Positions 1-64,000 of a stretch of DNA of 64,000 nt are shown here, piece after piece. Source of the stretch: Gordonia westfalica (lineage in GTDB: Bacteria > Actinomycetota > Actinomycetes > Mycobacteriales > Mycobacteriaceae); assembly GCF_900105725.1 (NCBI RefSeq), contig NZ_FNLM01000030.1, positions 1-64,000 of the forward strand, given 5' to 3'. The number at the start of each line of letters is the position of its first letter. Positions within the stretch are counted from its first letter, which is position 1. The notes below the pieces were generated by a model. It was not told the origin of the DNA and did no database searches. It saw only the letters and a list, made by a program, of their open reading frames with translations. The position numbers and the translations under genes were made by a program.

Positions 1-98
1 GCTGCGGCGCACTCGCACTTACAGGCCGTCGAAGACCTCGCCCCACCAACCAAGCTCCCCAAGTCTCGTCATGTGCCGACCCATGAACTACGGTGTAT

Positions 99-114
99 CG
101 AATAGTTTTATTCG
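99..114. promoter_or_regulatory. Inverted repeat upstream of mntH remnant
   Basis: A perfect 6-bp inverted repeat, CGAATA, with a 4-bp spacer (GTTT) and TATTCG, lies about 30 bp before the mntH start codon. The position suits an operator of a metal-dependent repressor. It does not resemble the DtxR/IdeR box, so the regulator is unknown. Confidence 0.35.
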
Positions 115-144
115 TAGACCGAACTTTGTGATTGAGGGGCGGCA

Positions 145-1386
145 ATGCGAGAGGTCATGGCTTCGGCTCGTCCGCGGCTCGCGCGAGCTCGGTCTGGGTC
201 CCTACTGCTTGGTCCGGCCTTCGTCGCAGCCATCGCCTATGTTGATCCCGGCAATGTCGCGTCCAATATCAGCGCCGGCGCCCAGTTCGGCTACCTCCTC
301 GTGTGGGTGATCGTGGTTGCGAACGTGATGGCGGGTTGGTGGGCAGTTCCTTTCTGCCAAGCTCGGGGTGGTCACGGGCAGGTCATTGCCGGAGACGGTG
401 CGTCTGCGCGCGTCGCGGACCGCCAGGCTCTCCTACTGGGTGCAGGCTGAGATTGTCGCTATGGCAACCGATCTCGCCGAAGTGGTCGGCGGAGCTATCG
501 CGCTGAATCTGCTCTTCGACCTGCCGTTGCTCATCGGTGGCGTCATCACAGGTTCGGTGTCGATGGTCTTGCTTCTTGTCCAAGACCGCAGAGGGCAGCA
601 ACCGTTCGAGCGGGTGATCATTGGCTTGCTGGCTGTCATTGCCATCGGTTTCTGACAAGCACCGTGGTGGCACCACCTCCCCCGGGGCTGTCGTGGGGGG
701 CCTCTTGCCGCGGTTCGATGGCACGGAAAGCGTGCTGATCGCGGCCGCCATGTTGGGTGCGACGGTGATGCCTCACGCGGTGTATCTGCATTCAGGTCTG
801 GTGCGGGATCGACACGGCCATCAACCGGAGGGGCCGATCCGGTCGCGGCTGTTGCGTGTGACGAAGATCGATGTCGGTCTGGCGATGCTGCTGGCGGGCG
901 CGGTCAACCTGTCCATGCTGCTGGTGGCAGCAACCACTTTGCGTGGCCGTGAAGGGGTCGATTCGATCGACGGAGCGCATGCGGCGGTCGCCGACACCTT
1001 GGGGCAAGTGGTGGCGTTGCTGTTCGCGCTGGGGCTTCTTGCCTCGGGGCTGGCATCAACCTCGTCGGGGCGTACGCCGGCGCGATGATCATGGACGGGC
1101 TGTTGCAGCGCAGGATCCCGCTCATACTCCGACGCCTGATCACCCTGATACCTGCCATCACAGTGTTGGCCATCGGAATCGATCCAGCCGAGCTCTGATT
1201 GTCTCGCAGGTCGTTCTGTCCTTCGGCATCCCCTTCGCACTGGTTCCGTTAGTGCGTTTCACCAGCGACAGGATGCTGATGGGCGAGGATGTGAACAATC
1301 GACTCACCACGTCGCTGGCCTGGCTGACTGCAGCGGTCATCATCGTGCTCAACGTCGCCTTGATCTACCTGACAGTCACCGGTTAA
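145..1386 (+). pseudogene. mntH: Nramp-family Mn2+/Fe2+ symporter MntH, multiply frameshifted
   Basis: Translated pieces in successive frames rebuild an Nramp proton-coupled divalent metal importer. The N-terminus carries the family signature around [13 protein letters not shown] (TM1). TM segments follow through DLAEVVGGAIALN, GATVMPHAVYLHSGL (TM6, with the family MPH motif), and a last helix ending TVTG. Four frame changes are needed, near 335, 651, 1063 and 1183, and each is explained by one missing base. The ATG at 145 follows a purine-rich GAGGGGCGG. The gene overlaps the 3' end of the convergent lspA remnant by about 11 bp. As written it cannot make a functional transporter. Either the gene is decayed or the assembly lost bases. 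The family call is secure; loss of function is inferred. Confidence 0.85.
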
Positions 1387-1974
1387 GCGAGTCCGCGCGA
1401 CGGTTCGATCCCCTAGGCGTCGCGCGGAGCTGACCATTCTTGCGCAACACATCTAGCACGATCAGGACGACGCCGATGGTGATGAATGTGTCCGCGAGGT
1501 TGAACGTGGGGAACCAGCCGGTATGGAAGTAGTCGGTGACGACGCCGTCGGCGGCGCGGTCGATCAGGTTGGTGAGTGCGCCGCCGAGGACTGCAGCAAA
1601 TCCGATCCGGCCGGCGACCCCCGCGTCGGGTGCGACGTGCACTGCGTAGCCGGCCAGTGCGAGGGTGATTAACCCGGCCACGGCGAGTATGGCCCAGCTG
1701 GGCAGCTGATCACCGAGGCTGAATGCAACACCGGGGTTGAACGCTAACCGCAATTGGAGCACTCCCAGATCGGCCGTACTGCCTCGGTGAGTCGGCTGAC
1801 AACGAAGGAGTTGACTGCCAGCCCGACGGAGGTCACCACGACAACCAGGACCAAGAGAACGCCTCGGGGGTGGAGTGTTTTCGTCACTGCCGGCGTCGCG
1901 TCGGTCACGTAAATGCTCCAGCCGGGGTAGAACTCGCTGACGCTGCGGCGGCGTCGCCGGCATAGTTCGGGCAC
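1376..1974 (-). pseudogene. lspA: Lipoprotein signal peptidase LspA, frameshifted
   Basis: The C-terminal two thirds read as signal peptidase II, the aspartyl protease that removes lipoprotein signal peptides. Both catalytic boxes are visible: GGALTNLIDR (first Asp) and FPTFNLADTFITIG (second Asp). The NPGVAFSLG segment typical of LspA precedes them. The N-terminal TM helix (about 1800-1880) is in another frame, and the switch near 1775 needs one missing base. The gene follows the CmtR-like repressor by 4 bp, so the two were probably one transcript. lspA-type genes occur in lead-resistance operons (PbrC) of other bacteria, which fits the context. The first start shown (1974) is only a guess because of the frameshift. 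Confidence 0.8.
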
Positions 1975-1978
1975 AGCG

Positions 1979-2293
1979 CTACCGCGCTACCAGTGGCCGC
2001 CAGCAGGGTCTCCGCGAGGCCAGCAGATCCATCAACTCGGGCCGAGTGAGGCGGTAGAACACCTGCCTACCCTGTGGGCGTCCCTCAACGAGCCCGCAGT
2101 CGCGCAGACATGCCACATGCGCCGACACTGTCGACTGCGCCAAACCCAACTCCCCTACCAGGTCGGCGACCCTGACCTCCCCGCCGGCAAGACGACGCAC
2201 AATCGACAAACGGGTGCTATCGGACAGGCTGTGAAACAACGCCACCGCCGCGTCCACATTCGTTCCGGCTCTCGACGTGGGACACCCATCCAT
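1979..2293 (-). CDS. ArsR/SmtB-family metal sensor, CmtR-like
   Basis: A 104-residue winged-helix repressor. The recognition helix region reads LAQSTVSAHVACLRDCGLVEG. The two cysteines in ACLRDC align with the Cys pair in the DNA-recognition helix that binds Cd/Pb in mycobacterial CmtR, and a third cysteine sits near the C-terminus (RRPCW), like CmtR's third ligand. This points to a Cd(II)/Pb(II) sensor. ATG 2293 was chosen because it directly abuts a strong dyad at 2294-2323; upstream in-frame sequence is Arg-rich and shadows the oppositely oriented methyltransferase. The lspA remnant follows 4 bp downstream. Metal specificity is inferred from the cysteines only. Confidence 0.8.
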   Translation of the reverse strand: MDGCPTSRAGTNVDAAVALFHSLSDSTRLSIVRRLAGGEVRVADLVGELGLAQSTVSAHVACLRDCGLVEGRPQGRQVFYRLTRPELMDLLASRRPCWRPLVAR

Positions 2294-2323
2294 GCTATTG
2301 ATCGTCACCAGACGATAATAAGC
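2294..2323. promoter_or_regulatory. Dyad operator of the CmtR-like repressor
   Basis: An imperfect 13-4-13 inverted repeat has a perfect core, GATCGTC-ACCA-GACGAT, with AT-rich outer arms. It ends immediately before the repressor start codon and contains a TATTAT -10-like hexamer on the minus strand. This arrangement implies autorepression and possible control of the divergent methyltransferase gene. Confidence 0.55.
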
Positions 2324-2358
2324 GGTCTCCGCCGATGAATGAGGGAGGGTGGTCAACA

Positions 2359-3089
2359 ATGTTGATGAACCGCGTGGAGACTGTTCTGGTGAACTCGCCG
2401 CCCCGGCGGTGGCTGCAGCGCTACGAGGCGCGTGTATTGACCGCGTTGGGCGGACGGACCCCGGGAGCGCACGTTGCTGAGCTGGGGTGCGGGTCGGGTT
2501 ACGGCACCCGGCTGATCCTCGACGAGTTCGGCGCCGCGCGCGTCGACGCGGTAGACCTCGATCCGGCGATGATTTCTCGCGCTCGCCACCGCCTGCGCCG
2601 ACACACCGGCAGGGCACACCTCGCCCGAGGTAGCGCAACGGACCTGCGTTCAGCATTTCACGACGTCGGCGGAGGGCAGAACGGTACTTATGACGCAGTC
2701 TTCGACTTCGCGATCATTCACCACATCCCGAACTGGCGGAAGCCTTGGACGAGGTGGCCCGCGTACTCAAACCGGGTGGGCGGTTCTTCTTTGACGAGGT
2801 CACCGCGACCGCCCTTGCTCGGCCGACCTACCAAGTGCTGTTTGACCATCCGAGCGAGGATCGGTTCACCGCCGGTGAATTCCTGCACGAGTTGTCCCAC
2901 CACGGTCTCGACGTCGGCGAGCGGTGGCAAACACGCATCGGCGGGATTACCTGTTGGGTGTCGCCACACGGCAATAGTGAGGTCGACGTGGTGGCTCGGC
3001 GGTGGCCCACCACGAAGACGTTTCGAACCTTCTCTCACGCGGTGCAGCGGGTAAAGGAGCGCACAGCCTTCAACTACTATCGTGGTTAG
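2359..3089 (+). pseudogene. SAM-dependent class I methyltransferase, frameshifted
   Basis: The first half carries motif I (VAELGCGSGYGTRL), the acidic end of beta-2 (VDAVDLDPAMI) and a motif IV-like segment (YDAVFDFAIIHHIPNW). After about 2742 the frame changes and continues with DEVARVLKPGGRFFFDEV, the family's post-motif segment. A single missing G in the CGGAAG run explains the switch. Start ATG 2359 has GGAGGG 9 bp upstream. The fold is the ubiquinone/SAM methyltransferase type; the substrate cannot be told. It is divergent from the CmtR-like gene and is followed by the L,D-transpeptidase gene. Whether the frameshift is real is unknown. Confidence 0.75.
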
Positions 3090-3090
3090 T
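3073..3090. promoter_or_regulatory. Degenerate BlaI-type operator before the L,D-transpeptidase
   Basis: The site reads ACTAC-N8-TTAGT, one mismatch from the ACTAC-N8-GTAGT dyad found six more times in this window. It lies at the very end of the methyltransferase remnant, about 40 bp before the chosen start of the transpeptidase gene, a suitable place for an operator. Confidence 0.35.
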
Positions 3091-3129
3091 AAAGCTAGTC
3101 CAGCGCCGAGTGGGAGGGTTCGACAATCG

Positions 3130-4434
3130 ATGGGCCGCGTAAGAGGGACTCGAGCTACCGAAGAGCCACGTGATCGCCGATCGACTCACGGTGGGCAGCC
3201 GCAGTGCTCGGGCTCTCGTGAATGCCGCGGGTCGGTCCGGTCCGGTATCCCGCGACTGCTGATGCTCGCAACGCTGACGGCGGTGGTGATGGTGTTGACC
3301 TCGTGCAGCTCGACCGGAGGTGCCGTCTACAGCAACGAGATTCGGGCCGTTGACAGCTTCGCCGACATCACACACCCTTCCATCGCTGTGGCCACTGAAG
3401 GTGGCGGGCGACTTGCGCCCAACGCGGTTGTCGAACCTGGGCTTCCTATTGTTGTCACGGCCAGTCGCGGCGCGTTGACTAACGTCCGTATTCCCACAGC
3501 CAGCGGCCGTCCCTTGGCGGGCTCCCTGAGCGAGGACGGCTCAACGTGGACAAGCACCCAGCCCCTGGGGTATTCGAAGCGATACGTGGTTCAAGCCGAG
3601 GCCGTGGGCGTGGGCGGTCGATCGGTCGTCTCGCAGCGTTTCACCACGACCTCACCGGAATCGTTGACCAGCGCGGCCATTCTCGGCGAGAAAACCGTCG
3701 GGATCGCCCACACGATCGGCGTGCGGTTCGCCGATCCCATCCCTGACCGAAAGAAGGCACAGGCGGCGATCACCGTGTCGTCTGACCCCCAGATGCAGGG
3801 TGCGTTCTATTGGATCAGCGACTCTGAGGTCCGGTGGAGGCCCGAACGCTTCTGGACACCGGGCACCAAAGTCAGTGTCGCCGTCAACATTTACGGAGTC
3901 GATCTCGGCGACGGGCTCTACGGCGACGAGAACTTGTCCTACGACTTCACGATTGGCCGAGCTCAGGAAATCGTTGCCGACGACAACACCAAAACGATCG
4001 TCGTCAAACGAGACGGCAAGGTCATCCGCACGATGCCGACCTCGTTCGGCAAAGACAGCACTCCGACGCCCCGCGGCATCTACATGATCGGAGATCGCGT
4101 CGAGCACATCATCATGGACTCGTCCACCTACGGAGTGCCTGTCGAGTCCGCAGCGGGATACCGCACACCCGTTCAATGGGCGGTGCAAATGTCCTACAGC
4201 GGCATTTACATGCACGGCGCACCGTGGTCGATGTCGGCGCAAGGCAACAGCAACGTCAGCAACGGTTGCCCAAACCTGAGTCCCGCAGACGCGGAATGGC
4301 TCGTGAAGAACACCCTGCGCGGTGACCCCGTCACGGTCAAGAACACCAACGCCGACACGCTCTCGGGAGTCGATGGACTCGGCGACTGGAACATCCCGTG
4401 GTCACAGTGGAAGAAGGGCAACACCGACACCTAG
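3130..4434 (+). CDS. Lipoprotein L,D-transpeptidase (Ldt, YkuD fold)
   Basis: A 434-residue enzyme related to mycobacterial LdtMt2. It forms 3-3 peptidoglycan cross-links by attacking an acyl-donor tetrapeptide with a cysteine. A lipobox (LTSC) after a hydrophobic stretch (MLATLTAVVMVL) indicates export and lipid anchoring. Two Ig-like domains precede the catalytic domain. The active site is visible as GIYMHGAPWS followed by SNVSNGCPNLS, giving the family His and the catalytic Cys. ATG 3130 was chosen because GGGAGGG precedes it; an upstream GTG at 3082 overlaps the methyltransferase stop and a possible operator. Copper is known to inhibit E. coli L,D-transpeptidases, so an extra copy in a copper island is suggestive. 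LspA, which would process it, is broken nearby. Confidence 0.88.
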   Translation: MGRVRGTRATEEPRDRRSTHGGQPQCSGSRECRGSVRSGIPRLLMLATLTAVVMVLTSCSSTGGAVYSNEIRAVDSFADITHPSIAVATEGGGRLAPNAVVEPGLPIVVTASRGALTNVRIPTASGRPLAGSLSEDGSTWTSTQPLGYSKRYVVQAEAVGVGGRSVVSQRFTTTSPESLTSAAILGEKTVGIAHTIGVRFADPIPDRKKAQAAITVSSDPQMQGAFYWISDSEVRWRPERFWTPGTKVSVAVNIYGVDLGDGLYGDENLSYDFTIGRAQEIVADDNTKTIVVKRDGKVIRTMPTSFGKDSTPTPRGIYMIGDRVEHIIMDSSTYGVPVESAAGYRTPVQWAVQMSYSGIYMHGAPWSMSAQGNSNVSNGCPNLSPADAEWLVKNTLRGDPVTVKNTNADTLSGVDGLGDWNIPWSQWKKGNTDT

Positions 4435-4473
4435 GCGCCCCCCGCCGGGCTGGAGCTTGTCGACGCCAACTCG

Positions 4474-4532
4474 CCATATCGATGGGTGTTGAGGTATTCG
4501 CGCCGGCGCGCCTACAATGGGCCATATCAATG
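4474..4532. promoter_or_regulatory. Promoter and paired operator half-sites of the cad-type operon
   Basis: A -35 TTGAGG (4489-4494) and -10 TACAAT (4513-4518) are separated by 18 bp. The near-identical sequences CCATATCGATG (4474-4484) and CCATATCAATG (4522-4532) flank them. The downstream copy would overlap the transcription start. This fits autorepression by the CadC-like protein encoded just downstream. Confidence 0.55.
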
Positions 4533-4549
4533 AACGTAAGGATGTTGAT

Positions 4550-4969
4550 ATGACTCAGGAGTCGGTGGACACATGCGACCTGCTGTGCCTCGATCTGCCG
4601 CACGCAGAAACTATCCGGACTGCGCTACCCGAGGTGACCGCGGTCGACCGTGCCGCCGCCGGAGCTCGCGCACTCGGTGATCCCACCCGGCTACGTGTAG
4701 CGACGGCGTTGCTGTCGGGCGAGGAATTATGCGTCTGCGACCTCGCGTGGGTGGTAGGCCTGGCGCAGAACCTTGTCTCGCACCATCTGCGCTTACTCAA
4801 GGGCGCCGGCCTGGTGACCGGGCGCCGGCACGGACGGTTGGTGATGTACGCGTTGACCCCCTCCGGCCACGCTCTCGTGACAGCCGTTCTAGCGATTGCA
4901 TGTGTCTCCGTACCAGCCACGACGACGTCATCGGCGGCGGCCACAGTGCAGGGGCGAGCTCATGGCTGA
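4550..4969 (+). CDS. ArsR-family Cd/Zn/Pb-responsive repressor, CadC-like
   Basis: A 139-residue winged-helix repressor. The N-terminal extension holds two cysteines (DTCDLLCLD), and the helix before the recognition helix carries the ELCVCDLAW metal box (CxC), as in CadC and ArsR proteins that bind Cd, Pb or Zn through Cys thiolates. The recognition helix is AQNLVSHHLRLLK. ATG 4550 was picked because AAGGA lies 9 bp upstream; an earlier in-frame ATG at 4524 overlaps the -10. The stop overlaps the P-type ATPase start by 8 bp, so the two are co-transcribed and probably translationally coupled. Confidence 0.85.
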   Translation: MTQESVDTCDLLCLDLPHAETIRTALPEVTAVDRAAAGARALGDPTRLRVATALLSGEELCVCDLAWVVGLAQNLVSHHLRLLKGAGLVTGRRHGRLVMYALTPSGHALVTAVLAIACVSVPATTTSSAAATVQGRAHG

Positions 4970-7154
4970 CGCATGCTGCGGACCATCAGATCCCGCCGAC
5001 CTCGACGCCGAGGTCGATCAGGGCCCGGTTCGGTTGTGGCAGGTGCGCGAGCTGCGTTTCGCCGCCGCCGCAGCAGTGTTCCTCGCGCTCGGCTGGATCA
5101 TCGGAGGCTCTCTGTCAGAGACCGCGGGCATCGTCGTGGAACTGGTCGCGGTCGTCGTCGCTGCCTCAACGTTCGTGCCGTCGACGCTGAGGTCGCTGCG
5201 CCACGGGCGCATCGGTGTCGGAACGCTGATGACGATCGCCGCGATCGGGGCTGTGGCGCTGGGCCAAATACCCGAGGCTGCGCTGCTGGGAATCTTGTTC
5301 TCGGTCGCTGAAGGACTCGAGCATTACGCGGTCACCAAGACCCGGCGCGGGCTGCGGGCACTGCTCGCGCTGGTTCCACCGACCGCGTCGGTGATTCGTG
5401 AGGGTCGCGAGATCACCGTGTCCCCTGATGAGTTGATCATCGGCGATGTGCTGGTGGTGCGTCCCGGTGAGCGCGCGTCGACCGACGGGACGATCACCGC
5501 GGGCACTACCAGCGTGGATATGTCGGCGATCACCGGCGAATCTGTTCCGGTGGAGGCGGGTCCGGGCGACTTGCTCTACGCCGGCGCCATCAACGGTGGC
5601 GGTGCGATCGAAGTCCGCGTGACCGCCCGCGCCGCGGATAGTTCCCTGGCCCGCATCGTTCACATCGTCGAGCAAGCGCAGGAACGCAAAGGCGCCGGCC
5701 AACGTCTCGCCGACCGCATCGCCCGCCCCCTGGTCCCCGCCATCATGGTGCTCGCGGCGCTCGTGGCAGGTATCGGTGCGCTGCTCGGTGATCCCCTGCT
5801 GTGGCTCGAACGCGGCCTGGTAGTCCTCGTTGCCGCGTCCCCGTGTGCGTTAGCGATCGCGGTGCCGCTGACGGTGGTCGCCGCGATCGGCGCCGCCAGC
5901 CGCCATGGCGCACTGGTCAAAGGCGGTGCTGCACTAGAGGAGTTGGGACGGGTCCGCGTCGTCGCACTGGACAAGACCGGCACCTTGACCCGCGGCACTC
6001 CGGAGGTCATCGCCGTGGTGAGCACACCCGAGATCACCCGCGAAGACGCGTTGTCCTATGCCGCCGCGCTCGAGGCACGCAGCGAGCACCCGCTGGCGAG
6101 CGCCATTCTCGCGGCCGCACCTGCCCTGGACTCACCTGCCGAGGACGTCACCGCGATCGCCGGTCACGGACTCACCGGCCAGATACGCGGACAGCAACTG
6201 CGCCTGGGCAAACCCGGGTGGCTCGATCCTGGCGCGCTCGCCGGCGAGGTCACCCGGTTGCAGAGCGACGGTGCCACCGTCGTGCTGATCGAACGCGATG
6301 GCACCGTCGTCGCCGCCATCGCCGTCCGCGATGAGCTTCGCCCCGAGGCCGCTGAAACGGTCGCTCAGCTGACGGCGCTGGGTGTCAACTCGGTCATGCT
6401 GACCGGGGACAACGATCGCACCGCACACGCCTTGGCCACGGCGGCCGGAATCAGCACCGTCCATTCCGAACTGCTTCCCGAAGACAAAGCCGACTTGCTG
6501 CCCACGCTGGCGCGCGGGCGGGCGATCGCCATGGTCGGCGACGGCGTCAACGACGCCCCAGCGTTGGCCACCGCCGATGTCGGAATCGCAATGGGAGCGA
6601 TGGGTACCGACGTCGCCATCGAAACCGCCGATGTGGCGTTGATGGGCGAAGATCTCCGCCATCTCCCCCACGTGCTGTCCCACGCTCGGCGCGCACGCCG
6701 AATCATGGTGCAGAACATAGGATTCTCTCTGGCCATCATCGGTGTGCTGATTCCGCTGGCCGCCACGGGCGTCCTCGGCCTGGCCACGGTGGTCTTCGTC
6801 CACGAACTCGCAGAAGTGCTGGTGATCGCCAACGCGATTCGCGCTGCCCGGACGAAAGCACTGCCAGGCACCGGTGCCATGCCCCGGGTAACCCCCGGCA
6901 AGCTCAACATCTCGGTGGCGCCCTACAACGACACAGGCGACGCCTGCTGCGCCCCGGTATCCGCCACCACCACCGATCAGCCACGGCCGGTGCCCGAGGT
7001 GCCCCTGCTGCCGACTCCACGATTACGCGGCGCGGCGACCAGCACGAGTTGTGCTGCCACTACAGAACCAGGGTGCAGCTGCTGTTCGAGCCCGTCGGAT
7101 GACGCCGATGACGCACCGAGTAGCTCACCAACGCCCCATCGCGAACGCCACTGA
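4962..7154 (+). CDS. ctpG: P1B-type metal-exporting ATPase, CtpG/CadA-like
   Basis: A 730-residue inner-membrane pump for a soft divalent metal, probably Cd, with Zn or Pb possible. In order it shows a short Cys-rich start (ADACCGP) with no HMA domain, six-plus TM segments, the actuator TGES (about residue 191), the transmembrane metal site SPC (VAASPCALAIAVPL, a SPC form shared with CtpG rather than the copper-type CPC), DKTGTLT (about 336) and GDGVNDAPAL (about 526). The C-terminal tail is unusually long and low-complexity, with cysteine clusters (DACCAP, GCSCCSS) that could bind metal. It overlaps the CadC-like gene. CtpG of M. tuberculosis is likewise linked to an ArsR-family sensor (CmtR). 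Confidence 0.85.
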   Translation: MADACCGPSDPADLDAEVDQGPVRLWQVRELRFAAAAAVFLALGWIIGGSLSETAGIVVELVAVVVAASTFVPSTLRSLRHGRIGVGTLMTIAAIGAVALGQIPEAALLGILFSVAEGLEHYAVTKTRRGLRALLALVPPTASVIREGREITVSPDELIIGDVLVVRPGERASTDGTITAGTTSVDMSAITGESVPVEAGPGDLLYAGAINGGGAIEVRVTARAADSSLARIVHIVEQAQERKGAGQRLADRIARPLVPAIMVLAALVAGIGALLGDPLLWLERGLVVLVAASPCALAIAVPLTVVAAIGAASRHGALVKGGAALEELGRVRVVALDKTGTLTRGTPEVIAVVSTPEITREDALSYAAALEARSEHPLASAILAAAPALDSPAEDVTAIAGHGLTGQIRGQQLRLGKPGWLDPGALAGEVTRLQSDGATVVLIERDGTVVAAIAVRDELRPEAAETVAQLTALGVNSVMLTGDNDRTAHALATAAGISTVHSELLPEDKADLLPTLARGRAIAMVGDGVNDAPALATADVGIAMGAMGTDVAIETADVALMGEDLRHLPHVLSHARRARRIMVQNIGFSLAIIGVLIPLAATGVLGLATVVFVHELAEVLVIANAIRAARTKALPGTGAMPRVTPGKLNISVAPYNDTGDACCAPVSATTTDQPRPVPEVPLLPTPRLRGAATSTSCAATTEPGCSCCSSPSDDADDAPSSSPTPHRERH

Positions 7155-7169
7155 AGCAACCACGCCGCG

Positions 7170-8732
7170 TCAGGTGCGTTGGCGTGATCTCCACGTGCGT
7201 ACAACCAGTGCCGCCAGGACCGCGGCAGCACAGATCCCTTCTCCTGCTGCTCCGATCCGCGTCGCCAGAGTCGTCGTTGTCCCCAGCGGCACCCGCGCGA
7301 TGAGGACATCAGGGGTGAACAGCGCTGTGCGTTGTGCAACGGTCCCATCAGGCTCGATGATCGCGCTCACCCCACTGGTTGCTGCGATGACCACCGCCCT
7401 ACCGTGCTCGACTGCCCGCACCCGCGACATCGCGAGTTGCTGGTAGGTCATCTCGGTGCGCCCGAACGTCGCGTTGTTGGTCGGTACGGCGATCAGTTGC
7501 GCGCCGGCGCGCACCGAGTCGGTCACCAGATCGTCGAACGCGACTTCGTAGCAGGTCGCCACCGCCACCGGTACACCTGCAAGATCGACGACACCATTGC
7601 CCGTGCCAGGAACGAAGTTGCCGGCCCGGCTGGCGTAGGACGACAGCTGTGTCATCAGTTCCCGCAGCGGCAAGTACTCCCCGAACGGCACCAGCTGACG
7701 TTTGTCGTGCTCCTGACCAGGACCGGTAACCGGATCCCACACCACCAACGTGTTGCGGGACGTGCCGTTGCTCCCGGCGATCACCGCTCCCACCAGGATC
7801 GGCACCCCGATCGCCCGCGCGGCACGATCAATCTGCGCCGCAGCATCGCGGTTACCGAACGGGTCGATGTCGGATGAGTTCTCCGGCCACACCACCACAT
7901 CGGGACGCACGACCCGCCCAGAGCGGACCTGCTCTGCCAGGTCGAGGGTGCGTTGGACATGATTGTCGAGCACTGCGCGCCGCTGAGCATTGAAATCCAA
8001 CCCCAGCCGCGGCACATTGCCCTGCACCACTGCCACCGTCACCGACCGCTCCCCCGCGTCATCGCCTCCCCCCGCGGGCGTCATCGTCCACACCAGCAGT
8101 CCAATCACGGCAACCGTGGCCGCAGGCCCGGCCAACGTTTGAGGCTGCCGGCGGACCACCGCCCCCGCCGCCGCGGCCAGGGCCGCGCCGAGCAGCACCA
8201 CAACGAACGACAACCCCGGCGCGCCGGCCAGCGCCGCCAACGGCAGGAGCAACCCGTCGGGTTGACCGAATGCGATTCGGCCCCAAGGGAAACCGCCAAA
8301 CGGTATCCGGGAACGAACAGCTTCGACTGCCACCCAGGCGCCTGCCAACCACACCGGCGCGCCGCGCCATCTGCCCAGTGCCGCTGCCAACACCCCGAAG
8401 ACCCCGAACGCCACCGCCTGGACTGCTGCCAAGACCAGCCACGGCACCGCACCCACATAGATGCCGACCCACGGCAGCAAAGGCACGAAAAACCCCAGCC
8501 CAGCCAGATAGCCATAGCCGGATGCCGCCCACAACGACCGCCCCCGCAGCGTCACCACCAGAACCGCGATAGCCAACGGGGCCAGGAACCACAGCTGACG
8601 CGGAGGGAAACTCACATACAGCATGCCGCCGGCGCCGACCGCAGCAGCGCTGCGCAACACCGGATGAAGCATCGGTGGAAACGACGCACCGGCCCGCCGA
8701 GCACCCGAAGAACTCACCACCGCGCACCGCAC
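7170..8732 (-). CDS. lnt: Apolipoprotein N-acyltransferase Lnt
   Basis: A 520-residue integral membrane enzyme that N-acylates the diacylglyceryl-cysteine of mature lipoproteins. About eight hydrophobic segments come first. A nitrilase-like periplasmic domain follows with the catalytic triad visible: Glu in VVWPENSSD (about 284), Lys in HDKRQLVPFGEYLP (about 342) and Cys in VATCYEVAF (about 392). A final TM segment ends the protein. It converges on ctpG with a 15-bp gap and diverges from the DsbA gene across a BlaI-type operator. GTG 8732 is used; ATG 8672 is an alternative. With lspA and a lipoprotein Ldt nearby, the island carried its own lipoprotein maturation enzymes. Confidence 0.92.
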   Translation of the reverse strand: MRCAVVSSSGARRAGASFPPMLHPVLRSAAAVGAGGMLYVSFPPRQLWFLAPLAIAVLVVTLRGRSLWAASGYGYLAGLGFFVPLLPWVGIYVGAVPWLVLAAVQAVAFGVFGVLAAALGRWRGAPVWLAGAWVAVEAVRSRIPFGGFPWGRIAFGQPDGLLLPLAALAGAPGLSFVVVLLGAALAAAAGAVVRRQPQTLAGPAATVAVIGLLVWTMTPAGGGDDAGERSVTVAVVQGNVPRLGLDFNAQRRAVLDNHVQRTLDLAEQVRSGRVVRPDVVVWPENSSDIDPFGNRDAAAQIDRAARAIGVPILVGAVIAGSNGTSRNTLVVWDPVTGPGQEHDKRQLVPFGEYLPLRELMTQLSSYASRAGNFVPGTGNGVVDLAGVPVAVATCYEVAFDDLVTDSVRAGAQLIAVPTNNATFGRTEMTYQQLAMSRVRAVEHGRAVVIAATSGVSAIIEPDGTVAQRTALFTPDVLIARVPLGTTTTLATRIGAAGEGICAAAVLAALVVRTWRSRQRT

Positions 8733-8800
8733 CCCTCACCGAAGTTTGTCGAGCGCACCGATCCGCCCGCGGGCGCCCGGCCGGGGCCGCGCGCCTGTAA

Positions 8801-8818
8801 ACTACTAGCTAACGTAGT
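8801..8818. promoter_or_regulatory. BlaI-type operator, lnt/dsbA divergent promoter
   Basis: A perfect ACTAC-N8-GTAGT dyad, followed by a further AGTAGT direct repeat. It lies between the divergent lnt and DsbA-family genes and so could control both. Confidence 0.7.
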
Positions 8819-8842
8819 AGTAGTTTGACGGGAGTGAACATC

Positions 8843-8893
8843 GTGGCAGGTCAAGCGCTGAAGGTTCGACTCGAGTCGAGGGTGCCCCGGTGA
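8843..8893 (+). CDS. Possible 16-residue leader peptide before the DsbA gene
   Basis: A GTG codon with GGGAG about 9 bp upstream opens a 16-codon frame (VAGQALKVRLESRVPR). Its TGA overlaps the GTG start of the DsbA gene in a GTGA junction. That geometry is typical of translational coupling in mycobacteria. The peptide resembles nothing I know. It may only serve to deliver ribosomes to the next start, or it may be chance. Confidence 0.3.
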   Translation: MAGQALKVRLESRVPR

Positions 8894-9534
8894 GCCGCAA
8901 CGTCAAGATCTCACTCGCCGTGGTGATCGTGTTCTGCCTGGCGCTGACAGTGGTGTTCGTGGTGTCCCGGGCCGGCGACAGCGAACAGGCCGACGCCCAG
9001 GCGAGCATGACGGTACGGGATGATTCCCCACGTCTATCGACTCCGACCGAGTCCAAGGCAACATTCGTGGAATTCCTGGACTTCGAATGTGAAGGGTGCG
9101 GGGCGGCATACCCGGCGGTGGAGCAGCTTCGCCAAACATACGGCGATCAGGTCACGTTCGTGGTCCGCTACTTCCCGCTCCCCGGGCATTTCAACGCTGA
9201 CCGCGCGGCACGGGCCGTTGCCGCCGCGGCCGAGCAAGGCCAGTTCGAACCGATGTACCGCAAGATGTTCGACACCCAACGCAGCTGGGGTGAGCAGCGG
9301 GTACCGCTGGACGATCTGTTCTTCTCCTATGCCCAGGAGCTCGGTCTGGACATGGATCGATTCGCCGCCGACTACAACTCGCAGGCCACCCGCGAACTCA
9401 TCGACCGCGATGTCGCTGACGGCAAAGCGCTAGGTGTCACCGGCACACCCACCTTCTTCATCAACGACGAACTCATCAAACCCGAGAGCTATGACGATCT
9501 GAGCTCGGCGCTCGAATCCGCACTACGCCAGTGA
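8890..9534 (+). CDS. DsbA-family membrane-anchored thiol:disulfide oxidoreductase
   Basis: A 214-residue exported protein with one N-terminal hydrophobic anchor (residues 5-25) and a thioredoxin-fold domain. The redox motif is FECEGCGAAYP (CxxC), and the cis-proline loop is VTGTPTFFIN. It likely introduces disulfides into exported proteins. Its stop overlaps the VKOR-family gene start by 4 nt, and VKOR homologues re-oxidise DsbA-like partners in mycobacteria, so the pair forms a complete oxidation pathway. A BlaI-type operator stands upstream. GTG 8890 was chosen because of the overlap with the upstream short frame. Confidence 0.85.
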   Translation: MSRNVKISLAVVIVFCLALTVVFVVSRAGDSEQADAQASMTVRDDSPRLSTPTESKATFVEFLDFECEGCGAAYPAVEQLRQTYGDQVTFVVRYFPLPGHFNADRAARAVAAAAEQGQFEPMYRKMFDTQRSWGEQRVPLDDLFFSYAQELGLDMDRFAADYNSQATRELIDRDVADGKALGVTGTPTFFINDELIKPESYDDLSSALESALRQ

Positions 9535-10172
9535 CCGTCCCACCACCACCCCGCCAGGCCTCGCCATCCTCGCCCACGGCGGCAGCTACACGATTCCCAG
9601 TGTCTCCGCGACTGCTCGCGTGGATCCTTGCGGTCTGCGGAAGTATCGGGCTCATCGCTGCGTTCACGCTGACGGTTGAAAAGTTCGAACTGGCAACCGA
9701 TCCGGCGTACACACCGACCTGCAGTATCAACCCGATCGTCAATTGCGGATCGGTGATGGACACCCCCCAGGCGGTCGTCTTCGGGTTTCCCAACTCACTG
9801 ATCGGAATTGCCGGCTTCTCCGCGCTGATTGCTGTCGCGGTCCTGATGGGGAGCCGGCCGCCCACCTGGGTCATGATCGGGCTGCAGAGTGGGTTGACGG
9901 GTGCGGTGGTGTTCGTCCATTGGCTGATCTTCCAGAGCCTGTACCGAATCAACGCGCTCTGTCCGTACTGCATGGCCGTGTGGGTGGTTGTCGTGGTTGC
10001 CTTTTGGTATGTGAGCCTGCGCAATGCCGACCATTTCTGCCCACCCGGGACAGCGCGCCGAGCCCTCGATGCGATCCTCACGGTGCACACCGTGGTACCG
10101 CTGGTGTGGGTGCTGGCAGTGATCGCCCTGATCGCCCACCGTTTCTGGTGGTACTGGTCGACGCTGATGTGA
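9531..10172 (+). CDS. Vitamin K epoxide reductase (VKOR) family protein
   Basis: A 213-residue membrane protein with about five hydrophobic segments. The loop cysteines are in TCSINPIVNCGSVM and the quinone-site pair is the CxxC in NALCPYCMAVW. Bacterial VKOR passes electrons from a DsbA-like partner to menaquinone. The partner gene lies directly upstream with a 4-nt overlap. The C-terminal extension (RRALDAILTVHTVV) adds a further membrane helix. The family call is secure, and partnership with the upstream protein follows from operon structure. Confidence 0.88.
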   Translation: MTVPPPPRQASPSSPTAAATRFPVSPRLLAWILAVCGSIGLIAAFTLTVEKFELATDPAYTPTCSINPIVNCGSVMDTPQAVVFGFPNSLIGIAGFSALIAVAVLMGSRPPTWVMIGLQSGLTGAVVFVHWLIFQSLYRINALCPYCMAVWVVVVVAFWYVSLRNADHFCPPGTARRALDAILTVHTVVPLVWVLAVIALIAHRFWWYWSTLM

Positions 10173-10270
10173 CACCTCCGGGGCAGCGCCCGGCCCGAGA
10201 CGGCAGACTCGCGTAGCAGAGATCCGCACTCGCGCAGACCGCAGGTGTGGTGTGACGCCGATGTGATCCC

Positions 10271-11212
10271 TCACGGGTGATGGGTGGCTAACGCTTCCTC
10301 GTGGTGGCGCTGGGCGCTGGTCTCGAGCTGGAAGGTGGAATGCTCGAAGGAGATGGCGAAGTGGGTCGCCACGCAGGTCCGGATGTCATCCAACATGGTG
10401 GGGGCGTGGCCGTCCTGGAAGCAGTCGTCATCGACCACAATGTGAGCGCTGATGATCGGTAGGCCCGTGGCCACCGTCGATGCGTGAAGGTCGTGCACGT
10501 CGTGCACACGGTCCATCTCGAGGATGTGGGCCCTGACGTCGTCGAGATCGATCCCTTTCGGGGTGAATTCCATCAGCACCCGCGTCGTCTCGGCCATGAG
10601 TTTGAGGGCGCGGGGTGCGATGAGCGCGGCGATGAACAACCCGGCCAGCGCGTCAGCTTGTTGGAAACCGGTGGTAGCGATGACGATTGCGGCGACGATC
10701 ACACCCAGCGATCCCAGTGCGTCGTTGAGGACCTCCAGAAACGCCGCTCGCATGTTGAAGTTGGCGCCGCGTCCCGAGGCGAGCACGAGCATGGCGACGA
10801 TGTTCGCCACGAGTCCGATGACTCCGAAGAGCAGGAGTTCGGTCGAGGGCACCTCGGGTGGCGAGAACAGTCGTCGTACGCCTTCGACAGCAGCGTAGAG
10901 GCCCACAGCGAGCAGCAGCGAGGCCTGCCCCAGAGCGGCGATGACCTCGATGCGCCGCAGTCCCCAGGTGCGGGTTTTGTTGACCGGGCGGTGCATCACG
11001 GTTGCTGCGACGAGCGCGACCGCTAAACCGATCGCATCTGTCGCGGCGTGCGCGGTGTCGGTCAGTAGCGCCAGACTTCCCGTGATCACCGACCCGACAA
11101 GCTGGGCCACGACAATGATCCCCGTCAGAGCAAACGCGATCGCCAACCGGACACGCAGCGACGAGTCGCTGGATGCGGGGTCGGTTGGTCCGTGATTGTG
11201 TCCGGCTCCCAT
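10271..11212 (-). CDS. Cation diffusion facilitator (CDF) metal/H+ antiporter
   Basis: A 313-residue exporter of the CzcD/ZitB type. His-rich ends (GAGHNHG at the start, QRHHEEALATHH at the end) flank six TM helices. TM2 and TM5 carry the metal-site residues: LLTDTAHAATDAIGL (an HxxxD arrangement) and LEVLNDALGSLGV. The cytoplasmic C-terminal domain has VHDVHDLHASTV. It exports Zn or related divalent metals into the periplasm. It stands alone, with a palindromic site upstream (11261-11288) typical of ArsR-family control. The exact metal is not determined by sequence. Confidence 0.9.
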   Translation of the reverse strand: MGAGHNHGPTDPASSDSSLRVRLAIAFALTGIIVVAQLVGSVITGSLALLTDTAHAATDAIGLAVALVAATVMHRPVNKTRTWGLRRIEVIAALGQASLLLAVGLYAAVEGVRRLFSPPEVPSTELLLFGVIGLVANIVAMLVLASGRGANFNMRAAFLEVLNDALGSLGVIVAAIVIATTGFQQADALAGLFIAALIAPRALKLMAETTRVLMEFTPKGIDLDDVRAHILEMDRVHDVHDLHASTVATGLPIISAHIVVDDDCFQDGHAPTMLDDIRTCVATHFAISFEHSTFQLETSAQRHHEEALATHHP

Positions 11213-11260
11213 GCGTCGTACTCCCTCTCATCCACACCCAGATAGCTACGCTGTCCACAT

Positions 11261-11288
11261 ATATCAATACATGCGCATGTGACTATAT
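11261..11288. promoter_or_regulatory. Palindromic operator upstream of the CDF gene
   Basis: A perfect 12-bp palindrome (ACATGCGCATGT, 11269-11280) sits inside a wider imperfect dyad with ATAT-rich outer arms (ATATC...CTATAT). Size and composition resemble 12-2-12 sites bound by SmtB/NmtR/KmtR-type sensors. One of the two CmtR-like or CadC-like proteins in the window, or a host sensor, may act here. Confidence 0.5.
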
Positions 11289-11470
11289 GACAGACCGGGG
11301 CGGAACGGAACCGGCGGATCACGTCACGACTGAATCGGGATGTGCTGAGATGGCCCGACGTCGGCGGCGTGACGCCGGTGGTGTTGGGTCTCGTGACGGT
11401 GCGGTGACCGGAAGCCGGTGGTGTTGGGTCCGTCGAACCGGCGCCGCCACTACAGGCCTCAGATGGGTAG

Positions 11471-12283
11471 TCAGATGGGTAGTTGGGTATCGGTGATGAA
11501 CGCGTCGCGGACCCACACGATGAATTGATCCCACAGGCCGGTGATCAAGGCGATACCTACCGCGATCATCATGGCGCCGCCGACGATCTGGATCATGCGG
11601 GCGTGGGTCCGCAACCAGCCGAGGCTGCGCAACGCCCATGCCGAGGAAAACGCAAGCACGACAAAAGGAATACCAAGGCCCGCGCAGTACGCCACGATCA
11701 GCGCGACGCCCTTGGCTGCGGTGGCACCTTCGGTGCCGCTGGCCGTCGCAATGACCGCCGCGAGCGTGGGCCCTAGGCATGGGGTCCACCCGAGTGCAAA
11801 GACCCCGCCGAGCAGCGGAGCGCCGGCGATGTTGGAGACGCGGCGGGGGGCGAACCGTCGTTCCTGTTGCAGTGCCGGCACCAGCCCGATGAACACCAGG
11901 CCCATGATGATGGTGACCACGCCGCCGATGCGTTGGAGGACTTCACGATTCACCACGAAAGTGGTGGTGACTCCGAGTACGGTGGCGGTCGCTGCCACGA
12001 AGACCACCGTGAAACCGAGGACGAACAGGCCTGCGGCGAGCGCCACGCGCGAACGACCCCGCTTGTTCGGCTCCCCCACCGACACCGCAGGCGCCTCGGC
12101 GCCGACCACGCCAGCCAGATACGACAGATACCCCGGAACGAGGGGGACCACGCACGGTGAGGCGAACGACACCAGCCCGGCGATCACACACGCAAGCAGC
12201 GCCAGCAGGAGCGGACCGCTGGCGACGAGGTCGGCAAACGTCTCGCCGACCGCAGCCTGCACTTCGACCGACTGCGGGGTCAT
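11471..12283 (-). CDS. ccdA: CcdA/DsbD-type thiol-disulfide transmembrane transporter
   Basis: A 270-residue, six-TM protein that carries reducing equivalents across the membrane. The redox cysteines are in [19 protein letters not shown] (TM1) and [15 protein letters not shown] (TM4). Its start codon overlaps the stop of the TlpA-like gene (ATGA), so it is the electron donor encoded with its acceptor. Such pairs reduce apocytochrome or copper-chaperone cysteines, consistent with the nearby oxidase genes. Confidence 0.9.
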
Positions 12284-12873
12284 TGGGGTTGTGCCACAGG
12301 CTCAGCGAGGACTCGCTGAACTGTTGACCCGAGTTCGTCGGCGGTAATGGCCTTGAGGAACACCGCGGCCGGACGGTGGTCGCGGTCGAGCACGATGGTG
12401 GTCGGCACCACCGACGTTGGGGTGGTCAGCGCAGCCAGGGTCAGACCGGCAAAGTCGTAGATCGAGGGAAAGGCGACCTTTCTGTCGATCATGAAGTCCT
12501 TCGCCGCTTGCCGGTTATCGCGCAGATTGATACCGAGGAACTCGACTCCCGAGGCCTTGTTCTGGGCGTAGACATGCTCGAGGTCGTCGGCTTCTCCCCG
12601 GCAGGGTCCACACCACGAACCCCAGACGTTGATGACGACGACTTTGCCTGCGAAGTCGTCGAGTCCGATGGTCTGGTCGGTCACCACGTCAGGGCCGGAG
12701 ACGTCAGCGATCCGCTGACGGCTCGAGGGCGGATCGTAGGTGATGACCGTCTGCCCGCCGGGCGAGACGAACTGAAAGGTTCCCCCCTGCGCAACGGCGT
12801 CGTCGCCAGCGCTACCACAACCCGACGCTACCCACGGCACCACGCATATCAGCGCCAGGACCGCCGCCCGCAC
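12280..12873 (-). CDS. TlpA/ResA-like thioredoxin lipoprotein
   Basis: About 197 residues. GTG 12873 follows AGGGGAGAAGG and opens a lipoprotein signal peptide ending SGC. The thioredoxin domain shows [15 protein letters not shown] (CxxC) and the cis-Pro segment [14 protein letters not shown]. It is an exported thiol reductase that would be kept reduced by the co-transcribed CcdA. A BlaI-type operator lies about 50 bp upstream, beside a TTGACA -35-like hexamer (12954-12959, minus strand). Role in cytochrome or CuA-site maturation is inferred from the neighbours. Confidence 0.87.
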
Positions 12874-12922
12874 CGCGGATACCCTTCTCCCCTGCTGCAC
12901 CAGCACTCCTCGACGTTGATCT

Positions 12923-12940
12923 ACTACGCAGCGTGGTAGA
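12923..12940. promoter_or_regulatory. BlaI-type operator upstream of tlpA-ccdA
   Basis: ACTAC-N8-GTAGA, one end base off the perfect dyad, embedded in a longer GATCTAC...GTAGATC inverted repeat. It lies between the TTGACA hexamer and the lipoprotein start, so binding would block transcription. Confidence 0.65.
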
Positions 12941-13110
12941 TCACCATTCGAATTGTCAACATGACCATAGTTTTTGTGACATCCACCGACCGGAACCCCA
13001 CTTCTCGCGACGTGCATTTTGCGGCGTCACCTCGTGTAAGAGATGCGCTCACCTGCAATTACCCTGTGTTCAGGGCGAGTTTCCGGCTTGGCAGTCACTG
13101 CGCATCCGCA

Positions 13111-13128
13111 ACTACATCACCTAGTAGT
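13111..13128. promoter_or_regulatory. BlaI-type operator upstream of the M23 peptidase gene
   Basis: A perfect ACTAC-N8-GTAGT dyad in the 340-bp region between tlpA and the secreted M23 peptidase gene, 163 bp before the chosen start. Nothing else was recognised in this intergenic stretch. Confidence 0.65.
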
Positions 13129-13291
13129 AGAGGCCCGCGATTGCGATGGGCACTCAATCAGATCGTGTTACTGCTGTGACCTGTGGGGCCTATGGTTCGA
13201 ACGGAGGGCTGCCGATCGTGGCCTCATGTGCACCTGGCGTGTGGTGCTGAACGTCAGTGCGTCGCGCCCGTCTCCGGAAGGTCTCGCTGGC

Positions 13292-14224
13292 ATGCCTATG
13301 TCGTCCCTCACCCGCCGCTGCGGCGCTCCACGGCCCTGTCTGAGACTGGGGGTCGCGGGAATCGTTGCTGCGGTTCTGCTGAGCTTCTCAATTGACGCTC
13401 GAGCGCGAGCCGACGCCGATGCCACCCACGTGACTCAGCAGTTCGCCCAACTGGTCGCCGAGACGATCTCGGCGACACTGGGCGGCCCGGCGATGGGAAC
13501 CCTCGCCGACGAGATCCGAACAGTCAGCACATGTCTGGCCGATCGAGCGCGCCCAGTCGAGCCGCCAGTGCCAGCCGAGGATCCCATCACTGCGGTGGGA
13601 TGCTTCGCCGCCGTGCTCGGCGCGGGACGAGCAGCCGCCGAACTGATTGTCGACGCGCTGCCGATCGGGCGGCTGCTGGCGCTTCTGGCTTTCGAGATGC
13701 GTCCCCACGATCCCGCGGCTGCGCACCCGGCACCAGCTGGTCCACCCGTCTATTCGTCGCCGTCGCCGGGGTCGGTGGTCGCTCCCACGAACGGCCGAGT
13801 GACCTCCACCTTCGGTGACGGCCGCGGCCATCAGGGTATGGACATCGGCAACGACCTGGGGGCACCGATTTTCGCGGTCACCGACGGCGAAGTGATCAAC
13901 TCGGGGCCAGCTGAAGGCTTCGGGTTGTGGGTACGCATCCGGCATGCCGACGGAACAATCACGACCTACGGCCACAACGACGACAATCTCATCGACGCGG
14001 CAGCGCCGGTCACGGTCGGTCAACCCATTGCCACGGTGGGCAATCGCGGTAACTCGACCGGGCCTCATCTGCACTTCGAGGTTGCTGATGCATCCGGCGC
14101 CGCCCTCGACCCGGTGCGATGGCTCGCCGAACGCGGCGTCAGTCTGCCCTCCGACAGCGACGCCGAACCTACTATCACGCCCAACGAACCGTCGGGCACC
14201 GGAAGCGCAGACCTCTGGCGGTAA
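13292..14224 (+). CDS. Secreted M23-family metallopeptidase
   Basis: About 310 residues. ATG 13292 has GGAAGG 10 bp upstream and opens a signal peptide (hydrophobic core GVAGIVAAVLLSFSI). The C-terminal domain is a LytM-type zinc endopeptidase fold: GHQGMDIGNDLGAPIFAV supplies the first His and Asp, and GPHLHFEV the HxH pair. Such enzymes cut peptidoglycan cross-bridges or act as regulators. The middle region is Pro-rich. It is monocistronic with a BlaI-type operator upstream, which ties a wall hydrolase to the copper regulon. An earlier ATG at 13226 is possible. Confidence 0.82.
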   Translation: MPMSSLTRRCGAPRPCLRLGVAGIVAAVLLSFSIDARARADADATHVTQQFAQLVAETISATLGGPAMGTLADEIRTVSTCLADRARPVEPPVPAEDPITAVGCFAAVLGAGRAAAELIVDALPIGRLLALLAFEMRPHDPAAAHPAPAGPPVYSSPSPGSVVAPTNGRVTSTFGDGRGHQGMDIGNDLGAPIFAVTDGEVINSGPAEGFGLWVRIRHADGTITTYGHNDDNLIDAAAPVTVGQPIATVGNRGNSTGPHLHFEVADASGAALDPVRWLAERGVSLPSDSDAEPTITPNEPSGTGSADLWR

Positions 14225-14337
14225 GGGTGGGCGCGGCGCACGGCCGCGGCGGACCGGTCGGGCCGATCTCAATGAGGGAGGCGACCTTTCGTCGCGGTCC
14301 TGTCGCCTCCCGGTTGCGACTCGGAATTCCAGTATCA

Positions 14338-14376
14338 ACTATGCTACCTAGTAGTTAATCGACTACAGTCCGTAGT
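14338..14376. promoter_or_regulatory. Double BlaI-type operator upstream of ctaD
   Basis: Two dyads lie in tandem: ACTAT-N8-GTAGT at 14338-14355 and ACTAC-N5-GTAGT at 14362-14376. They precede ctaD by about 80 bp. The second has a shorter spacer than the others, so the first is the better match to the shared site. Confidence 0.65.
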
Positions 14377-14456
14377 AACGGCCCGGGAAGTCGCACGCAC
14401 GATGCGCGTGTTGCTTCGATCAGGGCCGCCATTTTTTCAAGTCAGATGGAGGCCTC

Positions 14457-16247
14457 ATGACCGCGGTGTCCCCGCGCCCGCCCGAGGTGGTCGCCACGCG
14501 GCCCTATCCCGAGCGGCGAAAGGCCAAAGGGTCATTCATCTACACGATGCTGACCACGACCGATCACAAGCTGATCGGCATGATGTACATCGTCGCGTGC
14601 TTCGGGTTCTTCCTCATCGGCGGACTGATGGCGCTGCTGATGCGCGGAGAACTCACGACGCCGGGCATGCAATTCCTCTCGACCGAGCAGTACAACCAGC
14701 TGTTCACCATGCACGGCACGATCATGCTGCTGATGTATGCCACCCCCATCGTGATCGGCTTCGCCAACTTCGTACTGCCCCTGCAGATCGGCGCTCCCGA
14801 CGTCGCCTTCCCGCGGCTCAACGCACTGGGTTTCTGGCTGTTCGTCTTCGGTTCGACCATCGCGATTGCCGGCTTCATCACCCCAGGTGGCGCCGCGGAC
14901 TTCGGCTGGACCGCCTACACCCCGCTCAGCGACGCCATCCACTCACCCGGCGTCGGCTCCGACATGTGGTTCCTCGGACTGACCGTGTCTGGTCTGGGCA
15001 CCATCCTGGGCGCGGTCAACATGGTCACCACGGTCATCTGTCTGCGCGCACCGGGAATGACGATGTTCCGTATGCCGATCTTCACGTGGAACATCCTGGT
15101 CACCAGTGTGCTGATCTTGCTGGTGTTCCCGCTGCTCACCGCGGCATTACTCGGCGCCGAAGTCGACCGCCAGTTCGGCGCGCATCTGTTCGATCCGGCC
15201 AACGGCGGCGCCATTCTCTGGCAGCACATGTTCTGGTTCTTCGGTCACCCCGAGGTGTACATCATCGCGCTGCCGTTCTTCGGCATCGTCTCCGAAATCT
15301 TCCCGGTCTTCAGCCGTAAACCGTTGTTCGGGTACTCAGGACTGGTCTACGCCACCCTCGCCATCGCCGCCCTGTCGGTCGCGGTGTGGGCACACCACAT
15401 GTACGTCACTGGCGCCGTGCTGTTGCCGTTCTTCTCCTTCATGACCTTCCTGATCGCGGTACCCACGGGCGTGAAGTTCTTCAACTGGATCGGCACAATG
15501 TGGCGGGGCCACATGACCTTTGAAACCCCGATGCTGTTCTCGGTCGGCTTCATGGTCACCTTCCTGTTCGGCGGACTCACCGGTGTGCTCCTGGCCAGCC
15601 CGCCGATCGACTTCCAACTCTCCGACAGCTACTTCGTGGTCGCCCACTTCCACTACGTGCTGTTCGGCACGATCGTGTTCGCCACCTACGCCGGCATCTA
15701 CTTCTGGTTCCCGAAGATGACCGGACGACTGCTCGACGAACGCTTGGGCAAAATCCATTTCTGGCTGACGTTCATTGGCTTTCACCTCACCTTCTTGGTG
15801 CAGCACTGGCTCGGAGCCGAAGGCATGCCCCGCCGATACGCCGACTACCTGCCCTCAGACGGCTTCACCACGCTCAACATCATCTCCACCGCCGGCGCGT
15901 TCGTCCTCGGCGTCTCGACACTGCCGTTCCTGTGGAACGTTTTCCGCAGCTACCGCTACGGCGAGGTCGTCACCGTCGACGATCCATGGGGCTTCGGCAA
16001 CTCCCTGGAGTGGGCCACCAGCTGCCCGCCGCCGCGCCACAACTTCACCGAACTGCCCCGCATCCGGTCGGAGCGTCCGGCGTTCGAACTGCACTACCCG
16101 CATATGGTGGAGCGGCTGCGCGCCGAAGCCCACGTCGGCACACGGCACGGTGAACCCAGCGAGGCGGCCGAAGAAGTCCGCCGTGCGCCGCTGACCACCG
16201 GAGACCACGAAGCATCTACAGATCCCGACCCGGAGAGCCGACCGTGA
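14457..16247 (+). CDS. ctaD: Cytochrome c oxidase subunit I (aa3 type)
   Basis: A 596-residue, 12-TM catalytic subunit. Heme a and CuB ligands are visible: His in [15 protein letters not shown] (the His-Tyr pair), VWAHHMY, and the two His of [10 protein letters not shown]. The K-channel and heme pocket segments are conserved, so it looks functional. GGAGG lies 4-8 bp before ATG 14457. Subunits II, III and IV are not in the window, so this copy must use the host's partners or act as a copper-stress replacement. It is preceded by BlaI-type operators and overlaps a small membrane protein gene by 4 nt. The tail is longer than usual and acidic. Confidence 0.93.
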
Positions 16248-16516
16248 GCAACTACCCCTACCCTGCCCTCGACCAGGCCGTCCCGCGAACGCGCCGCCCG
16301 CTGACCGTTCCGCGGTGGTTCGCCATCCTCGCAGTCGGCTACACCGCGGTGATGACCTTTGCGCTGACCCTGCTCGCAGGTTCTGTCCTCGCTCAGGGCA
16401 CTCCCCTGCTGCTGTGGCTGATCGCGGCGACCGCGGCAACGTGTGCGGCCCGCGGTGCGGCCGCGGTCGCGACCCGCGCAATGCAACCAGCACGAGGCCG
16501 TGCGGCGCGGCCGTAG
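16244..16516 (+). CDS. Small two-helix membrane protein, oxidase-linked
   Basis: A 90-residue protein whose GTG start overlaps the ctaD stop in a GTGA junction. Two hydrophobic segments (about residues 25-45 and 53-72) suggest a hairpin in the membrane, with a basic C-terminus. Size and position resemble small accessory subunits of heme-copper oxidases, but no specific family is recognised. Function is inferred only from coupling to ctaD. Confidence 0.65.
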
Positions 16517-16897
16517 CCGAAGCACCTCACCACCGACCCCCGCGGCCGCGGAGAGACCCGTCGCTACGCCGCGTCAGGCGAGACCACGAGCCACCGGGCC
16601 TTTCCCAAGATCACCGGGCCTGACCGAGAGCGAATCGGCTGGTGGAGCAAGGGTTAGCGGTCCCGGTCGAGCATCGGTTGGCGCTGCTCAGCACCGCACA
16701 CCATGTATTTGGTACCGAACACGCAGGGTGTCGCGATAGCGCGACTGACTGGGTGTGCCGCCCGCGCAGGCAGCTGCGATCGACACGCTGAGACGAGCAC
16801 CCGGTGAACAGCCTCCGCTACCGGTGGCGCAGCCAGGCGCGACACCCACGGGCGTCGAGCCGCAGCCACTGAGGAGCGAACAGGGCGTGACCGGGAC
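16517..16897. other. Intergenic stretch without a recognised gene
   Basis: About 380 bp between the oxidase pair and the convergent M56-protease gene. No convincing start, coding pattern, promoter or strong hairpin was seen. Confidence 0.5.
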
Positions 16898-17830
16898 TTA
16901 TGCGGTAAGCCCATGCACGAGAACCGACAACACCGGAAGTGCCGCAGCCGTACACAACGCAGCACCCAGGAGGGGCAACACGCTCGCCGCAGCGTAGGTC
17001 GACTTCGTCGGCTCGATCGCGCCGTTCTCGAGCATTAGCAATCGGTAGCGCGTCGAGTGCGGCATGGGGGTCCCGGGGCCTACACCCTGGCCGGTCACAT
17101 GCGCGAGTGCGCTGCGCACGGCAGCCGTGCTGGTCACCCGAGCAGCCGACATGTCGGCATCTGCTTCGATCAAGGCCGCGACTGCCGTCGGCGCCCGGCG
17201 AAACAGCGGCACAAAGGGCAGAGCACGTGCCATCACATCGCAGACCGCCAGAACGCGGTCATGCCGCGACCTCAGATGGGCGAACTCGTGCGCCAGTACT
17301 GCGGCCCGCGCCTCGGCGGGCACGTCTGTGCGCAGCGCACTTGTTGCCACAACGAAACCACTGCGCCCGCCGACGCAGTACGCCATGGGGTGGGGATGAT
17401 CGATCCAGAGCACGTCGGGGGTGTCGGGTTCGGTACTGCCCACCACAGCAACGACATCGCGATGAAGACGGTGCACGCGATGCACATCGCGGGTGTGACG
17501 AGCGCACGACATCGCGGTGCGAGCGACCGCGGCGATCACCACCACGGCCACGGCAATGCCATACACCTGGCTGAAATCGTCGCGCACCGCGTGCAGGACA
17601 GCTCCCGCGCACCGAGCCAAGGTGTCAACGAAGCGTTCGGCCGGCGGCGGATCCGGCCACAACGCCGACAGCGCCGACAGAATCAACAATCCCACCGCCG
17701 TGGCGATACTGCTGACCCAGGCGGTGATCAGTACCCGCGGTGACCATCGCTGGGGCAATCGGTCGAGAACGTAGGGACCCAACACGCCCAGCACGGCCGC
17801 GCCCACCAGGTGGGCCAATGCGACGCTCAC
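16898..17830 (-). CDS. M56-family (BlaR1-like) membrane metalloprotease without sensor domain
   Basis: A 310-residue membrane protein. Hydrophobic segments lie at the N-terminus (about 5-55) and near 90-105, and a last one at the C-terminus. The zinc protease motif is in VLAHEFAHLRSRHD (HExxH) with a downstream acidic ligand (LIEADADMSAAR). It lacks the penicillin-binding sensor of true BlaR1, so the signal is probably sensed by other parts. It follows the BlaI-type repressor by 4 bp. In the family, the protease inactivates BlaI on signal. Here the operators suggest a copper, redox or wall signal, not a beta-lactam one. Confidence 0.87.
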   Translation of the reverse strand: MSVALAHLVGAAVLGVLGPYVLDRLPQRWSPRVLITAWVSSIATAVGLLILSALSALWPDPPPAERFVDTLARCAGAVLHAVRDDFSQVYGIAVAVVVIAAVARTAMSCARHTRDVHRVHRLHRDVVAVVGSTEPDTPDVLWIDHPHPMAYCVGGRSGFVVATSALRTDVPAEARAAVLAHEFAHLRSRHDRVLAVCDVMARALPFVPLFRRAPTAVAALIEADADMSAARVTSTAAVRSALAHVTGQGVGPGTPMPHSTRYRLLMLENGAIEPTKSTYAAASVLPLLGAALCTAAALPVLSVLVHGLTA

Positions 17831-17834
17831 ACTC

Positions 17835-18206
17835 TCAGCGCTTCCTCGGACGATCCGTCCGCGTCCGGGACAGGTGCTCGCTGAGGACCGCGCGCTCCTC
17901 GGGAGTAACCATCCGGGCGAAGTGCATCAGCACCGCCGTCGAATCGCCGCTGGCATCGAGCACCTGCCGCAGTGTCTGCGACGTCGCCTCCTCCCGCGAC
18001 TGCAACGGGAAGTACCGATAGGCGCGGCTGATCTTCTCGCGACCCGCGAAGCCCTTCTTGTGCAGATTGGTGACCACGGTCAACACCGTCGTGTACGCCA
18101 AGTCGCGGTCGGCCAGCGCATCGACGATGTCGTGCACACTCATCGCCGCCGAAGCGCCCCACAGCACATCCATCACCGCGCGTTCCAACGAACCCAACTG
18201 AGTCAC
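17835..18206 (-). CDS. BlaI/MecI/CopY-family repressor
   Basis: A 123-residue winged-helix dimeric repressor starting GTG 18206. The DNA-binding region has SLERAVMDVLWG, the family N-terminal signature, and the recognition helix LAYTTVLTVVTNLHKKGF. The C-terminal half supplies dimer helices. It diverges from the copper ATPase gene across an ACTAC-N8-GTAGC dyad, and the same dyad occurs before five other transcription units in this window, so it is the obvious candidate to bind all of them. The partner M56 protease is encoded 4 bp downstream. No CopY-type CxC metal motif is present, so induction is likely by proteolysis. Confidence 0.9.
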   Translation of the reverse strand: MTQLGSLERAVMDVLWGASAAMSVHDIVDALADRDLAYTTVLTVVTNLHKKGFAGREKISRAYRYFPLQSREEATSQTLRQVLDASGDSTAVLMHFARMVTPEERAVLSEHLSRTRTDRPRKR

Positions 18207-18251
18207 CGTCGCCTGCCTGATCGCCTCGTATTTGCTGCCAGTCTAGAACAA

Positions 18252-18269
18252 ACTACCCTGCTTAGTAGC
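18252..18269. promoter_or_regulatory. BlaI-type operator, blaI/copA divergent promoter
   Basis: ACTAC-N8-GTAGC lies midway between the divergent repressor and copper ATPase genes. It is placed for autorepression and for control of the ATPase. Confidence 0.7.
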
Positions 18270-18365
18270 CGAAGCCTGGTTGCCTCAGCCCTGCTGCCAC
18301 TGCCCCACGGGGGCCCTCGCATCTTGCGGTGCCGGACCCTCACCGCCTACTGAAAGCGCCCACCC

Positions 18366-20614
18366 GTGACCGACCTCGTTGACCACACGCACCCAACACG
18401 CCGCATCCAACTCGATGTGGGCGGGATGACCTGCGGTGCGTGCGCAGCTCGGGTGGAACGCAAACTCAACAAGCTCGACGGCGTGCGCGCCTCGGTCAAC
18501 TACGCCACACGGCGAGCCACCGTGGAACTCGATACCCACGCACACGTCGCCGATGCTATCGACGCCGTGCACACAGCAGGGTATGCGGCTGCGGAACTGT
18601 CCGAGCAGGCCCCTGCCGTCAACGAAGATTCAGCGACTGCGAAGGCACTGTTCACCCGGCTGATCGTCGCGCTAGCCCTGTTCGTGCCCCTGGCCAACCT
18701 CTCCGTGGTGCTTGCTGTCGTCCCCGACCTTCGCTTTCCCGGCTGGCAAGCAGTGTTGGTGGCGCTTGCCGCGCCGGTGGTGACCTACTGCGCGTGGCCC
18801 TTCTACCGCACCGCGGTGCGCACGTTGCGGACCGGCGTGGCCACGATGGACACCCTCGTCTCGCTGGGAGTGCTGGCCGCGACCGCACTGTCGGTGTACT
18901 CGATGTTCTCGGCCGAAGCGACCTCGACCGCAGGCCAGGGGGTGTGGTCGGCAATCTTTTCCAGCGACTCCATCTATCTCGAAGTTGCAGCCGGTGTCAC
19001 CGTCTTCGTGCTGGCAGGACGCTACTACGAGGCGCGTGCCCGGGCACAAGCTGTTCAAGCACTGACGGCGCTGGCCGCTCTGCGTGCCACCGACGCCCGA
19101 GTCGAGTGCGCAGGGGACACGACCATGCTCATACCCCTCGCGGAACTCAAAGTGGGGCAACGACTCATCGTGCTGCCGGGAGAGACCATTCCATCAGATG
19201 GGCAGGTGATCGAGGGCGCCGCCAGTGTGGACCTCAGCGCCATGACCGGTGAGACGACGCCGGTTCAGGTGTCAGCCGAGCAAGGCTCCACCGCCGTCGG
19301 GGGCACGACGTGCCTCGACGGGCGACTACGCGTCGAAGTCACCGCAGTCGGTGACGACACCCGCCTGGCCGAGATGATCGCGCTGGTCGACAGCGCGCAG
19401 ACAGCCAAGGCTCGCGCTCAACGCGTCGCCGACCGTATCGCCGCGATCTTCGTTCCGTGTGTCATCGCCCTAGCCGCAGCCACTCTCGTGGGTTGGTCGC
19501 TCACCGGGGCGTCATGGGAGCACGCCGTGAGTGCCGCGGTGGCCGTGCTGATTATCGCCTGTCCGTGCGCCCTGGGCCTGGCCATGCCCATGGCGTTGGT
19601 GATCGCTACCGGGCGAGGCGCTCAACTGGGCATCTTCCTCAAAGGACACGCCGCGTTGGAACTGTCCGGGACGATCGATGTGGTGGTCTTCGACAAGACC
19701 GGCACCCTCACCAACGGGCAGCCACACGTCACCGGCGTGTACACCGTCGACGACGACAGTGCCGAGCTGATCCTGGACTGGGCGGCGACACTCGAGCAGC
19801 ACACCAGCCACCCCATCGCCACCGCTATCGCTGCCGCGGCCGGTTCGCAGTCGCTTGCCGCACCGGTCGACGAGGTGGTCACCGACGTTGGTAGCGGCGT
19901 GCGAGGGGTGATCGACGGTGTGAAGGTGCAGGTGGGTTCCCCGGCATGGATCGCCAGTAGCGCCGCGGTGCCCGCCGTGATCGACGCGCGGCGCGCTGAC
20001 ATCGAGCGCTCTGGGGCACCGCGGTCTATGTCGCAGCCGATGATGCAGTCCGGGGCCTGATCGACATTCGGGATGGCATCAAACCCTCTGCCCGCCAGGC
20101 GGTCGATGAGTTGCACCGCATGGGAATTCGCACGTTCCTGGTCACCGGTGATAACGCCGGCGCAGCGCAGCGCACCGCGGAGCAGGTCGGCATCGACGAC
20201 GTGATCGCCGGGGTGCTCCCGGCCGAGAAAGTGGCCATCATCGACAACGTGCGCAGTAGTGGCGCCGGTGTGGCGATGGTCGGCGACGGCATCAACGACG
20301 GGCCTGCACTCGCCTCGGCTGATCTGGGCATTGCGATCGGACGCGGCACCGATGTTGCTATCGGCGCCGCCGACATCGTGTTAGTGCGCGATGACCTCAC
20401 CGCCGTCGCTCTGGCGCTGCAACTCGCCTCGGCCACACGACGCACGATGCGCACCAATCTGGCATGGGCGTTCGGCTACAACCTCGCCGCGCTGCCGCTG
20501 GCTGCCGCTGGACTGCTCAATCCTCTGATCGCCGGGGCCGCAATGGCTTTGTCATCGTTCTTCGTCGTCTCCAACAGCCTGCGTTTGCAGAACTTCGCGC
20601 GTATAGACCGCTGA
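18366..20614 (+). pseudogene. P1B-1 copper-exporting ATPase (CopA/CtpV type), one frameshift
   Basis: A Cu(I) efflux ATPase. The N-terminal HMA domain has GMTCGACAARVERKL. TM segments follow, then TGET (about 295), the copper-type CPC in IIACPCALGLAMP (about 398), DKTGTLT (about 443), and after the break [12 protein letters not shown]. The frame fails near 20010: reading one frame gives a stop at 20060, while the other continues [13 protein letters not shown] into FLVTGDN. One missing base in a G-run restores the full protein of about 750 residues. It is divergent from blaI and under the same operator. If the frameshift is real, the key copper pump of the island is dead. Confidence 0.82.
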
Positions 20615-22617
20615 GGGTGACAGAGGCTGGGGCTGGGCCAACTGCGAGACCATCGCAGCGACGGTGTGGGAGGTGCCGGCATCAATGGCCGCGGACTCGG
20701 ACCGATCGGGTCGGCGTTCGGCACGCACCCACTGCGCCGACAGCACCACGCAAACCAGCACCATCGGAATCTCACTGATCACCGCAGCCACCACACCACC
20801 CACCCATTGCGTGCGAGCTAGATCGGGATTCCACGGCAGCTGCAACTGACTGTAGAAGGACTCCCGATCACCGTGGTGGAGGTCATCACCGCGATACCAA
20901 AGAAGGCATGAAAAGGCATCACGGCGAACAGCAGACCAAGCCGCGCCAGAAATGGTAACCGCCTGGGTCCAGGATCGATCCCCACAGTCACCCAGAAAAA
21001 CAGGTAGCCGGTGGCCAGGAACACCACGCTCATCACGACGTGCCCCCAGTGGTAGCGGACGAGGACGTCGAACACCGGTGTGAAGTACACCAGATACGAC
21101 GAGCCCACGAACAACGCGAACGCGGCAACCGGATTGAGCACCAGCTGCAGGCCCCGCGAGCTGAGCACGATCAGCAGCGCCCGCCGGCACGCCGCGCCAC
21201 CGGTGGTTCCGGTCGTCGGCAGCACCCTCAACAGCAAAGTGATCGGTGCACCACCCACCAGCAGGACGGGCGCGATCATGGTCAAAGCCGTGTGTTCGGC
21301 CATGTGCACACTGAACAGCGCGTTGCCGTAGGCTTTCAGCCCCGAGCTGGTGGACACCACCACCACAGCGCACCCCACCACCCACGACACCGTTCGCCGG
21401 ATCGGCCACCGGTGTCCACTTGCCCGCTCCCGCCGGGCGGCGACGACATACCCCACGGCACCCACCACCGCCGCCACACCCACCACGAGATCAACACGCC
21501 ACAGCGAAACCAGCGATACGACATCAGGCGGGCCAGGAAGGGAATAACCCAGGTAGACATCCCACGCCGTGAATGGGTGGGCAATCAACCCGGGTGCGAC
21601 CCTGGTGTCCATCACCGCCCAGCAGGCCACGGCCACCAGTGCGGTCCCCGCGGCAAGGACAGAAGCAGTTACCGGCGTCACCACACCCCGGCGCAAACGC
21701 ACAAGGTCGGCAATCACCAGCACCGTCAGTACAGCCACCAACAGGCCCGCGGCGCGACCGAACGCCGACGACCACACATCGGGAGTCCGCAGCAGCAGCG
21801 TCACAGCCACCGCGCCCGCCAGTGCCGTCACATCGGCGCCCAGGACGACGCCACCAACACGTCGGTCGGCCGCCTCGTCGATGGTCGCCGACCCCAGACC
21901 GCGAACCCGGTACCGGTCAGCCCACCGCAGCCCCACCGACAACGCCAAGCTCACCGCGAAGACGATCACCGCGCCGGTCGTGTAATCGTGGTCAGGTCCC
22001 TGCGCGGCATTGCCGACCACGGGCAGGGCGAGCACACAAACCGCCGCGGGAACCACCAGCGCCACCTGGGCCGACCACCGCAGCGACACCGAACCGATCA
22101 GCACCACAACACCCGCTGTCGCCACCACCAGCCACGCCAGCGCCGGCAAACTCACACTGAACGCGTAACCGACCTTGCCGCTCGAGACCATCGCGCCCAC
22201 GGACACACCAGTGGTGTCCGCGGCCGCGGTGAAAGCCATGAATAGCGCAACAACCACAGAGCACCCCGCGGCGCGACGGACGCGGCGAAACACCGGATAC
22301 ACCGCAGCGTCGATAAACCCCTGCGAGTCAGGTACAGCGGTGAGCACCACCGAGACCAGTTCCCCGAGCACCACCGCAGCCAATGCAAAGCCAACAAAAT
22401 TGCCCACCACATCGGCCACAGCTGTGCCCACCCCAGGATATGGATCCGCACTCTCGACGTAGCGACCGGCGCCGGACACCCAGGCATAGACCGCCAACAA
22501 CAGCATCAGCCCACCGAACAGCAACGGCGCCACCACCACCCGAAGAGAAATTGCGCGTTGCGGTCGCGACTCGATTGACGGGGTAACCGCCTCCGTCAAC
22601 GCCTTTGATTCACCCAC
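20552..22617 (-). pseudogene. CopD-CtaG fusion membrane protein, one frameshift near the C-terminus
   Basis: The first half resembles CopD/YcnJ copper-import-type membrane proteins. The second half is the CtaG/caa3_CtaG oxidase-assembly type, with SVHMAEHTALTMIAPVLLVGGAP, His ligands and about seven helices, for roughly 14 helices in all. Near 20870 a missing base (ATCGGGAGTCC) causes a stop at 20818. The other frame continues ESFYSQLQLPWNPDLARTQ and ends at 20552, overlapping the copA end by about 60 bp. GTG 22617 is chosen because a TAGCAT -10 ends 7 bp upstream, giving a leaderless start; the earlier ATG at 22641 lies inside the operator. The protein likely supplies copper to the oxidase. 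Confidence 0.75.
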
Positions 22618-22629
22618 CAACCGTATGCT

Positions 22630-22647
22630 ACTACTGCGCATAGTAGT
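22630..22647. promoter_or_regulatory. BlaI-type operator, copD-ctaG/DUF5134 divergent promoter
   Basis: A perfect ACTAC-N8-GTAGT dyad fills the short divergent region. It overlaps the putative minus-strand -10 (TAGCAT, 22625-22630) and lies 6 bp from the plus-strand GTG at 22654. Both genes would be repressed together. Confidence 0.7.
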
Positions 22648-22653
22648 TAACTC

Positions 22654-23331
22654 GTGAGGATCGAGGACCCGGTGATCGACGACGTACTGCTGCGGTGGAT
22701 CGTCACCGCCCTTTTCGCGGTGGGCGCTATCGACAGCATCCGCACCCTAGCCGCCCGTCGCACCGAGCTGAGACTGTCGATCACGCACTGCCTCATGCTC
22801 CTGATGTCACTGGCGATGATCGTCATGGCGTGGCCACAAGGCAATCAGCTACCACTCCTACCGCTGCAGCTGCTCTTCGCTCTCGGCACTGTGACCGCGG
22901 TCGTCTTCGCGATGCGGGGGACGGACGACCGCCTACTCCACGTCTATACCGCAGTGATGATGGCCTCCATGGTCTGGATGTACGCGGTGATGGGCTGGCA
23001 CACTGCCACCTCCGCAGCTCCTGCTACCGCTACCCCCGCCCACCACGGCAGCCCGCCGGGAACCGATGCCCTCAGCGACATGGCGCAGATGCACGGCGCC
23101 TCATCAAATCCCATGTGGATGGGGTCGGTCACGCTGCTACTTGTGCTCGGTTTCCTCGCGCTCACCATTTACTGCGCAGCCCGGTCGGTTCAGCTGCCAC
23201 GCACCGCGGCCCCAGCGCCACCAATGTCCAACGCTGTAACGACACTTCGCCGCCCCCGTCTCAGATCCCCGTGGATATGCCACGCATTGACCGCCGGTGG
23301 AACAGGCATCATGTTCGCAGCTCTGCTTTAG
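22654..23331 (+). CDS. DUF5134-type membrane protein
   Basis: A 225-residue protein with about five hydrophobic segments and a His/Met-rich loop (HHGSPPGTDALSDMAQMHGASS) between helices 4 and 5. It matches, from memory, the DUF5134 family often seen beside copper genes in actinobacteria. The His and Met residues could bind copper on the outer face. The final helix is followed by a stop after FAALL. It shares a divergent operator with the CopD-CtaG fusion. Function is unproven. Confidence 0.7.
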   Translation: MRIEDPVIDDVLLRWIVTALFAVGAIDSIRTLAARRTELRLSITHCLMLLMSLAMIVMAWPQGNQLPLLPLQLLFALGTVTAVVFAMRGTDDRLLHVYTAVMMASMVWMYAVMGWHTATSAAPATATPAHHGSPPGTDALSDMAQMHGASSNPMWMGSVTLLLVLGFLALTIYCAARSVQLPRTAAPAPPMSNAVTTLRRPRLRSPWICHALTAGGTGIMFAALL

Positions 23332-23399
23332 CAGGCCGCCCGAGCCTCAGTGGTGAGCCGCCATTCCCGGTACCACTGCCGCCAACGCGCAGCGCGAGC

Positions 23400-23768
23400 T
23401 CAGCCTTGCTGTGTCTGCGTAGGCGACGGCGACCGCAACGCAGAAGCGATATCGCCGGGAATCGGCATCGGGCGCATCAGACCGACGGAAACCCGTCCCG
23501 TGTTGCCCTCGGGGTAACGTCCGCTCAACGACCCCGGAGCGGCGACGATGATGCGCACCACCTGGCCGAGTGCTTCGCGCCGATCATGCTGGCGCACAGC
23601 GAACCTGAACATGGCAATGTGATTCTGGGTGTGTAACCACGGGTCGGGTTGGGACACGATGTGCGCGCGTTCAAGGTGGCGCCAGCGCTGCTCGGCCACC
23701 CCAGTGACAGCTGCCGCTGCCATCTCTGCCCGGTAAAGGTCACGGGCTGCCTCACTAATGCGCGCCAT
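23400..23768 (-). CDS. DUF3703 family protein
   Basis: A 122-residue soluble protein with the family's conserved HLERAHIVSQPDPWLHTQNHIAMFR core, rich in His and Arg, and VGLMRPMPIPGDI near the end. DUF3703 proteins usually sit beside cadmium/zinc efflux genes and ArsR-family sensors; the function is unknown. ATG 23768 overlaps the CmtR gene stop by 14 bp, so the two are co-transcribed. The His pattern might suit metal binding, but this is inference. Confidence 0.75.
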   Translation of the reverse strand: MARISEAARDLYRAEMAAAAVTGVAEQRWRHLERAHIVSQPDPWLHTQNHIAMFRFAVRQHDRREALGQVVRIIVAAPGSLSGRYPEGNTGRVSVGLMRPMPIPGDIASALRSPSPTQTQQG

Positions 23769-24105
23769 CGCAAGCCTCCTCGGAGCAGCACGGAGCATCC
23801 AACGCAAGTACCAGCCCGAGTAGATCGTCGAGCGCATGACCAATCCGGCTGTCAGCCAGTTCATACCGACTCCGACGGCCCTCAGGTATCGCAACCACCA
23901 GACCGCATCCCCTTAGGCAGGCCAGGTGATTCGACAACGTCTGCCGCGACACCCCCATCGCCTCAGCTAAATCTGCCGGATAGGCCCCACCATGGCGCAA
24001 CCGCACCAACACCTGCGTGCGCGTCGAGTCGGATAGTGCGTGTCCAAACCTCGTCAATGCGTCATGCTGCGCCTCAACCACTATGTCCACATCCGAACAG
24101 TACAT
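23755..24105 (-). CDS. cmtR: CmtR-type Cd/Pb-sensing ArsR-family repressor
   Basis: A 116-residue winged-helix repressor. SRQTLSNHLACLRGCGLVV carries the Cys pair four residues apart, which in CmtR binds Cd/Pb inside the recognition helix. EGRRSRYELAD and the C-terminal APCC supply the expected third thiol site. It is the closest CmtR match in the window. It is transcribed with DUF3703. A TACAT-N6-ATGTA dyad overlaps its own start codon, so autorepression is likely. Confidence 0.85.
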   Translation of the reverse strand: MYCSDVDIVVEAQHDALTRFGHALSDSTRTQVLVRLRHGGAYPADLAEAMGVSRQTLSNHLACLRGCGLVVAIPEGRRSRYELADSRIGHALDDLLGLVLALDAPCCSEEACDGAH

Positions 24106-24121
24106 GAACTGATGTATTCAA
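24097..24121. promoter_or_regulatory. Dyad overlapping the cmtR start codon
   Basis: TACAT (24101-24105) and ATGTA (24112-24116), six bp apart, lie in an AT-rich setting across the ATG of cmtR. The site is a likely autoregulatory operator. Confidence 0.45.
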
Positions 24122-24348
24122 GGAAGGCTGAACAGTCGATGCAATACGACCGCTCGACAACCTCGGTGTGCGCCAGCTCGGGCATCGCTTGCTCGACCAG
24201 CCCGACAAGGGCGGCCGCCGCGTCATGTTCAGCGTCGACACTGCCTGCGAGGCCGCAGGCTCGGCGCCACTGCTCGATGCTTGCGGCGATCGCTCGCGAT
24301 GAACGCGCATCGGTGTTGCCACGCAGGTGGTTTCGGTGGTCGTTGCCT

Positions 24349-24588
24349 CACTGGCGCGACGCCCTCGCCGACATCCCGCTCGATGAGTGCTTCTTCCGCA
24401 TGATGACCCCGCACGAGGTCGGCCGCGGCTGCGGATTCGATCCCGACTTCGGCGACCACAAAGGCACCTTCACCGTCTGGGGCAAAGGCCGCGACCAGAT
24501 CGACGGCTACGGCAACGCCGTCACCCCACCCGTCCCGCTGTGGATCGGCACCCGCCTACGCGAAGTTCTCCACCCCACCAGCGGATGA
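24349..24588 (+). pseudogene. C-terminal remnant of a cytosine-5 DNA methyltransferase
   Basis: About 79 codons read as the end of a phage/plasmid-type C5 cytosine methyltransferase: MTPHEVGRGCGFDPDF is the motif IX/X neighbourhood and GYGNAVTPPV is motif X. Everything upstream (motifs I to VIII) is missing, and 24120-24345 shows only short unrecognised frames. The remnant marks the junction between the metal island and the plasmid accessory region and suggests a past insertion or deletion here. Confidence 0.65.
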
Positions 24589-24599
24589 CGACGTCGACC

Positions 24600-24631
24600 G
24601 CCCCGGCACACCGTGACCACCGTGCCGGGGC
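24600..24631. terminator. Hairpin after the methyltransferase remnant
   Basis: A perfect 10-bp stem, GCCCCGGCAC and GTGCCGGGGC, with a 12-nt loop, 11 bp after the stop codon. There is no T-run, as is common in actinobacteria. Confidence 0.5.
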
Positions 24632-24701
24632 ACGCGGCCCAGCCCGCACGAACGGGCCGCGCTCGGACAGCTCGGAAAGCCCCACCGATCACTCACGTTG
24701 C

Positions 24702-24713
24702 TATTATTGCTGC
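24702..24713 (+). promoter_or_regulatory. Leaderless promoter of the AbiE pair
   Basis: TATTAT (24702-24707) ends 6 bp before the ATG at 24714. This is the distance expected when transcription starts at the start codon itself, a common arrangement in mycobacteria. Confidence 0.5.
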
Positions 24714-25382
24714 ATGATCGACGCTGACCGGTGGGGCGCGATCCGCGGGCTGGCGGATCGCCAGTTCGGGCTGTTCACCACCGCCCAGGCCCGCAACCTC
24801 GGCGTCGCACCGTACGTCCTGGCCCGCCTCGCTGCCCGTGAGGCCATCGTCCGGATCCACCACGGCGTCTACGAGCTCCCCGAGTCCTCGGCCTGGACGA
24901 CCCTCGGTGACTGGGCGGCACAGTGGTTGGCGCTACACCCCGACGCCGATATCGACGAACGCCGCACCCACCCTGACAGCGTGGTGAGCCACGCCGCCGC
25001 CGCCCAGGTGCTTCGATTGGGAACGATCACCGCATCCGGTCTCGAGCTGAGCAGCCCGCACCGCATCAACGTCCGCGACCCCTCGGTGCGCACCTGGCGC
25101 CGGCCGATCGGTGACCGCGGCCGCGACTGGCACCTCGTCGACGGACTGCCGGTGACCACCCCCGCACGCACCGTGGCCGACCTGCTGCTCACCCACGGCG
25201 ACGGCGGGCACATCGGGACCGCGCTACACACCTGCCTGACCGAATCGCTGGTCGACGCCGACGAGCTGATCGCGGCATGTGATCGGGCCGCACCGCGCTG
25301 GAACTACGCTTCGGGCGTCGAGCTGTTCACCTCGTTGCTCGATCAGGCCCAGATGCCGGCCGAACCGGTGCTGGTCGGCTGA
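24714..25382 (+). CDS. AbiEi-type antitoxin (type IV toxin-antitoxin)
   Basis: A 222-residue protein with an N-terminal winged-helix domain (DRQFGLFTTAQARNLGVAPYVLARLAAREAIVRIHHGVYEL), typical of AbiEi. A C-terminal domain follows with DGLPVTTPARTVADLLLTHGD, the family's conserved segment. AbiEi represses the operon and neutralises the AbiEii nucleotidyltransferase. The stop codon overlaps the toxin start by one base (TGATG). Its role would be plasmid maintenance or phage abortive infection. Confidence 0.85.
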   Translation: MIDADRWGAIRGLADRQFGLFTTAQARNLGVAPYVLARLAAREAIVRIHHGVYELPESSAWTTLGDWAAQWLALHPDADIDERRTHPDSVVSHAAAAQVLRLGTITASGLELSSPHRINVRDPSVRTWRRPIGDRGRDWHLVDGLPVTTPARTVADLLLTHGDGGHIGTALHTCLTESLVDADELIAACDRAAPRWNYASGVELFTSLLDQAQMPAEPVLVG

Positions 25383-26413
25383 TGCCGTATGCATCCGAAG
25401 AAGCGTTCCGCGCCGGGCTGAAAGCCCGCCTGTCCGCTCAAGCGCGGACGAGCAGGTTCAGTCGCGACGAGCTCGCTCAGACCGTGACCCTCCAGTTGTT
25501 CCTGGCCCGGCTGTTCCGCTCCCCCGACGCCGAGCAGTGGATCCTCACCGGCGGCAGCGCCCTGCAATTCCGGGCGCCGACCCAGGCCCGCCCCACCACC
25601 GACGCCGACCTGGCCACCCGCCTCGACGCCGAACACATGCACCACTCGCTGCGCCAGGCCGCCCACCCCGGACCCGGCGACTTCGGCGAGTTCGACATCA
25701 CGATCACCGCGACCCGCAGCCCGGGCTTGTTCGCCGGGCGTATCCGTTACAACATTGCCGGACAACGCTTCTCCGATGCCACGCTCGACATCGCCACCCA
25801 CCGGGAGATGCTGCTACCGCCCGAGACGATCAGCCCGCGCCCGGTGCTGGCGCTCGACGAACTCGACCCCATGCCCGTGATCCGGATGCAGGCCGCCGCC
25901 GAAGCAGTCGCCGACAAAGTCGCCGCCCTCTACGAGCTGCACGGCACCCACGGCGACAGCCCCTCCACTCGCGCCCACGATTTGGTCGACCTCGTCATCC
26001 TCGCCCGCACCCAGAACTTCGACGCCGAGCAGCTTCATGCTGCGATCCGCCACCAGGAACAGCGCCGCGACCTGACGATCCCGGTGCCGCTGGTGCTGCC
26101 CAACCCGACCTGGGAGCGCGACTACCCAGAGCGCGCCGCGCACAGCGGCTTGCCGGCGCACCTGCACCAGGCCGACGCCGCGCTCGCGGCCGCCAACAGC
26201 CTCATCGAACCGATCCTGACGGACGCGACCGAGAACGGTCAGTGGAACCCCGTCGACGGTGCGTGGACCTCGCAGAGAACGCGCTCGATCGGAGAACTGC
26301 TCGGTGACACCCGCGCCCCACGCTCGGCGCCGAGCACACCCGTACCCGAGACATCCAGTGGGACGTCGGCACCGAGGGTGGAACGTTCCCGGGATCACGG
26401 ACCCGAGTTGTAG
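25382..26413 (+). CDS. AbiEii/AbiGii-family nucleotidyltransferase toxin
   Basis: A 343-residue protein. The nucleotidyltransferase core has WILTGGSALQFR followed by RPTTDADLAT, the glycine-serine and DxD metal-binding motifs of the DNA polymerase-beta fold. A second conserved region, EAVADKVAALYELH, is followed by RAHDLVDLVILA, the family Lys and Asp segments. It pairs with the AbiEi gene upstream. The C-terminal 40 residues are low-complexity. All key residues appear present, so it is likely an active toxin. Confidence 0.87.
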   Translation: MPYASEEAFRAGLKARLSAQARTSRFSRDELAQTVTLQLFLARLFRSPDAEQWILTGGSALQFRAPTQARPTTDADLATRLDAEHMHHSLRQAAHPGPGDFGEFDITITATRSPGLFAGRIRYNIAGQRFSDATLDIATHREMLLPPETISPRPVLALDELDPMPVIRMQAAAEAVADKVAALYELHGTHGDSPSTRAHDLVDLVILARTQNFDAEQLHAAIRHQEQRRDLTIPVPLVLPNPTWERDYPERAAHSGLPAHLHQADAALAAANSLIEPILTDATENGQWNPVDGAWTSQRTRSIGELLGDTRAPRSAPSTPVPETSSGTSAPRVERSRDHGPEL

Positions 26414-26417
26414 GCCG

Positions 26418-26909
26418 TTAGGGCTCCTGGCGGTAGATCGGGCAGCCGCACGAGGTGTTGCAGGCGAAGCTCCAGGTGGGGTGGGCGGCGTGGGTGTGTA
26501 CTCCCCAGGGGTGCCCGCATTCGCAGTCGGGGAAGAACTGGCGGTCCCAGCGGTCGCAGAGGTCGTCGACGGTGAGCGTGCTTGACGGGTAGCCCACGGC
26601 GCCTCGGAAGCCGACGCACTGGTATGTCGACCAGGTGGGGTCGACCTCGACCGGGCAGCCGAGGTAGCCCAGGTCGTGGTTGATGACCAGCCCGTAGTCG
26701 AAGGTGTTCTGCCCGCAGCGGCCACACCAGTCCTCGCCGGTCGGTACGGGTTGGCCGTCGGGTCGACCGGCGCGACGTTGCTCCCACAGCTGGCGCAGGG
26801 TCGCGATTTCGGCTTCGAGGCGACGTTGCTGCTCGATGCGCTCGGCGGTGCCGTCGAGCAGATCGAGCAGGTCGATGTCGTCGTGGTCGGACGATGTGCG
26901 GCGCGTCAT
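26418..26909 (-). CDS. Cys-rich hypothetical protein
   Basis: A 163-residue protein converging on the AbiEii gene with a 4-bp gap. An N-terminal helical region (ERIEQQRRLEAEIATLRQLWEQ) looks like a short coiled coil. It is followed by four cysteine clusters: DWCGRCGQN, YLGCPVE, PDCECGHPWGVH, and NTSCGCPIY. These suggest two zinc ribbons. No family is recognised. A small hypothetical gene lies upstream on the same strand. Confidence 0.65.
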   Translation of the reverse strand: MTRRTSSDHDDIDLLDLLDGTAERIEQQRRLEAEIATLRQLWEQRRAGRPDGQPVPTGEDWCGRCGQNTFDYGLVINHDLGYLGCPVEVDPTWSTYQCVGFRGAVGYPSSTLTVDDLCDRWDRQFFPDCECGHPWGVHTHAAHPTWSFACNTSCGCPIYRQEP

Positions 26910-26940
26910 GGGGTGTCCTCTCAGATGACGTCGTGGGGCG

Positions 26941-27195
26941 TCAGTTGGCGGCGTAGATCGGGGTGCGGGTCAGGAACAGGCATTCGCGGTTCTCGTCATC
27001 GGCCACGATGATCCCGATACCGGTGGTGAGGATTTCGGCGAGACCGAGCGCCCACTGGGACCAGGTCAGATCGACCATGGCGTGCACGTGCTCGATGGGT
27101 ACCAACTCAGGATGTCCGCTCTGGAGCACGTTGGTGGCGCGGATGATCTCGCGTGCGCTCGGGCTGGCGGCGATGTTGCTGTAGCTCCACGACAT
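26941..27195 (-). CDS. Small hypothetical protein
   Basis: An 84-residue protein with no recognised family. The C-terminal half has a hydrophobic helix followed by GIGIIVADDENRECLFLTRTP, which reads like two beta strands. ATG 27195 is preceded by AGGGAGCC on the minus strand. It diverges from the DUF6349 gene across an inverted repeat. Confidence 0.55.
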   Translation of the reverse strand: MSWSYSNIAASPSAREIIRATNVLQSGHPELVPIEHVHAMVDLTWSQWALGLAEILTTGIGIIVADDENRECLFLTRTPIYAAN

Positions 27196-27272
27196 GCGAG
27201 GCTCCCTTTGTGTCGAATGTTGCTGTGGTGGTGCATGTTCTGAGCGTCTTACCCACCAGAGTGCTGCACCTT

Positions 27273-27307
27273 ATAGGGTTCACATTATGCACCCTATGGG
27301 GTACAGT
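27273..27307 (+). promoter_or_regulatory. Leaderless promoter with inverted repeat around -35
   Basis: TTCACA (27279-27284), a 17-bp spacer and TACAGT (27302-27307), with ATG 27314 six bp on, suggest a leaderless transcript. A perfect 7-bp inverted repeat, ATAGGGT (27273-27279) and ACCCTAT (27291-27297), brackets the -35 and is a probable operator. Confidence 0.5.
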
Positions 27308-27313
27308 CAAGTC

Positions 27314-27988
27314 ATGACCACAACCACTCTCCCGATGAAGCCGACCGCGCCGTCCTCGCACGGCCTGCAGCTCGACATGTTCGCCGAGGCGGCACGCGAT
27401 GAGCGTGCGCACGCTGAACGCACGACCGGTGTCCCTCGCTTGTATGCGTTGCGGTGCAACACGATTGCCGACTACGAGCACGCGATGACGCAGTGGAGGA
27501 AGGCGTGGCCTGATCTCGCCTGCCTGCGCGACTCGCACGGCTGGCACGTCGCGATCGGTGAGTACGCGAGCAGCCGCGAACCGACCGACACGTGCATCCC
27601 GATCACCCTGCAAACCGACCTCCGATGCAACCGGACCTCGCACCGCGGTTGCCTGTGCGTGGGTGATCTGGTCTCGCGCAGCTTCTGCCGAGGCTGCGGC
27701 TGGCATTCGGAGGTTGTCGGCGACGACACCGACGCTGCGTTGCTGGGCCTGGATCACTGCTTCCCGGGATGGCGCGACGACCCGATCGTGCCCTCGGCGC
27801 CCTACGACGACGGACCCAAGCGCCGCACCCGCCGCAATTGGGAAACCACTGTCACCGAGCTACACGGCACCGAACGGCCCCAGGGCTACCCGATGATCAC
27901 CCGACGGGGACCGCACGGGTGGCGGGCGGTGCCAGGCCGATCGCTGTGGGGCGGCTACGACGTCGCCGCCGAAACGCTCGGCCGATGA
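27314..27988 (+). CDS. DUF6349-type protein with clamp-binding-like motif
   Basis: A 224-residue plasmid protein. Near the N-terminus is GLQLDMFAEAARDE, in which QLDMF matches the QLxLF-type pentapeptide that binds the DNA polymerase beta-clamp. The middle has paired cysteines (LRCNRTSHRGCLCVGD, SFCRGCGWH), probably a zinc site. A basic C-terminus (KRRTRRNWETT) follows. The family assignment is from memory and is moderate. ATG 27314 fits the leaderless promoter. The next gene starts with or soon after its stop. Confidence 0.65.
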   Translation: MTTTTLPMKPTAPSSHGLQLDMFAEAARDERAHAERTTGVPRLYALRCNTIADYEHAMTQWRKAWPDLACLRDSHGWHVAIGEYASSREPTDTCIPITLQTDLRCNRTSHRGCLCVGDLVSRSFCRGCGWHSEVVGDDTDAALLGLDHCFPGWRDDPIVPSAPYDDGPKRRTRRNWETTVTELHGTERPQGYPMITRRGPHGWRAVPGRSLWGGYDVAAETLGR

Positions 27989-28007
27989 CCGACACCACCG
28001 ATCGAGC

Positions 28008-28033
28008 CGTGCCCGGCCTGCGTGCCGGGCACG
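28008..28033. terminator. Strong hairpin between DUF6349 and HTH genes
   Basis: A perfect 10-bp stem, CGTGCCCGGC and GCCGGGCACG, with a 6-nt loop lies 20 bp after the stop of the preceding gene. It is a likely terminator without a T-run, and it argues that the HTH gene starts downstream at 28111. Confidence 0.5.
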
Positions 28034-28110
28034 GCACGCACTCGTCTTCGGTCGGCTCTGGCAAGCTCGACACCACACAACCACCCACCGCCCCCGAGAG
28101 GCCCGAATCC

Positions 28111-28359
28111 ATGTCGAGCGACCCGTCCGCCATCAGCGTCGACGAGACCGCCGTCATGACCGCCGTCGGAGCAGCGATCATCGCCCGCCGCACCGAACTC
28201 AAGATCAGCCAGCAAGCCCTGGCCCGCACCGTCGGCACCAGCCGGACCTTCCTGCGCGGCATCGAGGCCGGTGAGCGCGCGCCGACCGTGGTCACCCTCA
28301 CCCGGATCGCTCGCGCCCTGCACACCACACCCAGCGCACTGATCACCACCATCCGCTGA
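28111..28359 (+). CDS. XRE-family HTH regulator
   Basis: An 82-residue protein that is almost entirely one Cro/C1-type helix-turn-helix: IIARRTELKISQQALARTVGTSRTFLRGIEAGERAPTVVTLTRIARAL. ATG 28111 was selected because the sequence before it is low-complexity and contains a hairpin; an ATG at 27985 overlapping the upstream stop would add 42 residues. It may control plasmid genes nearby, such as the AbiE pair or nrdH. The target is unknown. Confidence 0.75.
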   Translation: MSSDPSAISVDETAVMTAVGAAIIARRTELKISQQALARTVGTSRTFLRGIEAGERAPTVVTLTRIARALHTTPSALITTIR

Positions 28360-28596
28360 CCCGACCCTGCCACTCTCTGGCGCCGCCAGCAGCCATCTAA
28401 CGAGGGCCAGAGCCCTCTTGCCTACCGGCGCAACCACGCAACCCCCTGCAATTCCGAAGGTATTCGGTGCGCGTTTCTGTGGAGATTTCCGAACGCACAA
28501 AAAGAATCCCGGAATAGACGAGGTGGAGGGCATTCAAAGGACCCCTAACAGCAGGTCGCGGGGTATTTCCTTAGACCCTGAAATATGTTGCAGCCC

Positions 28597-28625
28597 TTGC
28601 ATATACAGACCATTAGGTCTAGAAT
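28597..28625 (+). promoter_or_regulatory. nrdH promoter
   Basis: TTGCAT (28597-28602), a 17-bp spacer and TAGAAT (28620-28625) make the best sigma-70-type promoter in the window. The spacer contains a 5-bp inverted repeat, AGACC-ATTA-GGTCT, just before the -10. The surrounding 28374-28664 is AT-rich for this DNA and holds no gene. A purine-rich AAAGAAAGG lies before the nrdH ATG. Confidence 0.65.
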
Positions 28626-28664
28626 AGAAGAAAGCAAACAACCACCGAAAGAAAGGTCTTAGAA

Positions 28665-28901
28665 ATGACGATCACCGTGTACACCAAGCCCGCGTGCGTC
28701 CAGTGCCACGCCACCTACAAAGCGTTGGACAAGCAGGGCCTGACCTATCAGGTGGTCGACATCAGCGCCGACGACGAGGCCCGCGACTACGTGATGAGCC
28801 TGGGTTACCAGCAGGCTCCGGTCGTGGTGATTGACGACGGTCAGCAGTCATGGAGCGGGTTCCGCCCCGACCGAGTCAAGGCGCTCGCCACCGCCGCTTG
28901 A
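28665..28901 (+). CDS. nrdH: NrdH-type glutaredoxin-like redoxin
   Basis: A 78-residue thioredoxin-fold protein with KPACVQCHATYKALD (CVQC, the NrdH active site) and the C-terminal WSGFRPD segment of the family. NrdH donates electrons to class Ib ribonucleotide reductase. No nrdE, nrdF or nrdI is present here, so it would feed a host enzyme or serve other thiol targets. Lone nrdH genes are common on actinobacterial phages and plasmids. It is driven by a strong promoter. Confidence 0.88.
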   Translation: MTITVYTKPACVQCHATYKALDKQGLTYQVVDISADDEARDYVMSLGYQQAPVVVIDDGQQSWSGFRPDRVKALATAA

Positions 28902-28979
28902 CCCGCAAGCCCCCCCATCGGGTGTCGCACTTGCCGTCGACGACACCCACCCCCGCAACGCCGACCAAGGAGACCCAGG

Positions 28980-29393
28980 ATGAGCCGTCCATCCACCACC
29001 CGCGCCACCAGCGACCACACCCAGTGGACCTTCGGTGGCCTCGTGATCGCCGCCGACAACGCCTCACTGTGGGCAACCCAAGCCGCAGCGGATCCCGCCG
29101 ACACCTCCGCACCTCAGGTGCAGGCCACGCTCGCCGACGTCGAGGGCGACCTTGTCGTCAGGATCGCCGTTCCCGCCGGCCTCACCTTCGTGGCCAACTT
29201 CGACGACGGCGTCATCCAGATCACCATGGCCAACATCCATTCGGACTGCTGCCAGAGGTGCGGGGAACACTTCAGCGATCCGCACGCACCGGAATGCGAG
29301 ATCGGCGCCGCCGAGGAGGCCGCACGCGCCGCCCAGGACGACACCGCCATGCTCGCCGCTCTCGAGGCCCGCGCCGAACGGCGACTGCGATGA
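28980..29393 (+). CDS. Hypothetical protein with Cys motif
   Basis: A 137-residue protein with AAGGAG 10 bp before ATG 28980. The first 80 residues look beta-rich (WTFGGLVIAADN, GDLVVRIAVPAGLTFVANF). A CCQRCGEHFSDPHAPEC cluster follows and could bind zinc, then an acidic Ala-rich helix. Unrecognised. The stop overlaps the next start in an ATGA junction. Confidence 0.6.
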   Translation: MSRPSTTRATSDHTQWTFGGLVIAADNASLWATQAAADPADTSAPQVQATLADVEGDLVVRIAVPAGLTFVANFDDGVIQITMANIHSDCCQRCGEHFSDPHAPECEIGAAEEAARAAQDDTAMLAALEARAERRLR

Positions 29394-29812
29394 GCTACAC
29401 CCTCGACGCCGCTCTCGCCGACATCACGGCCACCACCGGGTTGGTGTTCACCCGCGCCACCTTCGGCCCGCAGCGCAGCGGGCACCTCGCCTACACCCGC
29501 ACGCGCGACGCCGTGGTGATGATCGACAACGACTGGCAGGCACTCATCGACAACGGCGCCGGTGTCTTCGCGCCGAGCAACCCGCGATGGACGCCCGTCC
29601 ACCCGATCGTCATCGCCGTCTACAGAGACGGTGACCTTACCGGCCTCCCGCTCACGGAGGTGTCCACCCGCCGCGCCGACATTGCTGTGCTTCCCCACCT
29701 GCTCGACCAGGCTCTCGAACTGGCCGAGCGCGCCCGCCCGGAGTACCGCCACTTCCTCGGCTACGACTACGACTGCCGCGGCGACACCGAACGACGCCGC
29801 CAGGTGATCTGA
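29390..29812 (+). CDS. Hypothetical protein
   Basis: A 140-residue protein that starts in an ATGA overlap with the previous gene. It is mixed alpha/beta, with VVMIDNDWQALIDN and a long C-terminal helix (LPHLLDQALELAERARPEYRH). Nothing is recognised. It is part of a tight run of small genes leading to the DnaB-N-like gene, 3 bp downstream. Confidence 0.6.
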   Translation: MSYTLDAALADITATTGLVFTRATFGPQRSGHLAYTRTRDAVVMIDNDWQALIDNGAGVFAPSNPRWTPVHPIVIAVYRDGDLTGLPLTEVSTRRADIAVLPHLLDQALELAERARPEYRHFLGYDYDCRGDTERRRQVI

Positions 29813-29815
29813 CCC

Positions 29816-30382
29816 ATGCCCGCCGAGACCCCACCCGACCCGTCGGTGACCGCCGCCGCCCACGACGACGTGGCGCTCGCTGATGGTCACGGGTGGGCCA
29901 GCGACACCGGCCACGCCGAGGTCCTGTTCCTCTCGGCGCTGCTGTGGGCGACACCCTCCCACCACGACGACCTCGCCGCCATCGTCGGCCTGGTCCGCGC
30001 TAAGGACTTCTACGTGCCCGCCCACGGCGCACTGTTCACGATCATCGCCGAACTCATCGCCGACGGCGCCCACCGCGCGCACGACGCCACCACCGTCGCC
30101 CACGAACTACGCCGCCAGGGACGTGCGGCCACCCTCGGCGCCGAGCACCTCACCCGTGCGCTCGTCGCGGCGACCTCCGCCGGCGCCGACGGTATCCAGG
30201 CCCGCCACTACGCGGCGATGGTCGTCGCCGACGCCTACCGCCGCCGCTACCGCGCCGCCGGAGACGGCATCACCCACGCCGCCGACCACCTCCCCGAAGC
30301 CGAACTGTGGGACTACATGTGCGCCCACGGCATCGCACTACGCGAGCACCGCACCCGCCTGTCCACCCTGCGCCCGAACTGA
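29816..30382 (+). CDS. DnaB helicase N-terminal-domain-like protein
   Basis: A 188-residue protein. Residues about 30-125 resemble the helical N-terminal domain of replicative helicase DnaB: AEVLFLSALLW, VGLVRAKDFYVPAHGALFTII, HDATTVAHELRRQG and HLTRALVAATSAG. The ATPase domain is missing, so it is not a helicase by itself. It could bind host DnaB or primase and help load the helicase on the plasmid, or block it. The family call is moderate; the role is speculation. Confidence 0.7.
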   Translation: MPAETPPDPSVTAAAHDDVALADGHGWASDTGHAEVLFLSALLWATPSHHDDLAAIVGLVRAKDFYVPAHGALFTIIAELIADGAHRAHDATTVAHELRRQGRAATLGAEHLTRALVAATSAGADGIQARHYAAMVVADAYRRRYRAAGDGITHAADHLPEAELWDYMCAHGIALREHRTRLSTLRPN

Positions 30383-30403
30383 CACACCGAAAGGAACACC
30401 GCC

Positions 30404-30610
30404 ATGACCGTCGACATTCGATACCTGGCCGCCGATCTGGCCAAGCTCCACGCCGACGCCTACACCCTGCGCCACGTCGACAACCTCACCTGGGACCAAG
30501 TTGCCACCGCACTCGACGAACCCGTCGCCGTGGTCAAGGACTGGGCACAGACCTACATCGACCGCACCGACGCCGCCGCCGCCGAACAGCAAATGTCGCT
30601 GTTCGGCTGA
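30404..30610 (+). CDS. Small HTH-like protein ending in a clamp-binding motif
   Basis: A 68-residue protein with AAAGGAA before ATG 30404. The body (NLTWDQVATALDEPVAVVKDWAQ) reads like a small helix-turn-helix. The last residues, EQQMSLFG, form a QMSLF pentapeptide close to the C-terminal beta-clamp-binding motif QL(S/D)LF. It sits 21 bp after the DnaB-N-like gene, so both may act at the replisome. Confidence 0.6.
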   Translation: MTVDIRYLAADLAKLHADAYTLRHVDNLTWDQVATALDEPVAVVKDWAQTYIDRTDAAAAEQQMSLFG

Positions 30611-30764
30611 CCCCTCGGCCACCAACTTTCACCAGCCGCAGATGGCGCGGCCCGGCCACAGCCGCGTCGACGCAGCGATCCGGTACCAGCACGCGGGAGA
30701 TCGTGCGGAATTGGCTCGGCGCGCATGGCACGGTAACGGCATTACCGCGACGCGTGAGGCGCGT

Positions 30765-31379
30765 TCACTCGCCCTCCATCACGGGCTCGGGCTGCTCGCC
30801 GTGCCGCCGCCTCCAGACGTCGCCCATGTCGTCGGCGAACTGGATGTCGGCGCGGACCTCGGCGGCCCCGGGGGCGCTGTAGGCGACCTCGGCCGATTGA
30901 TCCCTCCGAATTACGCTCGGGTAGCTCTCGACCATCTGTTGCTGCAAATTCCGCATGAATGCCGAGAATCCAGGGGCCGAGCCGGCGTACCCCGCCAACG
31001 CGCCGCCATACGAGCCGAGGTTTGACGGCACCCCCATTACCAGCCCGGAGCCGTACATAGACTGGGCCTGGTCGCCGATTGCGTCGAGCATTCCTCCGAA
31101 GGCCCCGGTCAGCCCCTCCTTGATTATCTGCTCAAGCGAGATCTCGCCCTTGGCCGGCCGGCAACGGTCCGGTAGCCGGTTGCCCTTGGCGTCGACCCCG
31201 TAGACGTCGACCGTTAGGTCGGTGATCGGCCCCGAACTTGCGTTATCCACGGTGACCGACCACAGGTCCTTGCCGATCGGAATGGGCTTGGTCGAGGCCG
31301 TCACCGCGCGGATTCGACCACCGCTGTTGCCGGTCTCCGTGGCTCCCACAGAGTAGTAAGTGTTGTTATCCCGGCCCAC
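30765..31379 (-). CDS. Hypothetical protein with RHIM-like N-terminus
   Basis: A 204-residue frame from GTG 31379; the open frame continues upstream without a start codon as far as the end of the neighbouring gene. The first part, VIVGRDNNTYYSVG, resembles bacterial amyloid-signalling (RHIM-like) motifs. Then comes a beta-rich region (DLWSVTVDNASSGPITDLTVDVYGVD) and a Gly/Ala-rich helical segment (GALAGYAGSAPGFSAFMRN). It may be the 3' part of one gene with 31433-31918, joined by a frameshift, or a separate partner. Function unknown. Confidence 0.5.
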   Translation of the reverse strand: MGRDNNTYYSVGATETGNSGGRIRAVTASTKPIPIGKDLWSVTVDNASSGPITDLTVDVYGVDAKGNRLPDRCRPAKGEISLEQIIKEGLTGAFGGMLDAIGDQAQSMYGSGLVMGVPSNLGSYGGALAGYAGSAPGFSAFMRNLQQQMVESYPSVIRRDQSAEVAYSAPGAAEVRADIQFADDMGDVWRRRHGEQPEPVMEGE

Positions 31380-31432
31380 GATGACGTTCTTCTGGGTCGA
31401 GGTGAGCGAATGCGCGGAAGCAGACGGATCGC

Positions 31433-31918
31433 CTACTGCTCCCGCGCCCGTGCGGGGTGGGGCGGCCCCTGGGGGGCGCGCGCCGCGACGCCGCTGATCC
31501 GCAGGTCCCCGCCAGCCGCCACGTCCTCGGCCAGGACGCCCGTCCCGCCGTCGACCGCGACGTCCACCACCTCGATATCCCCACCGACTGATGCGCGCCA
31601 GATCTTCACGCCGATGGTGGCCGGGAGCTCAGGGGCGTCCTGCTCGACGGCCGCGAGCAGCGCCCGCGACAGCTCCACCAGTTCGCCGTCGGCGTCCGCG
31701 CCAGCCTGGCCCAGCTTCTTGCCAAGCAGCTGGCGGCGTAGTTCCTCGTCGGGCTCACGCTCGAGCGCCTCAACCTCGGCGCTGACTGAGCCAAACCGGT
31801 TCGAGATCCGGCGCTTGATCGCCTCGTAGCCGTCGGCAATCGCCGTCTTGGTCGTCTCCCGCACACCGTCCGACGCGCCCAGCGCGATCGCAGCGACTAT
31901 TAACGTGACAGGGTCCAT
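31433..31918 (-). CDS. Putative amyloid-signalling-associated helical protein
   Basis: A 161-residue protein from ATG 31918 with GGAGG 6 bp upstream. The start MDPVTLIVAAIALGASDG is a hydrophobic helix. A coiled region (IKRRISNRFGSVSAEVEALE) and EELRRQLLGKKLGQAGADADGELVELSRALL follow. From memory, this N-terminal layout occurs in actinobacterial proteins that end in RHIM-like amyloid motifs. The C-terminal third (GGDIEVVDVAVDGGTGVLAEDVAAGGDLRIS) looks like short beta repeats. The RHIM-like sequence lies just beyond its stop, in another frame. Confidence 0.5.
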   Translation of the reverse strand: MDPVTLIVAAIALGASDGVRETTKTAIADGYEAIKRRISNRFGSVSAEVEALEREPDEELRRQLLGKKLGQAGADADGELVELSRALLAAVEQDAPELPATIGVKIWRASVGGDIEVVDVAVDGGTGVLAEDVAAGGDLRISGVAARAPQGPPHPARAREQ

Positions 31919-32022
31919 CAACTGCCTCCAGTCCAGGTCCTGCACAGCGCCGGACCGCCAAGAATCTATCGCCCAACTCAGACATTGCTCATCGCCGCGG
32001 AGACCTGTCCGGCGTTGATTCC

Positions 32023-32196
32023 CTATGCCAGGCTTGCCCGTATGTCCCACACCGCAGAGCAGCTAGGCGAGGGGTCACCACGCAGCCAGTCGAACCGTGC
32101 CTGACGGATTCCAGCAACGCCGAGAAGCTCGTCGCACAGGTCGAGGACGTAGTGCTCGTCGGAGGCTCTGCGGTCGGCCACGATGCGATTCTGCAC
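32023..32196 (-). pseudogene. Truncated hypothetical gene fragment
   Basis: A 57-codon frame reads DEHYVLDLCDELLGVAGIRQARFDWLRGDPSP, then breaks off. From memory this is the N-terminal signature of a bacterial family of about 150 residues that continues with a VDAYYP segment. That continuation is absent here. The rest of the 31919-32230 gap shows nothing. Confidence 0.4.
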
Positions 32197-32230
32197 TCGC
32201 CAGCCACTAACACAAGGCGGTCTTGCTGTT

Positions 32231-32806
32231 TCAGAACAGGCCGAGTTGGTCTGCGGGTGTGGACGGCACGGGTTGGAACAGCCGGTGTGCTTGTTCGGGG
32301 TCGCCGCCGTCGCGTAGGTAGGTGCGCAGCATCACTGAGCGTGCGGCGCGGTCGATGGCGGTGGTTGGTCGTGATCCGCGGTGGCGGCCGAGGCCGACTG
32401 CGTAGGTGAGGTTGTTGGTCTGGGTGCCGATGCGCACGTGTGCGGAATCGACACGGACGCACAGCGGTTCGTTGCAGTAGTGCTCGCCGATGTCGGCGGC
32501 GTCGGCACCGAGGTCGGGGTGCACCAGCAGCAGCGCGAGACGGTGCGCGCTGATCGCTCGCTGACGGTTGTTGCGGCGGAAGGTGAATCGGCCGTACCCG
32601 TCGGGGGAGCTGATCGCACCGATCCAGTACCAGCAGCCACGCGGTGTGAGGACGACGTGCTGCCAGAAGTGTTGCTCGGCGCGAGCATCGGGCATCAGCG
32701 TTGGGTCGGTGACCACACCCGGCACCGGTGTCGCGGTGCCGACCGCCAGGTGGGTGGCCGGCACCGCGAACAGGCCGAGTTGATCGTGGTCAGGGTCGAC
32801 ACTCAT
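32231..32806 (-). CDS. HNH endonuclease flanked by two clamp-binding motifs
   Basis: A 191-residue protein. The nuclease core has GCWYWIGAISSPDGYGRF, SAHRLALLLVH, GEHYCNEPLCVRVDSAHVRIGT, the HNH_3-type ββα-metal layout. QLGLF occurs twice: near the N-terminus (DHDQLGLFAVP) and as the last five residues (ADQLGLF). QLGLF is the C-terminal beta-clamp-binding peptide of E. coli DNA polymerase II. This suggests a nuclease that docks on the sliding clamp at both ends. It is preceded by a coiled-coil gene on the same strand. Confidence 0.7.
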   Translation of the reverse strand: MSVDPDHDQLGLFAVPATHLAVGTATPVPGVVTDPTLMPDARAEQHFWQHVVLTPRGCWYWIGAISSPDGYGRFTFRRNNRQRAISAHRLALLLVHPDLGADAADIGEHYCNEPLCVRVDSAHVRIGTQTNNLTYAVGLGRHRGSRPTTAIDRAARSVMLRTYLRDGGDPEQAHRLFQPVPSTPADQLGLF

Positions 32807-32823
32807 GGCCGAACCGTAGAACC

Positions 32824-33300
32824 CTAGGCCGACATCACCGCGGGATCGGATGGTTCGGTGTGGCTCTCATCGGTGGCCGCGTCGGGGGTGGCTGGGGCCG
32901 GTGTCGACTCCTGGCTCGAGGCGGCCTTCTTCGTCGCGACGGACAGGCCCGCCTCGCGCAGCAGCGTCTTGGCTTTCGCGGCACTGATCTCCACGAGATC
33001 GGCCGCGCCACTAACACTTCCTACTCGCTCGGCGATCGCGGCGAGCGCGGTGGCTTTCGCCTTCGCTGACCGCTCGGTGATCACTCGCAACTCTGCTTCG
33101 GCAGCGGCGAGTTCGGAGTCGGCTTGCAGGAACTCGGCGATGTTGGCCTCGTTGGCTTCCATCACCCGCAACTCAGCTTCGAGTCTGCGTTCGAGTTTCT
33201 CGCGTTCCGCGGCTCGGCGCGTCTCCAACGCCCCGAGCGTTCGTTTGCGCGCAGCAGCGCGCGCCTGACTGGCAGTGAGTTTTGAATTGTTCGACGGCAT
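32824..33300 (-). CDS. Coiled-coil hypothetical protein
   Basis: A 158-residue protein from ATG 33300. It is highly charged and helical (RRAAEREKLERRLEAELRVMEANEANIAEFLQ), then AKAKTLLREAGLSV, then a Pro/Thr-rich tail. Such proteins often sit divergently from relaxase genes on actinobacterial plasmids and may assist DNA processing, but no family is recognised. The HNH gene lies 17 bp downstream. Confidence 0.6.
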   Translation of the reverse strand: MPSNNSKLTASQARAAARKRTLGALETRRAAEREKLERRLEAELRVMEANEANIAEFLQADSELAAAEAELRVITERSAKAKATALAAIAERVGSVSGAADLVEISAAKAKTLLREAGLSVATKKAASSQESTPAPATPDAATDESHTEPSDPAVMSA

Positions 33301-33324
33301 ACCCGACACGATAACGCCGGCCAA

Positions 33325-33541
33325 CGCCCACTCGCCACCGCCACACGCGGCTTCTCCGTGAGCATTTCACTGCCACTTCCCTTCCAATCGCCCTCCGTTC
33401 CCGCCTCCCCATTCCGTTCATCCCCACCCTCACCTGCACCAACGCCCCCGAACTACTCCCGCACCACACCTCACCCCATGAACCCGAAACACCTTTAACT
33501 TCCACACACCTCTTGCATACTGGATTCGTCCGACGAAATTA
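33325..33541. other. G-poor intergenic tract, candidate oriT/control region
   Basis: The divergent region between the coiled-coil gene and the relaxase operon. From about 33362 to 33510 the plus strand is almost free of G and dominated by C with A and T, a sharp strand bias unlike any other part of the window. No coding frame is credible. Its position directly before the relaxase genes suits an origin of transfer or a long leader. Confidence 0.4.
33525..33537. promoter_or_regulatory. Inverted repeat in the relaxase promoter region
   Basis: A perfect repeat, TTCGTC-C-GACGAA, follows a TTGCAT hexamer (33513-33518) by 6 bp and lies 22 bp before ATG 33560. It could be an operator or part of a nic region. 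Confidence 0.4.
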
Positions 33542-33559
33542 ATGTGTCAGAATGCAGCC

Positions 33560-33901
33560 ATGGCCGGTGCCGGGGCGTGCGATCACTGCGGTGGCGTGCT
33601 GCCCGGAGACGGCTCGCCGCGGCGCGGGCGGCCGCGGCGATGGTGCTCGACGGACTGCCGTCGCGCGGCGTGGGTCCGCCGCCACGACCGGCCCGCCGCG
33701 ACTGGGATGACCGCCCAGGATGCGGTCGCCCAGGTGCTGGACTCCCCTACCGCCACAGCCGAACTCCTCGCGGGGTTGACCGCGCGGATCGAGGGCGGCG
33801 ACGAGGTTGCCAGCGGAGTCATCGCCGAGCTGGTCCGGGCGCACCGCGCGAGCGTCACTGCGGTGGCCCGGGCCAACGAGCTGCGTCCGTTCCGGCGGTG
33901 A
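33560..33901 (+). CDS. Zinc-ribbon relaxase-associated protein
   Basis: A 113-residue protein. GACDHCGGVLPGDGSPRRGRPRRWCSTDCRRAAWVRRHDR has four Cys in two CxxC-like pairs with basic residues, a likely zinc-bound DNA-binding domain. The C-terminal half is helical. It ends 5 bp before the relaxase gene, so it is probably a relaxosome accessory factor that recognises oriT. Its role is inferred from position. Confidence 0.65.
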   Translation: MAGAGACDHCGGVLPGDGSPRRGRPRRWCSTDCRRAAWVRRHDRPAATGMTAQDAVAQVLDSPTATAELLAGLTARIEGGDEVASGVIAELVRAHRASVTAVARANELRPFRR

Positions 33902-33906
33902 CCTGA

Positions 33907-36900
33907 GTGACCGCGACCATCCACAAACTGACCGCCGGCGACGGGTATGAGTACCTGACGAAATCCGTTGCGGCGATGGACGCCACCGACAAAGGCCGGG
34001 TCTCGCTGGCCGACTACTACAGCGCCAAAGGTGACTCGCCGGGGCAGTGGATCGGCTCCGGCTTGGCCGGATTGGCGGACGTCGGTTCGGGTCTGGACGT
34101 CGCTGATGAGCTCGCCGAGGCGCGCACCGTGGAGGCCGGGTCGATGGTGTCGGCGGCGCAGATGAAGGCCCTGTTCGGTGAGGGGCGCCACCCCAACGCG
34201 ACCGCGATCGAGCAGCACGCCGTGGCGTCCTCGGACTGCCGAACGGCCGAGGCGTTGGCGGCGACGAAACTGGGCAACGCCTACGCCGTCTACAACGAAT
34301 TCCCGGAGTTTCTACAGGAACTCGCGGTGGTGTTCCGTGACCACAACCTCGCTCGCGGCGAGCGGTGGGATGCGGTCATCGACGACGACACCCGGGCGGC
34401 GTTGCGCACGGAGTTGGGCCGCGAGCGATTCACGAAAACCTACCGTCGGCCGCCGCGGGATTCGCGTGAGCTGTCGGGTTTCATCGCGCAGGAAAGCCGT
34501 CGGCGTCAGTCGGCGGTTGCCGGTTACGACATGACGTTCAGCCCGGTGAAATCGGTGTCGGCGTTGTGGGCCGTCGCCCCGCTGCCGATGGCCGAGAAGA
34601 TCGAGGCCGCCCACCGTCAGGCGGTCGCTGATGCACTGGCGTTCATCGAACGCGAAGCGTGCCTGTCGCGGTTGGGAACCGACGGCATCGCCCAGGTCGA
34701 CACCGACGGTCTGATCGCAGCAGCGTTCACCCACCGCGACTCCCGCGCCGGGGACCCGGACCTGCACACCCACGTCGCCATCTCCAACAAAGTGCGGGTG
34801 CGTGACGCCGCCGGGATCACCCGGTGGATGGCCCTGGACGGTACCCCGTTGTTCAAGGCCACCGTGTCGGCCTCGGAGGTGTACAACTCGCGCATCGAGC
34901 TGTACCTCCAACGCGATTTGGGGGTGTCGTTCAGCGAACGGTTCTCAGCCGATGTGCGCAAGCGACCTGTCCGCGAGATCGACGGTGTGTCCGCCGAACT
35001 GATGGCCCGGTGGTCGTCGCGGCGCGCGGCGATCGAGGAACGGATCGATGAACTGTCGAAGCAGTTCCTCGCCGATCACGGCCGCGAACCCACCACCGGT
35101 GAGGCGTTCGATCTGGCCCAGCAAGCCACCCTGGACACCCGCGAAGCCAAACACGAACCACGCTCCTATGCCGAGCAGCGCCAGGCGTGGCGGGCCGATG
35201 CACGACGCATCCTCGGCGGCGATCGGGCGATCAGCGACCTCGTGCACGAGGCCACCCATCCTCGCCCCCGCACCCGTGAACATCCGGAGTTCACCGACGA
35301 GTTGTGCACCGAGCTCGCCGCCAATTGCATCGAGAACATCTCGGCCACGCGCGCCCGCTGGCAGCGTCCGCATCTGCGTGCCGAAGCCGAACGCCAACTG
35401 CGCGCACGCGACTTCGCCGGCATCACCGACACCGACGAACTCGCCGCCGCCGTGGAGCGCATCGTCGACACCGCACTGGCCGCCGACACCAGCGTCGCGG
35501 TGTCCTCTGACGCCCTCGACGGCGACCTCAACGAACCCGAGGTGTTGCGTCGCGCGAACGGCGAATCAGTGTTCGTGCGCCACGACGTCGCCCTGCACAC
35601 CAGCACCGACATCCTCGCCGCCGAACACCGCATCGTGGCCGCCGCCAAACGCACCGACGGCCGCCGACTCGACGAGACCACCGTCGACATCGCATTGCTC
35701 GAGCAAGCCGCCAACGGCCGCGAACTCAACGCCGGCCAAGCCGCCATGGTTCGCGAACTGGCCACCTCCGGGCGCCGTGTGCAACTGGTCCTGGCGCCCG
35801 CCGGTACCGGCAAAACCACCGCCATGCGCACCCTCGCACGAGCGTGGACCGACAGCGGCGGCACCCTCATCGGCCTGGCCCCCACCGCTGCCGCCGCGGC
35901 AGTGCTGCGCGACGAACTCGACACCACCACCGACACTGCCGCCAAACTCGTCCAACTCGCCACCGCGGAACGCGAACTCGCCCAGACCCGCGCCCTGGCC
36001 GCCACACCACGCTGGCGCACCATCGGTAAACCCGAGCTCGCCAACAAGGTCGCCGCCGCCAAGAAAACGCTGGCCGACCCGACATATCAAAACCTCACAC
36101 TGCCCGACTGGTACACCCAGATCGGCCCCGACACCCTCGTCGTGGTCGACGAAGCCGGGATGGCCTCGACCTCCGATCTCGACGAGGTCATTCGGTGCGT
36201 GGCCGCCCGCGGTGGCAGTGTGCGTCTGGTCGGCGACGACCAACAGCTCGCCTCGATCTCGGCCGGCGGTGTGCTGCGCGACGTCGCGCACGAGACCGGC
36301 GCGCTGACCCTGAGCCAGGTGGTGCGGTTCTCCGATGCCGCCGAAGGTGCGGCGTCGCTGGCGCTGCGTGACGGTGACCCCGCCGCCCTCGGTTTCTACG
36401 CCGACCACGGCCGCATCCACGTCGAATCCGATGCTGCCGCCGCAGATGACGCCTACCGGGCATGGGCACGTGACCGCGCACAGGGCCGCGACACCGTGAT
36501 GATCGCCGCCACCCGCGACACCGTCAACGCTCTCAACGAACGCGCCCGCGCCGACCGCCTGGCCGCCATCGACCCACACCTGCACGGGCCGGAACTGCGG
36601 CTGTCGGACGGGTTGTCGGCCAGCGTCGGCGACATCATCAGCACCCGCAGCAACCGCCGGGACCTACGCGTGTCGGCCACCGACTGGGTCCGCAACGGCG
36701 ACCGGTGGCGGGTCACCCACATCGGCGCCGACGGCACCCTGACCGCCCAGCACCTCGATCTCAACCGGCACGTGCAGCTACCCGCTGACTACGTCGCCGA
36801 ACACACCACCCTCGGCTACGCCTCCACCATCCACGCCGCCCAGGGCATGACCGCCGACACCTGCCACGTCATCGGCTCCGACGCCCTGGACCGACAGCTG

Positions 36901-39900
36901 CTCTACGTCGCGATGACCCGCGGCCGCCACGGCAACCACATCTACCTGCCCACCACCGAAACCGACCCGCACAACGCCACCACCCCCAAGGCCCGCCACC
37001 CCCAGACGGGGCTGGAAACCCTGGCGGCGATCCTCGGCCGCGACGGCGCCCAACAGTCGGCGACCACCGCTCAACGCGATGCCGTCGACCCGTTCCTGCG
37101 TCTGTCCCGGGCCGCGGCCGCCTACGACCACGCACTGGGTGCCGCCGCCGAACACACCCTCGGCGCCAAAGCGCTGCGCGACCTCGAACACGACGCTGAC
37201 GCCCTCTACAGCACCCACACCGGCACCCCCGCGGGCACGCTCACCGCGTGCGCGGCCTGGCCCACCCTGCGCACCCACCTCGCCACGCTGGCCCTCGGTG
37301 GCGACGACCCGATCGCGCGGCTGCAGGCCGCGATCACCCACCGCGAACTGGCCACCGCCGCCGACCCGGCCGCCGTGCTCGACTGGCGACTGGACCCCAC
37401 CCAGCAACACTCCGCAGGCGGCGGGCCCCTACCCTGGCTGCCGCGGGTCCCCGCCGGGTTCGACGACCCCCAGTGGGCGCCCTACCTCACCCGCCGCGAC
37501 GCCCTCGTCACCGACCTCGCCGCCGCTGTCACCGAACGCGCCACCGCCTGGGACGCCACCACCGCCCCGATGTGGGCGCGTCCGCTGCTGCTGGCTGACC
37601 CCGACCGCGGCCGCGAACTCGTCGCCGAACTCGCCGTGTTCCGCGCCGCCCGCGGCGTCGACGACACCGACCGACGTCCCGCCGGACCGCGCCCGGATTC
37701 CATCGCCCTGGCACGGCGCCACGCCGCGCTGACCGAACGTGCCGACGCGCTCATCACCACCACCGCCGAGGCCGCCCGCTACGCCGACCTCGCCCGCGAC
37801 CTCGACCCCCACCTCCTCGCCGACCCGTACTGGCCTGAACTCGCCGACCACCTGTCCCTGGCCGCCCGCGCCGGCCTCGACGTCGACGCCCTGGCCCGCG
37901 ACGCCCTCGCCGACAACCCGCTGCCCACCGAAATGCCCGCCGCCGCACTGTGGTGGCGCCTGTCCGGACAGCTGGCGCCCGCCGCGGCCGAAGCGACCAA
38001 CACCGGACTGCGCCCCGACTGGGCTGACGCACTCGTCGGGATCGTCGGTGACCGCGCCGCCGAAGCGATCCTCACCGACCGGGCCTGGCCCGCACTCGTG
38101 GCCGCGGTCAACGCCGCCGACCCCGCCCAGTGGACCCCCCACAACCTGCTCGACCTCGCCGACACCCTGCTCCACCACGGCGCCGACGACGACCACACCG
38201 TCCGCCTCGACGAATACGCCCGCCTGCTCACCTGGCGCGTCGAACTACTCGTCACCCACAGCAGCCACGCCACCGACCTCGCCCCACCGGCCGAGGCTCC
38301 CCCCACCCCCGAAGACGAAGCCGCCGCCGAAGCAGCAGCCGAAGCAGCCGGACTGTCCGACCCGTGGGCGCAGGTCCCTGCCAGCGGTCCCGTGGCCGAC
38401 GCCGACCACGAGCTCGCCGGCGTCGACGAGGACTACCTCGCCGCGCTCACCGCCACCGAACCAGCCCCCGAACCCGGCGTCGACGACCTCGACGTCGAGG
38501 AGTTGGACCGCTACGAGGATCTGGCCTTCGCCGAGTTCGCCGCCGACGTGGTCGCCGCGCCCGATCGGTTCGCCGCGCCGAGCGATCTCGCCGAATGCAT
38601 CGCGCTGCGTTACGAACTCACCGCCCAGCTCGCCGAGCTCGCCGCCGACATGATGCAGCTACGCGAAGCGATCAACGCTGGCACCAGCGCCCACCAGCAA
38701 GCCATGGCCCCGCACGTCCTGGCGTTACGCGCCGCTGCCGACCACCAGTTCGCCGCAGCCGCCGACACCGCAGGCCACCATCACGACCTGATGATGGCCG
38801 AACAACTCATCGAAGACCTCACCAACCAGGCAACCGCCCTGCGCCGCACCGCCGCCCAACTCCGCGCCACCGACACCACCGACCTCGACCCCCTCAGCGA
38901 CGCCGAAGCACCCGACCTCGCCGCGCTACGCGCCGAGGCCGATGCCACCGCCCTGGAGTGGCGCATCACCGCCGCGACCGCCGACCGCGACGCCCTCACC
39001 GCCGTCTACGACGAGGCGAACGCCCGCCTCGAGTCCGCGATCGCCCAATCCGGCGGCGTCCGCGTCACCGACACCGACGTCGAACTCATGCGCCTACAAG
39101 CCAGCGAACTCGACGAACTCAACCTCGCCGACCTACGCGCCCGCCGCGCCGACCTCACCACCCGCATCTACCGAATCGACAACCGCCTCAACCACGTCCA
39201 CGCCCTCACCCACACCGCCCACCACCACCGCGACACCTACCTCATGCCCACCACCGCCACCGGACCCGTCGCCACACCCGACCCGGTCGCACCGTCTGCA
39301 ACCCACCCCGCCACCGAAGCCACTGCCACCGCGGTCGTTGAAGATGTCGATGCCGAGCTGCGCGACTGGCTGCGCGCGGACCCACTCCGTGCCATGAGCG
39401 ACGACCAGCTCACCACGCACCTACGCACCCTCACCCGCCGCCACACCCTCGCCGTCGACGACCTGAGAACCAGCCGACCAGCGCCCGAGCGGACGCCGCG
39501 GGTGCGCGCCGAGCACGCCGAACTCGCCGACACCGTCGACCGCATCGCCACAGCCCGCACAGCGGGACGCGCTCTCGCAGACGCCGCTACCCGTGTCGCC
39601 GGCGCGCGCGCCGAGCTGGCGGGACTGCCGCCTGCCGGGCGTGGCCGCAAAGCGCGCGTCGAGCACGACCAGCATCACCAGCGCCTCGCAGAGGCGGTCG
39701 CCGCGGCTGAGCGTCAGCACCAGTATCTCGCCGCCGCCCACGAGCAGACCCGTCGGGACGTCGGCGTCCCCGAACACCAATGGGACGATCTGAGCGCTCG
39801 CGCCGCCGACACCGCCACGCTCGCAGGCGAACTCGCAGCCGCCGAGCAGACCGACGCCCGAGCTCGCCAGCTCCACCAGACGGCCATCGACGACCGCGAC

Positions 39901-40125
39901 GCCGCCGCCGCCGCCATCGCCGCAACCCGAGCCGAAGTGGCCCGCCGTCACGACCTCCCCGGCAGGGCCCGGGCCGTCGAAGACTCCATCCGCGCGACAC
40001 TCGACGACACCGGAACCCAAGCTGAACCTGCGACCGTCACTTCCGCGTCGGCCGCGCTGTCACCCCGCACCAACGATCTACCGCCGGACACTGCACCACG
40101 CCGAGACTCCGGATACGACATCTGA
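33907..40125 (+). CDS. traA: TraA-type conjugative relaxase-helicase (MobF family)
   Basis: A 2072-residue protein. The N-terminal TrwC-type relaxase domain has tyrosines near residue 38 (LADYYSAKG), SPVKSVSALWA, and a metal-binding DPDLHTHVAISN (about 283), the HUH site. A superfamily I helicase follows: LAPAGTGKTTAM (about 630), LVVVDEAGMAS, LVGDDQQLASIS, TIHAAQGMTADT and LYVAMTRGRHGNHI. The last 1000 residues are Ala/Asp-rich and coiled-coil, longer than in TrwC or TraI. It nicks oriT and unwinds DNA for transfer. GTG 33907 lies 5 bp after the zinc-ribbon gene. No frame disruption is seen across 6.2 kb. Confidence 0.93.
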   Translation: MTATIHKLTAGDGYEYLTKSVAAMDATDKGRVSLADYYSAKGDSPGQWIGSGLAGLADVGSGLDVADELAEARTVEAGSMVSAAQMKALFGEGRHPNATAIEQHAVASSDCRTAEALAATKLGNAYAVYNEFPEFLQELAVVFRDHNLARGERWDAVIDDDTRAALRTELGRERFTKTYRRPPRDSRELSGFIAQESRRRQSAVAGYDMTFSPVKSVSALWAVAPLPMAEKIEAAHRQAVADALAFIEREACLSRLGTDGIAQVDTDGLIAAAFTHRDSRAGDPDLHTHVAISNKVRVRDAAGITRWMALDGTPLFKATVSASEVYNSRIELYLQRDLGVSFSERFSADVRKRPVREIDGVSAELMARWSSRRAAIEERIDELSKQFLADHGREPTTGEAFDLAQQATLDTREAKHEPRSYAEQRQAWRADARRILGGDRAISDLVHEATHPRPRTREHPEFTDELCTELAANCIENISATRARWQRPHLRAEAERQLRARDFAGITDTDELAAAVERIVDTALAADTSVAVSSDALDGDLNEPEVLRRANGESVFVRHDVALHTSTDILAAEHRIVAAAKRTDGRRLDETTVDIALLEQAANGRELNAGQAAMVRELATSGRRVQLVLAPAGTGKTTAMRTLARAWTDSGGTLIGLAPTAAAAAVLRDELDTTTDTAAKLVQLATAERELAQTRALAATPRWRTIGKPELANKVAAAKKTLADPTYQNLTLPDWYTQIGPDTLVVVDEAGMASTSDLDEVIRCVAARGGSVRLVGDDQQLASISAGGVLRDVAHETGALTLSQVVRFSDAAEGAASLALRDGDPAALGFYADHGRIHVESDAAAADDAYRAWARDRAQGRDTVMIAATRDTVNALNERARADRLAAIDPHLHGPELRLSDGLSASVGDIISTRSNRRDLRVSATDWVRNGDRWRVTHIGADGTLTAQHLDLNRHVQLPADYVAEHTTLGYASTIHAAQGMTADTCHVIGSDALDRQLLYVAMTRGRHGNHIYLPTTETDPHNATTPKARHPQTGLETLAAILGRDGAQQSATTAQRDAVDPFLRLSRAAAAYDHALGAAAEHTLGAKALRDLEHDADALYSTHTGTPAGTLTACAAWPTLRTHLATLALGGDDPIARLQAAITHRELATAADPAAVLDWRLDPTQQHSAGGGPLPWLPRVPAGFDDPQWAPYLTRRDALVTDLAAAVTERATAWDATTAPMWARPLLLADPDRGRELVAELAVFRAARGVDDTDRRPAGPRPDSIALARRHAALTERADALITTTAEAARYADLARDLDPHLLADPYWPELADHLSLAARAGLDVDALARDALADNPLPTEMPAAALWWRLSGQLAPAAAEATNTGLRPDWADALVGIVGDRAAEAILTDRAWPALVAAVNAADPAQWTPHNLLDLADTLLHHGADDDHTVRLDEYARLLTWRVELLVTHSSHATDLAPPAEAPPTPEDEAAAEAAAEAAGLSDPWAQVPASGPVADADHELAGVDEDYLAALTATEPAPEPGVDDLDVEELDRYEDLAFAEFAADVVAAPDRFAAPSDLAECIALRYELTAQLAELAADMMQLREAINAGTSAHQQAMAPHVLALRAAADHQFAAAADTAGHHHDLMMAEQLIEDLTNQATALRRTAAQLRATDTTDLDPLSDAEAPDLAALRAEADATALEWRITAATADRDALTAVYDEANARLESAIAQSGGVRVTDTDVELMRLQASELDELNLADLRARRADLTTRIYRIDNRLNHVHALTHTAHHHRDTYLMPTTATGPVATPDPVAPSATHPATEATATAVVEDVDAELRDWLRADPLRAMSDDQLTTHLRTLTRRHTLAVDDLRTSRPAPERTPRVRAEHAELADTVDRIATARTAGRALADAATRVAGARAELAGLPPAGRGRKARVEHDQHHQRLAEAVAAAERQHQYLAAAHEQTRRDVGVPEHQWDDLSARAADTATLAGELAAAEQTDARARQLHQTAIDDRDAAAAAIAATRAEVARRHDLPGRARAVEDSIRATLDDTGTQAEPATVTSASAALSPRTNDLPPDTAPRRDSGYDI

Positions 40126-40226
40126 TCTGAGCCTCCTGCTGGTATCGCTGTCGCGTCGCGTACACGCGCCGTGTCTGCCCCCCCAGCTAACCTCTCGGGC
40201 AGCCGATGCACCCGAAGGAGCGCACA

Positions 40227-40544
40227 ATGACCGAATCCATGCCCGCACCCGTTCTCAACGATGGAGGCGACTGGTGGATGCTGATCGAGGTCGGCTACAC
40301 CGACAATCCGGACCCCGTGCTGAACTACTGCAAAGTGCTGCAATGGGAACGCACAGTCGACACGCATGGCGAACCGATGATGGCCGCCTGGCTGGCCGGC
40401 TCCCCGCCAGTTCGATCTGACCTCGACGTCGCACCGGGCAGGACGGGTGTGCGATACATCCACAGGGGACAGTTCGTCCGCCTCACCCGAGACGACATCG
40501 ATCGACTCATCCAAACCAACAAATGGCACACTTTCACGTTCTGA
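40227..40544 (+). CDS. Hypothetical protein
   Basis: A 105-residue protein; AAGGAG precedes ATG 40227. The middle has GDWWMLIEVGYTDNPDPVLNYCK, and the end is RGQFVRLTRDDIDRLIQTNKWHTFTF, which looks like a small mixed alpha/beta fold. Not recognised. It lies downstream of the relaxase but with its own leader of about 100 bp. Confidence 0.55.
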   Translation: MTESMPAPVLNDGGDWWMLIEVGYTDNPDPVLNYCKVLQWERTVDTHGEPMMAAWLAGSPPVRSDLDVAPGRTGVRYIHRGQFVRLTRDDIDRLIQTNKWHTFTF

Positions 40545-40606
40545 ATTTGCCCTGCGTAGAGGGTTGCGCTCGATGTCCGCAGGGGTGAGCGCAAGTGGTG
40601 CTTACG

Positions 40607-41005
40607 ATGACTGACATGAGTTCGGACTCGTTGCCGCAGATCGCGATCGCAAAAGTTGAAGTCGAAGAGGGTGTGCCGTACTCCGCGGAGCGCGAACTGA
40701 CCCCTTGGTTCAACCACCCACCGCACCTGCTGTGGGGACACTTCTACCGCGCAGCGTGTACCGAAACGCTCGGCGACGACTGGAAAGGTGCGGGGTTCGC
40801 GGTGTGTGAACCAAGCGAGGTGGAGCGTGTTGAGCGAGTCCTTAGGGATGCTGCCCAATCGGCCAACCAAGCATTCGCAGACCACGTGGATCGACTCCCG
40901 GACCCAGAGGTAACCAAGGTGCTGGAGGGCATCACAGCGGCGTCTAATCCGCTCGACGACGGTCCGTACGCCCTCCCTCCCGGTCCGCCCACTCGACTCG
41001 ATTGA
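40607..41005 (+). CDS. Hypothetical protein
   Basis: A 132-residue protein. The start is uncertain: a GTG at 40595 precedes ATG 40607. The sequence is rich in aromatic and acidic residues (ELTPWFNHPPHLLWGHFYRAACTETLGDDW) and ends with a Pro-rich tail. No family is recognised. It converges on the next gene. Confidence 0.5.
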   Translation: MTDMSSDSLPQIAIAKVEVEEGVPYSAERELTPWFNHPPHLLWGHFYRAACTETLGDDWKGAGFAVCEPSEVERVERVLRDAAQSANQAFADHVDRLPDPEVTKVLEGITAASNPLDDGPYALPPGPPTRLD

Positions 41006-41061
41006 CGTCAGGCGAGGTCTCGCGCACACACGACCCGAAAGCGGTGCCCCATGGCCTGGGT

Positions 41062-42096
41062 TTAGAGCTTCTTGAAGTGCTGGAGTATCCGCACGGTGTA
41101 GTAGCCGTCGATGAGCATGTACCGCCGACCATAACCCGGCTGCTGCGCGTACACGCTCAGCATCTTGGCCACGGGCGCGGTGATCCGGTGGCAATGCTGC
41201 ACAACGAGGAGACCCGCCTCAGTATCAGCGAGGCGACTGATCTGATCCCCGTTTTTCCCCAGGTCCGCAATCTTCATGGGGTGAAACTTTGCAGGGCCTT
41301 TGAGTAGGAACGCCGACTGGAAACGGACTCCGTCCACGGTGACGCGATCAGTCCAGATATCGAACTGTTCACCGCCCCAATCCTTATCCTCATCGGGATC
41401 ACCCAGTATCTCCAGGAGTGCCTTCTTGGTGTCGGCCTCAGAAAAATGCCTCAACAAATTGAGTTCACTCCGGCTCGGCTTGCTCGAAAAGTCCACACCC
41501 TCGAACTGATCGACTTGTTCGGGCCAGATCCTGCGGTTGGTGTCGACAAAATCGGCATGGTGGCGCTTTCCGCGGTGCGCGATGATCACCGGCCGCAGAC
41601 CGACGTCAGTATCTGTGACCCGGGTGACATAACCGAGAATGAACACAGTCTCCCTGCGAGTCAGGACCGACAAGCTCGTTGTCGAGGTCAGGTGCGAGGC
41701 ATTGAAATGCCCTGCCACCTTCACATTTCGACCGACATCAACCTTCCAGTGAAACTTCGCTCCCTCGGGGTCATCCCCAGCCTCGTATGCGCGGGCGACG
41801 TCCTTGAACCACACATCGTCCTCGAACCATACGAGGTCGCCAACCTTGATCTCACCAGAGGCGATCAACGCCACACCGCTGGGCACCTTCTGCCGGGAGA
41901 TCACCTCCCACACGGCCTCGGTCAACGCAGCGTCGTTGGCCGCCTGCGCAATTGAACTACCACCGGGATGCCATGGGATGCGGCCACTCCTCTCGGTGCC
42001 GATCACTCCCAACGCGAGCTTGCGGTGCAAAAACCACTCAATCAGAGTGGAGTCATCAGACAACGGCGCCCGGCGGCCGGTTGAGGTCGTGGTCAT
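41062..42096 (-). CDS. Uncharacterised protein with possible nuclease-like C-terminus
   Basis: A 344-residue protein. The C-terminal block SAFLLKGPAKFHPMKIADLGKNGDQISRLADTEAGLLVVQHC followed by LIDGYYTVRIL is, from memory, shared by a widespread family of stand-alone bacterial proteins of unknown function found near defence genes. The spacing of Asp, Lys and Gly might suit a PD-(D/E)xK-like core, but this is not shown. The N-terminal part includes an SH3-like segment (GDLVWFEDDVWFKDVARAYEAG). GC content is lower than in its neighbours, which hints at recent acquisition. An Abi-type gene lies upstream on the same strand. Confidence 0.55.
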   Translation of the reverse strand: MTTTSTGRRAPLSDDSTLIEWFLHRKLALGVIGTERSGRIPWHPGGSSIAQAANDAALTEAVWEVISRQKVPSGVALIASGEIKVGDLVWFEDDVWFKDVARAYEAGDDPEGAKFHWKVDVGRNVKVAGHFNASHLTSTTSLSVLTRRETVFILGYVTRVTDTDVGLRPVIIAHRGKRHHADFVDTNRRIWPEQVDQFEGVDFSSKPSRSELNLLRHFSEADTKKALLEILGDPDEDKDWGGEQFDIWTDRVTVDGVRFQSAFLLKGPAKFHPMKIADLGKNGDQISRLADTEAGLLVVQHCHRITAPVAKMLSVYAQQPGYGRRYMLIDGYYTVRILQHFKKL

Positions 42097-42180
42097 GTCG
42101 TCCGTGCCCCTGTCAGTGAGATCGAGCTTTCAATACCCCGGCTCAGCAAAGCTCGCACAGACCCGACGTCCGGCGCCGGA

Positions 42181-43005
42181 TTACGGGCGCGGTTGAGTCG
42201 CCAACACCCCGCGAACCCGGGACACACTGTGCACCGCGATATGGGCGTTGATGTTGATCGCTCGGATCACATACATCGCGTCCCGATGCCGGTCGGTGTG
42301 GCGAACTCGGAAGGTCTGTTCGTGATGTCCCACCCGGTTGCGAAGTCGACGCAACCGTTCCAGTGCAGCAGCCAGCGCATACCCCGGTGCGACTGCCTCG
42401 GGTACTGGGGTGTGCGGTGGGTACTTGGCCCACCGCCGGTTCCCGCATACCTGGTCCAGGTTGGGGAACGCTGTCTTCGTAGCGTTGAGCCACAACTGCT
42501 CATGCTTGGTATAGCCCGAACGCAGTGACTTTCGCTTCTCCTCGCTGGGCGGATCGTTAGGTAGCAGGTGCACCAAATTGCCGAACGTCAGCTGCGCGAC
42601 CAGATCGTCATGAACCACCTCGTGACCACTGCGGGGATGTACACCGAAGTCCGGGTCGTGCTCCGACCGCTGATCGCTGGCTTTGCCGGCCTCGTAGGCG
42701 ACCCGTTTGAGCGTGCGCGACCCCAAGACTCCGCTGAGCGGTGTCGCTGGCTTACGTAGCCAATCAGGGCCGCATCCCGGCTGCGCGGCGTTCCACTTGC
42801 GCAGCTCGGTGTCGAGGCTATGGCGTACCGCCATCTCGGTGAACGCCAGCACCTCGTACCAGGCAGCACTCATGCCGACCTGCCATAAGTACAGTGCTGC
42901 GATCGCCGCCTCACTGCCGGCCACGCCGCCCGACTGCGCAGTCCAGTGGTCCCGATACGGCTGCAACCGGGCGGGCGACACAACAGCGGTGATTCTCTGC
43001 GGCAC
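42181..43005 (-). CDS. Abi-family HEPN protein (abortive infection type)
   Basis: A 274-residue protein with the Abi layout: SPARLQPYRDH at the start, then ALYLWQVGMSAAWYEVLAFTEMAVRHSLDTEL, and the C-terminal LRRLRNRVGHHEQTF. RNRVGH fits the HEPN RNase signature (RNxxxH). This suggests an RNase triggered by phage or plasmid stress. The start is uncertain. GTG 43005 is chosen because a TATGGT -10 ends 6 bp upstream, giving a leaderless start, and because a terminator lies just before it. Lower GC than the backbone suggests acquisition with the neighbour. Confidence 0.65.
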   Translation of the reverse strand: MPQRITAVVSPARLQPYRDHWTAQSGGVAGSEAAIAALYLWQVGMSAAWYEVLAFTEMAVRHSLDTELRKWNAAQPGCGPDWLRKPATPLSGVLGSRTLKRVAYEAGKASDQRSEHDPDFGVHPRSGHEVVHDDLVAQLTFGNLVHLLPNDPPSEEKRKSLRSGYTKHEQLWLNATKTAFPNLDQVCGNRRWAKYPPHTPVPEAVAPGYALAAALERLRRLRNRVGHHEQTFRVRHTDRHRDAMYVIRAININAHIAVHSVSRVRGVLATQPRP

Positions 43006-43025
43006 CCACCGACCATACAAAAGCA

Positions 43026-43055
43026 AAGCGCCCCAGCCCTGCGGCTGAGGCGCTT
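43026..43055 (-). terminator. Rho-independent-type terminator upstream of the Abi gene
   Basis: The stem AAGCGCC/GGCGCTT with an inner CAGCC/GGCTG and a 4-nt loop is followed on the minus strand by TTTGCTTTTG. It would stop transcripts coming from the 43205-43588 gene and insulate the Abi gene. Confidence 0.7.
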
Positions 43056-43204
43056 GCACAATAACGACCGATCCTGTCGGCACGTTTTCCAGTAGTAGAA
43101 TAACACGGCTGACTTTCCCGAAACCACAAACCCAGGCCACGCTGGGCCGACTTTGCGAAATCGGGCACACGTTGGGTTGCTCCGCTCTTGAACGCTGATC
43201 GGTT

Positions 43205-43588
43205 CTAGCCGGGACCGTTGTCGTCTGGGCGGTCAGATCGGTCGGCGGCGCGTTGCTGTTCGCGGGCGGTCTGGCGTTGCTGTTCGGCGCGATCTCGCAA
43301 CTGCTGGAGGAACTCTCGGTCTGCCTCGGGGTCTTGCGGGATGTAGCGGCCAGGGTGGTCGTATTCCGGGAACTCGCTGGCCGCACCCGCATGCTGCCGG
43401 TGTGGTCGTTCATCGCCTACGGGCCGCCCGACTGCCAGCCACACCAGCGCGCCGACCAACGGCAGCATCACCACCAGGATTACCCAGGCGAACTTGGGCA
43501 GCCCCCGCACGGCGGCGTCGTCGGTTTTGATGATGTCGATCAGCGCGATGACCAGGATCACCAGGTAGATCAACCCGAGATACGGCAC
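43205..43588 (-). CDS. PLDc_N-domain membrane protein
   Basis: A 127-residue protein with two hydrophobic segments: LGLIYLVILVIALIDIIKTD and KFAWVILVVMLPLVGALVWLAVGRP. This is the short helical hairpin called the phospholipase D nuclease N-terminal (PLDc_N) domain in actinobacteria. A charged Gln/Arg-rich tail follows. It does not have a catalytic domain. The function of this domain alone is unknown. Confidence 0.8.
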   Translation of the reverse strand: MPYLGLIYLVILVIALIDIIKTDDAAVRGLPKFAWVILVVMLPLVGALVWLAVGRPVGDERPHRQHAGAASEFPEYDHPGRYIPQDPEADREFLQQLRDRAEQQRQTAREQQRAADRSDRPDDNGPG

Positions 43589-43613
43589 GTCTGCTCCTTC
43601 GTCGGTGAGTCGG

Positions 43614-44045
43614 TCACCAGACCTGCTGTATCCACAGCGGATGTCCGTTCAGGCTCTTGGTTCGATCAACGTAGACCGCGATCACGACCCGCCCGCCCGG
43701 GTGGGCGGCGGCCTCGGAGATGACCTGGTGGCCGGTCACGTCATTCCAGCTGGCGGCCTTGTCCGGACGGTAGTACGCCCCGGCGCGATAGCGGGAGTCG
43801 GTTTCCAGGATGACGCCCCAGTAGTCGTTGCCCAGAACAGCGTTGATGACCCGACCGGCGCCGAGGTGGGCGGCGGCCACGGTGTCGGCGTGGCTGAGTT
43901 CGATCACCACCACACCCGGTTGCGACGTCTCGACGATCCGCGCGGCCTGCGCCGGCGGACTGGACAGCACCGCCCCGCCGGTAGCTATCGCGAGACTGAG
44001 CGCCGCACCCGCGACCCCCGCGCGTATCCCCGACCTCGTCAGCAT
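43614..44045 (-). CDS. Exported hypothetical protein
   Basis: A 143-residue protein with a clear signal peptide (GVAGAALSLAIATGGAVLSSPPAQA, likely cut after AQA). The mature part is beta-rich (GVVVIELSHADTV, DYWGVILETDSRYRAG, GGRVVIAVYVD). From the fold pattern it resembles the exported protein at 44243-44659 in size only. A 34-bp imperfect repeat lies upstream of each. Unrecognised. Confidence 0.6.
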   Translation of the reverse strand: MLTRSGIRAGVAGAALSLAIATGGAVLSSPPAQAARIVETSQPGVVVIELSHADTVAAAHLGAGRVINAVLGNDYWGVILETDSRYRAGAYYRPDKAASWNDVTGHQVISEAAAHPGGRVVIAVYVDRTKSLNGHPLWIQQVW

Positions 44046-44115
44046 CGTGTATTCCCTTTCGTAACCCCAGCCTTTGCCATCGAGAATGGTAGTGCCAGGA
44101 CGTCTACCTCGTCGG

Positions 44116-44149
44116 CGCCTCAGTCGGAACGCGGTGAACGTCACTGTTG
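44116..44149. repeat. Imperfect 34-bp repeat, copy 1
   Basis: Matches 44951-44984 at about 29 of 34 positions, including GCGGTGAACGTC and CTGTTG. The copies flank the exported-protein gene at 44243-44659 on both sides, and each lies upstream of an exported-protein gene on the minus strand. Confidence 0.55.
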
Positions 44150-44200
44150 GCCAGCACCGCCAGGCCCGACAGCGCCGGTCCGCCCGATCGCACCGAACGG

Positions 44201-44237
44201 CAAAGGGTCGCACAGGCACTTCCTGCGCGACCCTTTG
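44201..44237. terminator. Terminator hairpin after the exported-protein gene
   Basis: A perfect 11-bp stem, CAAAGGGTCGC and GCGACCCTTTG, 5 bp past the stop at 44243. No following T-run. Confidence 0.7.
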
Positions 44238-44242
44238 TGTGC

Positions 44243-44659
44243 TCAGCGGACTTTACGTAGGTAGACGTCGCCGGTGGGAACGCCTCCGGCGAACAGAACA
44301 CCTTTGTAGCCGTGTGGTGTCTTGCGTAGTTCGATGCGGGAGTACCAGTGCGCGACTGGGTCACCGGCGATCGAGACGATGCCGCCGTTGCGGGTCTGGG
44401 TGATGTGGCTGTTGGTGGCATTCCACGGTCCGACGCCGTAGATGTCTTGGAACAGACGGTTGCCGATCACTCGCGCGTTGGATTCCGGGTAGGGGATGAC
44501 GCCGTACATGACCAGCTGGTACTTATATCGGCCGTCGTCGATCTTCGCGTGCGCTTGCCCACTACCGAGGCCGAGGCCAGTGGCGAGGCCGGCGGTGATG
44601 AGAAGTCCGGCGACGATGGTTTTGACGGCGGTGGAGAGTCGAGCTGTGTGCAAAGGCAT
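44243..44659 (-). CDS. Exported hypothetical protein
   Basis: A 138-residue protein with a signal peptide (hydrophobic core IVAGLLITAGLATGLGLG, cut after AHA). The mature part contains YKYQLVMYGVIPYPESNARVIGN and ends with GVLFAGGVPTGDVYLRKVR. No known family. A hairpin terminator follows directly. It lies between the helicase gene and the exported gene at 43614. Confidence 0.6.
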   Translation of the reverse strand: MPLHTARLSTAVKTIVAGLLITAGLATGLGLGSGQAHAKIDDGRYKYQLVMYGVIPYPESNARVIGNRLFQDIYGVGPWNATNSHITQTRNGGIVSIAGDPVAHWYSRIELRKTPHGYKGVLFAGGVPTGDVYLRKVR

Positions 44660-44950
44660 GAAGTCACGTCCTGTTCGGTATCGGTTGCTGGTGATGGGTG
44701 CGCGGGTGTGGCGGTTCGCTTCTATCACGAACCAGGGACAGGCGATGCTGGTCGCGCGTGGCGAGCCACGCCTGTCCGGTGGGTCACCGCCGCGGGGCGG
44801 GCTTCTGGGGGCCAGGCGATCTTGACGTGGCAGGTTCTTGTGCGCGGTTGCCCCTTGTCGAGTCAGGTCCGAGGCGGCCTGCTTGACCTGCACGCCGGCC
44901 GGGCCGAGAACCGCATCGGAGGTGCGACAGCGAGCTCGCACCCGCCAACG

Positions 44951-44984
44951 CCTCCGCCTGAGCGCGGTGAACGTCCCTGTTGCG
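44951..44984. repeat. Imperfect 34-bp repeat, copy 2
   Basis: The second copy of the repeat at 44116-44149, located just after the helicase stop codon at 44986. Confidence 0.55.
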
Positions 44985-44985
44985 C

Positions 44986-47900
44986 TCACAAGTCCAGGTC
45001 CGGGTCGCGTTGGGCCTGTGTCCCGTCATCGAGCGGGTCGTGTGGCGGGGGCTGCGATCCGGTGTTCTCGGTGCGTTCTGCTTCTGGTGGGGGTCGGGTG
45101 TCGGCGAGCAGTGTCCCGATTCCCGGTTCTGCTGTGGTGGTGTCCTTTTCGGCTTGGTGGAGCTCCGCTTGGTGTTGGTGGGAGCGTTTCATCACGGCGA
45201 TGTAGTCGGCGGCATGGTCGAGTCCGGCTTCTTCGACCATGACCGGTGTCGGGTTGAGTTCCAGACTCCAGCCGGGTTCACGACCGGCACTTCGCATCCG
45301 TTCCTCAGCGGCCTGGCGGGCTGCGACGGCTTCCTCGGATTGCTGGGCGCGTTCGATCTCCATCCGCAGTTGTCGCAGCCGAACCTGTTTGGTCTGCAAC
45401 TCATCCGCCTGGGTGAACGGTGCGTCGATACGCGGCGCGTTGACCTCGACTTCGCGGCGGTAGCTGGCGATGTCGGCGACCAGTTGAGCACGGGTGTCGT
45501 CGAGGCCGGTGTACAGGTTCTCCAGACGGGTGGCGAGCCCGGACGCGGTGGCGGTGCGCCGCTCGGCAGTGGTGAACACCTGGGAGGCGTCGAGAGTGAA
45601 CCCGGGTCGCCCCGGGCAATCGAGCCACACGTGAATCTTGTCCTGGGCGAACTCGCGCGAGGCGTGCGCCTGGAGCCCCGACGGTATCGACGCGATCGGC
45701 ATGGACTGCTTCATGCCGGCACCTTTGAGCTCGTGGTAGACCGCGGTCACCCGCCGCAACAGCACCTCGGACCGCTCCGGACGCTTCGATAGCGGACGGG
45801 CACCGGTGACGACGAACTCCTTGCCGGCGTCAATCCACTCCTGATGACCGGCCAACAGAAGATCCAGTTTCTCGATGCTGCCTTCCAACCGTGGAATGGC
45901 CCGGTCCGCGGCGGCCACGACCCGCCGCGCATGAGAGCGGGAGTCGGCGTGCGCGCTGGCCAGTGCGGACAGGCTTTTCACCTCGTCTTCCAGGGTGGCC
46001 ATTTCGAGGAACCGTTCGTCGCCGGTCGCGGCGGCTTTGGTCGCCGCAGCCGCCTCAGACATTGAGTCGTCGGCGATGTCGTCGACTTCGGCGACGTCGT
46101 CGAGCTGGCCGCGTTTGGCCTGTTCGATGAACGCCGCCTTGGATTCGACTTTCGACCACATGACGGTGTCGGTGGTGCCTGCGGTGACGTAGTTCAGAAT
46201 CTCGATCCGCGGATTCTGGTTGCCCTGCCGGATGATCCGGCCTTCGCGTTGCTCGAGATCGGCGGGCCGCCACGGCACGTCCATGTGGTGCAGACCGATG
46301 AGGCGGCCTTGGACGTTCATGCCGGTGCCCATCTTCGAGGTCGACCCGACCAGCACCGCGATCCGACCGGCACGGCAGTCGGCCTGCAACGCCAGTTTCT
46401 GCGACGGCGACTTGGCGTCGTGGATGAACGCGACCTTCTCCGCGGGCACCTGATATTGCTCGACGAGAAGGTCTTTGAGGTTGGAGTACACCGACGGGCC
46501 GTCGGGTCGCGGGGTGCCACGATCGCAGAACACCAGCTGCAACGCCCCGCGGATCGGGGACCGCTCCCCTTCCTCGGTGAGATATTCGTTGTCGGCGGTG
46601 GCGTGGTAGATGCGGGCGACCTGTTCGGCCACGGCATCGGCGCGGGTGTTTCCCGGATCCGGGTCGAGGTTGGCCAGCGCCGGGTCGAGCGCAACGTTGC
46701 GGCCGTCGTTGAGGATCTTGAGCACGTTGTCGATGTCGGCGCGGCGCGGGTCGAGATGGTCGGCCCGGTAGTCCAGGTCGGCGATGAAATCGCGCCGCTC
46801 CTGACCGGGTGTGCTGGTGATGATCTGCCTCCCGTCATGGACGGGGAGGTTCGCTGGGACCTGTTCACGGACAACGACGTCGGTGTACTGGGCGGCCATG
46901 GCGAACATCTCTTTCGGGTTCGCGAACGCCGACACCTTCGACACCACCCGCAGTTTGGTGCCGGTGGCGTTGGGGATCGTCTCGGAGCGGGTCGCGGTGA
47001 ACGACGCCGCCCAGTCGGTGATCGAGCGAACCCCGGCCACCTCCAGCACATCCGGGCGTAGGTATTGCTGCATCACCCACGACTCGGCGAGCGAGTTCGC
47101 GATCGGGGTGCCGGTGGCGAAGGTGGCGACCCGCTCGGCGCCCGGGGTGATGATCCGCCCGGCCGCGGCCGCCTGGTGTTGGCGGCGTTCACGCAGGTAG
47201 TCCAGCTTCATCGACAGGTCTTCGGCCTTGTTCGACCCGGTCAGTGACAGGGAGTCGATCGTGCACTGGCGGCCCTTGTTCTTGTACTCGTGGGCCTCGT
47301 CGACGAATAGATAGTCCGCGCCGGTGTCTTCGAACAACACCCCGTGGTCCTTGGTGGCCTGCTCGGTCGCGGTGGCGAGGCGGTCCTCGAGCTCCTTCTT
47401 CGCGCGTTCGACTTTCTTGACTGTCGCCTGGGTCATGTCGCCTGCGCTCGCGGACAATTCGGCGTCGAGTTCGGCGACCTGGCCGGCGATGTAGTCAGCG
47501 CGTCGTTGCGGATGCACCCGGATCGCGGAGAATACCGACGCCGGGATGATGACCATGTCCCAGTCGCTGGTCGCGGTCTGTGCGGCGAACACGCGACGGT
47601 CCTCAGGCGACATGCCTTTGCGTCCCACGAGCACGTTGGCCGCGGGGTACCACATCTTCACTTCGCGGCCGAACTGCTCGATGAGGTGGGTGGGCACCAC
47701 GATCCACGGCTGAGTGACCAGGCCGCGGCGTTTGGCCTCCATCGCCGACATGAACATCGTGCCGGTCTTCCCGGCGCCGACCACGTGATCGAGCAGCACG
47801 GTCGGCTCGGCGAGAATCCGCGCTACCGCATCGCGTTGGTAGGGGTGCGGCTCGAACACCGGGGACAGACCGGGCAGTGCCAACCGTGATCCGTCGTGTT

Positions 47901-49878
47901 CGGGCCGGACCCAGGTGTTGAAGCGGCGATTCCACTCAGCGACGAGGCGGTCGCGGCGCTCATCATCCGACCACAGCCACGACCGGAACTCGGTGGTGAT
48001 CTTCTCAGCTTGGACCTGGGCGAGGATGGTGGCCTGGGCATCGACTTCCGGCGCCCCCTCCTCCTGCGCTGGCTTGGAGTTCTTGACCACGATCGAGCGC
48101 TGGTTGAGCAGCATCTCGGTGAGGTCGACCGCATCGAGCGCCTTGTTCTTCCTGTCGGCATTGTCGGCGCCGTACTCGGTGCGCATCAGCGCGCTATTGC
48201 GTTCAAACGGTGGGACTTCGACCAACCACGTGCCCGCCGCACGTGACACCTGCACGCTGTCGGCGCCGAAGGTCTCGCGCACGAACGCCTCGTAGTCGCG
48301 CGGCTCGATCCAGGTCGGTCCGAGTTTGACCGACCCGATCTGGGAGGGCTGCTTGTCGGCCGGAATCACCTGCGCCAGTGCTTGTGTTAGCTCTGCCCAG
48401 TCCCGGTTCCCGGGGTCGGTGCTGGCGGCTTCGGCGGCGCGGGCGTGTTTGGCACGTACGTTGCCCGACAACGCGGTCGCCGCGGGTATCAGGTCCTCTG
48501 GCATGTCGGGGTCGGGGTAGACCAGACCGCGGATCGACTCGCGTGCGTGCGTGGTGGGTTGGTCGAGCAGTTCGGCGACGCGGTCGAGATCGACCCGTCC
48601 GCGTTCACCGAGACTGATCGCGACAGCTTCGGCCGGGGTATCCGCGCGCGACACCGGGACCGGCGCCACGACAACGTCGCGGGAGAACACTGCGTTCTTG
48701 CTGACGGTGCCGGTCTGGTCGTCGTAGCGTTCCAACGCCAGCACGCCGGCCATCCCCGGATCATCGCGTACCGCATCGAGATGGGTTTGGCGCCGCGAGG
48801 GTGCGCTGACCTGCCATGCCTTCTCATCGAGCTCGGCCGCCACATCCTCAGGCAGCGGGCCGGGATAGTCGGCGCCGTCGGCGTCGCGGTGGGCAGTACG
48901 CCACTTGGCTTCGAGTTCTGCGAACTTCTTCGCGGCCTGCTCGGCGGTGCGTTCCTTGCCGCCCACCAGCTTCGACCGGTTCACCGGGCCGTAGGTGTTC
49001 AGATACGCGTCGTAGACCTCGTTGAGGTCCGCGCGCAGCGCGTCACGCTCGGCGCGGCTGCTCTGGGTGCGTTGGGCGGCGATCGTGGCCGCGAACAGGT
49101 CACGCAGCCGCAACAGGTGTCGGGTCTCGGTGGTGCGGGTCGCGGGCACCTTCATCGGTTCGTCGCCGTCGATCCCGCGGCGGGTGAACACCCCGGTGGT
49201 CTCGTCGTAGCTGACGTGCCCGATCGGGATGTCCTCGCCGTAGAGGGCGTCGGCGTCGAGGGCGCCGGCGGTGAACTCCATCCCGGCGGCCGTGGTGGTG
49301 TCGTCGGCGAGAAACAGTCCGTCGCCGCGTTCCAGGGCGGCGTCGACGATGCCGGTCAGCCGGTCGTCGAGGTCGGCGGCGACATCGTTGCCGGGTTCGG
49401 CGGCCACGACGAGCATCCCGTCGCGGTAGAGCCCGCGATCGACCCGCATCGTGCCCAGCACGTGCTCGGGGTGGGTGGTGAAGTAGCGGTTCACGCCGAT
49501 CTCGGTGGTCTCGCCGGTTCGGTCAGGGAGGGCGACGAGGTCAGAGTGCAGCCACTCGGCGTCCGCAGGGGCGGCGGCGTCGGGTTCCCGGCGGCGGAAC
49601 ACCAGCACGTCGGTGACGACCTGGGTGCCGGCGACCCGTTCGAATGCGGTCGAGGGCAACCGCACCGCGCCCACGAGGTCGGCGACGGCGTGCATGTCGC
49701 GGCGCGCCTTGTCCGAGGCGGCATCGAGTGTTCCGGCGGTGGTGATCGCCATGACGTAGCCGCCGGGAGCGGTGAGGTTGAGCGACTTGAGAAGGAAGTG
49801 GTTGTGGATGCGGTGGCGGGCCGGATTGTGGATCGGGTCGTGCACCGTGAACCCACCGAACGGAACGTTGCCGATCAC
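44986..49878 (-). CDS. Large methyltransferase-helicase, 3' part after IS insertion
   Basis: 1630 codons. The first residues, VIGNVPFGGF, are motif IV (NxPF) of an N6-adenine-type methyltransferase whose motif I lies beyond the IS element. A SNF2/DEAH helicase follows: DHVVGAGKTGTM (about 697), LFVDEAHEYKN (about 860), FATGTPIANSLAES, and the C-terminal domain MGTGMNVQGRL with EQREGRIIRQGNQ. Coiled-coil segments end it. Such giant proteins are common on actinobacterial conjugative plasmids; the role is unknown, perhaps DNA modification or anti-restriction during transfer. The IS cut removes motif I from this part, so methylation is probably lost. GTG 49878 may allow expression of the helicase half. 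Confidence 0.8.
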   Translation of the reverse strand: MIGNVPFGGFTVHDPIHNPARHRIHNHFLLKSLNLTAPGGYVMAITTAGTLDAASDKARRDMHAVADLVGAVRLPSTAFERVAGTQVVTDVLVFRRREPDAAAPADAEWLHSDLVALPDRTGETTEIGVNRYFTTHPEHVLGTMRVDRGLYRDGMLVVAAEPGNDVAADLDDRLTGIVDAALERGDGLFLADDTTTAAGMEFTAGALDADALYGEDIPIGHVSYDETTGVFTRRGIDGDEPMKVPATRTTETRHLLRLRDLFAATIAAQRTQSSRAERDALRADLNEVYDAYLNTYGPVNRSKLVGGKERTAEQAAKKFAELEAKWRTAHRDADGADYPGPLPEDVAAELDEKAWQVSAPSRRQTHLDAVRDDPGMAGVLALERYDDQTGTVSKNAVFSRDVVVAPVPVSRADTPAEAVAISLGERGRVDLDRVAELLDQPTTHARESIRGLVYPDPDMPEDLIPAATALSGNVRAKHARAAEAASTDPGNRDWAELTQALAQVIPADKQPSQIGSVKLGPTWIEPRDYEAFVRETFGADSVQVSRAAGTWLVEVPPFERNSALMRTEYGADNADRKNKALDAVDLTEMLLNQRSIVVKNSKPAQEEGAPEVDAQATILAQVQAEKITTEFRSWLWSDDERRDRLVAEWNRRFNTWVRPEHDGSRLALPGLSPVFEPHPYQRDAVARILAEPTVLLDHVVGAGKTGTMFMSAMEAKRRGLVTQPWIVVPTHLIEQFGREVKMWYPAANVLVGRKGMSPEDRRVFAAQTATSDWDMVIIPASVFSAIRVHPQRRADYIAGQVAELDAELSASAGDMTQATVKKVERAKKELEDRLATATEQATKDHGVLFEDTGADYLFVDEAHEYKNKGRQCTIDSLSLTGSNKAEDLSMKLDYLRERRQHQAAAAGRIITPGAERVATFATGTPIANSLAESWVMQQYLRPDVLEVAGVRSITDWAASFTATRSETIPNATGTKLRVVSKVSAFANPKEMFAMAAQYTDVVVREQVPANLPVHDGRQIITSTPGQERRDFIADLDYRADHLDPRRADIDNVLKILNDGRNVALDPALANLDPDPGNTRADAVAEQVARIYHATADNEYLTEEGERSPIRGALQLVFCDRGTPRPDGPSVYSNLKDLLVEQYQVPAEKVAFIHDAKSPSQKLALQADCRAGRIAVLVGSTSKMGTGMNVQGRLIGLHHMDVPWRPADLEQREGRIIRQGNQNPRIEILNYVTAGTTDTVMWSKVESKAAFIEQAKRGQLDDVAEVDDIADDSMSEAAAATKAAATGDERFLEMATLEDEVKSLSALASAHADSRSHARRVVAAADRAIPRLEGSIEKLDLLLAGHQEWIDAGKEFVVTGARPLSKRPERSEVLLRRVTAVYHELKGAGMKQSMPIASIPSGLQAHASREFAQDKIHVWLDCPGRPGFTLDASQVFTTAERRTATASGLATRLENLYTGLDDTRAQLVADIASYRREVEVNAPRIDAPFTQADELQTKQVRLRQLRMEIERAQQSEEAVAARQAAEERMRSAGREPGWSLELNPTPVMVEEAGLDHAADYIAVMKRSHQHQAELHQAEKDTTTAEPGIGTLLADTRPPPEAERTENTGSQPPPHDPLDDGTQAQRDPDLDL

Positions 49879-49883
49879 CGCAG

Positions 49884-49912
49884 TGAATCACCCTAGGTTT
49901 TGTGCCGCCTCC
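49884..49912. repeat. IS left terminal inverted repeat
   Basis: 29 bp, about 24 matching the reverse complement of 51213-51241. The orfB stop codon (49888-49890) lies inside it. Confidence 0.85.
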
Positions 49913-50880
49913 AATGTGGGCTGGTCCTCGGGGCCGAGGCCAGCGTAGTGGAGCGTTTCGAACTCGGTCGGGGGAATCTGGCCAATACTCGAGTGCAACC
50001 TGCTGTTGTTGTACCAGTCGACCCAACCAGCGGTCGCGAACTCGACGTCGGAGATCGTCCGGTACGGGCCGGAGTGGAAGATCGTGGTCCGGATGCACTC
50101 GGTCTTGTACAAGCCGTTCACCGACTCGGCCAGCGCGTTGTCGTAGGCGTCCCCGACCGATCCGATCGACGCTGCGATGTCTTCGAGTCGCAGACGCTCA
50201 GTCAGTGTAACCGATGTGTACTGACTTCCGGCATCCGAATGATGAATAAGCTCAGCAGCTTTCACCGGATGCCCTTCCCGATTGCGCTGCCACAGTGCCA
50301 TCCGAAGCGGGACTGTCACCAACTCCACCGACTTCGATGTCGAGGCATGCCATGCCACGATTCGACGGGAGAACACGTCGATGATGAACACCACATACAC
50401 CCACCCAGCCCAGGTCCGGCAGTAGGTGAAATCGGTCACCCAAACCCGGTTCGGTTCGGCAGCACTGAACTGTCGGTTCAACAGATCCTCCGCGCGGACA
50501 CCATCAGCGGATCTGACGGTCGTTCGGACTCCCTTCGACCGTCGAATTCCTTGGTGGCCTAACACTTTCATCGCTCGATCAACGGCGCCATAGGACACCC
50601 CAGGCAGAGTTGTGCGATGCAGATGGGCGCGCATCTTCACCCGCCCGTAGAGGCCCTCGGGAGTCATCTTCCGCCGGCCGTCGTCACCGGTGCGCCAGAC
50701 GACAGTGCGCACCGCATCGACGACGTGGGCATCAGAGACCGTCCGTGCGGCAGGCGTGCGTGATCGCCATGCCCGGTAGGTTCGTGCGGCAATCTGGCAG
50801 CCCTGCCCACGCAGGACCCGGCAGATCGACTCGACCGCAAACCCGTTGGCGCGCATTTGATCTATGAACGCCACGATCAT
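49888..50880 (-). CDS. IS3-family transposase OrfB (DDE integrase)
   Basis: About 330 residues with an N-terminal HTH_21-type region (YGRVKMRAHLHR) and the rve integrase core. DDE residues are in WVTDFTYCRTWAGWVYV, LIHHSDAGSQYTS and DNALAESVNGLYKTE. The ATG at 50880 overlaps the orfA stop (ATGA), so reinitiation, or a frameshift further upstream as in other IS3 elements, would give the transposase. It appears intact. Confidence 0.92.
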   Translation of the reverse strand: MIVAFIDQMRANGFAVESICRVLRGQGCQIAARTYRAWRSRTPAARTVSDAHVVDAVRTVVWRTGDDGRRKMTPEGLYGRVKMRAHLHRTTLPGVSYGAVDRAMKVLGHQGIRRSKGVRTTVRSADGVRAEDLLNRQFSAAEPNRVWVTDFTYCRTWAGWVYVVFIIDVFSRRIVAWHASTSKSVELVTVPLRMALWQRNREGHPVKAAELIHHSDAGSQYTSVTLTERLRLEDIAASIGSVGDAYDNALAESVNGLYKTECIRTTIFHSGPYRTISDVEFATAGWVDWYNNSRLHSSIGQIPPTEFETLHYAGLGPEDQPTLEAAQNLG

Positions 50881-51188
50881 CGGTTGCGGGGGTCGAGTTC
50901 CCCCGCGAAGAAAGTTGTCGCTGCTTTCAGAATGGCAACGTCTTCTCGTAACTGCTTGTTCTCGGCCTTGAGGCGCTTGATCTCGGCGGACTCCTTCGTA
51001 GTGGTCCCGGAGCGGGCGCCGGCATCGATCTGGGCTTGTACGGCCCATCGACGTACCGTCTCCCCGCCGACACCGACCTGCTTGGCGATCGCTTCGGCCG
51101 CGGCAGTCAACGACGTGTACTCGCCGCCGTGGGTCTCCAGCAACCGCAAGGCCCTCGAACGGACCTCCGGGTCGATTTTCTTAGGCAT
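50877..51188 (-). CDS. IS3-family transposase OrfA (HTH)
   Basis: A 103-residue protein: an HTH (EYTSLTAAAEAIAKQVGVGGETVRRW) and a leucine-zipper-like tail (KRLKAENKQLREDVAILKAATTFFAGEL), the standard OrfA layout. It binds the terminal repeats and may be joined to OrfB by a -1 frameshift. The promoter lies at the IS right end. Confidence 0.9.
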   Translation of the reverse strand: MPKKIDPEVRSRALRLLETHGGEYTSLTAAAEAIAKQVGVGGETVRRWAVQAQIDAGARSGTTTKESAEIKRLKAENKQLREDVAILKAATTFFAGELDPRNR

Positions 51189-51206
51189 GTGCTCATCCTT
51201 CCTGAC

Positions 51207-52840
51207 TCAGAAGGAAGCGGTATCAAACCTGGGGTGATTCACAGCGAACGATCCGTCCGGGACGCGGGTGGTCTCGAAACCCTCCAACCGCACCTGGGCG
51301 TCGGGGTAGAGCAGATGGGCGATCTGAGCGGTCGTCGGGTCGAGCTCCACCCCCACCATCTGCGCGCCGGGCGGTGCCAGACCAATGAACGTGCCGCTGC
51401 CACAACCCGGTTCGAGCACCAGCCCGTTGTCGAACCCGGCGCGAGTCATCGCCGACCACATCGTCTGGGCGATCGCCGGATCGGTGTAATGGGCGTTGAG
51501 GGTGGAGGCCTTCGCTTGGCGCCACTGCTCAGAATCCAACAGGGCACGCAGCTGCTCGCGTTCAGGTGCCCACTCGGATTTGGACTCGTCGAAGATGTCG
51601 GCCGCGGCACCCCACCCCGACCACCGCGCCAGGACCTCATGCTCGGCCGCCGTCGCCGACCGACCGGTGCGGGAGGTCTCAGTGAGGACCTCGAGTGCGG
51701 CGATGTTGGCGCGGGCGCGCGACTTGGCGCCAGAGGGCACCAGCACCGTTCCCGGATGCGTGAACCGGGCCGCCGAACCTGGCTCGTCGGCCGCCGTGGT
51801 GGACGTGGTGGTGTCCTCGTCGACGACGGCGGGGGTGCTGGCTGGTTCCTGCGAATCGGGGTCGGCCGGGGTGGGGTCGGGTTCGAGGCCGGCCACCACA
51901 TGGTCGGCCTTGATGTAGACGACCGAGCCGTCCGGGCGGCGGGCCGGGGCGACTCGGGTGCTCGCCCACGCGGTCAGCGGCAACCCGGCCTCGGATTGCG
52001 GCACCTGTGGCAGCGTGTCGTCGGCCTTCGGCGGCAGCGGTGTCCCGCCGGGGTCGACGACGGCGGGGTCAGTCGGGATCCGCAGATCGTCCAGAGACTC
52101 AAACAGCAGTCGCTGGCCGTCGTCGACTACCTCTACGCGCGCTCGGCGGCGGCGCGAGCCCGATCGGCCAGCGCTGCGTCCACCGTCGCGGTCAGCTCCG
52201 CGACCAGCGGATGCTCCGGCCCGTCGGGCACCGCCAGCCCGTCGGTCAGACGTGCTTGCAGCAGCTGTTCGGCGTACACCTGAAACCGCGGCGTCTGATC
52301 CGGCCACACCTGCTCGGTCAGTCGTTCGGTCTCCGGGGTCGCCTCGATCGCCCACTGCGTCAGCCACCGCTGCATCCCGGTCATCGTGTCCGGGTTCGGC
52401 TCGTCGTCCGGCTGGTCGTCGTCCTCGGGACTGCTGAATCCCTCCCACAGCGTCGCCAGCACCGTCTCCTCCGCCGAGTACCGGGCCTGCTGATACAGCC
52501 GCTGCGTCGTCAGCACGTCCGGGTCGTTGCCCCCGTGCTGGTCCTTCCACGCCGCGATCGTGGCCAGCTCGGTCTGTGACTGCGTCTGAGCGATCTCGGC
52601 CTGCAGCCGTGTCACTTCCGCGGTCAGGAAGTCCTCGAACTGCGTGCGGTCCATCTGCGTCAGTTCCTGGGCGTACCGCTCTGTCAGTGCCGTGCGCAGA
52701 TCGTGAAACATTGGTGTCCTCCTCGGTGTGGGTATCCATAGTGCTCTGCGGTGCCGACATCCGCTGCCCGGATGGGTCGGTGTCGGCGAGTAGATCGAAC
52801 AGATTGGGGGTGTTGTCCTCAGGGGTGGCGTTGCGTGCCA
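51207..52840 (-). CDS. Large methyltransferase-helicase, 5' part before IS insertion
   Basis: The 5' fragment of the interrupted gene. Its last 300 residues are convincing: AEHEVLARWSGWGAAADIF, the methyltransferase AdoMet motif LVLEPGCGSGTFIG, and MVGVELDPTTAQIA. It then runs into the IS and stops at 51207. The N-terminus is uncertain. ATG 52840 has AGGAG 8 bp upstream and gives MARNATPEDNTPNLFDLLADTD, but the frame between about 52710 and 52135 is Arg/Gly-rich and overlaps a better coding frame (52133-52711). The true start may be near 52130, with no clear initiation site. Confidence 0.55.
51213..51241. repeat. IS right terminal inverted repeat
   Basis: Pairs with 49884-49912. It begins TGAATCACCC on the minus strand and is followed by the CAG duplication. 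Confidence 0.85.
52133..52711 (-). CDS. Helical hypothetical protein, nested before the helicase
   Basis: A 192-residue protein. ATG 52711 has GAGGAGG 6 bp upstream, a strong ribosome site. The sequence is acidic and helical (QFEDFLTAEVTRLQAEIAQTQSQTELATIAAWKDQH) with no Arg/Gly bias, so it is much more likely coding than the overlapping frame. Unrecognised. It ends with TAG just where convincing helicase-protein sequence begins. It may be a small partner of the methyltransferase-helicase or a displaced N-terminal domain. Confidence 0.7.
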   Translation of the reverse strand: MFHDLRTALTERYAQELTQMDRTQFEDFLTAEVTRLQAEIAQTQSQTELATIAAWKDQHGGNDPDVLTTQRLYQQARYSAEETVLATLWEGFSSPEDDDQPDDEPNPDTMTGMQRWLTQWAIEATPETERLTEQVWPDQTPRFQVYAEQLLQARLTDGLAVPDGPEHPLVAELTATVDAALADRARAAAERA

Positions 52841-52953
52841 TACGTCGAGCTCCTACCAAAGTGAGGTCCACTCCCCGCCCTGGGCTACGCCGGGGCGAGG
52901 GTGGGTGGCTATCGTTTCTCACTGGTCAGAGGCTCGATCTCTGACCGATCAGT

Positions 52954-52986
52954 GCCCTGGCAGGTGTGTCCAGCACCTGCCAGGGC
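52954..52986. terminator. Long perfect hairpin terminator
   Basis: A perfect 13-bp stem, GCCCTGGCAGGTG and CACCTGCCAGGGC, with a 7-nt loop, 10 bp past the stop of the exported gene at 52996. It probably ends the long transfer transcript. The methyltransferase-helicase genes would then need their own promoter in 52841-52953. Confidence 0.75.
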
Positions 52987-52995
52987 CTGAATCAG

Positions 52996-53265
52996 TCAGA
53001 TGGTCTCGCCCCAGAAGTACCACCGGTTATCCGGCGCGGACCAGAAGCACCGTGAGACCCGGATGTAGGCGCCCTTGTGGTTGTCGCACAGCGATTGCGA
53101 GGCGAACGGCCCGACGCGGTAGTTGGGCCAGTCCGGGCTGTCTCCGGACACCGGGGGCAGGGCTTCGGCGGCGCCGGCTCCTACGAGTGAGCCCAGGGCA
53201 ATTGAGGCCCCGGCGCCCACCGCAACGGTCGCCGCGACGAAGCGGGTCGTCATGTTCTTGGTCAT
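52996..53265 (-). CDS. Small exported protein
   Basis: An 89-residue protein. Signal peptide: FVAATVAVGAGASIALGSLVG, cut after AEA. The mature part has SLCDNHKGAYIRVSRCFW (two Cys, likely a disulfide) and ends NRWYFWGETI. The pattern resembles small mycobacterial exported proteins of unknown function. A disulfide would suit the DsbA pathway in this DNA. A terminator follows. Confidence 0.6.
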   Translation of the reverse strand: MTKNMTTRFVAATVAVGAGASIALGSLVGAGAAEALPPVSGDSPDWPNYRVGPFASQSLCDNHKGAYIRVSRCFWSAPDNRWYFWGETI

Positions 53266-53384
53266 GGTGTCTCCAATCGGTAGCTGGTGAATTGTTCTGT
53301 GTTGGTGCCGTTGGCGGTGGATCACTCGTCGTGGGCGGTGCACGCGAATCAAGATGCACAACAGGCATTCCCGTCTCGACTTGA

Positions 53385-54320
53385 TCAGTCAACGCGATGC
53401 CCATTGGCCGTCTCAGTTCTTAGCGGTTGCTCCCCCTTGACGTGATCGTCGGAATCGGAGCCGCCGGACGTCCCCGAACCGCCTGCGGACGTGCCGCTCG
53501 AGTTGCCGTCCGCCCCGTGTCCGGCAAGCCCACCTGAGGAACCACCACCGGCTGTTCCGTCTGAGGTTCTGCCTGCTACGCCCCCGGTAGCGACGCGGCC
53601 GGACATCGTCACCGAGCCTGCGGCGCAGCCGCGCACACGAACGTCGCGGTCGAGATCGGCGGTCGCGTAGCTTTCGTAGTCGGCGGCCGGGAGGTACCGA
53701 GCGACGTTGACCGTCCGGTAATTCAGACGCCCACGGTGACGGCCTCGCATGCGGGGTGCGCAGACGATGGCCAGTGAGACCACCGCCGCCACGTACAACC
53801 ATGGCCGCGCGGAGCGAAGGTCGGCGCTGATGTCAGCAGACAGCGCTGGTGTGTGATCGTTGACCAACGCAGACAGAGAACTGGACAGCCACCACGAGGT
53901 CGCCGGAAGCGCTTGCCCGACACCAATGAACGCAGCCACGGCACCGGCGGCGGCGAGGGCGACCGCGACGGCTCCGACCAGTCGCGAACACTGGCCTTTC
54001 GCAGTCTCGACACACCAGATCACCGCGTAGGCAACGGGTACGGGTAGAACGAGCATCTGTGCGAACCACACAGTCAACGCCGCGATGGTGTTGAGCAGAG
54101 CCCCGTCGGATTGCAGATTGTCGGGGGTGACCGAGAAGTAGCTGGCCGCCACAACTGCCAGCAGCGCACCTGCGACGACGGCGCCACTCCAATGCAGTAG
54201 CCATCCCTTCTTCGCTCGACCGCGGGTGTCGTCGGTGACGTCGTCGCGGCCGGCCAGTTGCAGAGTCGGGCCCGAAAGGGCGCCGCACCCGCCTACAGAC
54301 AATGGGGAAAGAACGAACAT
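53385..54320 (-). CDS. Membrane protein with Gly/Ser-rich tail
   Basis: A 311-residue protein with four predicted TM helices (GAVVAGALLAVVAASYF, LNTIAALTVWFAQMLVLPVPVAYAVIW, LVGAVAVALAAAGAVAAFIGV, PWLYVAAVVSLAIVCAP). A cytoplasmic or external segment with RYLPAADYESYATADLDRDVRVRGC follows, then a low-complexity Gly/Ser/Thr tail of about 75 residues. The start is uncertain. Unrecognised, but its place in the transfer operon suggests a mating-channel membrane part. Confidence 0.55.
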   Translation of the reverse strand: MFVLSPLSVGGCGALSGPTLQLAGRDDVTDDTRGRAKKGWLLHWSGAVVAGALLAVVAASYFSVTPDNLQSDGALLNTIAALTVWFAQMLVLPVPVAYAVIWCVETAKGQCSRLVGAVAVALAAAGAVAAFIGVGQALPATSWWLSSSLSALVNDHTPALSADISADLRSARPWLYVAAVVSLAIVCAPRMRGRHRGRLNYRTVNVARYLPAADYESYATADLDRDVRVRGCAAGSVTMSGRVATGGVAGRTSDGTAGGGSSGGLAGHGADGNSSGTSAGGSGTSGGSDSDDHVKGEQPLRTETANGHRVD

Positions 54321-54408
54321 GGGTATCGGTCCTGTCAGTGGGCGCCGGCGTCCACGATCGGCCCGTGAAGCAGGGTGGGTTGGGATTGGCGAGATGCTGT
54401 CGTGGCCA

Positions 54409-54870
54409 TTACTGGTCTCCTTCGGGTGCTTCGAGCTGGATGACGGTCAGCGGGTGCGGCGGGTTGGCCAGCGCCGTCGCCGTTTCGGTGCCGATGAGGA
54501 GGTGGGAGCTTGCCGGGGTGAGGTCGATGGTGAGTTGGTCGCCGTGGGGGCGGACCGCGACGACGTGGCCGACCACCTCCATCCCGTCGACGGCTGCCTC
54601 GGTCACGCCGAGGATCTTCACGGTCGCGCCGGGGCGTAACCCGGCGGGTGCGCGCACAGCGGACACGGGCACCGGGATCACGCCATCCACGGCCGCTTCC
54701 GCCGTCGCCGTCGCCGTCGGTGAGGGCGATGTACTCGCTTCGGTCGTGGTGGTACAGCCCAGGAGCAGTGGTGTCGCGATGGCGGCCGCCGCTGCTCCGC
54801 ACACGACTCGGTAGATGGTGCGGCGTGGGGCGGTCGACTTGTGATTAGTGGTCTTGTGGTCGGTGGTCAT
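54409..54870 (-). CDS. SAF-like-domain lipoprotein
   Basis: A 153-residue protein with a lipobox (LLLGC, about residue 39) and a Thr/Ser-rich linker. The C-terminal domain (VIPVPVSAVRAPAGLRPGATVKILG, GHVVAVRPHGDQLTIDLTP) resembles the SAF domain of CpaB/RcpC-type pilus proteins. It could be an outer-face part of the transfer apparatus. It overlaps the small TM gene upstream by 26 bp. Confidence 0.6.
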   Translation of the reverse strand: MTTDHKTTNHKSTAPRRTIYRVVCGAAAAAIATPLLLGCTTTTEASTSPSPTATATAEAAVDGVIPVPVSAVRAPAGLRPGATVKILGVTEAAVDGMEVVGHVVAVRPHGDQLTIDLTPASSHLLIGTETATALANPPHPLTVIQLEAPEGDQ

Positions 54871-55030
54871 GGTGTGGTCCTTCGCGTTCTGGTTGGTGGT
54901 GGTGGTCTGGTGGTCGTGGTCGGCGGCGTTGGCGGAGGGCGGCTTTGGTGATGACGATGACGCCGGTGATGGACAGGGCCACCAGCAGCACGACGCAGCC
55001 GACGAGCGCTATGTGGATGAGTGGTGGCAT
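54845..55030 (-). CDS. Small single-helix membrane protein
   Basis: A 61-residue protein: one TM helix (HIALVGCVVLLVALSITGVIVI) followed by a basic, His/Pro-rich tail (RQRRRPRPPDHHHQPERE). It lies between DUF4913 and the SAF lipoprotein in the transfer operon. Function unknown. The His-rich tail might reflect metal binding, which is speculative. Confidence 0.5.
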   Translation of the reverse strand: MPPLIHIALVGCVVLLVALSITGVIVITKAALRQRRRPRPPDHHHQPEREGPHHDHRPQDH

Positions 55031-55049
55031 GAGCTGGCTTTCGTGGGGG

Positions 55050-55457
55050 TTATGCGGCGGTGGTGTGGTCGGTGGGTGGGTCGAACCATCCCGGCGGTGG
55101 TGGGGTGCTTGAGACGGTGAGTGTGTCTGTGGTGGTGTGTTTTTCGGGTGTGCAGAGGTAGAGCGGCCCGTTTTCGGCGGTGAGGGTGCGCCAGTGGGCG
55201 TCGAGGTGGGCGGTCCACCACGACGACAGTGCGGCGGGGTCTTCGCTCAGGCGGGCGGTCTCCCACGCCTTCCACAGCTCCTCGAGGCGGATGACGACTT
55301 CGTCGTGGCGCCACCATTGCGCGCACCAGCGGGTGTCGCGGTCGAAGCGCCCGGCTTTGATGTGGCTGAGCCAGTTGGTGAACCAGTCGGCGCCGGAGGT
55401 GAACCGCCAGTGCGCGCGGGGGTCGTCATCGGAGGTGTCGGTGTCGGGGGTGGTCAT
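55050..55457 (-). CDS. DUF4913 family protein
   Basis: A 135-residue protein with the conserved tryptophan-rich core of DUF4913: FTNWLSHIKAGRFDRDTRWCAQWWRHDEVVIRLEELWKAWE and WWTAHLDAHWRTLTAENGPLYLC. This family occurs with TraD-like coupling proteins on actinobacterial plasmids. ATG 55457 overlaps the coupling protein stop by one base (TGATG). It is likely a cytoplasmic partner of the coupling ATPase. The mechanism is unknown. Confidence 0.8.
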   Translation of the reverse strand: MTTPDTDTSDDDPRAHWRFTSGADWFTNWLSHIKAGRFDRDTRWCAQWWRHDEVVIRLEELWKAWETARLSEDPAALSSWWTAHLDAHWRTLTAENGPLYLCTPEKHTTTDTLTVSSTPPPPGWFDPPTDHTTAA

Positions 55458-57388
55458 CAGAAGGTCCTTTCCCGGGTGGCGGCGGTGAGGGGTGCGGAGC
55501 TGGGTGTGGCTGCCTGCTGGGCTGCGCGTTCGGTCGCGCAGGCCTTCTTGGAGGCGTCGATCAGCTCGGCGTAGGGGCCGAGCCAGTAGGAGTTCTTGGT
55601 GGTGACGACGGTGCGGTTCCCGGAGGTGGCCAGTACTGCTCGTTCGGCGGGGAGCGCTTTGAGGTCGTCGATTCCGAGGATGGGTTCGCTGGACCAGGAT
55701 TCGCTGGTGCTGGTTGATCCCATACCGGAGTTGGAGTGTGAGCGGCTGCGGCGGCGGACGTCGCGTTGGCCGATCATGCGGCTCAGGCCCGATAGGTAGG
55801 ACTCGTTGTTCGATGATCCGGCGTAGATGTAGACGTTCGAGGAGTCCACGAGCATGTCGAGTTTGTCCTTGGACCACACTTTCGCGGCCTGGGCCAGCGA
55901 TTGCAGCATGGTGACGATGACGATGCCCTGGCTGCCGAAGTGGGAGTACCAGTCGGGCAGTTCGGGCAGCTTGCACACGTTGGCGGCTTCGTCGAGCACT
56001 GCCACGACCGGTACCGGCAGACGTCCCCCGTTGCGTCGTGCTTGGGCGACGGCGGCTTTGAAGATGGTGTCGGCCAGGGCGGTGGTCAACGCGGTGGCCG
56101 CGCCGGCACCTTCCATCGACAGGGCGTACATGGTGTCGGTGGAGGTGACGAATGCTTGCGGATCGAATTTGGGCAGGTCGTGGCGGATGTCGTTGCTGCC
56201 GACGGTGTTGTCGCCGTCGAACCGCACGCGTTGGGGCGGGAGGACCGATCGGGCGTAGGCGGGTACGGTCATGACGTTGATGAACCGTCGCGCCATGTCG
56301 TAGAGACCGTCTTGCTGGCGGGGGTTGAGGTTGGCGGCGGTGTCGATCTTGGCCGCGGCGTCGTGGTGGCCGTGGCGAGTCAACACCTGGCGGGCGACTT
56401 TGAGTTTGGGGTCGGTGAGCCAGCCGTCGACGTGTTTGAGGTCTCCCCCACCGACGGATGCGGCCAGAATGTGCAGGGCCAGCAGTTCTTTGGCGCCGCC
56501 GTCGAAGTAGGCGTCCAGGCGTGACCCTTCGGCGGTTTCTGCTCCAGCGAAGATCGCGGCGAGCTCGCGGGCGTCGGAGAGCTCGTGCACGCACCACAGC
56601 GGGTCCCACCACCACTGCTGGCCCTGGTTGCCGGCGATGTGTTGCAGGTCCGAGAGCCAGATGGTGCCGCGGGTGCGTGGTGGTTCGCGCCGCTGGGTGC
56701 GGTAGGCCCACAGTGCGCGCAGCCCGTGTCGGGTGGTGTCGGCCTTGGCCGGGTGGGTGGTGAGGTCGTCGCGGTCACGGACCCAGCGGGTGGCGTCGTA
56801 GATGTCGGGTTTGTTGGAGGTGGCGAACACGGCGCCGGGTGCCTGGCAGATCATCGGGATGGCGTAGCCGGTGGTCTTGCCGCATCGGGGTCCGCCGATG
56901 ATGAGTCCGACCCATTCCCAGCTCATGTAGAGCGCGGAGGTGCCCGCGCCGATCAGCGATCCCAGCGCTAGCCCGTAGTCGAGGTGTCCGGTGATGGCGT
57001 CGCGGCCGCGGAGGCGCTGCGCGGAACGCTTGGCGTCGCGGGCGGTGATGGCGTGCAGTTCCCGGGGACGGGGAAGGAACTGTGCGGCCTGGTCGAACTC
57101 GCGCAGCACGGCGGTGGCGGTGCGATGACGCGCCACCATGACGACGACCACGGCGGCGGCGATGAGCGCGACCACCAGGAGCACGGTGGAGGCCACCGGC
57201 CAGTGGAAGGTGCCGTCGACGGCGGCGGTGGCCGGGTTGATCAGGACCGGGCCGGGCTGGCCGGTGAGCCAGCAGCCGGCCCGCCAGCACACATAGATGA
57301 TCCCCAGCAGCGCGAACACGGCTGCGGCGAGGTTGTAGCCGACCATGGATTCGTGTTGGCCTCGGTCGCGGCGATGGGTGGTGCTCAC
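55457..57388 (-). CDS. Type IV coupling protein (TraD/VirD4-like ATPase)
   Basis: A 643-residue protein. Two N-terminal TM helices (AAVFALLGIIYVCWRAG and VASTVLLVVALIAAAVVVVMV) are followed by the ATPase: Walker A IIGGPRCGKTTGYAIP (about 165-175), Walker B in VVAVLDEAANVCKLPEL, and a TraM-recognition (TraG-D C) domain with QGIVIVTMLQSLAQAAKVW. It links the relaxosome to the secretion channel and pumps DNA. GTG 57388 overlaps the upstream stop. All motifs look intact. Confidence 0.92.
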   Translation of the reverse strand: MSTTHRRDRGQHESMVGYNLAAAVFALLGIIYVCWRAGCWLTGQPGPVLINPATAAVDGTFHWPVASTVLLVVALIAAAVVVVMVARHRTATAVLREFDQAAQFLPRPRELHAITARDAKRSAQRLRGRDAITGHLDYGLALGSLIGAGTSALYMSWEWVGLIIGGPRCGKTTGYAIPMICQAPGAVFATSNKPDIYDATRWVRDRDDLTTHPAKADTTRHGLRALWAYRTQRREPPRTRGTIWLSDLQHIAGNQGQQWWWDPLWCVHELSDARELAAIFAGAETAEGSRLDAYFDGGAKELLALHILAASVGGGDLKHVDGWLTDPKLKVARQVLTRHGHHDAAAKIDTAANLNPRQQDGLYDMARRFINVMTVPAYARSVLPPQRVRFDGDNTVGSNDIRHDLPKFDPQAFVTSTDTMYALSMEGAGAATALTTALADTIFKAAVAQARRNGGRLPVPVVAVLDEAANVCKLPELPDWYSHFGSQGIVIVTMLQSLAQAAKVWSKDKLDMLVDSSNVYIYAGSSNNESYLSGLSRMIGQRDVRRRSRSHSNSGMGSTSTSESWSSEPILGIDDLKALPAERAVLATSGNRTVVTTKNSYWLGPYAELIDASKKACATERAAQQAATPSSAPLTAATRERTF

Positions 57389-58098
57389 AGCTGCGCTCCG
57401 GTGTCGAGGGTGACGCTGGCCCCGATCTCGGGGACCGGGGTGGTCTGCCAGGCGCTGTCGCCGGCGGCGATCAACGCGGCTTCGGGGGCGGGTTCGGTGT
57501 CGGCGATGAGTTCACTCATCGAGCGGTGCCCGGCCCCGGCCCCGGCCCCGGCTGCTGCGTCGTCGACGTCGATGGCGTAGTGCGCGGCCGCGGTCGACAC
57601 CTGGTCGAGCAGATCGGTGTCGGCGACCTCGCCGAGGTCCTGGTCGCGGTCACGGCCGCCGATGCTGTCGGGGTCGACGCCGGCCTCACGCAGCCGCTCA
57701 TCCCAGGCGTGCGCCCACTGCTCGGCGCGCTGCGCGGTGGCCGTGGTCTGGGCTTGCCGGGCGGTGTCACCGTCGCGGGCGGCCTCGGACGCGGCTTCGC
57801 GGGCCAGGTCGGCTGCGGCGTGCGCCCCGGCCCAGCGGGCCATCAAATCCGGTGTCAGCGGGTGGCGTTCGGCGCTGGTGTCGGTATAGCGGGGCTGGCG
57901 GGCACCGGTGTGGCGCGCGGAGTTCAGGCGCTGCTGGGCGCGGGTCTGCCGGGCACGTCGTTTGTGCTGCTGGTTGCGGACCGTACGCAGCGCTTCGTCG
58001 GCGCGACGGCGGGAGTGCCGCATGATCGTGCGGATTTCGTCGAAGATGTCGTCGACTTCGCGGCTGTTGTCCTGGGCGACGTTGTGTGGGTCGAGCAT
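57385..58098 (-). CDS. Coiled-coil hypothetical protein of the transfer operon
   Basis: A 237-residue protein, strongly helical and charged in its first 150 residues (RRRADEALRTVRNQQHKRRARQTRAQQRLN; ADLAREAASEAARDGDTARQAQ), then DADTxL-like acidic segments. It resembles no family I know. It overlaps the coupling protein start by 4 nt, so its product is probably made in step with it and may link the coupling ATPase to other parts. Confidence 0.6.
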   Translation of the reverse strand: MLDPHNVAQDNSREVDDIFDEIRTIMRHSRRRADEALRTVRNQQHKRRARQTRAQQRLNSARHTGARQPRYTDTSAERHPLTPDLMARWAGAHAAADLAREAASEAARDGDTARQAQTTATAQRAEQWAHAWDERLREAGVDPDSIGGRDRDQDLGEVADTDLLDQVSTAAAHYAIDVDDAAAGAGAGAGHRSMSELIADTEPAPEAALIAAGDSAWQTTPVPEIGASVTLDTGAQL

Positions 58099-58141
58099 GG
58101 TGGGTGCCTTCCTTCGAGGGGGGACGGTGAGGGGAGGTGGG

Positions 58142-61098
<2,957 letters not shown>

Positions 61099-61102
<4 letters not shown>

Positions 61103-63057
61103 GCCGCGGCTCCGGACTTGGCGCCGCGGCCGCGGTGGAAGCGCTTGTTGGTGTTGTGCATCTCGGTGGCGCGCTCGGTGGCGGTCAACCGCATCTGCAC
61201 CGGGATACCGGGCTGCTCACCCTCTTTGATCAGGAATTTGCCCATACCCGGCGGTACGGTGTTGGTTTCGGTGCCGGTGGCGCGGACCCCGTCGGCCCAG
61301 TCGGTTTCGTTGATCTCGGAGACGACCGGGTCGTCGATGCCGCGGGGGGTGGTGGCCCACTCGGCGAGGGTGGCGGCTTCTTTGTCGTTGAGGTTGACCT
61401 TGCCTTCCATCAGCGAGGCTTCGTCCTCGGGGAGCGGGAAGCACACCTTGACCCGGGCGCGGTCGAGGAAGCCCATGGCGCGCTGGCGATCTTCCATCGA
61501 GTCGAACGCTTGGAGGTCTTTGACGGTGTGGGTGGTGAACAGGCTGCCGGTGCCCTGTTCGCGCTGGACGCGGGTGACTTCGTCGACCCGCCACACGATG
61601 CCGTTGCCGACACCGAGCACCAGCGAGAACTCGTCGCACACCAGGTCGTAGTTGCGGGGCTCTTGCAGGCCGTGATCGGAGAGCAGATGGGAGGCTTCGA
61701 CGGCGGAGAATCCGTCGGACCAGCACGCCAGGAGTACCGCGGCGCGCAGCTTGCGGGCGTTGGCCGGTAGCCGGGACATGTCCACGCACACCCCGAGGGC
61801 GTCGATGTCGATGGGTTCTTTGGTGGGAGCGTTGAAGATCTCACCGAACTGCCCCGACACCAGCTGATCGAGCGACTGGCGCAGGTTCTCGGTCAGCAAC
61901 AGGTAGCGGTCGACGGCGATCGCGTCATGGGGTCGACGCCCCAGGGCGCCGGAGGCATCGAGGAGGTCCTGGTGGGCGCGACGCAACTCCGGATTGGTGT
62001 CGGCGTCGCGGGCGGTGGCGTCGATGAGAGTTTGCGGGACCTGGCGCAGCAGGTTGAGCACATCGCCGGGCAGGGGCGCATTGGTCAGGGTGAACTCGTT
62101 GGCCGTGCCGTAGAGCACCCGCAACGCGGTGGTCAGCAGCGTCTCCTCGTGCGGGGCGATCGGCCGTCCGGAGCTGATCTCGAGGAGCCCGGTCGCGGCG
62201 GTGACCTGGCGGGCCCGCATTTCACGTTCGGCGAGTTGGCGTGCGGCGGTGGGCAACCGGGCGATGAGATTGCCGAAGGTGCCCACGGCGAGGGGGTTCA
62301 TCGGCGAGTCGAACCCGACGCTGGTGACCTGCGGGGTGACCGGCGTGATGCCGTCCTCGCGGTACTGCACCCGGCCGTCGCTGTCGTGGAGGACCATCTG
62401 GCGCATCATGGTGACGAAGTCGGGGCGGTGATCGCCCATGATGAGCGGCCGGACCCCGGTGGCCAGGTCGTGGCACACGATGCGCCGGTTGAGGGTGCTT
62501 TTGCCGAAGCCGTTGAGCCCGAACACCATCGCTGAGGGTGCGGTGATCTGGCCGGCCTCGAACCAGCCGATCTGGTCGAACCCGACGGGTTGTCCGGTGT
62601 CGAGGTGCGAGCCGACGGGGGCGCCGTCCAGAGGTGCCGAGGCGCCGATGGGAAACGGGTAGAACCCCGGCACGTGCGCGGTGGTGCCGCGCAGCTCGTT
62701 GGGGCGGCGCACGTGGGCGACGCGGCCGCCGCCACGCCCGTCGAAGCCCCGGTTGGTGCGGATCAGGGTGGGCACGTCGAACTGGATGGGCCGGGCGACG
62801 GCGGCTTCGTGGCGTTCCCGGCGGCGGGTGTCGTTGTCGAGCTTCTGGCGGGCGAGGTAGCCGCTGATCCCACCGCTGCGGGCGGTGTCGAGCAGGTCCT
62901 CGCGGGTGTCGTCGTCGTAGAACGTGGTCGGCTTCGTCGAGCGTTCTTTGGTGCTCGGCCGGGTGGCCGAGGCCGCACCAGCATTGAGGCGCAACGTCGA
63001 CGGCGTCGTGTCGCCGCCGGTGGCGGTGGCGGTTTTGTGGAGGTCAGTGACAGTCAT
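61099..63057 (-). CDS. VirB4/TraC-like conjugation ATPase
   Basis: A 652-residue protein. Walker A is in VFGLNGFGKSTLNRR (about 180), and Walker B is in YDLVCDEFSLVLG (about 475). Downstream is TGSLFTTHTVKDLQAF, a VirB4-like sensor segment. It energises assembly and substrate movement through the type IV channel. ATG 63057 was chosen; a frame continues upstream to 63171 but overlaps the neighbouring gene. It is the second gene visible of the operon. Confidence 0.87.
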
Positions 63058-63076
63058 GGTGGCGTCTCGCAATCGG

Positions 63077-64000
63077 TTAGCGGTGGCGGTGGCGCAGGGC
63101 TTCGTCGGTGATGTCGCCGTGTTCGGGCAGCAGCACCCCCAGCCCGGTTCCGGCGGCGAACAGTTCGGCATGGCGGTCGTAGCCGTTGCGCACGCCGAGG
63201 CGGGCGAACAGCGGCAACCGGGCTCGTAGGGCGTCCACCGACGGCGTGCGGGGACGCGGCTCGGTGATCGTCAGCGTGGCGCCGAAGCGCTGCAGCACGG
63301 GCTCGAAGGTGAGCCGAATCGGGTCGTCGGGGTGAATGGTGTCGGCGATGCAGGTCGCCCGCCAGGTGATCGCCAGCCGGGTGCGCGGGGTGGTCGGGTC
63401 ACGCTCGAGAAGCTGGGCCAGGACCGACCCCATCGCGTGGGGCGGTTCCAGCACGTGCGGGGCGATCACCCACGTCGCCGACAGCAGATCGTTGTGGCAG
63501 AACACATCCCGCACCCGGTGTGGTGTCGAGTCCGGTGCGATGTCGGCGAACGTGGGCGAGGCGTCATCGGCCAGGCCGCCGCGGTAGGCCCGTACCCCGA
63601 CGGCGGCGACCTGCGCTGCGGTCAGCGGCGTGGTGTCCAGCCCGGCGGCGTGCAGGGACCCGATCAGAGTGTGCAGGCGCCGGCCCACCTCCACGGCCAT
63701 CTCGTCGGGAGTGGTCTTCATTGCCGAGGTGGCCGCGACGAAGGTGACCGCGAGATAGGTGTCGGTGGCGAGGTCGGCGACGTCGAGGTGGTGATGGCCC
63801 TCGGGGGCCATCCACTGTCGGTGGGCGATGTCGGTGCGGGGGAAGGTGTCGGCGACGGCGGTGACCGCGACGACATCCCAGGCGTCGGCGCCGAAGTCGA
63901 TGCGGGTGTAGTCGCACAGTTGTTGCCAGTCGCGCAGTGTCGCGCCGGTCGCGGTGAGGATCACCGTGTAGTGGCCGGTGGCGTGGGCGCGGATCAGGCC
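63077..64000 (-). CDS. SCO6880-like type IV secretion protein (partial)
   Basis: The frame is open to the window edge, so the 5' end is missing; about 307 residues are visible. The sequence has TDTYLAVTFVAATS, RHGL-like Arg/Asp pairs, DVFCHNDLLSATWVIAP, and RLAITWRATCIADTIHP. These features resemble, from memory, the SCO6880 family that precedes VirB4-like ATPases in actinobacterial conjugation operons. It is 20 bp before the ATPase. The family call is moderate. Confidence 0.6.
   Translation of the reverse strand, partial: GLIRAHATGHYTVILTATGATLRDWQQLCDYTRIDFGADAWDVVAVTAVADTFPRTDIAHRQWMAPEGHHHLDVADLATDTYLAVTFVAATSAMKTTPDEMAVEVGRRLHTLIGSLHAAGLDTTPLTAAQVAAVGVRAYRGGLADDASPTFADIAPDSTPHRVRDVFCHNDLLSATWVIAPHVLEPPHAMGSVLAQLLERDPTTPRTRLAITWRATCIADTIHPDDPIRLTFEPVLQRFGATLTITEPRPRTPSVDALRARLPLFARLGVRNGYDRHAELFAAGTGLGVLLPEHGDITDEALRHRHR

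Follow-up and report, generated by a model that had tools for sequence, protein, structure and literature searches.

The window analysed here, 64,000 nucleotides from the start of a 108,969-bp contig, is plasmid DNA of Gordonia westfalica. Positions 7000-24200 match plasmid pKB1 of this species (NC_005307.1, 101,016 bp) at 100.0% identity, which replaces the mycobacterial host assumed in the preliminary description, and are 91-96% identical to other Gordonia plasmids; many Rhodococcus plasmids match them in part. Over the first 32 kb the window and the pKB1 record are 99.95% identical and differ by single-base insertions or deletions at 15 positions, 13 of which fall in the first 3 kb. The genes disrupted by these indels in the assembly (nramp, lspA, an ArsR gene, copA and copD/ctaG) are whole in the record.

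The locus comprises a set of envelope, redox, oxidase and copper genes whose promoter regions contain a recurrent inverted repeat. At its left end lies a gene for an LdtMt2-like L,D-transpeptidase (3262-4434, plus strand; start as in the pKB1 record), identified by its Big_10 and YkuD Pfam domains and an LdtMt2 match at E 8e-120. It is preceded by a putative operator, ACTA-N7-TAGT, at 3076-3090, whose centre lies 179 bp before the annotated start and which is unchanged in plasmid pG135. A site had been proposed here as a degenerate copy at 3073; the site is present, but it contains an exact core from 3076. Next, lnt (7170-8672, minus strand), encoding an apolipoprotein N-acyltransferase that keeps its CYE motif (Pfam and record annotation), is divergent from the gene of a DsbA-like thioredoxin-fold protein with a CEGC motif (8890-9534, plus strand; Pfam), whose unit has VKOR as its second gene (9600-10172, plus strand; Pfam and record annotation). 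An exact core occupies 8804-8818 of the interval between them (18-bp form, 8801-8818). On the minus strand follow ccdA (11471-12283; Pfam DsbD_TM and record annotation) and tlpA (12280-12900, CGPC motif; Pfam and record annotation), with the operator ACTACGCAGCGTGGT at 12923-12937, which has one mismatch, is centred 30 bp before tlpA and is unchanged in pG135. A second operator in the tlpA/M23 interval, at 13111-13125 (18-bp form, 13111-13128), keeps its half-sites in pG135 with a changed spacer, and precedes an M23 peptidase gene (13430-14224, plus strand; Pfam, start as in the record).

Two exact cores, at 14338-14352 and 14362-14376, the latter absent from the preliminary list, lie upstream of ctaD, the gene for cytochrome c oxidase subunit I (14457-16247, plus strand; Pfam). 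Genes for an M56-type membrane metalloprotease of 310 aa (16898-17830) and a BlaI-family repressor of 123 aa (17835-18206) are adjacent on the minus strand, and the interval between blaI and the divergent copA-type P1B ATPase gene (18426-20614, plus strand; two frames in the assembly, a single gene in pKB1 as recorded) contains an exact core at 18252-18266, a candidate operator for blaI itself, that is conserved in pG135. Finally, a copD/ctaG fusion (20553-22539, minus strand; frame altered in the assembly, one gene in the record) is divergent from a gene for a DUF5134 membrane protein (22654-23331, plus strand; record annotation), with an exact core at 22630-22644 (18-bp form, 22630-22647) between them. 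Two further operators, also missing from the preliminary list, are found outside the window at contig positions 97105 and 100953. By the pKB1 record the ten plasmid sites are intergenic and occupy eight intervals: exonuclease-like/M23 (97105; M23 start uncertain), resB/nramp (100953), ldt, lnt/dsbA, tlpA/M23 (two sites), ctaD (two sites), blaI/copA and ctaG/DUF5134.

All seven dyad positions originally named are present in the sequence. Allowing up to two mismatches, ACTAC-N8-GTAGT occurs 21 times in the window against 7.3 expected, a count reached in none of 100 shuffles, and its only three exact copies in the 6.4-Mb genome are all in the window (8801, 13111 and 22630). The 18-bp dyad is thus a real motif, but the conserved core is shorter, a 15-bp ACTA-N7-TAGT to which an extra triplet is often added. 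Comparison of related loci gives ACTAy-N5-rTAGT, with a 5-nt spacer and a consensus close to aact-ACTAtgnnncaTAGT-agtt. We discarded the 18-bp form as the unit, as it is exact at 3/10 distinct plasmid sites and the 15-bp core at 9/10. Between pKB1 and pG135, whose islands are 91% identical, the half-sites agree at 72/72 positions, the spacers at 57/63 and the flanks at 620/729.

Seven exact cores are found in the window (3076, 8804, 13111, 14338, 14362, 18252 and 22630), against an average of 0.1 over 20 shuffles. Genome-wide there are 21, comprising ten on the plasmid contig (nine distinct), four in a chromosomal metal island (C34:223-258 kb) and seven elsewhere; since the contig wraps, the match at 104087 repeats the one at 3076 and the 21 matches are 20 distinct sites. 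The reversed pattern occurs 192 times. The two metal islands hold 13 of the 20 distinct sites in approximately 63 kb, for which a binomial P of 6e-22 is descriptive, as the sites themselves served to define the islands.

The same combination recurs in relatives. Eleven annotated plasmid loci, including pKB1, from Gordonia, Rhodococcus, Tsukamurella, Mycolicibacterium and Nocardia contain 3 to 9 exact cores each, where shuffled sequence averages no more than 0.1, and blaI and the M56 gene are adjacent in 9 of the 11. Among the best 80 of 564 confirmed BlaI-subfamily loci, all named in GTDB, 62 contain at least one exact core, with 200 sites in total; the 18 that have none are mostly from Micromonosporaceae, Pseudonocardia, Actinophytocola and Frankiales. 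Because CG-rich palindromes ranked highly when all 5-mer inverted repeats were scanned, permuted half-sites were taken as the control, and 11 of these gave 0-7 matches each on the same 80 loci. That the core merely represents chance palindromes in AT-richer intergenic DNA could draw on the lone copies elsewhere in the genome (7/21), three of which have no obvious target; the shuffle and permuted half-site counts rule this out, leaving it a negligible probability. A plasmid-type BlaI (E <= 1e-25) is encoded in 11 of 59 Gordonia genomes, and these average 14.1 core sites versus 6.6 in the other 48 (P 6e-5; P 2e-4 when the present genome is left out), although all 59 have core sites. The proposal of a BlaI-type regulon over copper, disulfide, oxidase and cell-wall genes is thus borne out on plasmids and in many named actinobacterial genomes. 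Collectively, sequence comparison gives good support to a multi-promoter plasmid regulon, defined by a 15-bp predicted operator that follows one BlaI subfamily across actinobacteria. Among the article titles listed, a set that covered few subscription journals, none dealt with control of copper or envelope genes by BlaI in Gordonia or Rhodococcus.

The plasmid repressor contains a Penicillinase_R domain (PF03965, 87.4 bits against a cut-off of 22.6). It shares a superfamily with the copper repressors CopY and CopR and adjoins copA, but its 123 residues include no cysteine and hence no C-terminal CXC metal site, so it is not CopY-like; the CopY model scores 30.5 bits against a cut-off of 121.95, and a direct copper repressor of the CopY type was rejected. 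The operators differ as well, TACA-NN-TGTA in CopY/CopR (consensus RNYKACANNTGTMRNY in an excerpt of PMC7253601) compared with ACTAy-N5-rTAGT here. The 5-nt spacing of the half-sites is shared with BlaI_0696 of Clostridium thermocellum, for which PMC8457756 gives a DAP-seq motif made of two inverted copies of GTCTAT separated by 5 nt, and a regulon of three operons interpreted there as a beta-lactam response.

The closest solved repressor structure is 2g9w (E 4e-17), which we take to be Rv1846c of Mycobacterium tuberculosis, a protein whose regulon was reportedly treated by Sala et al. in 2009. The target set predicted for the plasmid protein is different and larger, and the plasmid BlaI is only 39% identical to the BlaI of a pair in the Gordonia genome (L012) that is presumably of the Rv1846c/Rv1845c type. 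With BlaI-BlaR1 and MecI-MecR1 of Staphylococcus aureus the plasmid system shares the repressor family and an M56 protease, and His95-Phe96 of its repressor aligns with residues 101-102 of S. aureus BlaI, where the bond before a conserved Phe of the dimer domain is cleaved. It differs from them in its operator, ACTAy-N5-rTAGT, and in its predicted targets, which are envelope-redox, oxidase, lipoprotein and wall genes.

The M56 protein has the motifs HEFAH, E222 and D226; HExxH...E is invariant in 15 aligned proteins and HExxH is present in 96/96 distinct homologues. Its predicted model best matches the BlaR1 core and ends with the last helix; a PDB search with the sequence gave no match. Whereas BlaR1 and MecR1 carry an extracellular penicillin-binding sensor domain, neither Pfam nor the model revealed a transpeptidase or beta-lactamase family in the 310 residues, in agreement with the earlier claim of a protease lacking a penicillin sensor. 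Rv1845c is a short sensorless M56 partner too, and another is encoded by the genome's L012 pair. The plasmid protein carries Cys74-x5-His80 in a predicted outer loop between the second and third helices; the pair is absent from three Rv1845c-type proteins. As the protein homologue search yielded few M56 relatives (at least 12 at E <= 1e-8 among the top 7997 candidates scored), loop statistics were taken from the loci, where a Cys-x5-His pair is typical of the partners' short outer loop. The BlaI/M56 pair is a sensorless variant of the BlaI/BlaR1 design.

These features bear on whether an ordinary BlaI system that senses beta-lactams or the cell wall might lie in a metal island by chance. The BlaI and M56 families and the L,D-transpeptidase, M23 and Rip targets would suit such a system, as would the beta-lactam interpretation given to BlaI/BlaR1 operons in the portion of PMC8457756 cited above. 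The lack of a detectable penicillin-binding domain argues otherwise, as does the lack of a beta-lactamase or penicillin-binding protein product in the incomplete feature tables of the 11 plasmid loci, and we regard this explanation as very improbable.

To define the target classes, genes were labelled by homology in 107 loci, reduced to 100 by removal of duplicates, and sites at most 350 bp upstream were counted. In these 100 loci, sites precede CopC genes in 20/22 cases, ctaD in 16/19, DsbA in 17/21, Ldt in 9/14, Lgt in 4/6, LspA in 5/9, Lnt in 9/17, ResB in 6/10, CtaG/CopD in 23/40, TlpA in 10/24, Rip in 6/15, M23 in 21/55 and BlaI in 25/103; CDF genes (18/29) are divergent from ctaG in several loci. 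Sites are rarer before CopA-type ATPases (2/25), CadA-type ATPases (0/7), CsoR (5/16), two-component (0/15), MCO (5/21) and DUF305 (3/38) genes. Grouped post hoc, the commoner classes have sites in 164/281 cases (146/252 without CDF) and the rarer ones in 18/182. In the 107-locus set, 98 of 335 sites have no labelled target. The envelope, oxidase, disulfide and wall units named in the preliminary description stand, but its copper exporters are mostly not targets, and exporters as main targets were rejected on the ATPase counts. Given this, the set looks like an envelope-maintenance regulon beside efflux genes.

We consider it probable, though well short of certain, that the locus encodes a BlaI/M56 envelope-damage regulon that makes spare copies of metal-vulnerable envelope enzymes. 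Its predicted operator lies ahead of genes for the oxidase subunit and copper delivery (ctaD, copC, copD/ctaG), for disulfide handling (dsbA-VKOR, tlpA-ccdA, resB), for the maturation of lipoproteins (lgt, lspA, lnt) and for remodelling of the cell wall (L,D-transpeptidase, M23, Rip). We infer that BlaI dimers would keep the operator promoters off until the M56 protease, with its BlaR1-like core, sensed envelope damage through its short outer loop and cut BlaI at the known cleavage-site position; the signal may be copper excess, copper shortage or wall damage, copper being a plausible candidate. Release would supply spare envelope enzymes, many of which work through a reactive thiol or metal and are probably vulnerable to copper and other soft metals, while the neighbouring metal efflux pumps would mostly be under other regulators. 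If so, the BlaI/BlaR1 design, familiar from penicillin resistance, has a wide second role, an envelope-damage response on actinobacterial metal-resistance plasmids, and the defined operator and target list make the signal of the sensorless M56 protein directly testable, along with which envelope enzymes metals truly poison in actinobacteria.

The same genome has a second lnt and a second ctaD on its chromosome, and the plasmid L,D-transpeptidase has three chromosomal relatives; the island thus holds extra copies of these genes. In E. coli and V. cholerae, L,D-transpeptidases are inhibited by copper but by none of the other metal salts tried (PMC11390936, in part), and copper impairs lipoprotein acylation in E. 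coli (excerpt of PMC6538781), so copper damage is plausible. The catalytic motif of the plasmid L,D-transpeptidase is SNGC, compared with SHGC in LdtMt2 and the nearest chromosomal copy. Among 15 distinct Ldt proteins in the loci, three have SNGC, five SAGC and seven SHGC; for the ten with an operator the numbers are three, four and three. TNGC occurs naturally in a chromosomal relative. Given the mixed counts and this relative, the change to SNGC or SAGC may be adaptive, though it is not a rule. A bolder reading, which we hold tentatively and think on balance doubtful, is that M56 senses soft-metal or thiol damage directly, the Cys74/His80 loop standing in for the penicillin-binding domain of BlaR1. 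The regulon would then supply metal-tolerant replacements for those enzymes that copper inactivates outside the membrane, and the operator-linked Ldt of Gordonia (SNGC) and Williamsia (SAGC), in which the His next to the catalytic Cys has been lost, would be forms resistant to copper.

Some of the cores elsewhere on the chromosome suggest a link to respiration. They precede cydAB and an operon for a PCu(A)C copper chaperone and DyP, and one lies approximately 0.6 kb before atpB; among 20 sites sampled from 13 relatives, eight have cydAB downstream and one a ctaA/COX15 gene. These sites would suit a response to copper shortage or failing oxidase assembly, in which copC and copD import copper, the haem-copper oxidase is assembled with ctaG, tlpA, ccdA and resB, ctaD provides a replacement for the subunit, and a failure of electron flow or oxidase loading releases BlaI. 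That copC and ctaD are the most consistent targets, with ctaG at 23/40, also favours this view. The L,D-transpeptidase, M23, Rip, lnt, lgt and lspA genes do not fit oxidase assembly alone, however, and the plasmid islands lie among efflux, arsenic and cadmium genes; we judge copper shortage unlikely, if a serious contender to the envelope-damage regulon.

The chromosomal metal island also encodes a BlaI that is 78% identical to the plasmid protein and whose promoter likewise contains the core. With this protein, and with the core at chromosomal cydAB, at the PCu(A)C operon and near atpB, the earlier description of a self-contained circuit is doubtful. One of the chromosomal paralogues (78% or 39% identical) might even be the main protein bound at the plasmid operators, with the plasmid BlaI adding little; ACTAC-N5/8-GTAGT upstream of relatives' Rv1846c-type blaI in 4 of 6 checked is consistent with this, bearing in mind that three of the six were chosen for a known site and one of the other three has one. 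Yet the plasmids of Gordonia, Rhodococcus, Nocardia and others keep their own blaI and M56 genes, mostly adjacent, and the genome's third blaI has no core in the 19-kb stretch around it, which makes this improbable. Cross-talk among BlaI proteins and ownership of the operators by the plasmid BlaI are compatible.

Published M. tuberculosis BlaI targets include ATP synthase genes, Rv1303 and sigC (PMC8265638 and PMC12565901, in excerpts). Together with the ATP synthase and Rv1303 targets among these, the cydAB, atpB and PCu(A)C sites suggest a respiratory role for the chromosomal BlaI, and that the plasmid version extended this role to the envelope. Whether the chromosomal BlaI is more a respiration regulator than a beta-lactamase repressor is likewise open to test. 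At nine other sites in relatives, ten neighbours scanned were mixed, encoding Usp, glyoxalase-like (twice), DJ-1, MOSC, MarR, hydrolase/methyltransferase and COX15-CtaA proteins and one without a family, so the uses of the core fit no single theme. In the Gordonia chromosome itself, the core at 2446289 falls where a reading frame ends, that at 2834106 upstream of a DUF222 gene, and that at 4117339 (ACTAGTGCAACTAGT) before what by eye is a toxin-antitoxin-like pair; these three may be chance occurrences or sites of another regulator.

Within the G. westfalica genome, cydAB, which encodes cytochrome bd, is preceded by a BlaI-type core site, the 15-bp sequence ACTA-N7-TAGT predicted to act as an operator (position 3776 of L054, one of the L-numbered stretches of DNA read around sites or loci). 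The same arrangement recurs in relatives: at 8 of the 20 sites sampled from 13 of them, cydAB lies downstream of the core, which is found near position 3004 (L145, L147, L149, L150, L151, L159, L160 and L161). The placement of these sites suggests that the chromosomal BlaI may regulate respiration. Core sites were also identified approximately 0.6 kb before atpB (L056, position 3696) and before an operon encoding a membrane protein, a PCu(A)C protein and a DyP-peroxidase (L050, position 3683); one in the genome of a relative precedes a ctaA/COX15 gene (L158, position 3004). A further core, ACTACGCTGCGTAGT (L053, position 3519), is present in all eight of the other Gordonia genomes that are represented among the matches listed; in G. 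westfalica, as read by eye, it stands immediately upstream of a putative lipoprotein gene adjoining radA.

The chromosomal metal island (C34:212000-268000, L013-L015) encodes a phage-type integrase, a two-component system, P-type ATPases, a DUF305 protein and a second island-type BlaI (78% identity), with four core sites and a second M56 gene located approximately 31 kb from that of the BlaI. In some L,D-transpeptidases of the metal islands, plasmid-borne ones included, SNGC or SAGC replaces SHGC beside the catalytic cysteine, as in the window gene (3262-4434, + strand) and in L031, L032, L033, L035 and L062.

Relative to the pKB1 record (NC_005307.1), the window contains single-base insertions and deletions at 1-3000 and about 20000-21000, the majority within the first 3 kb, and several genes altered in the assembly are whole in the record. 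Positions 24387-26413 of the window are annotated in pKB1 as a gene for an AbiEi-type antitoxin and, after it, one for an AbiEii-type toxin.
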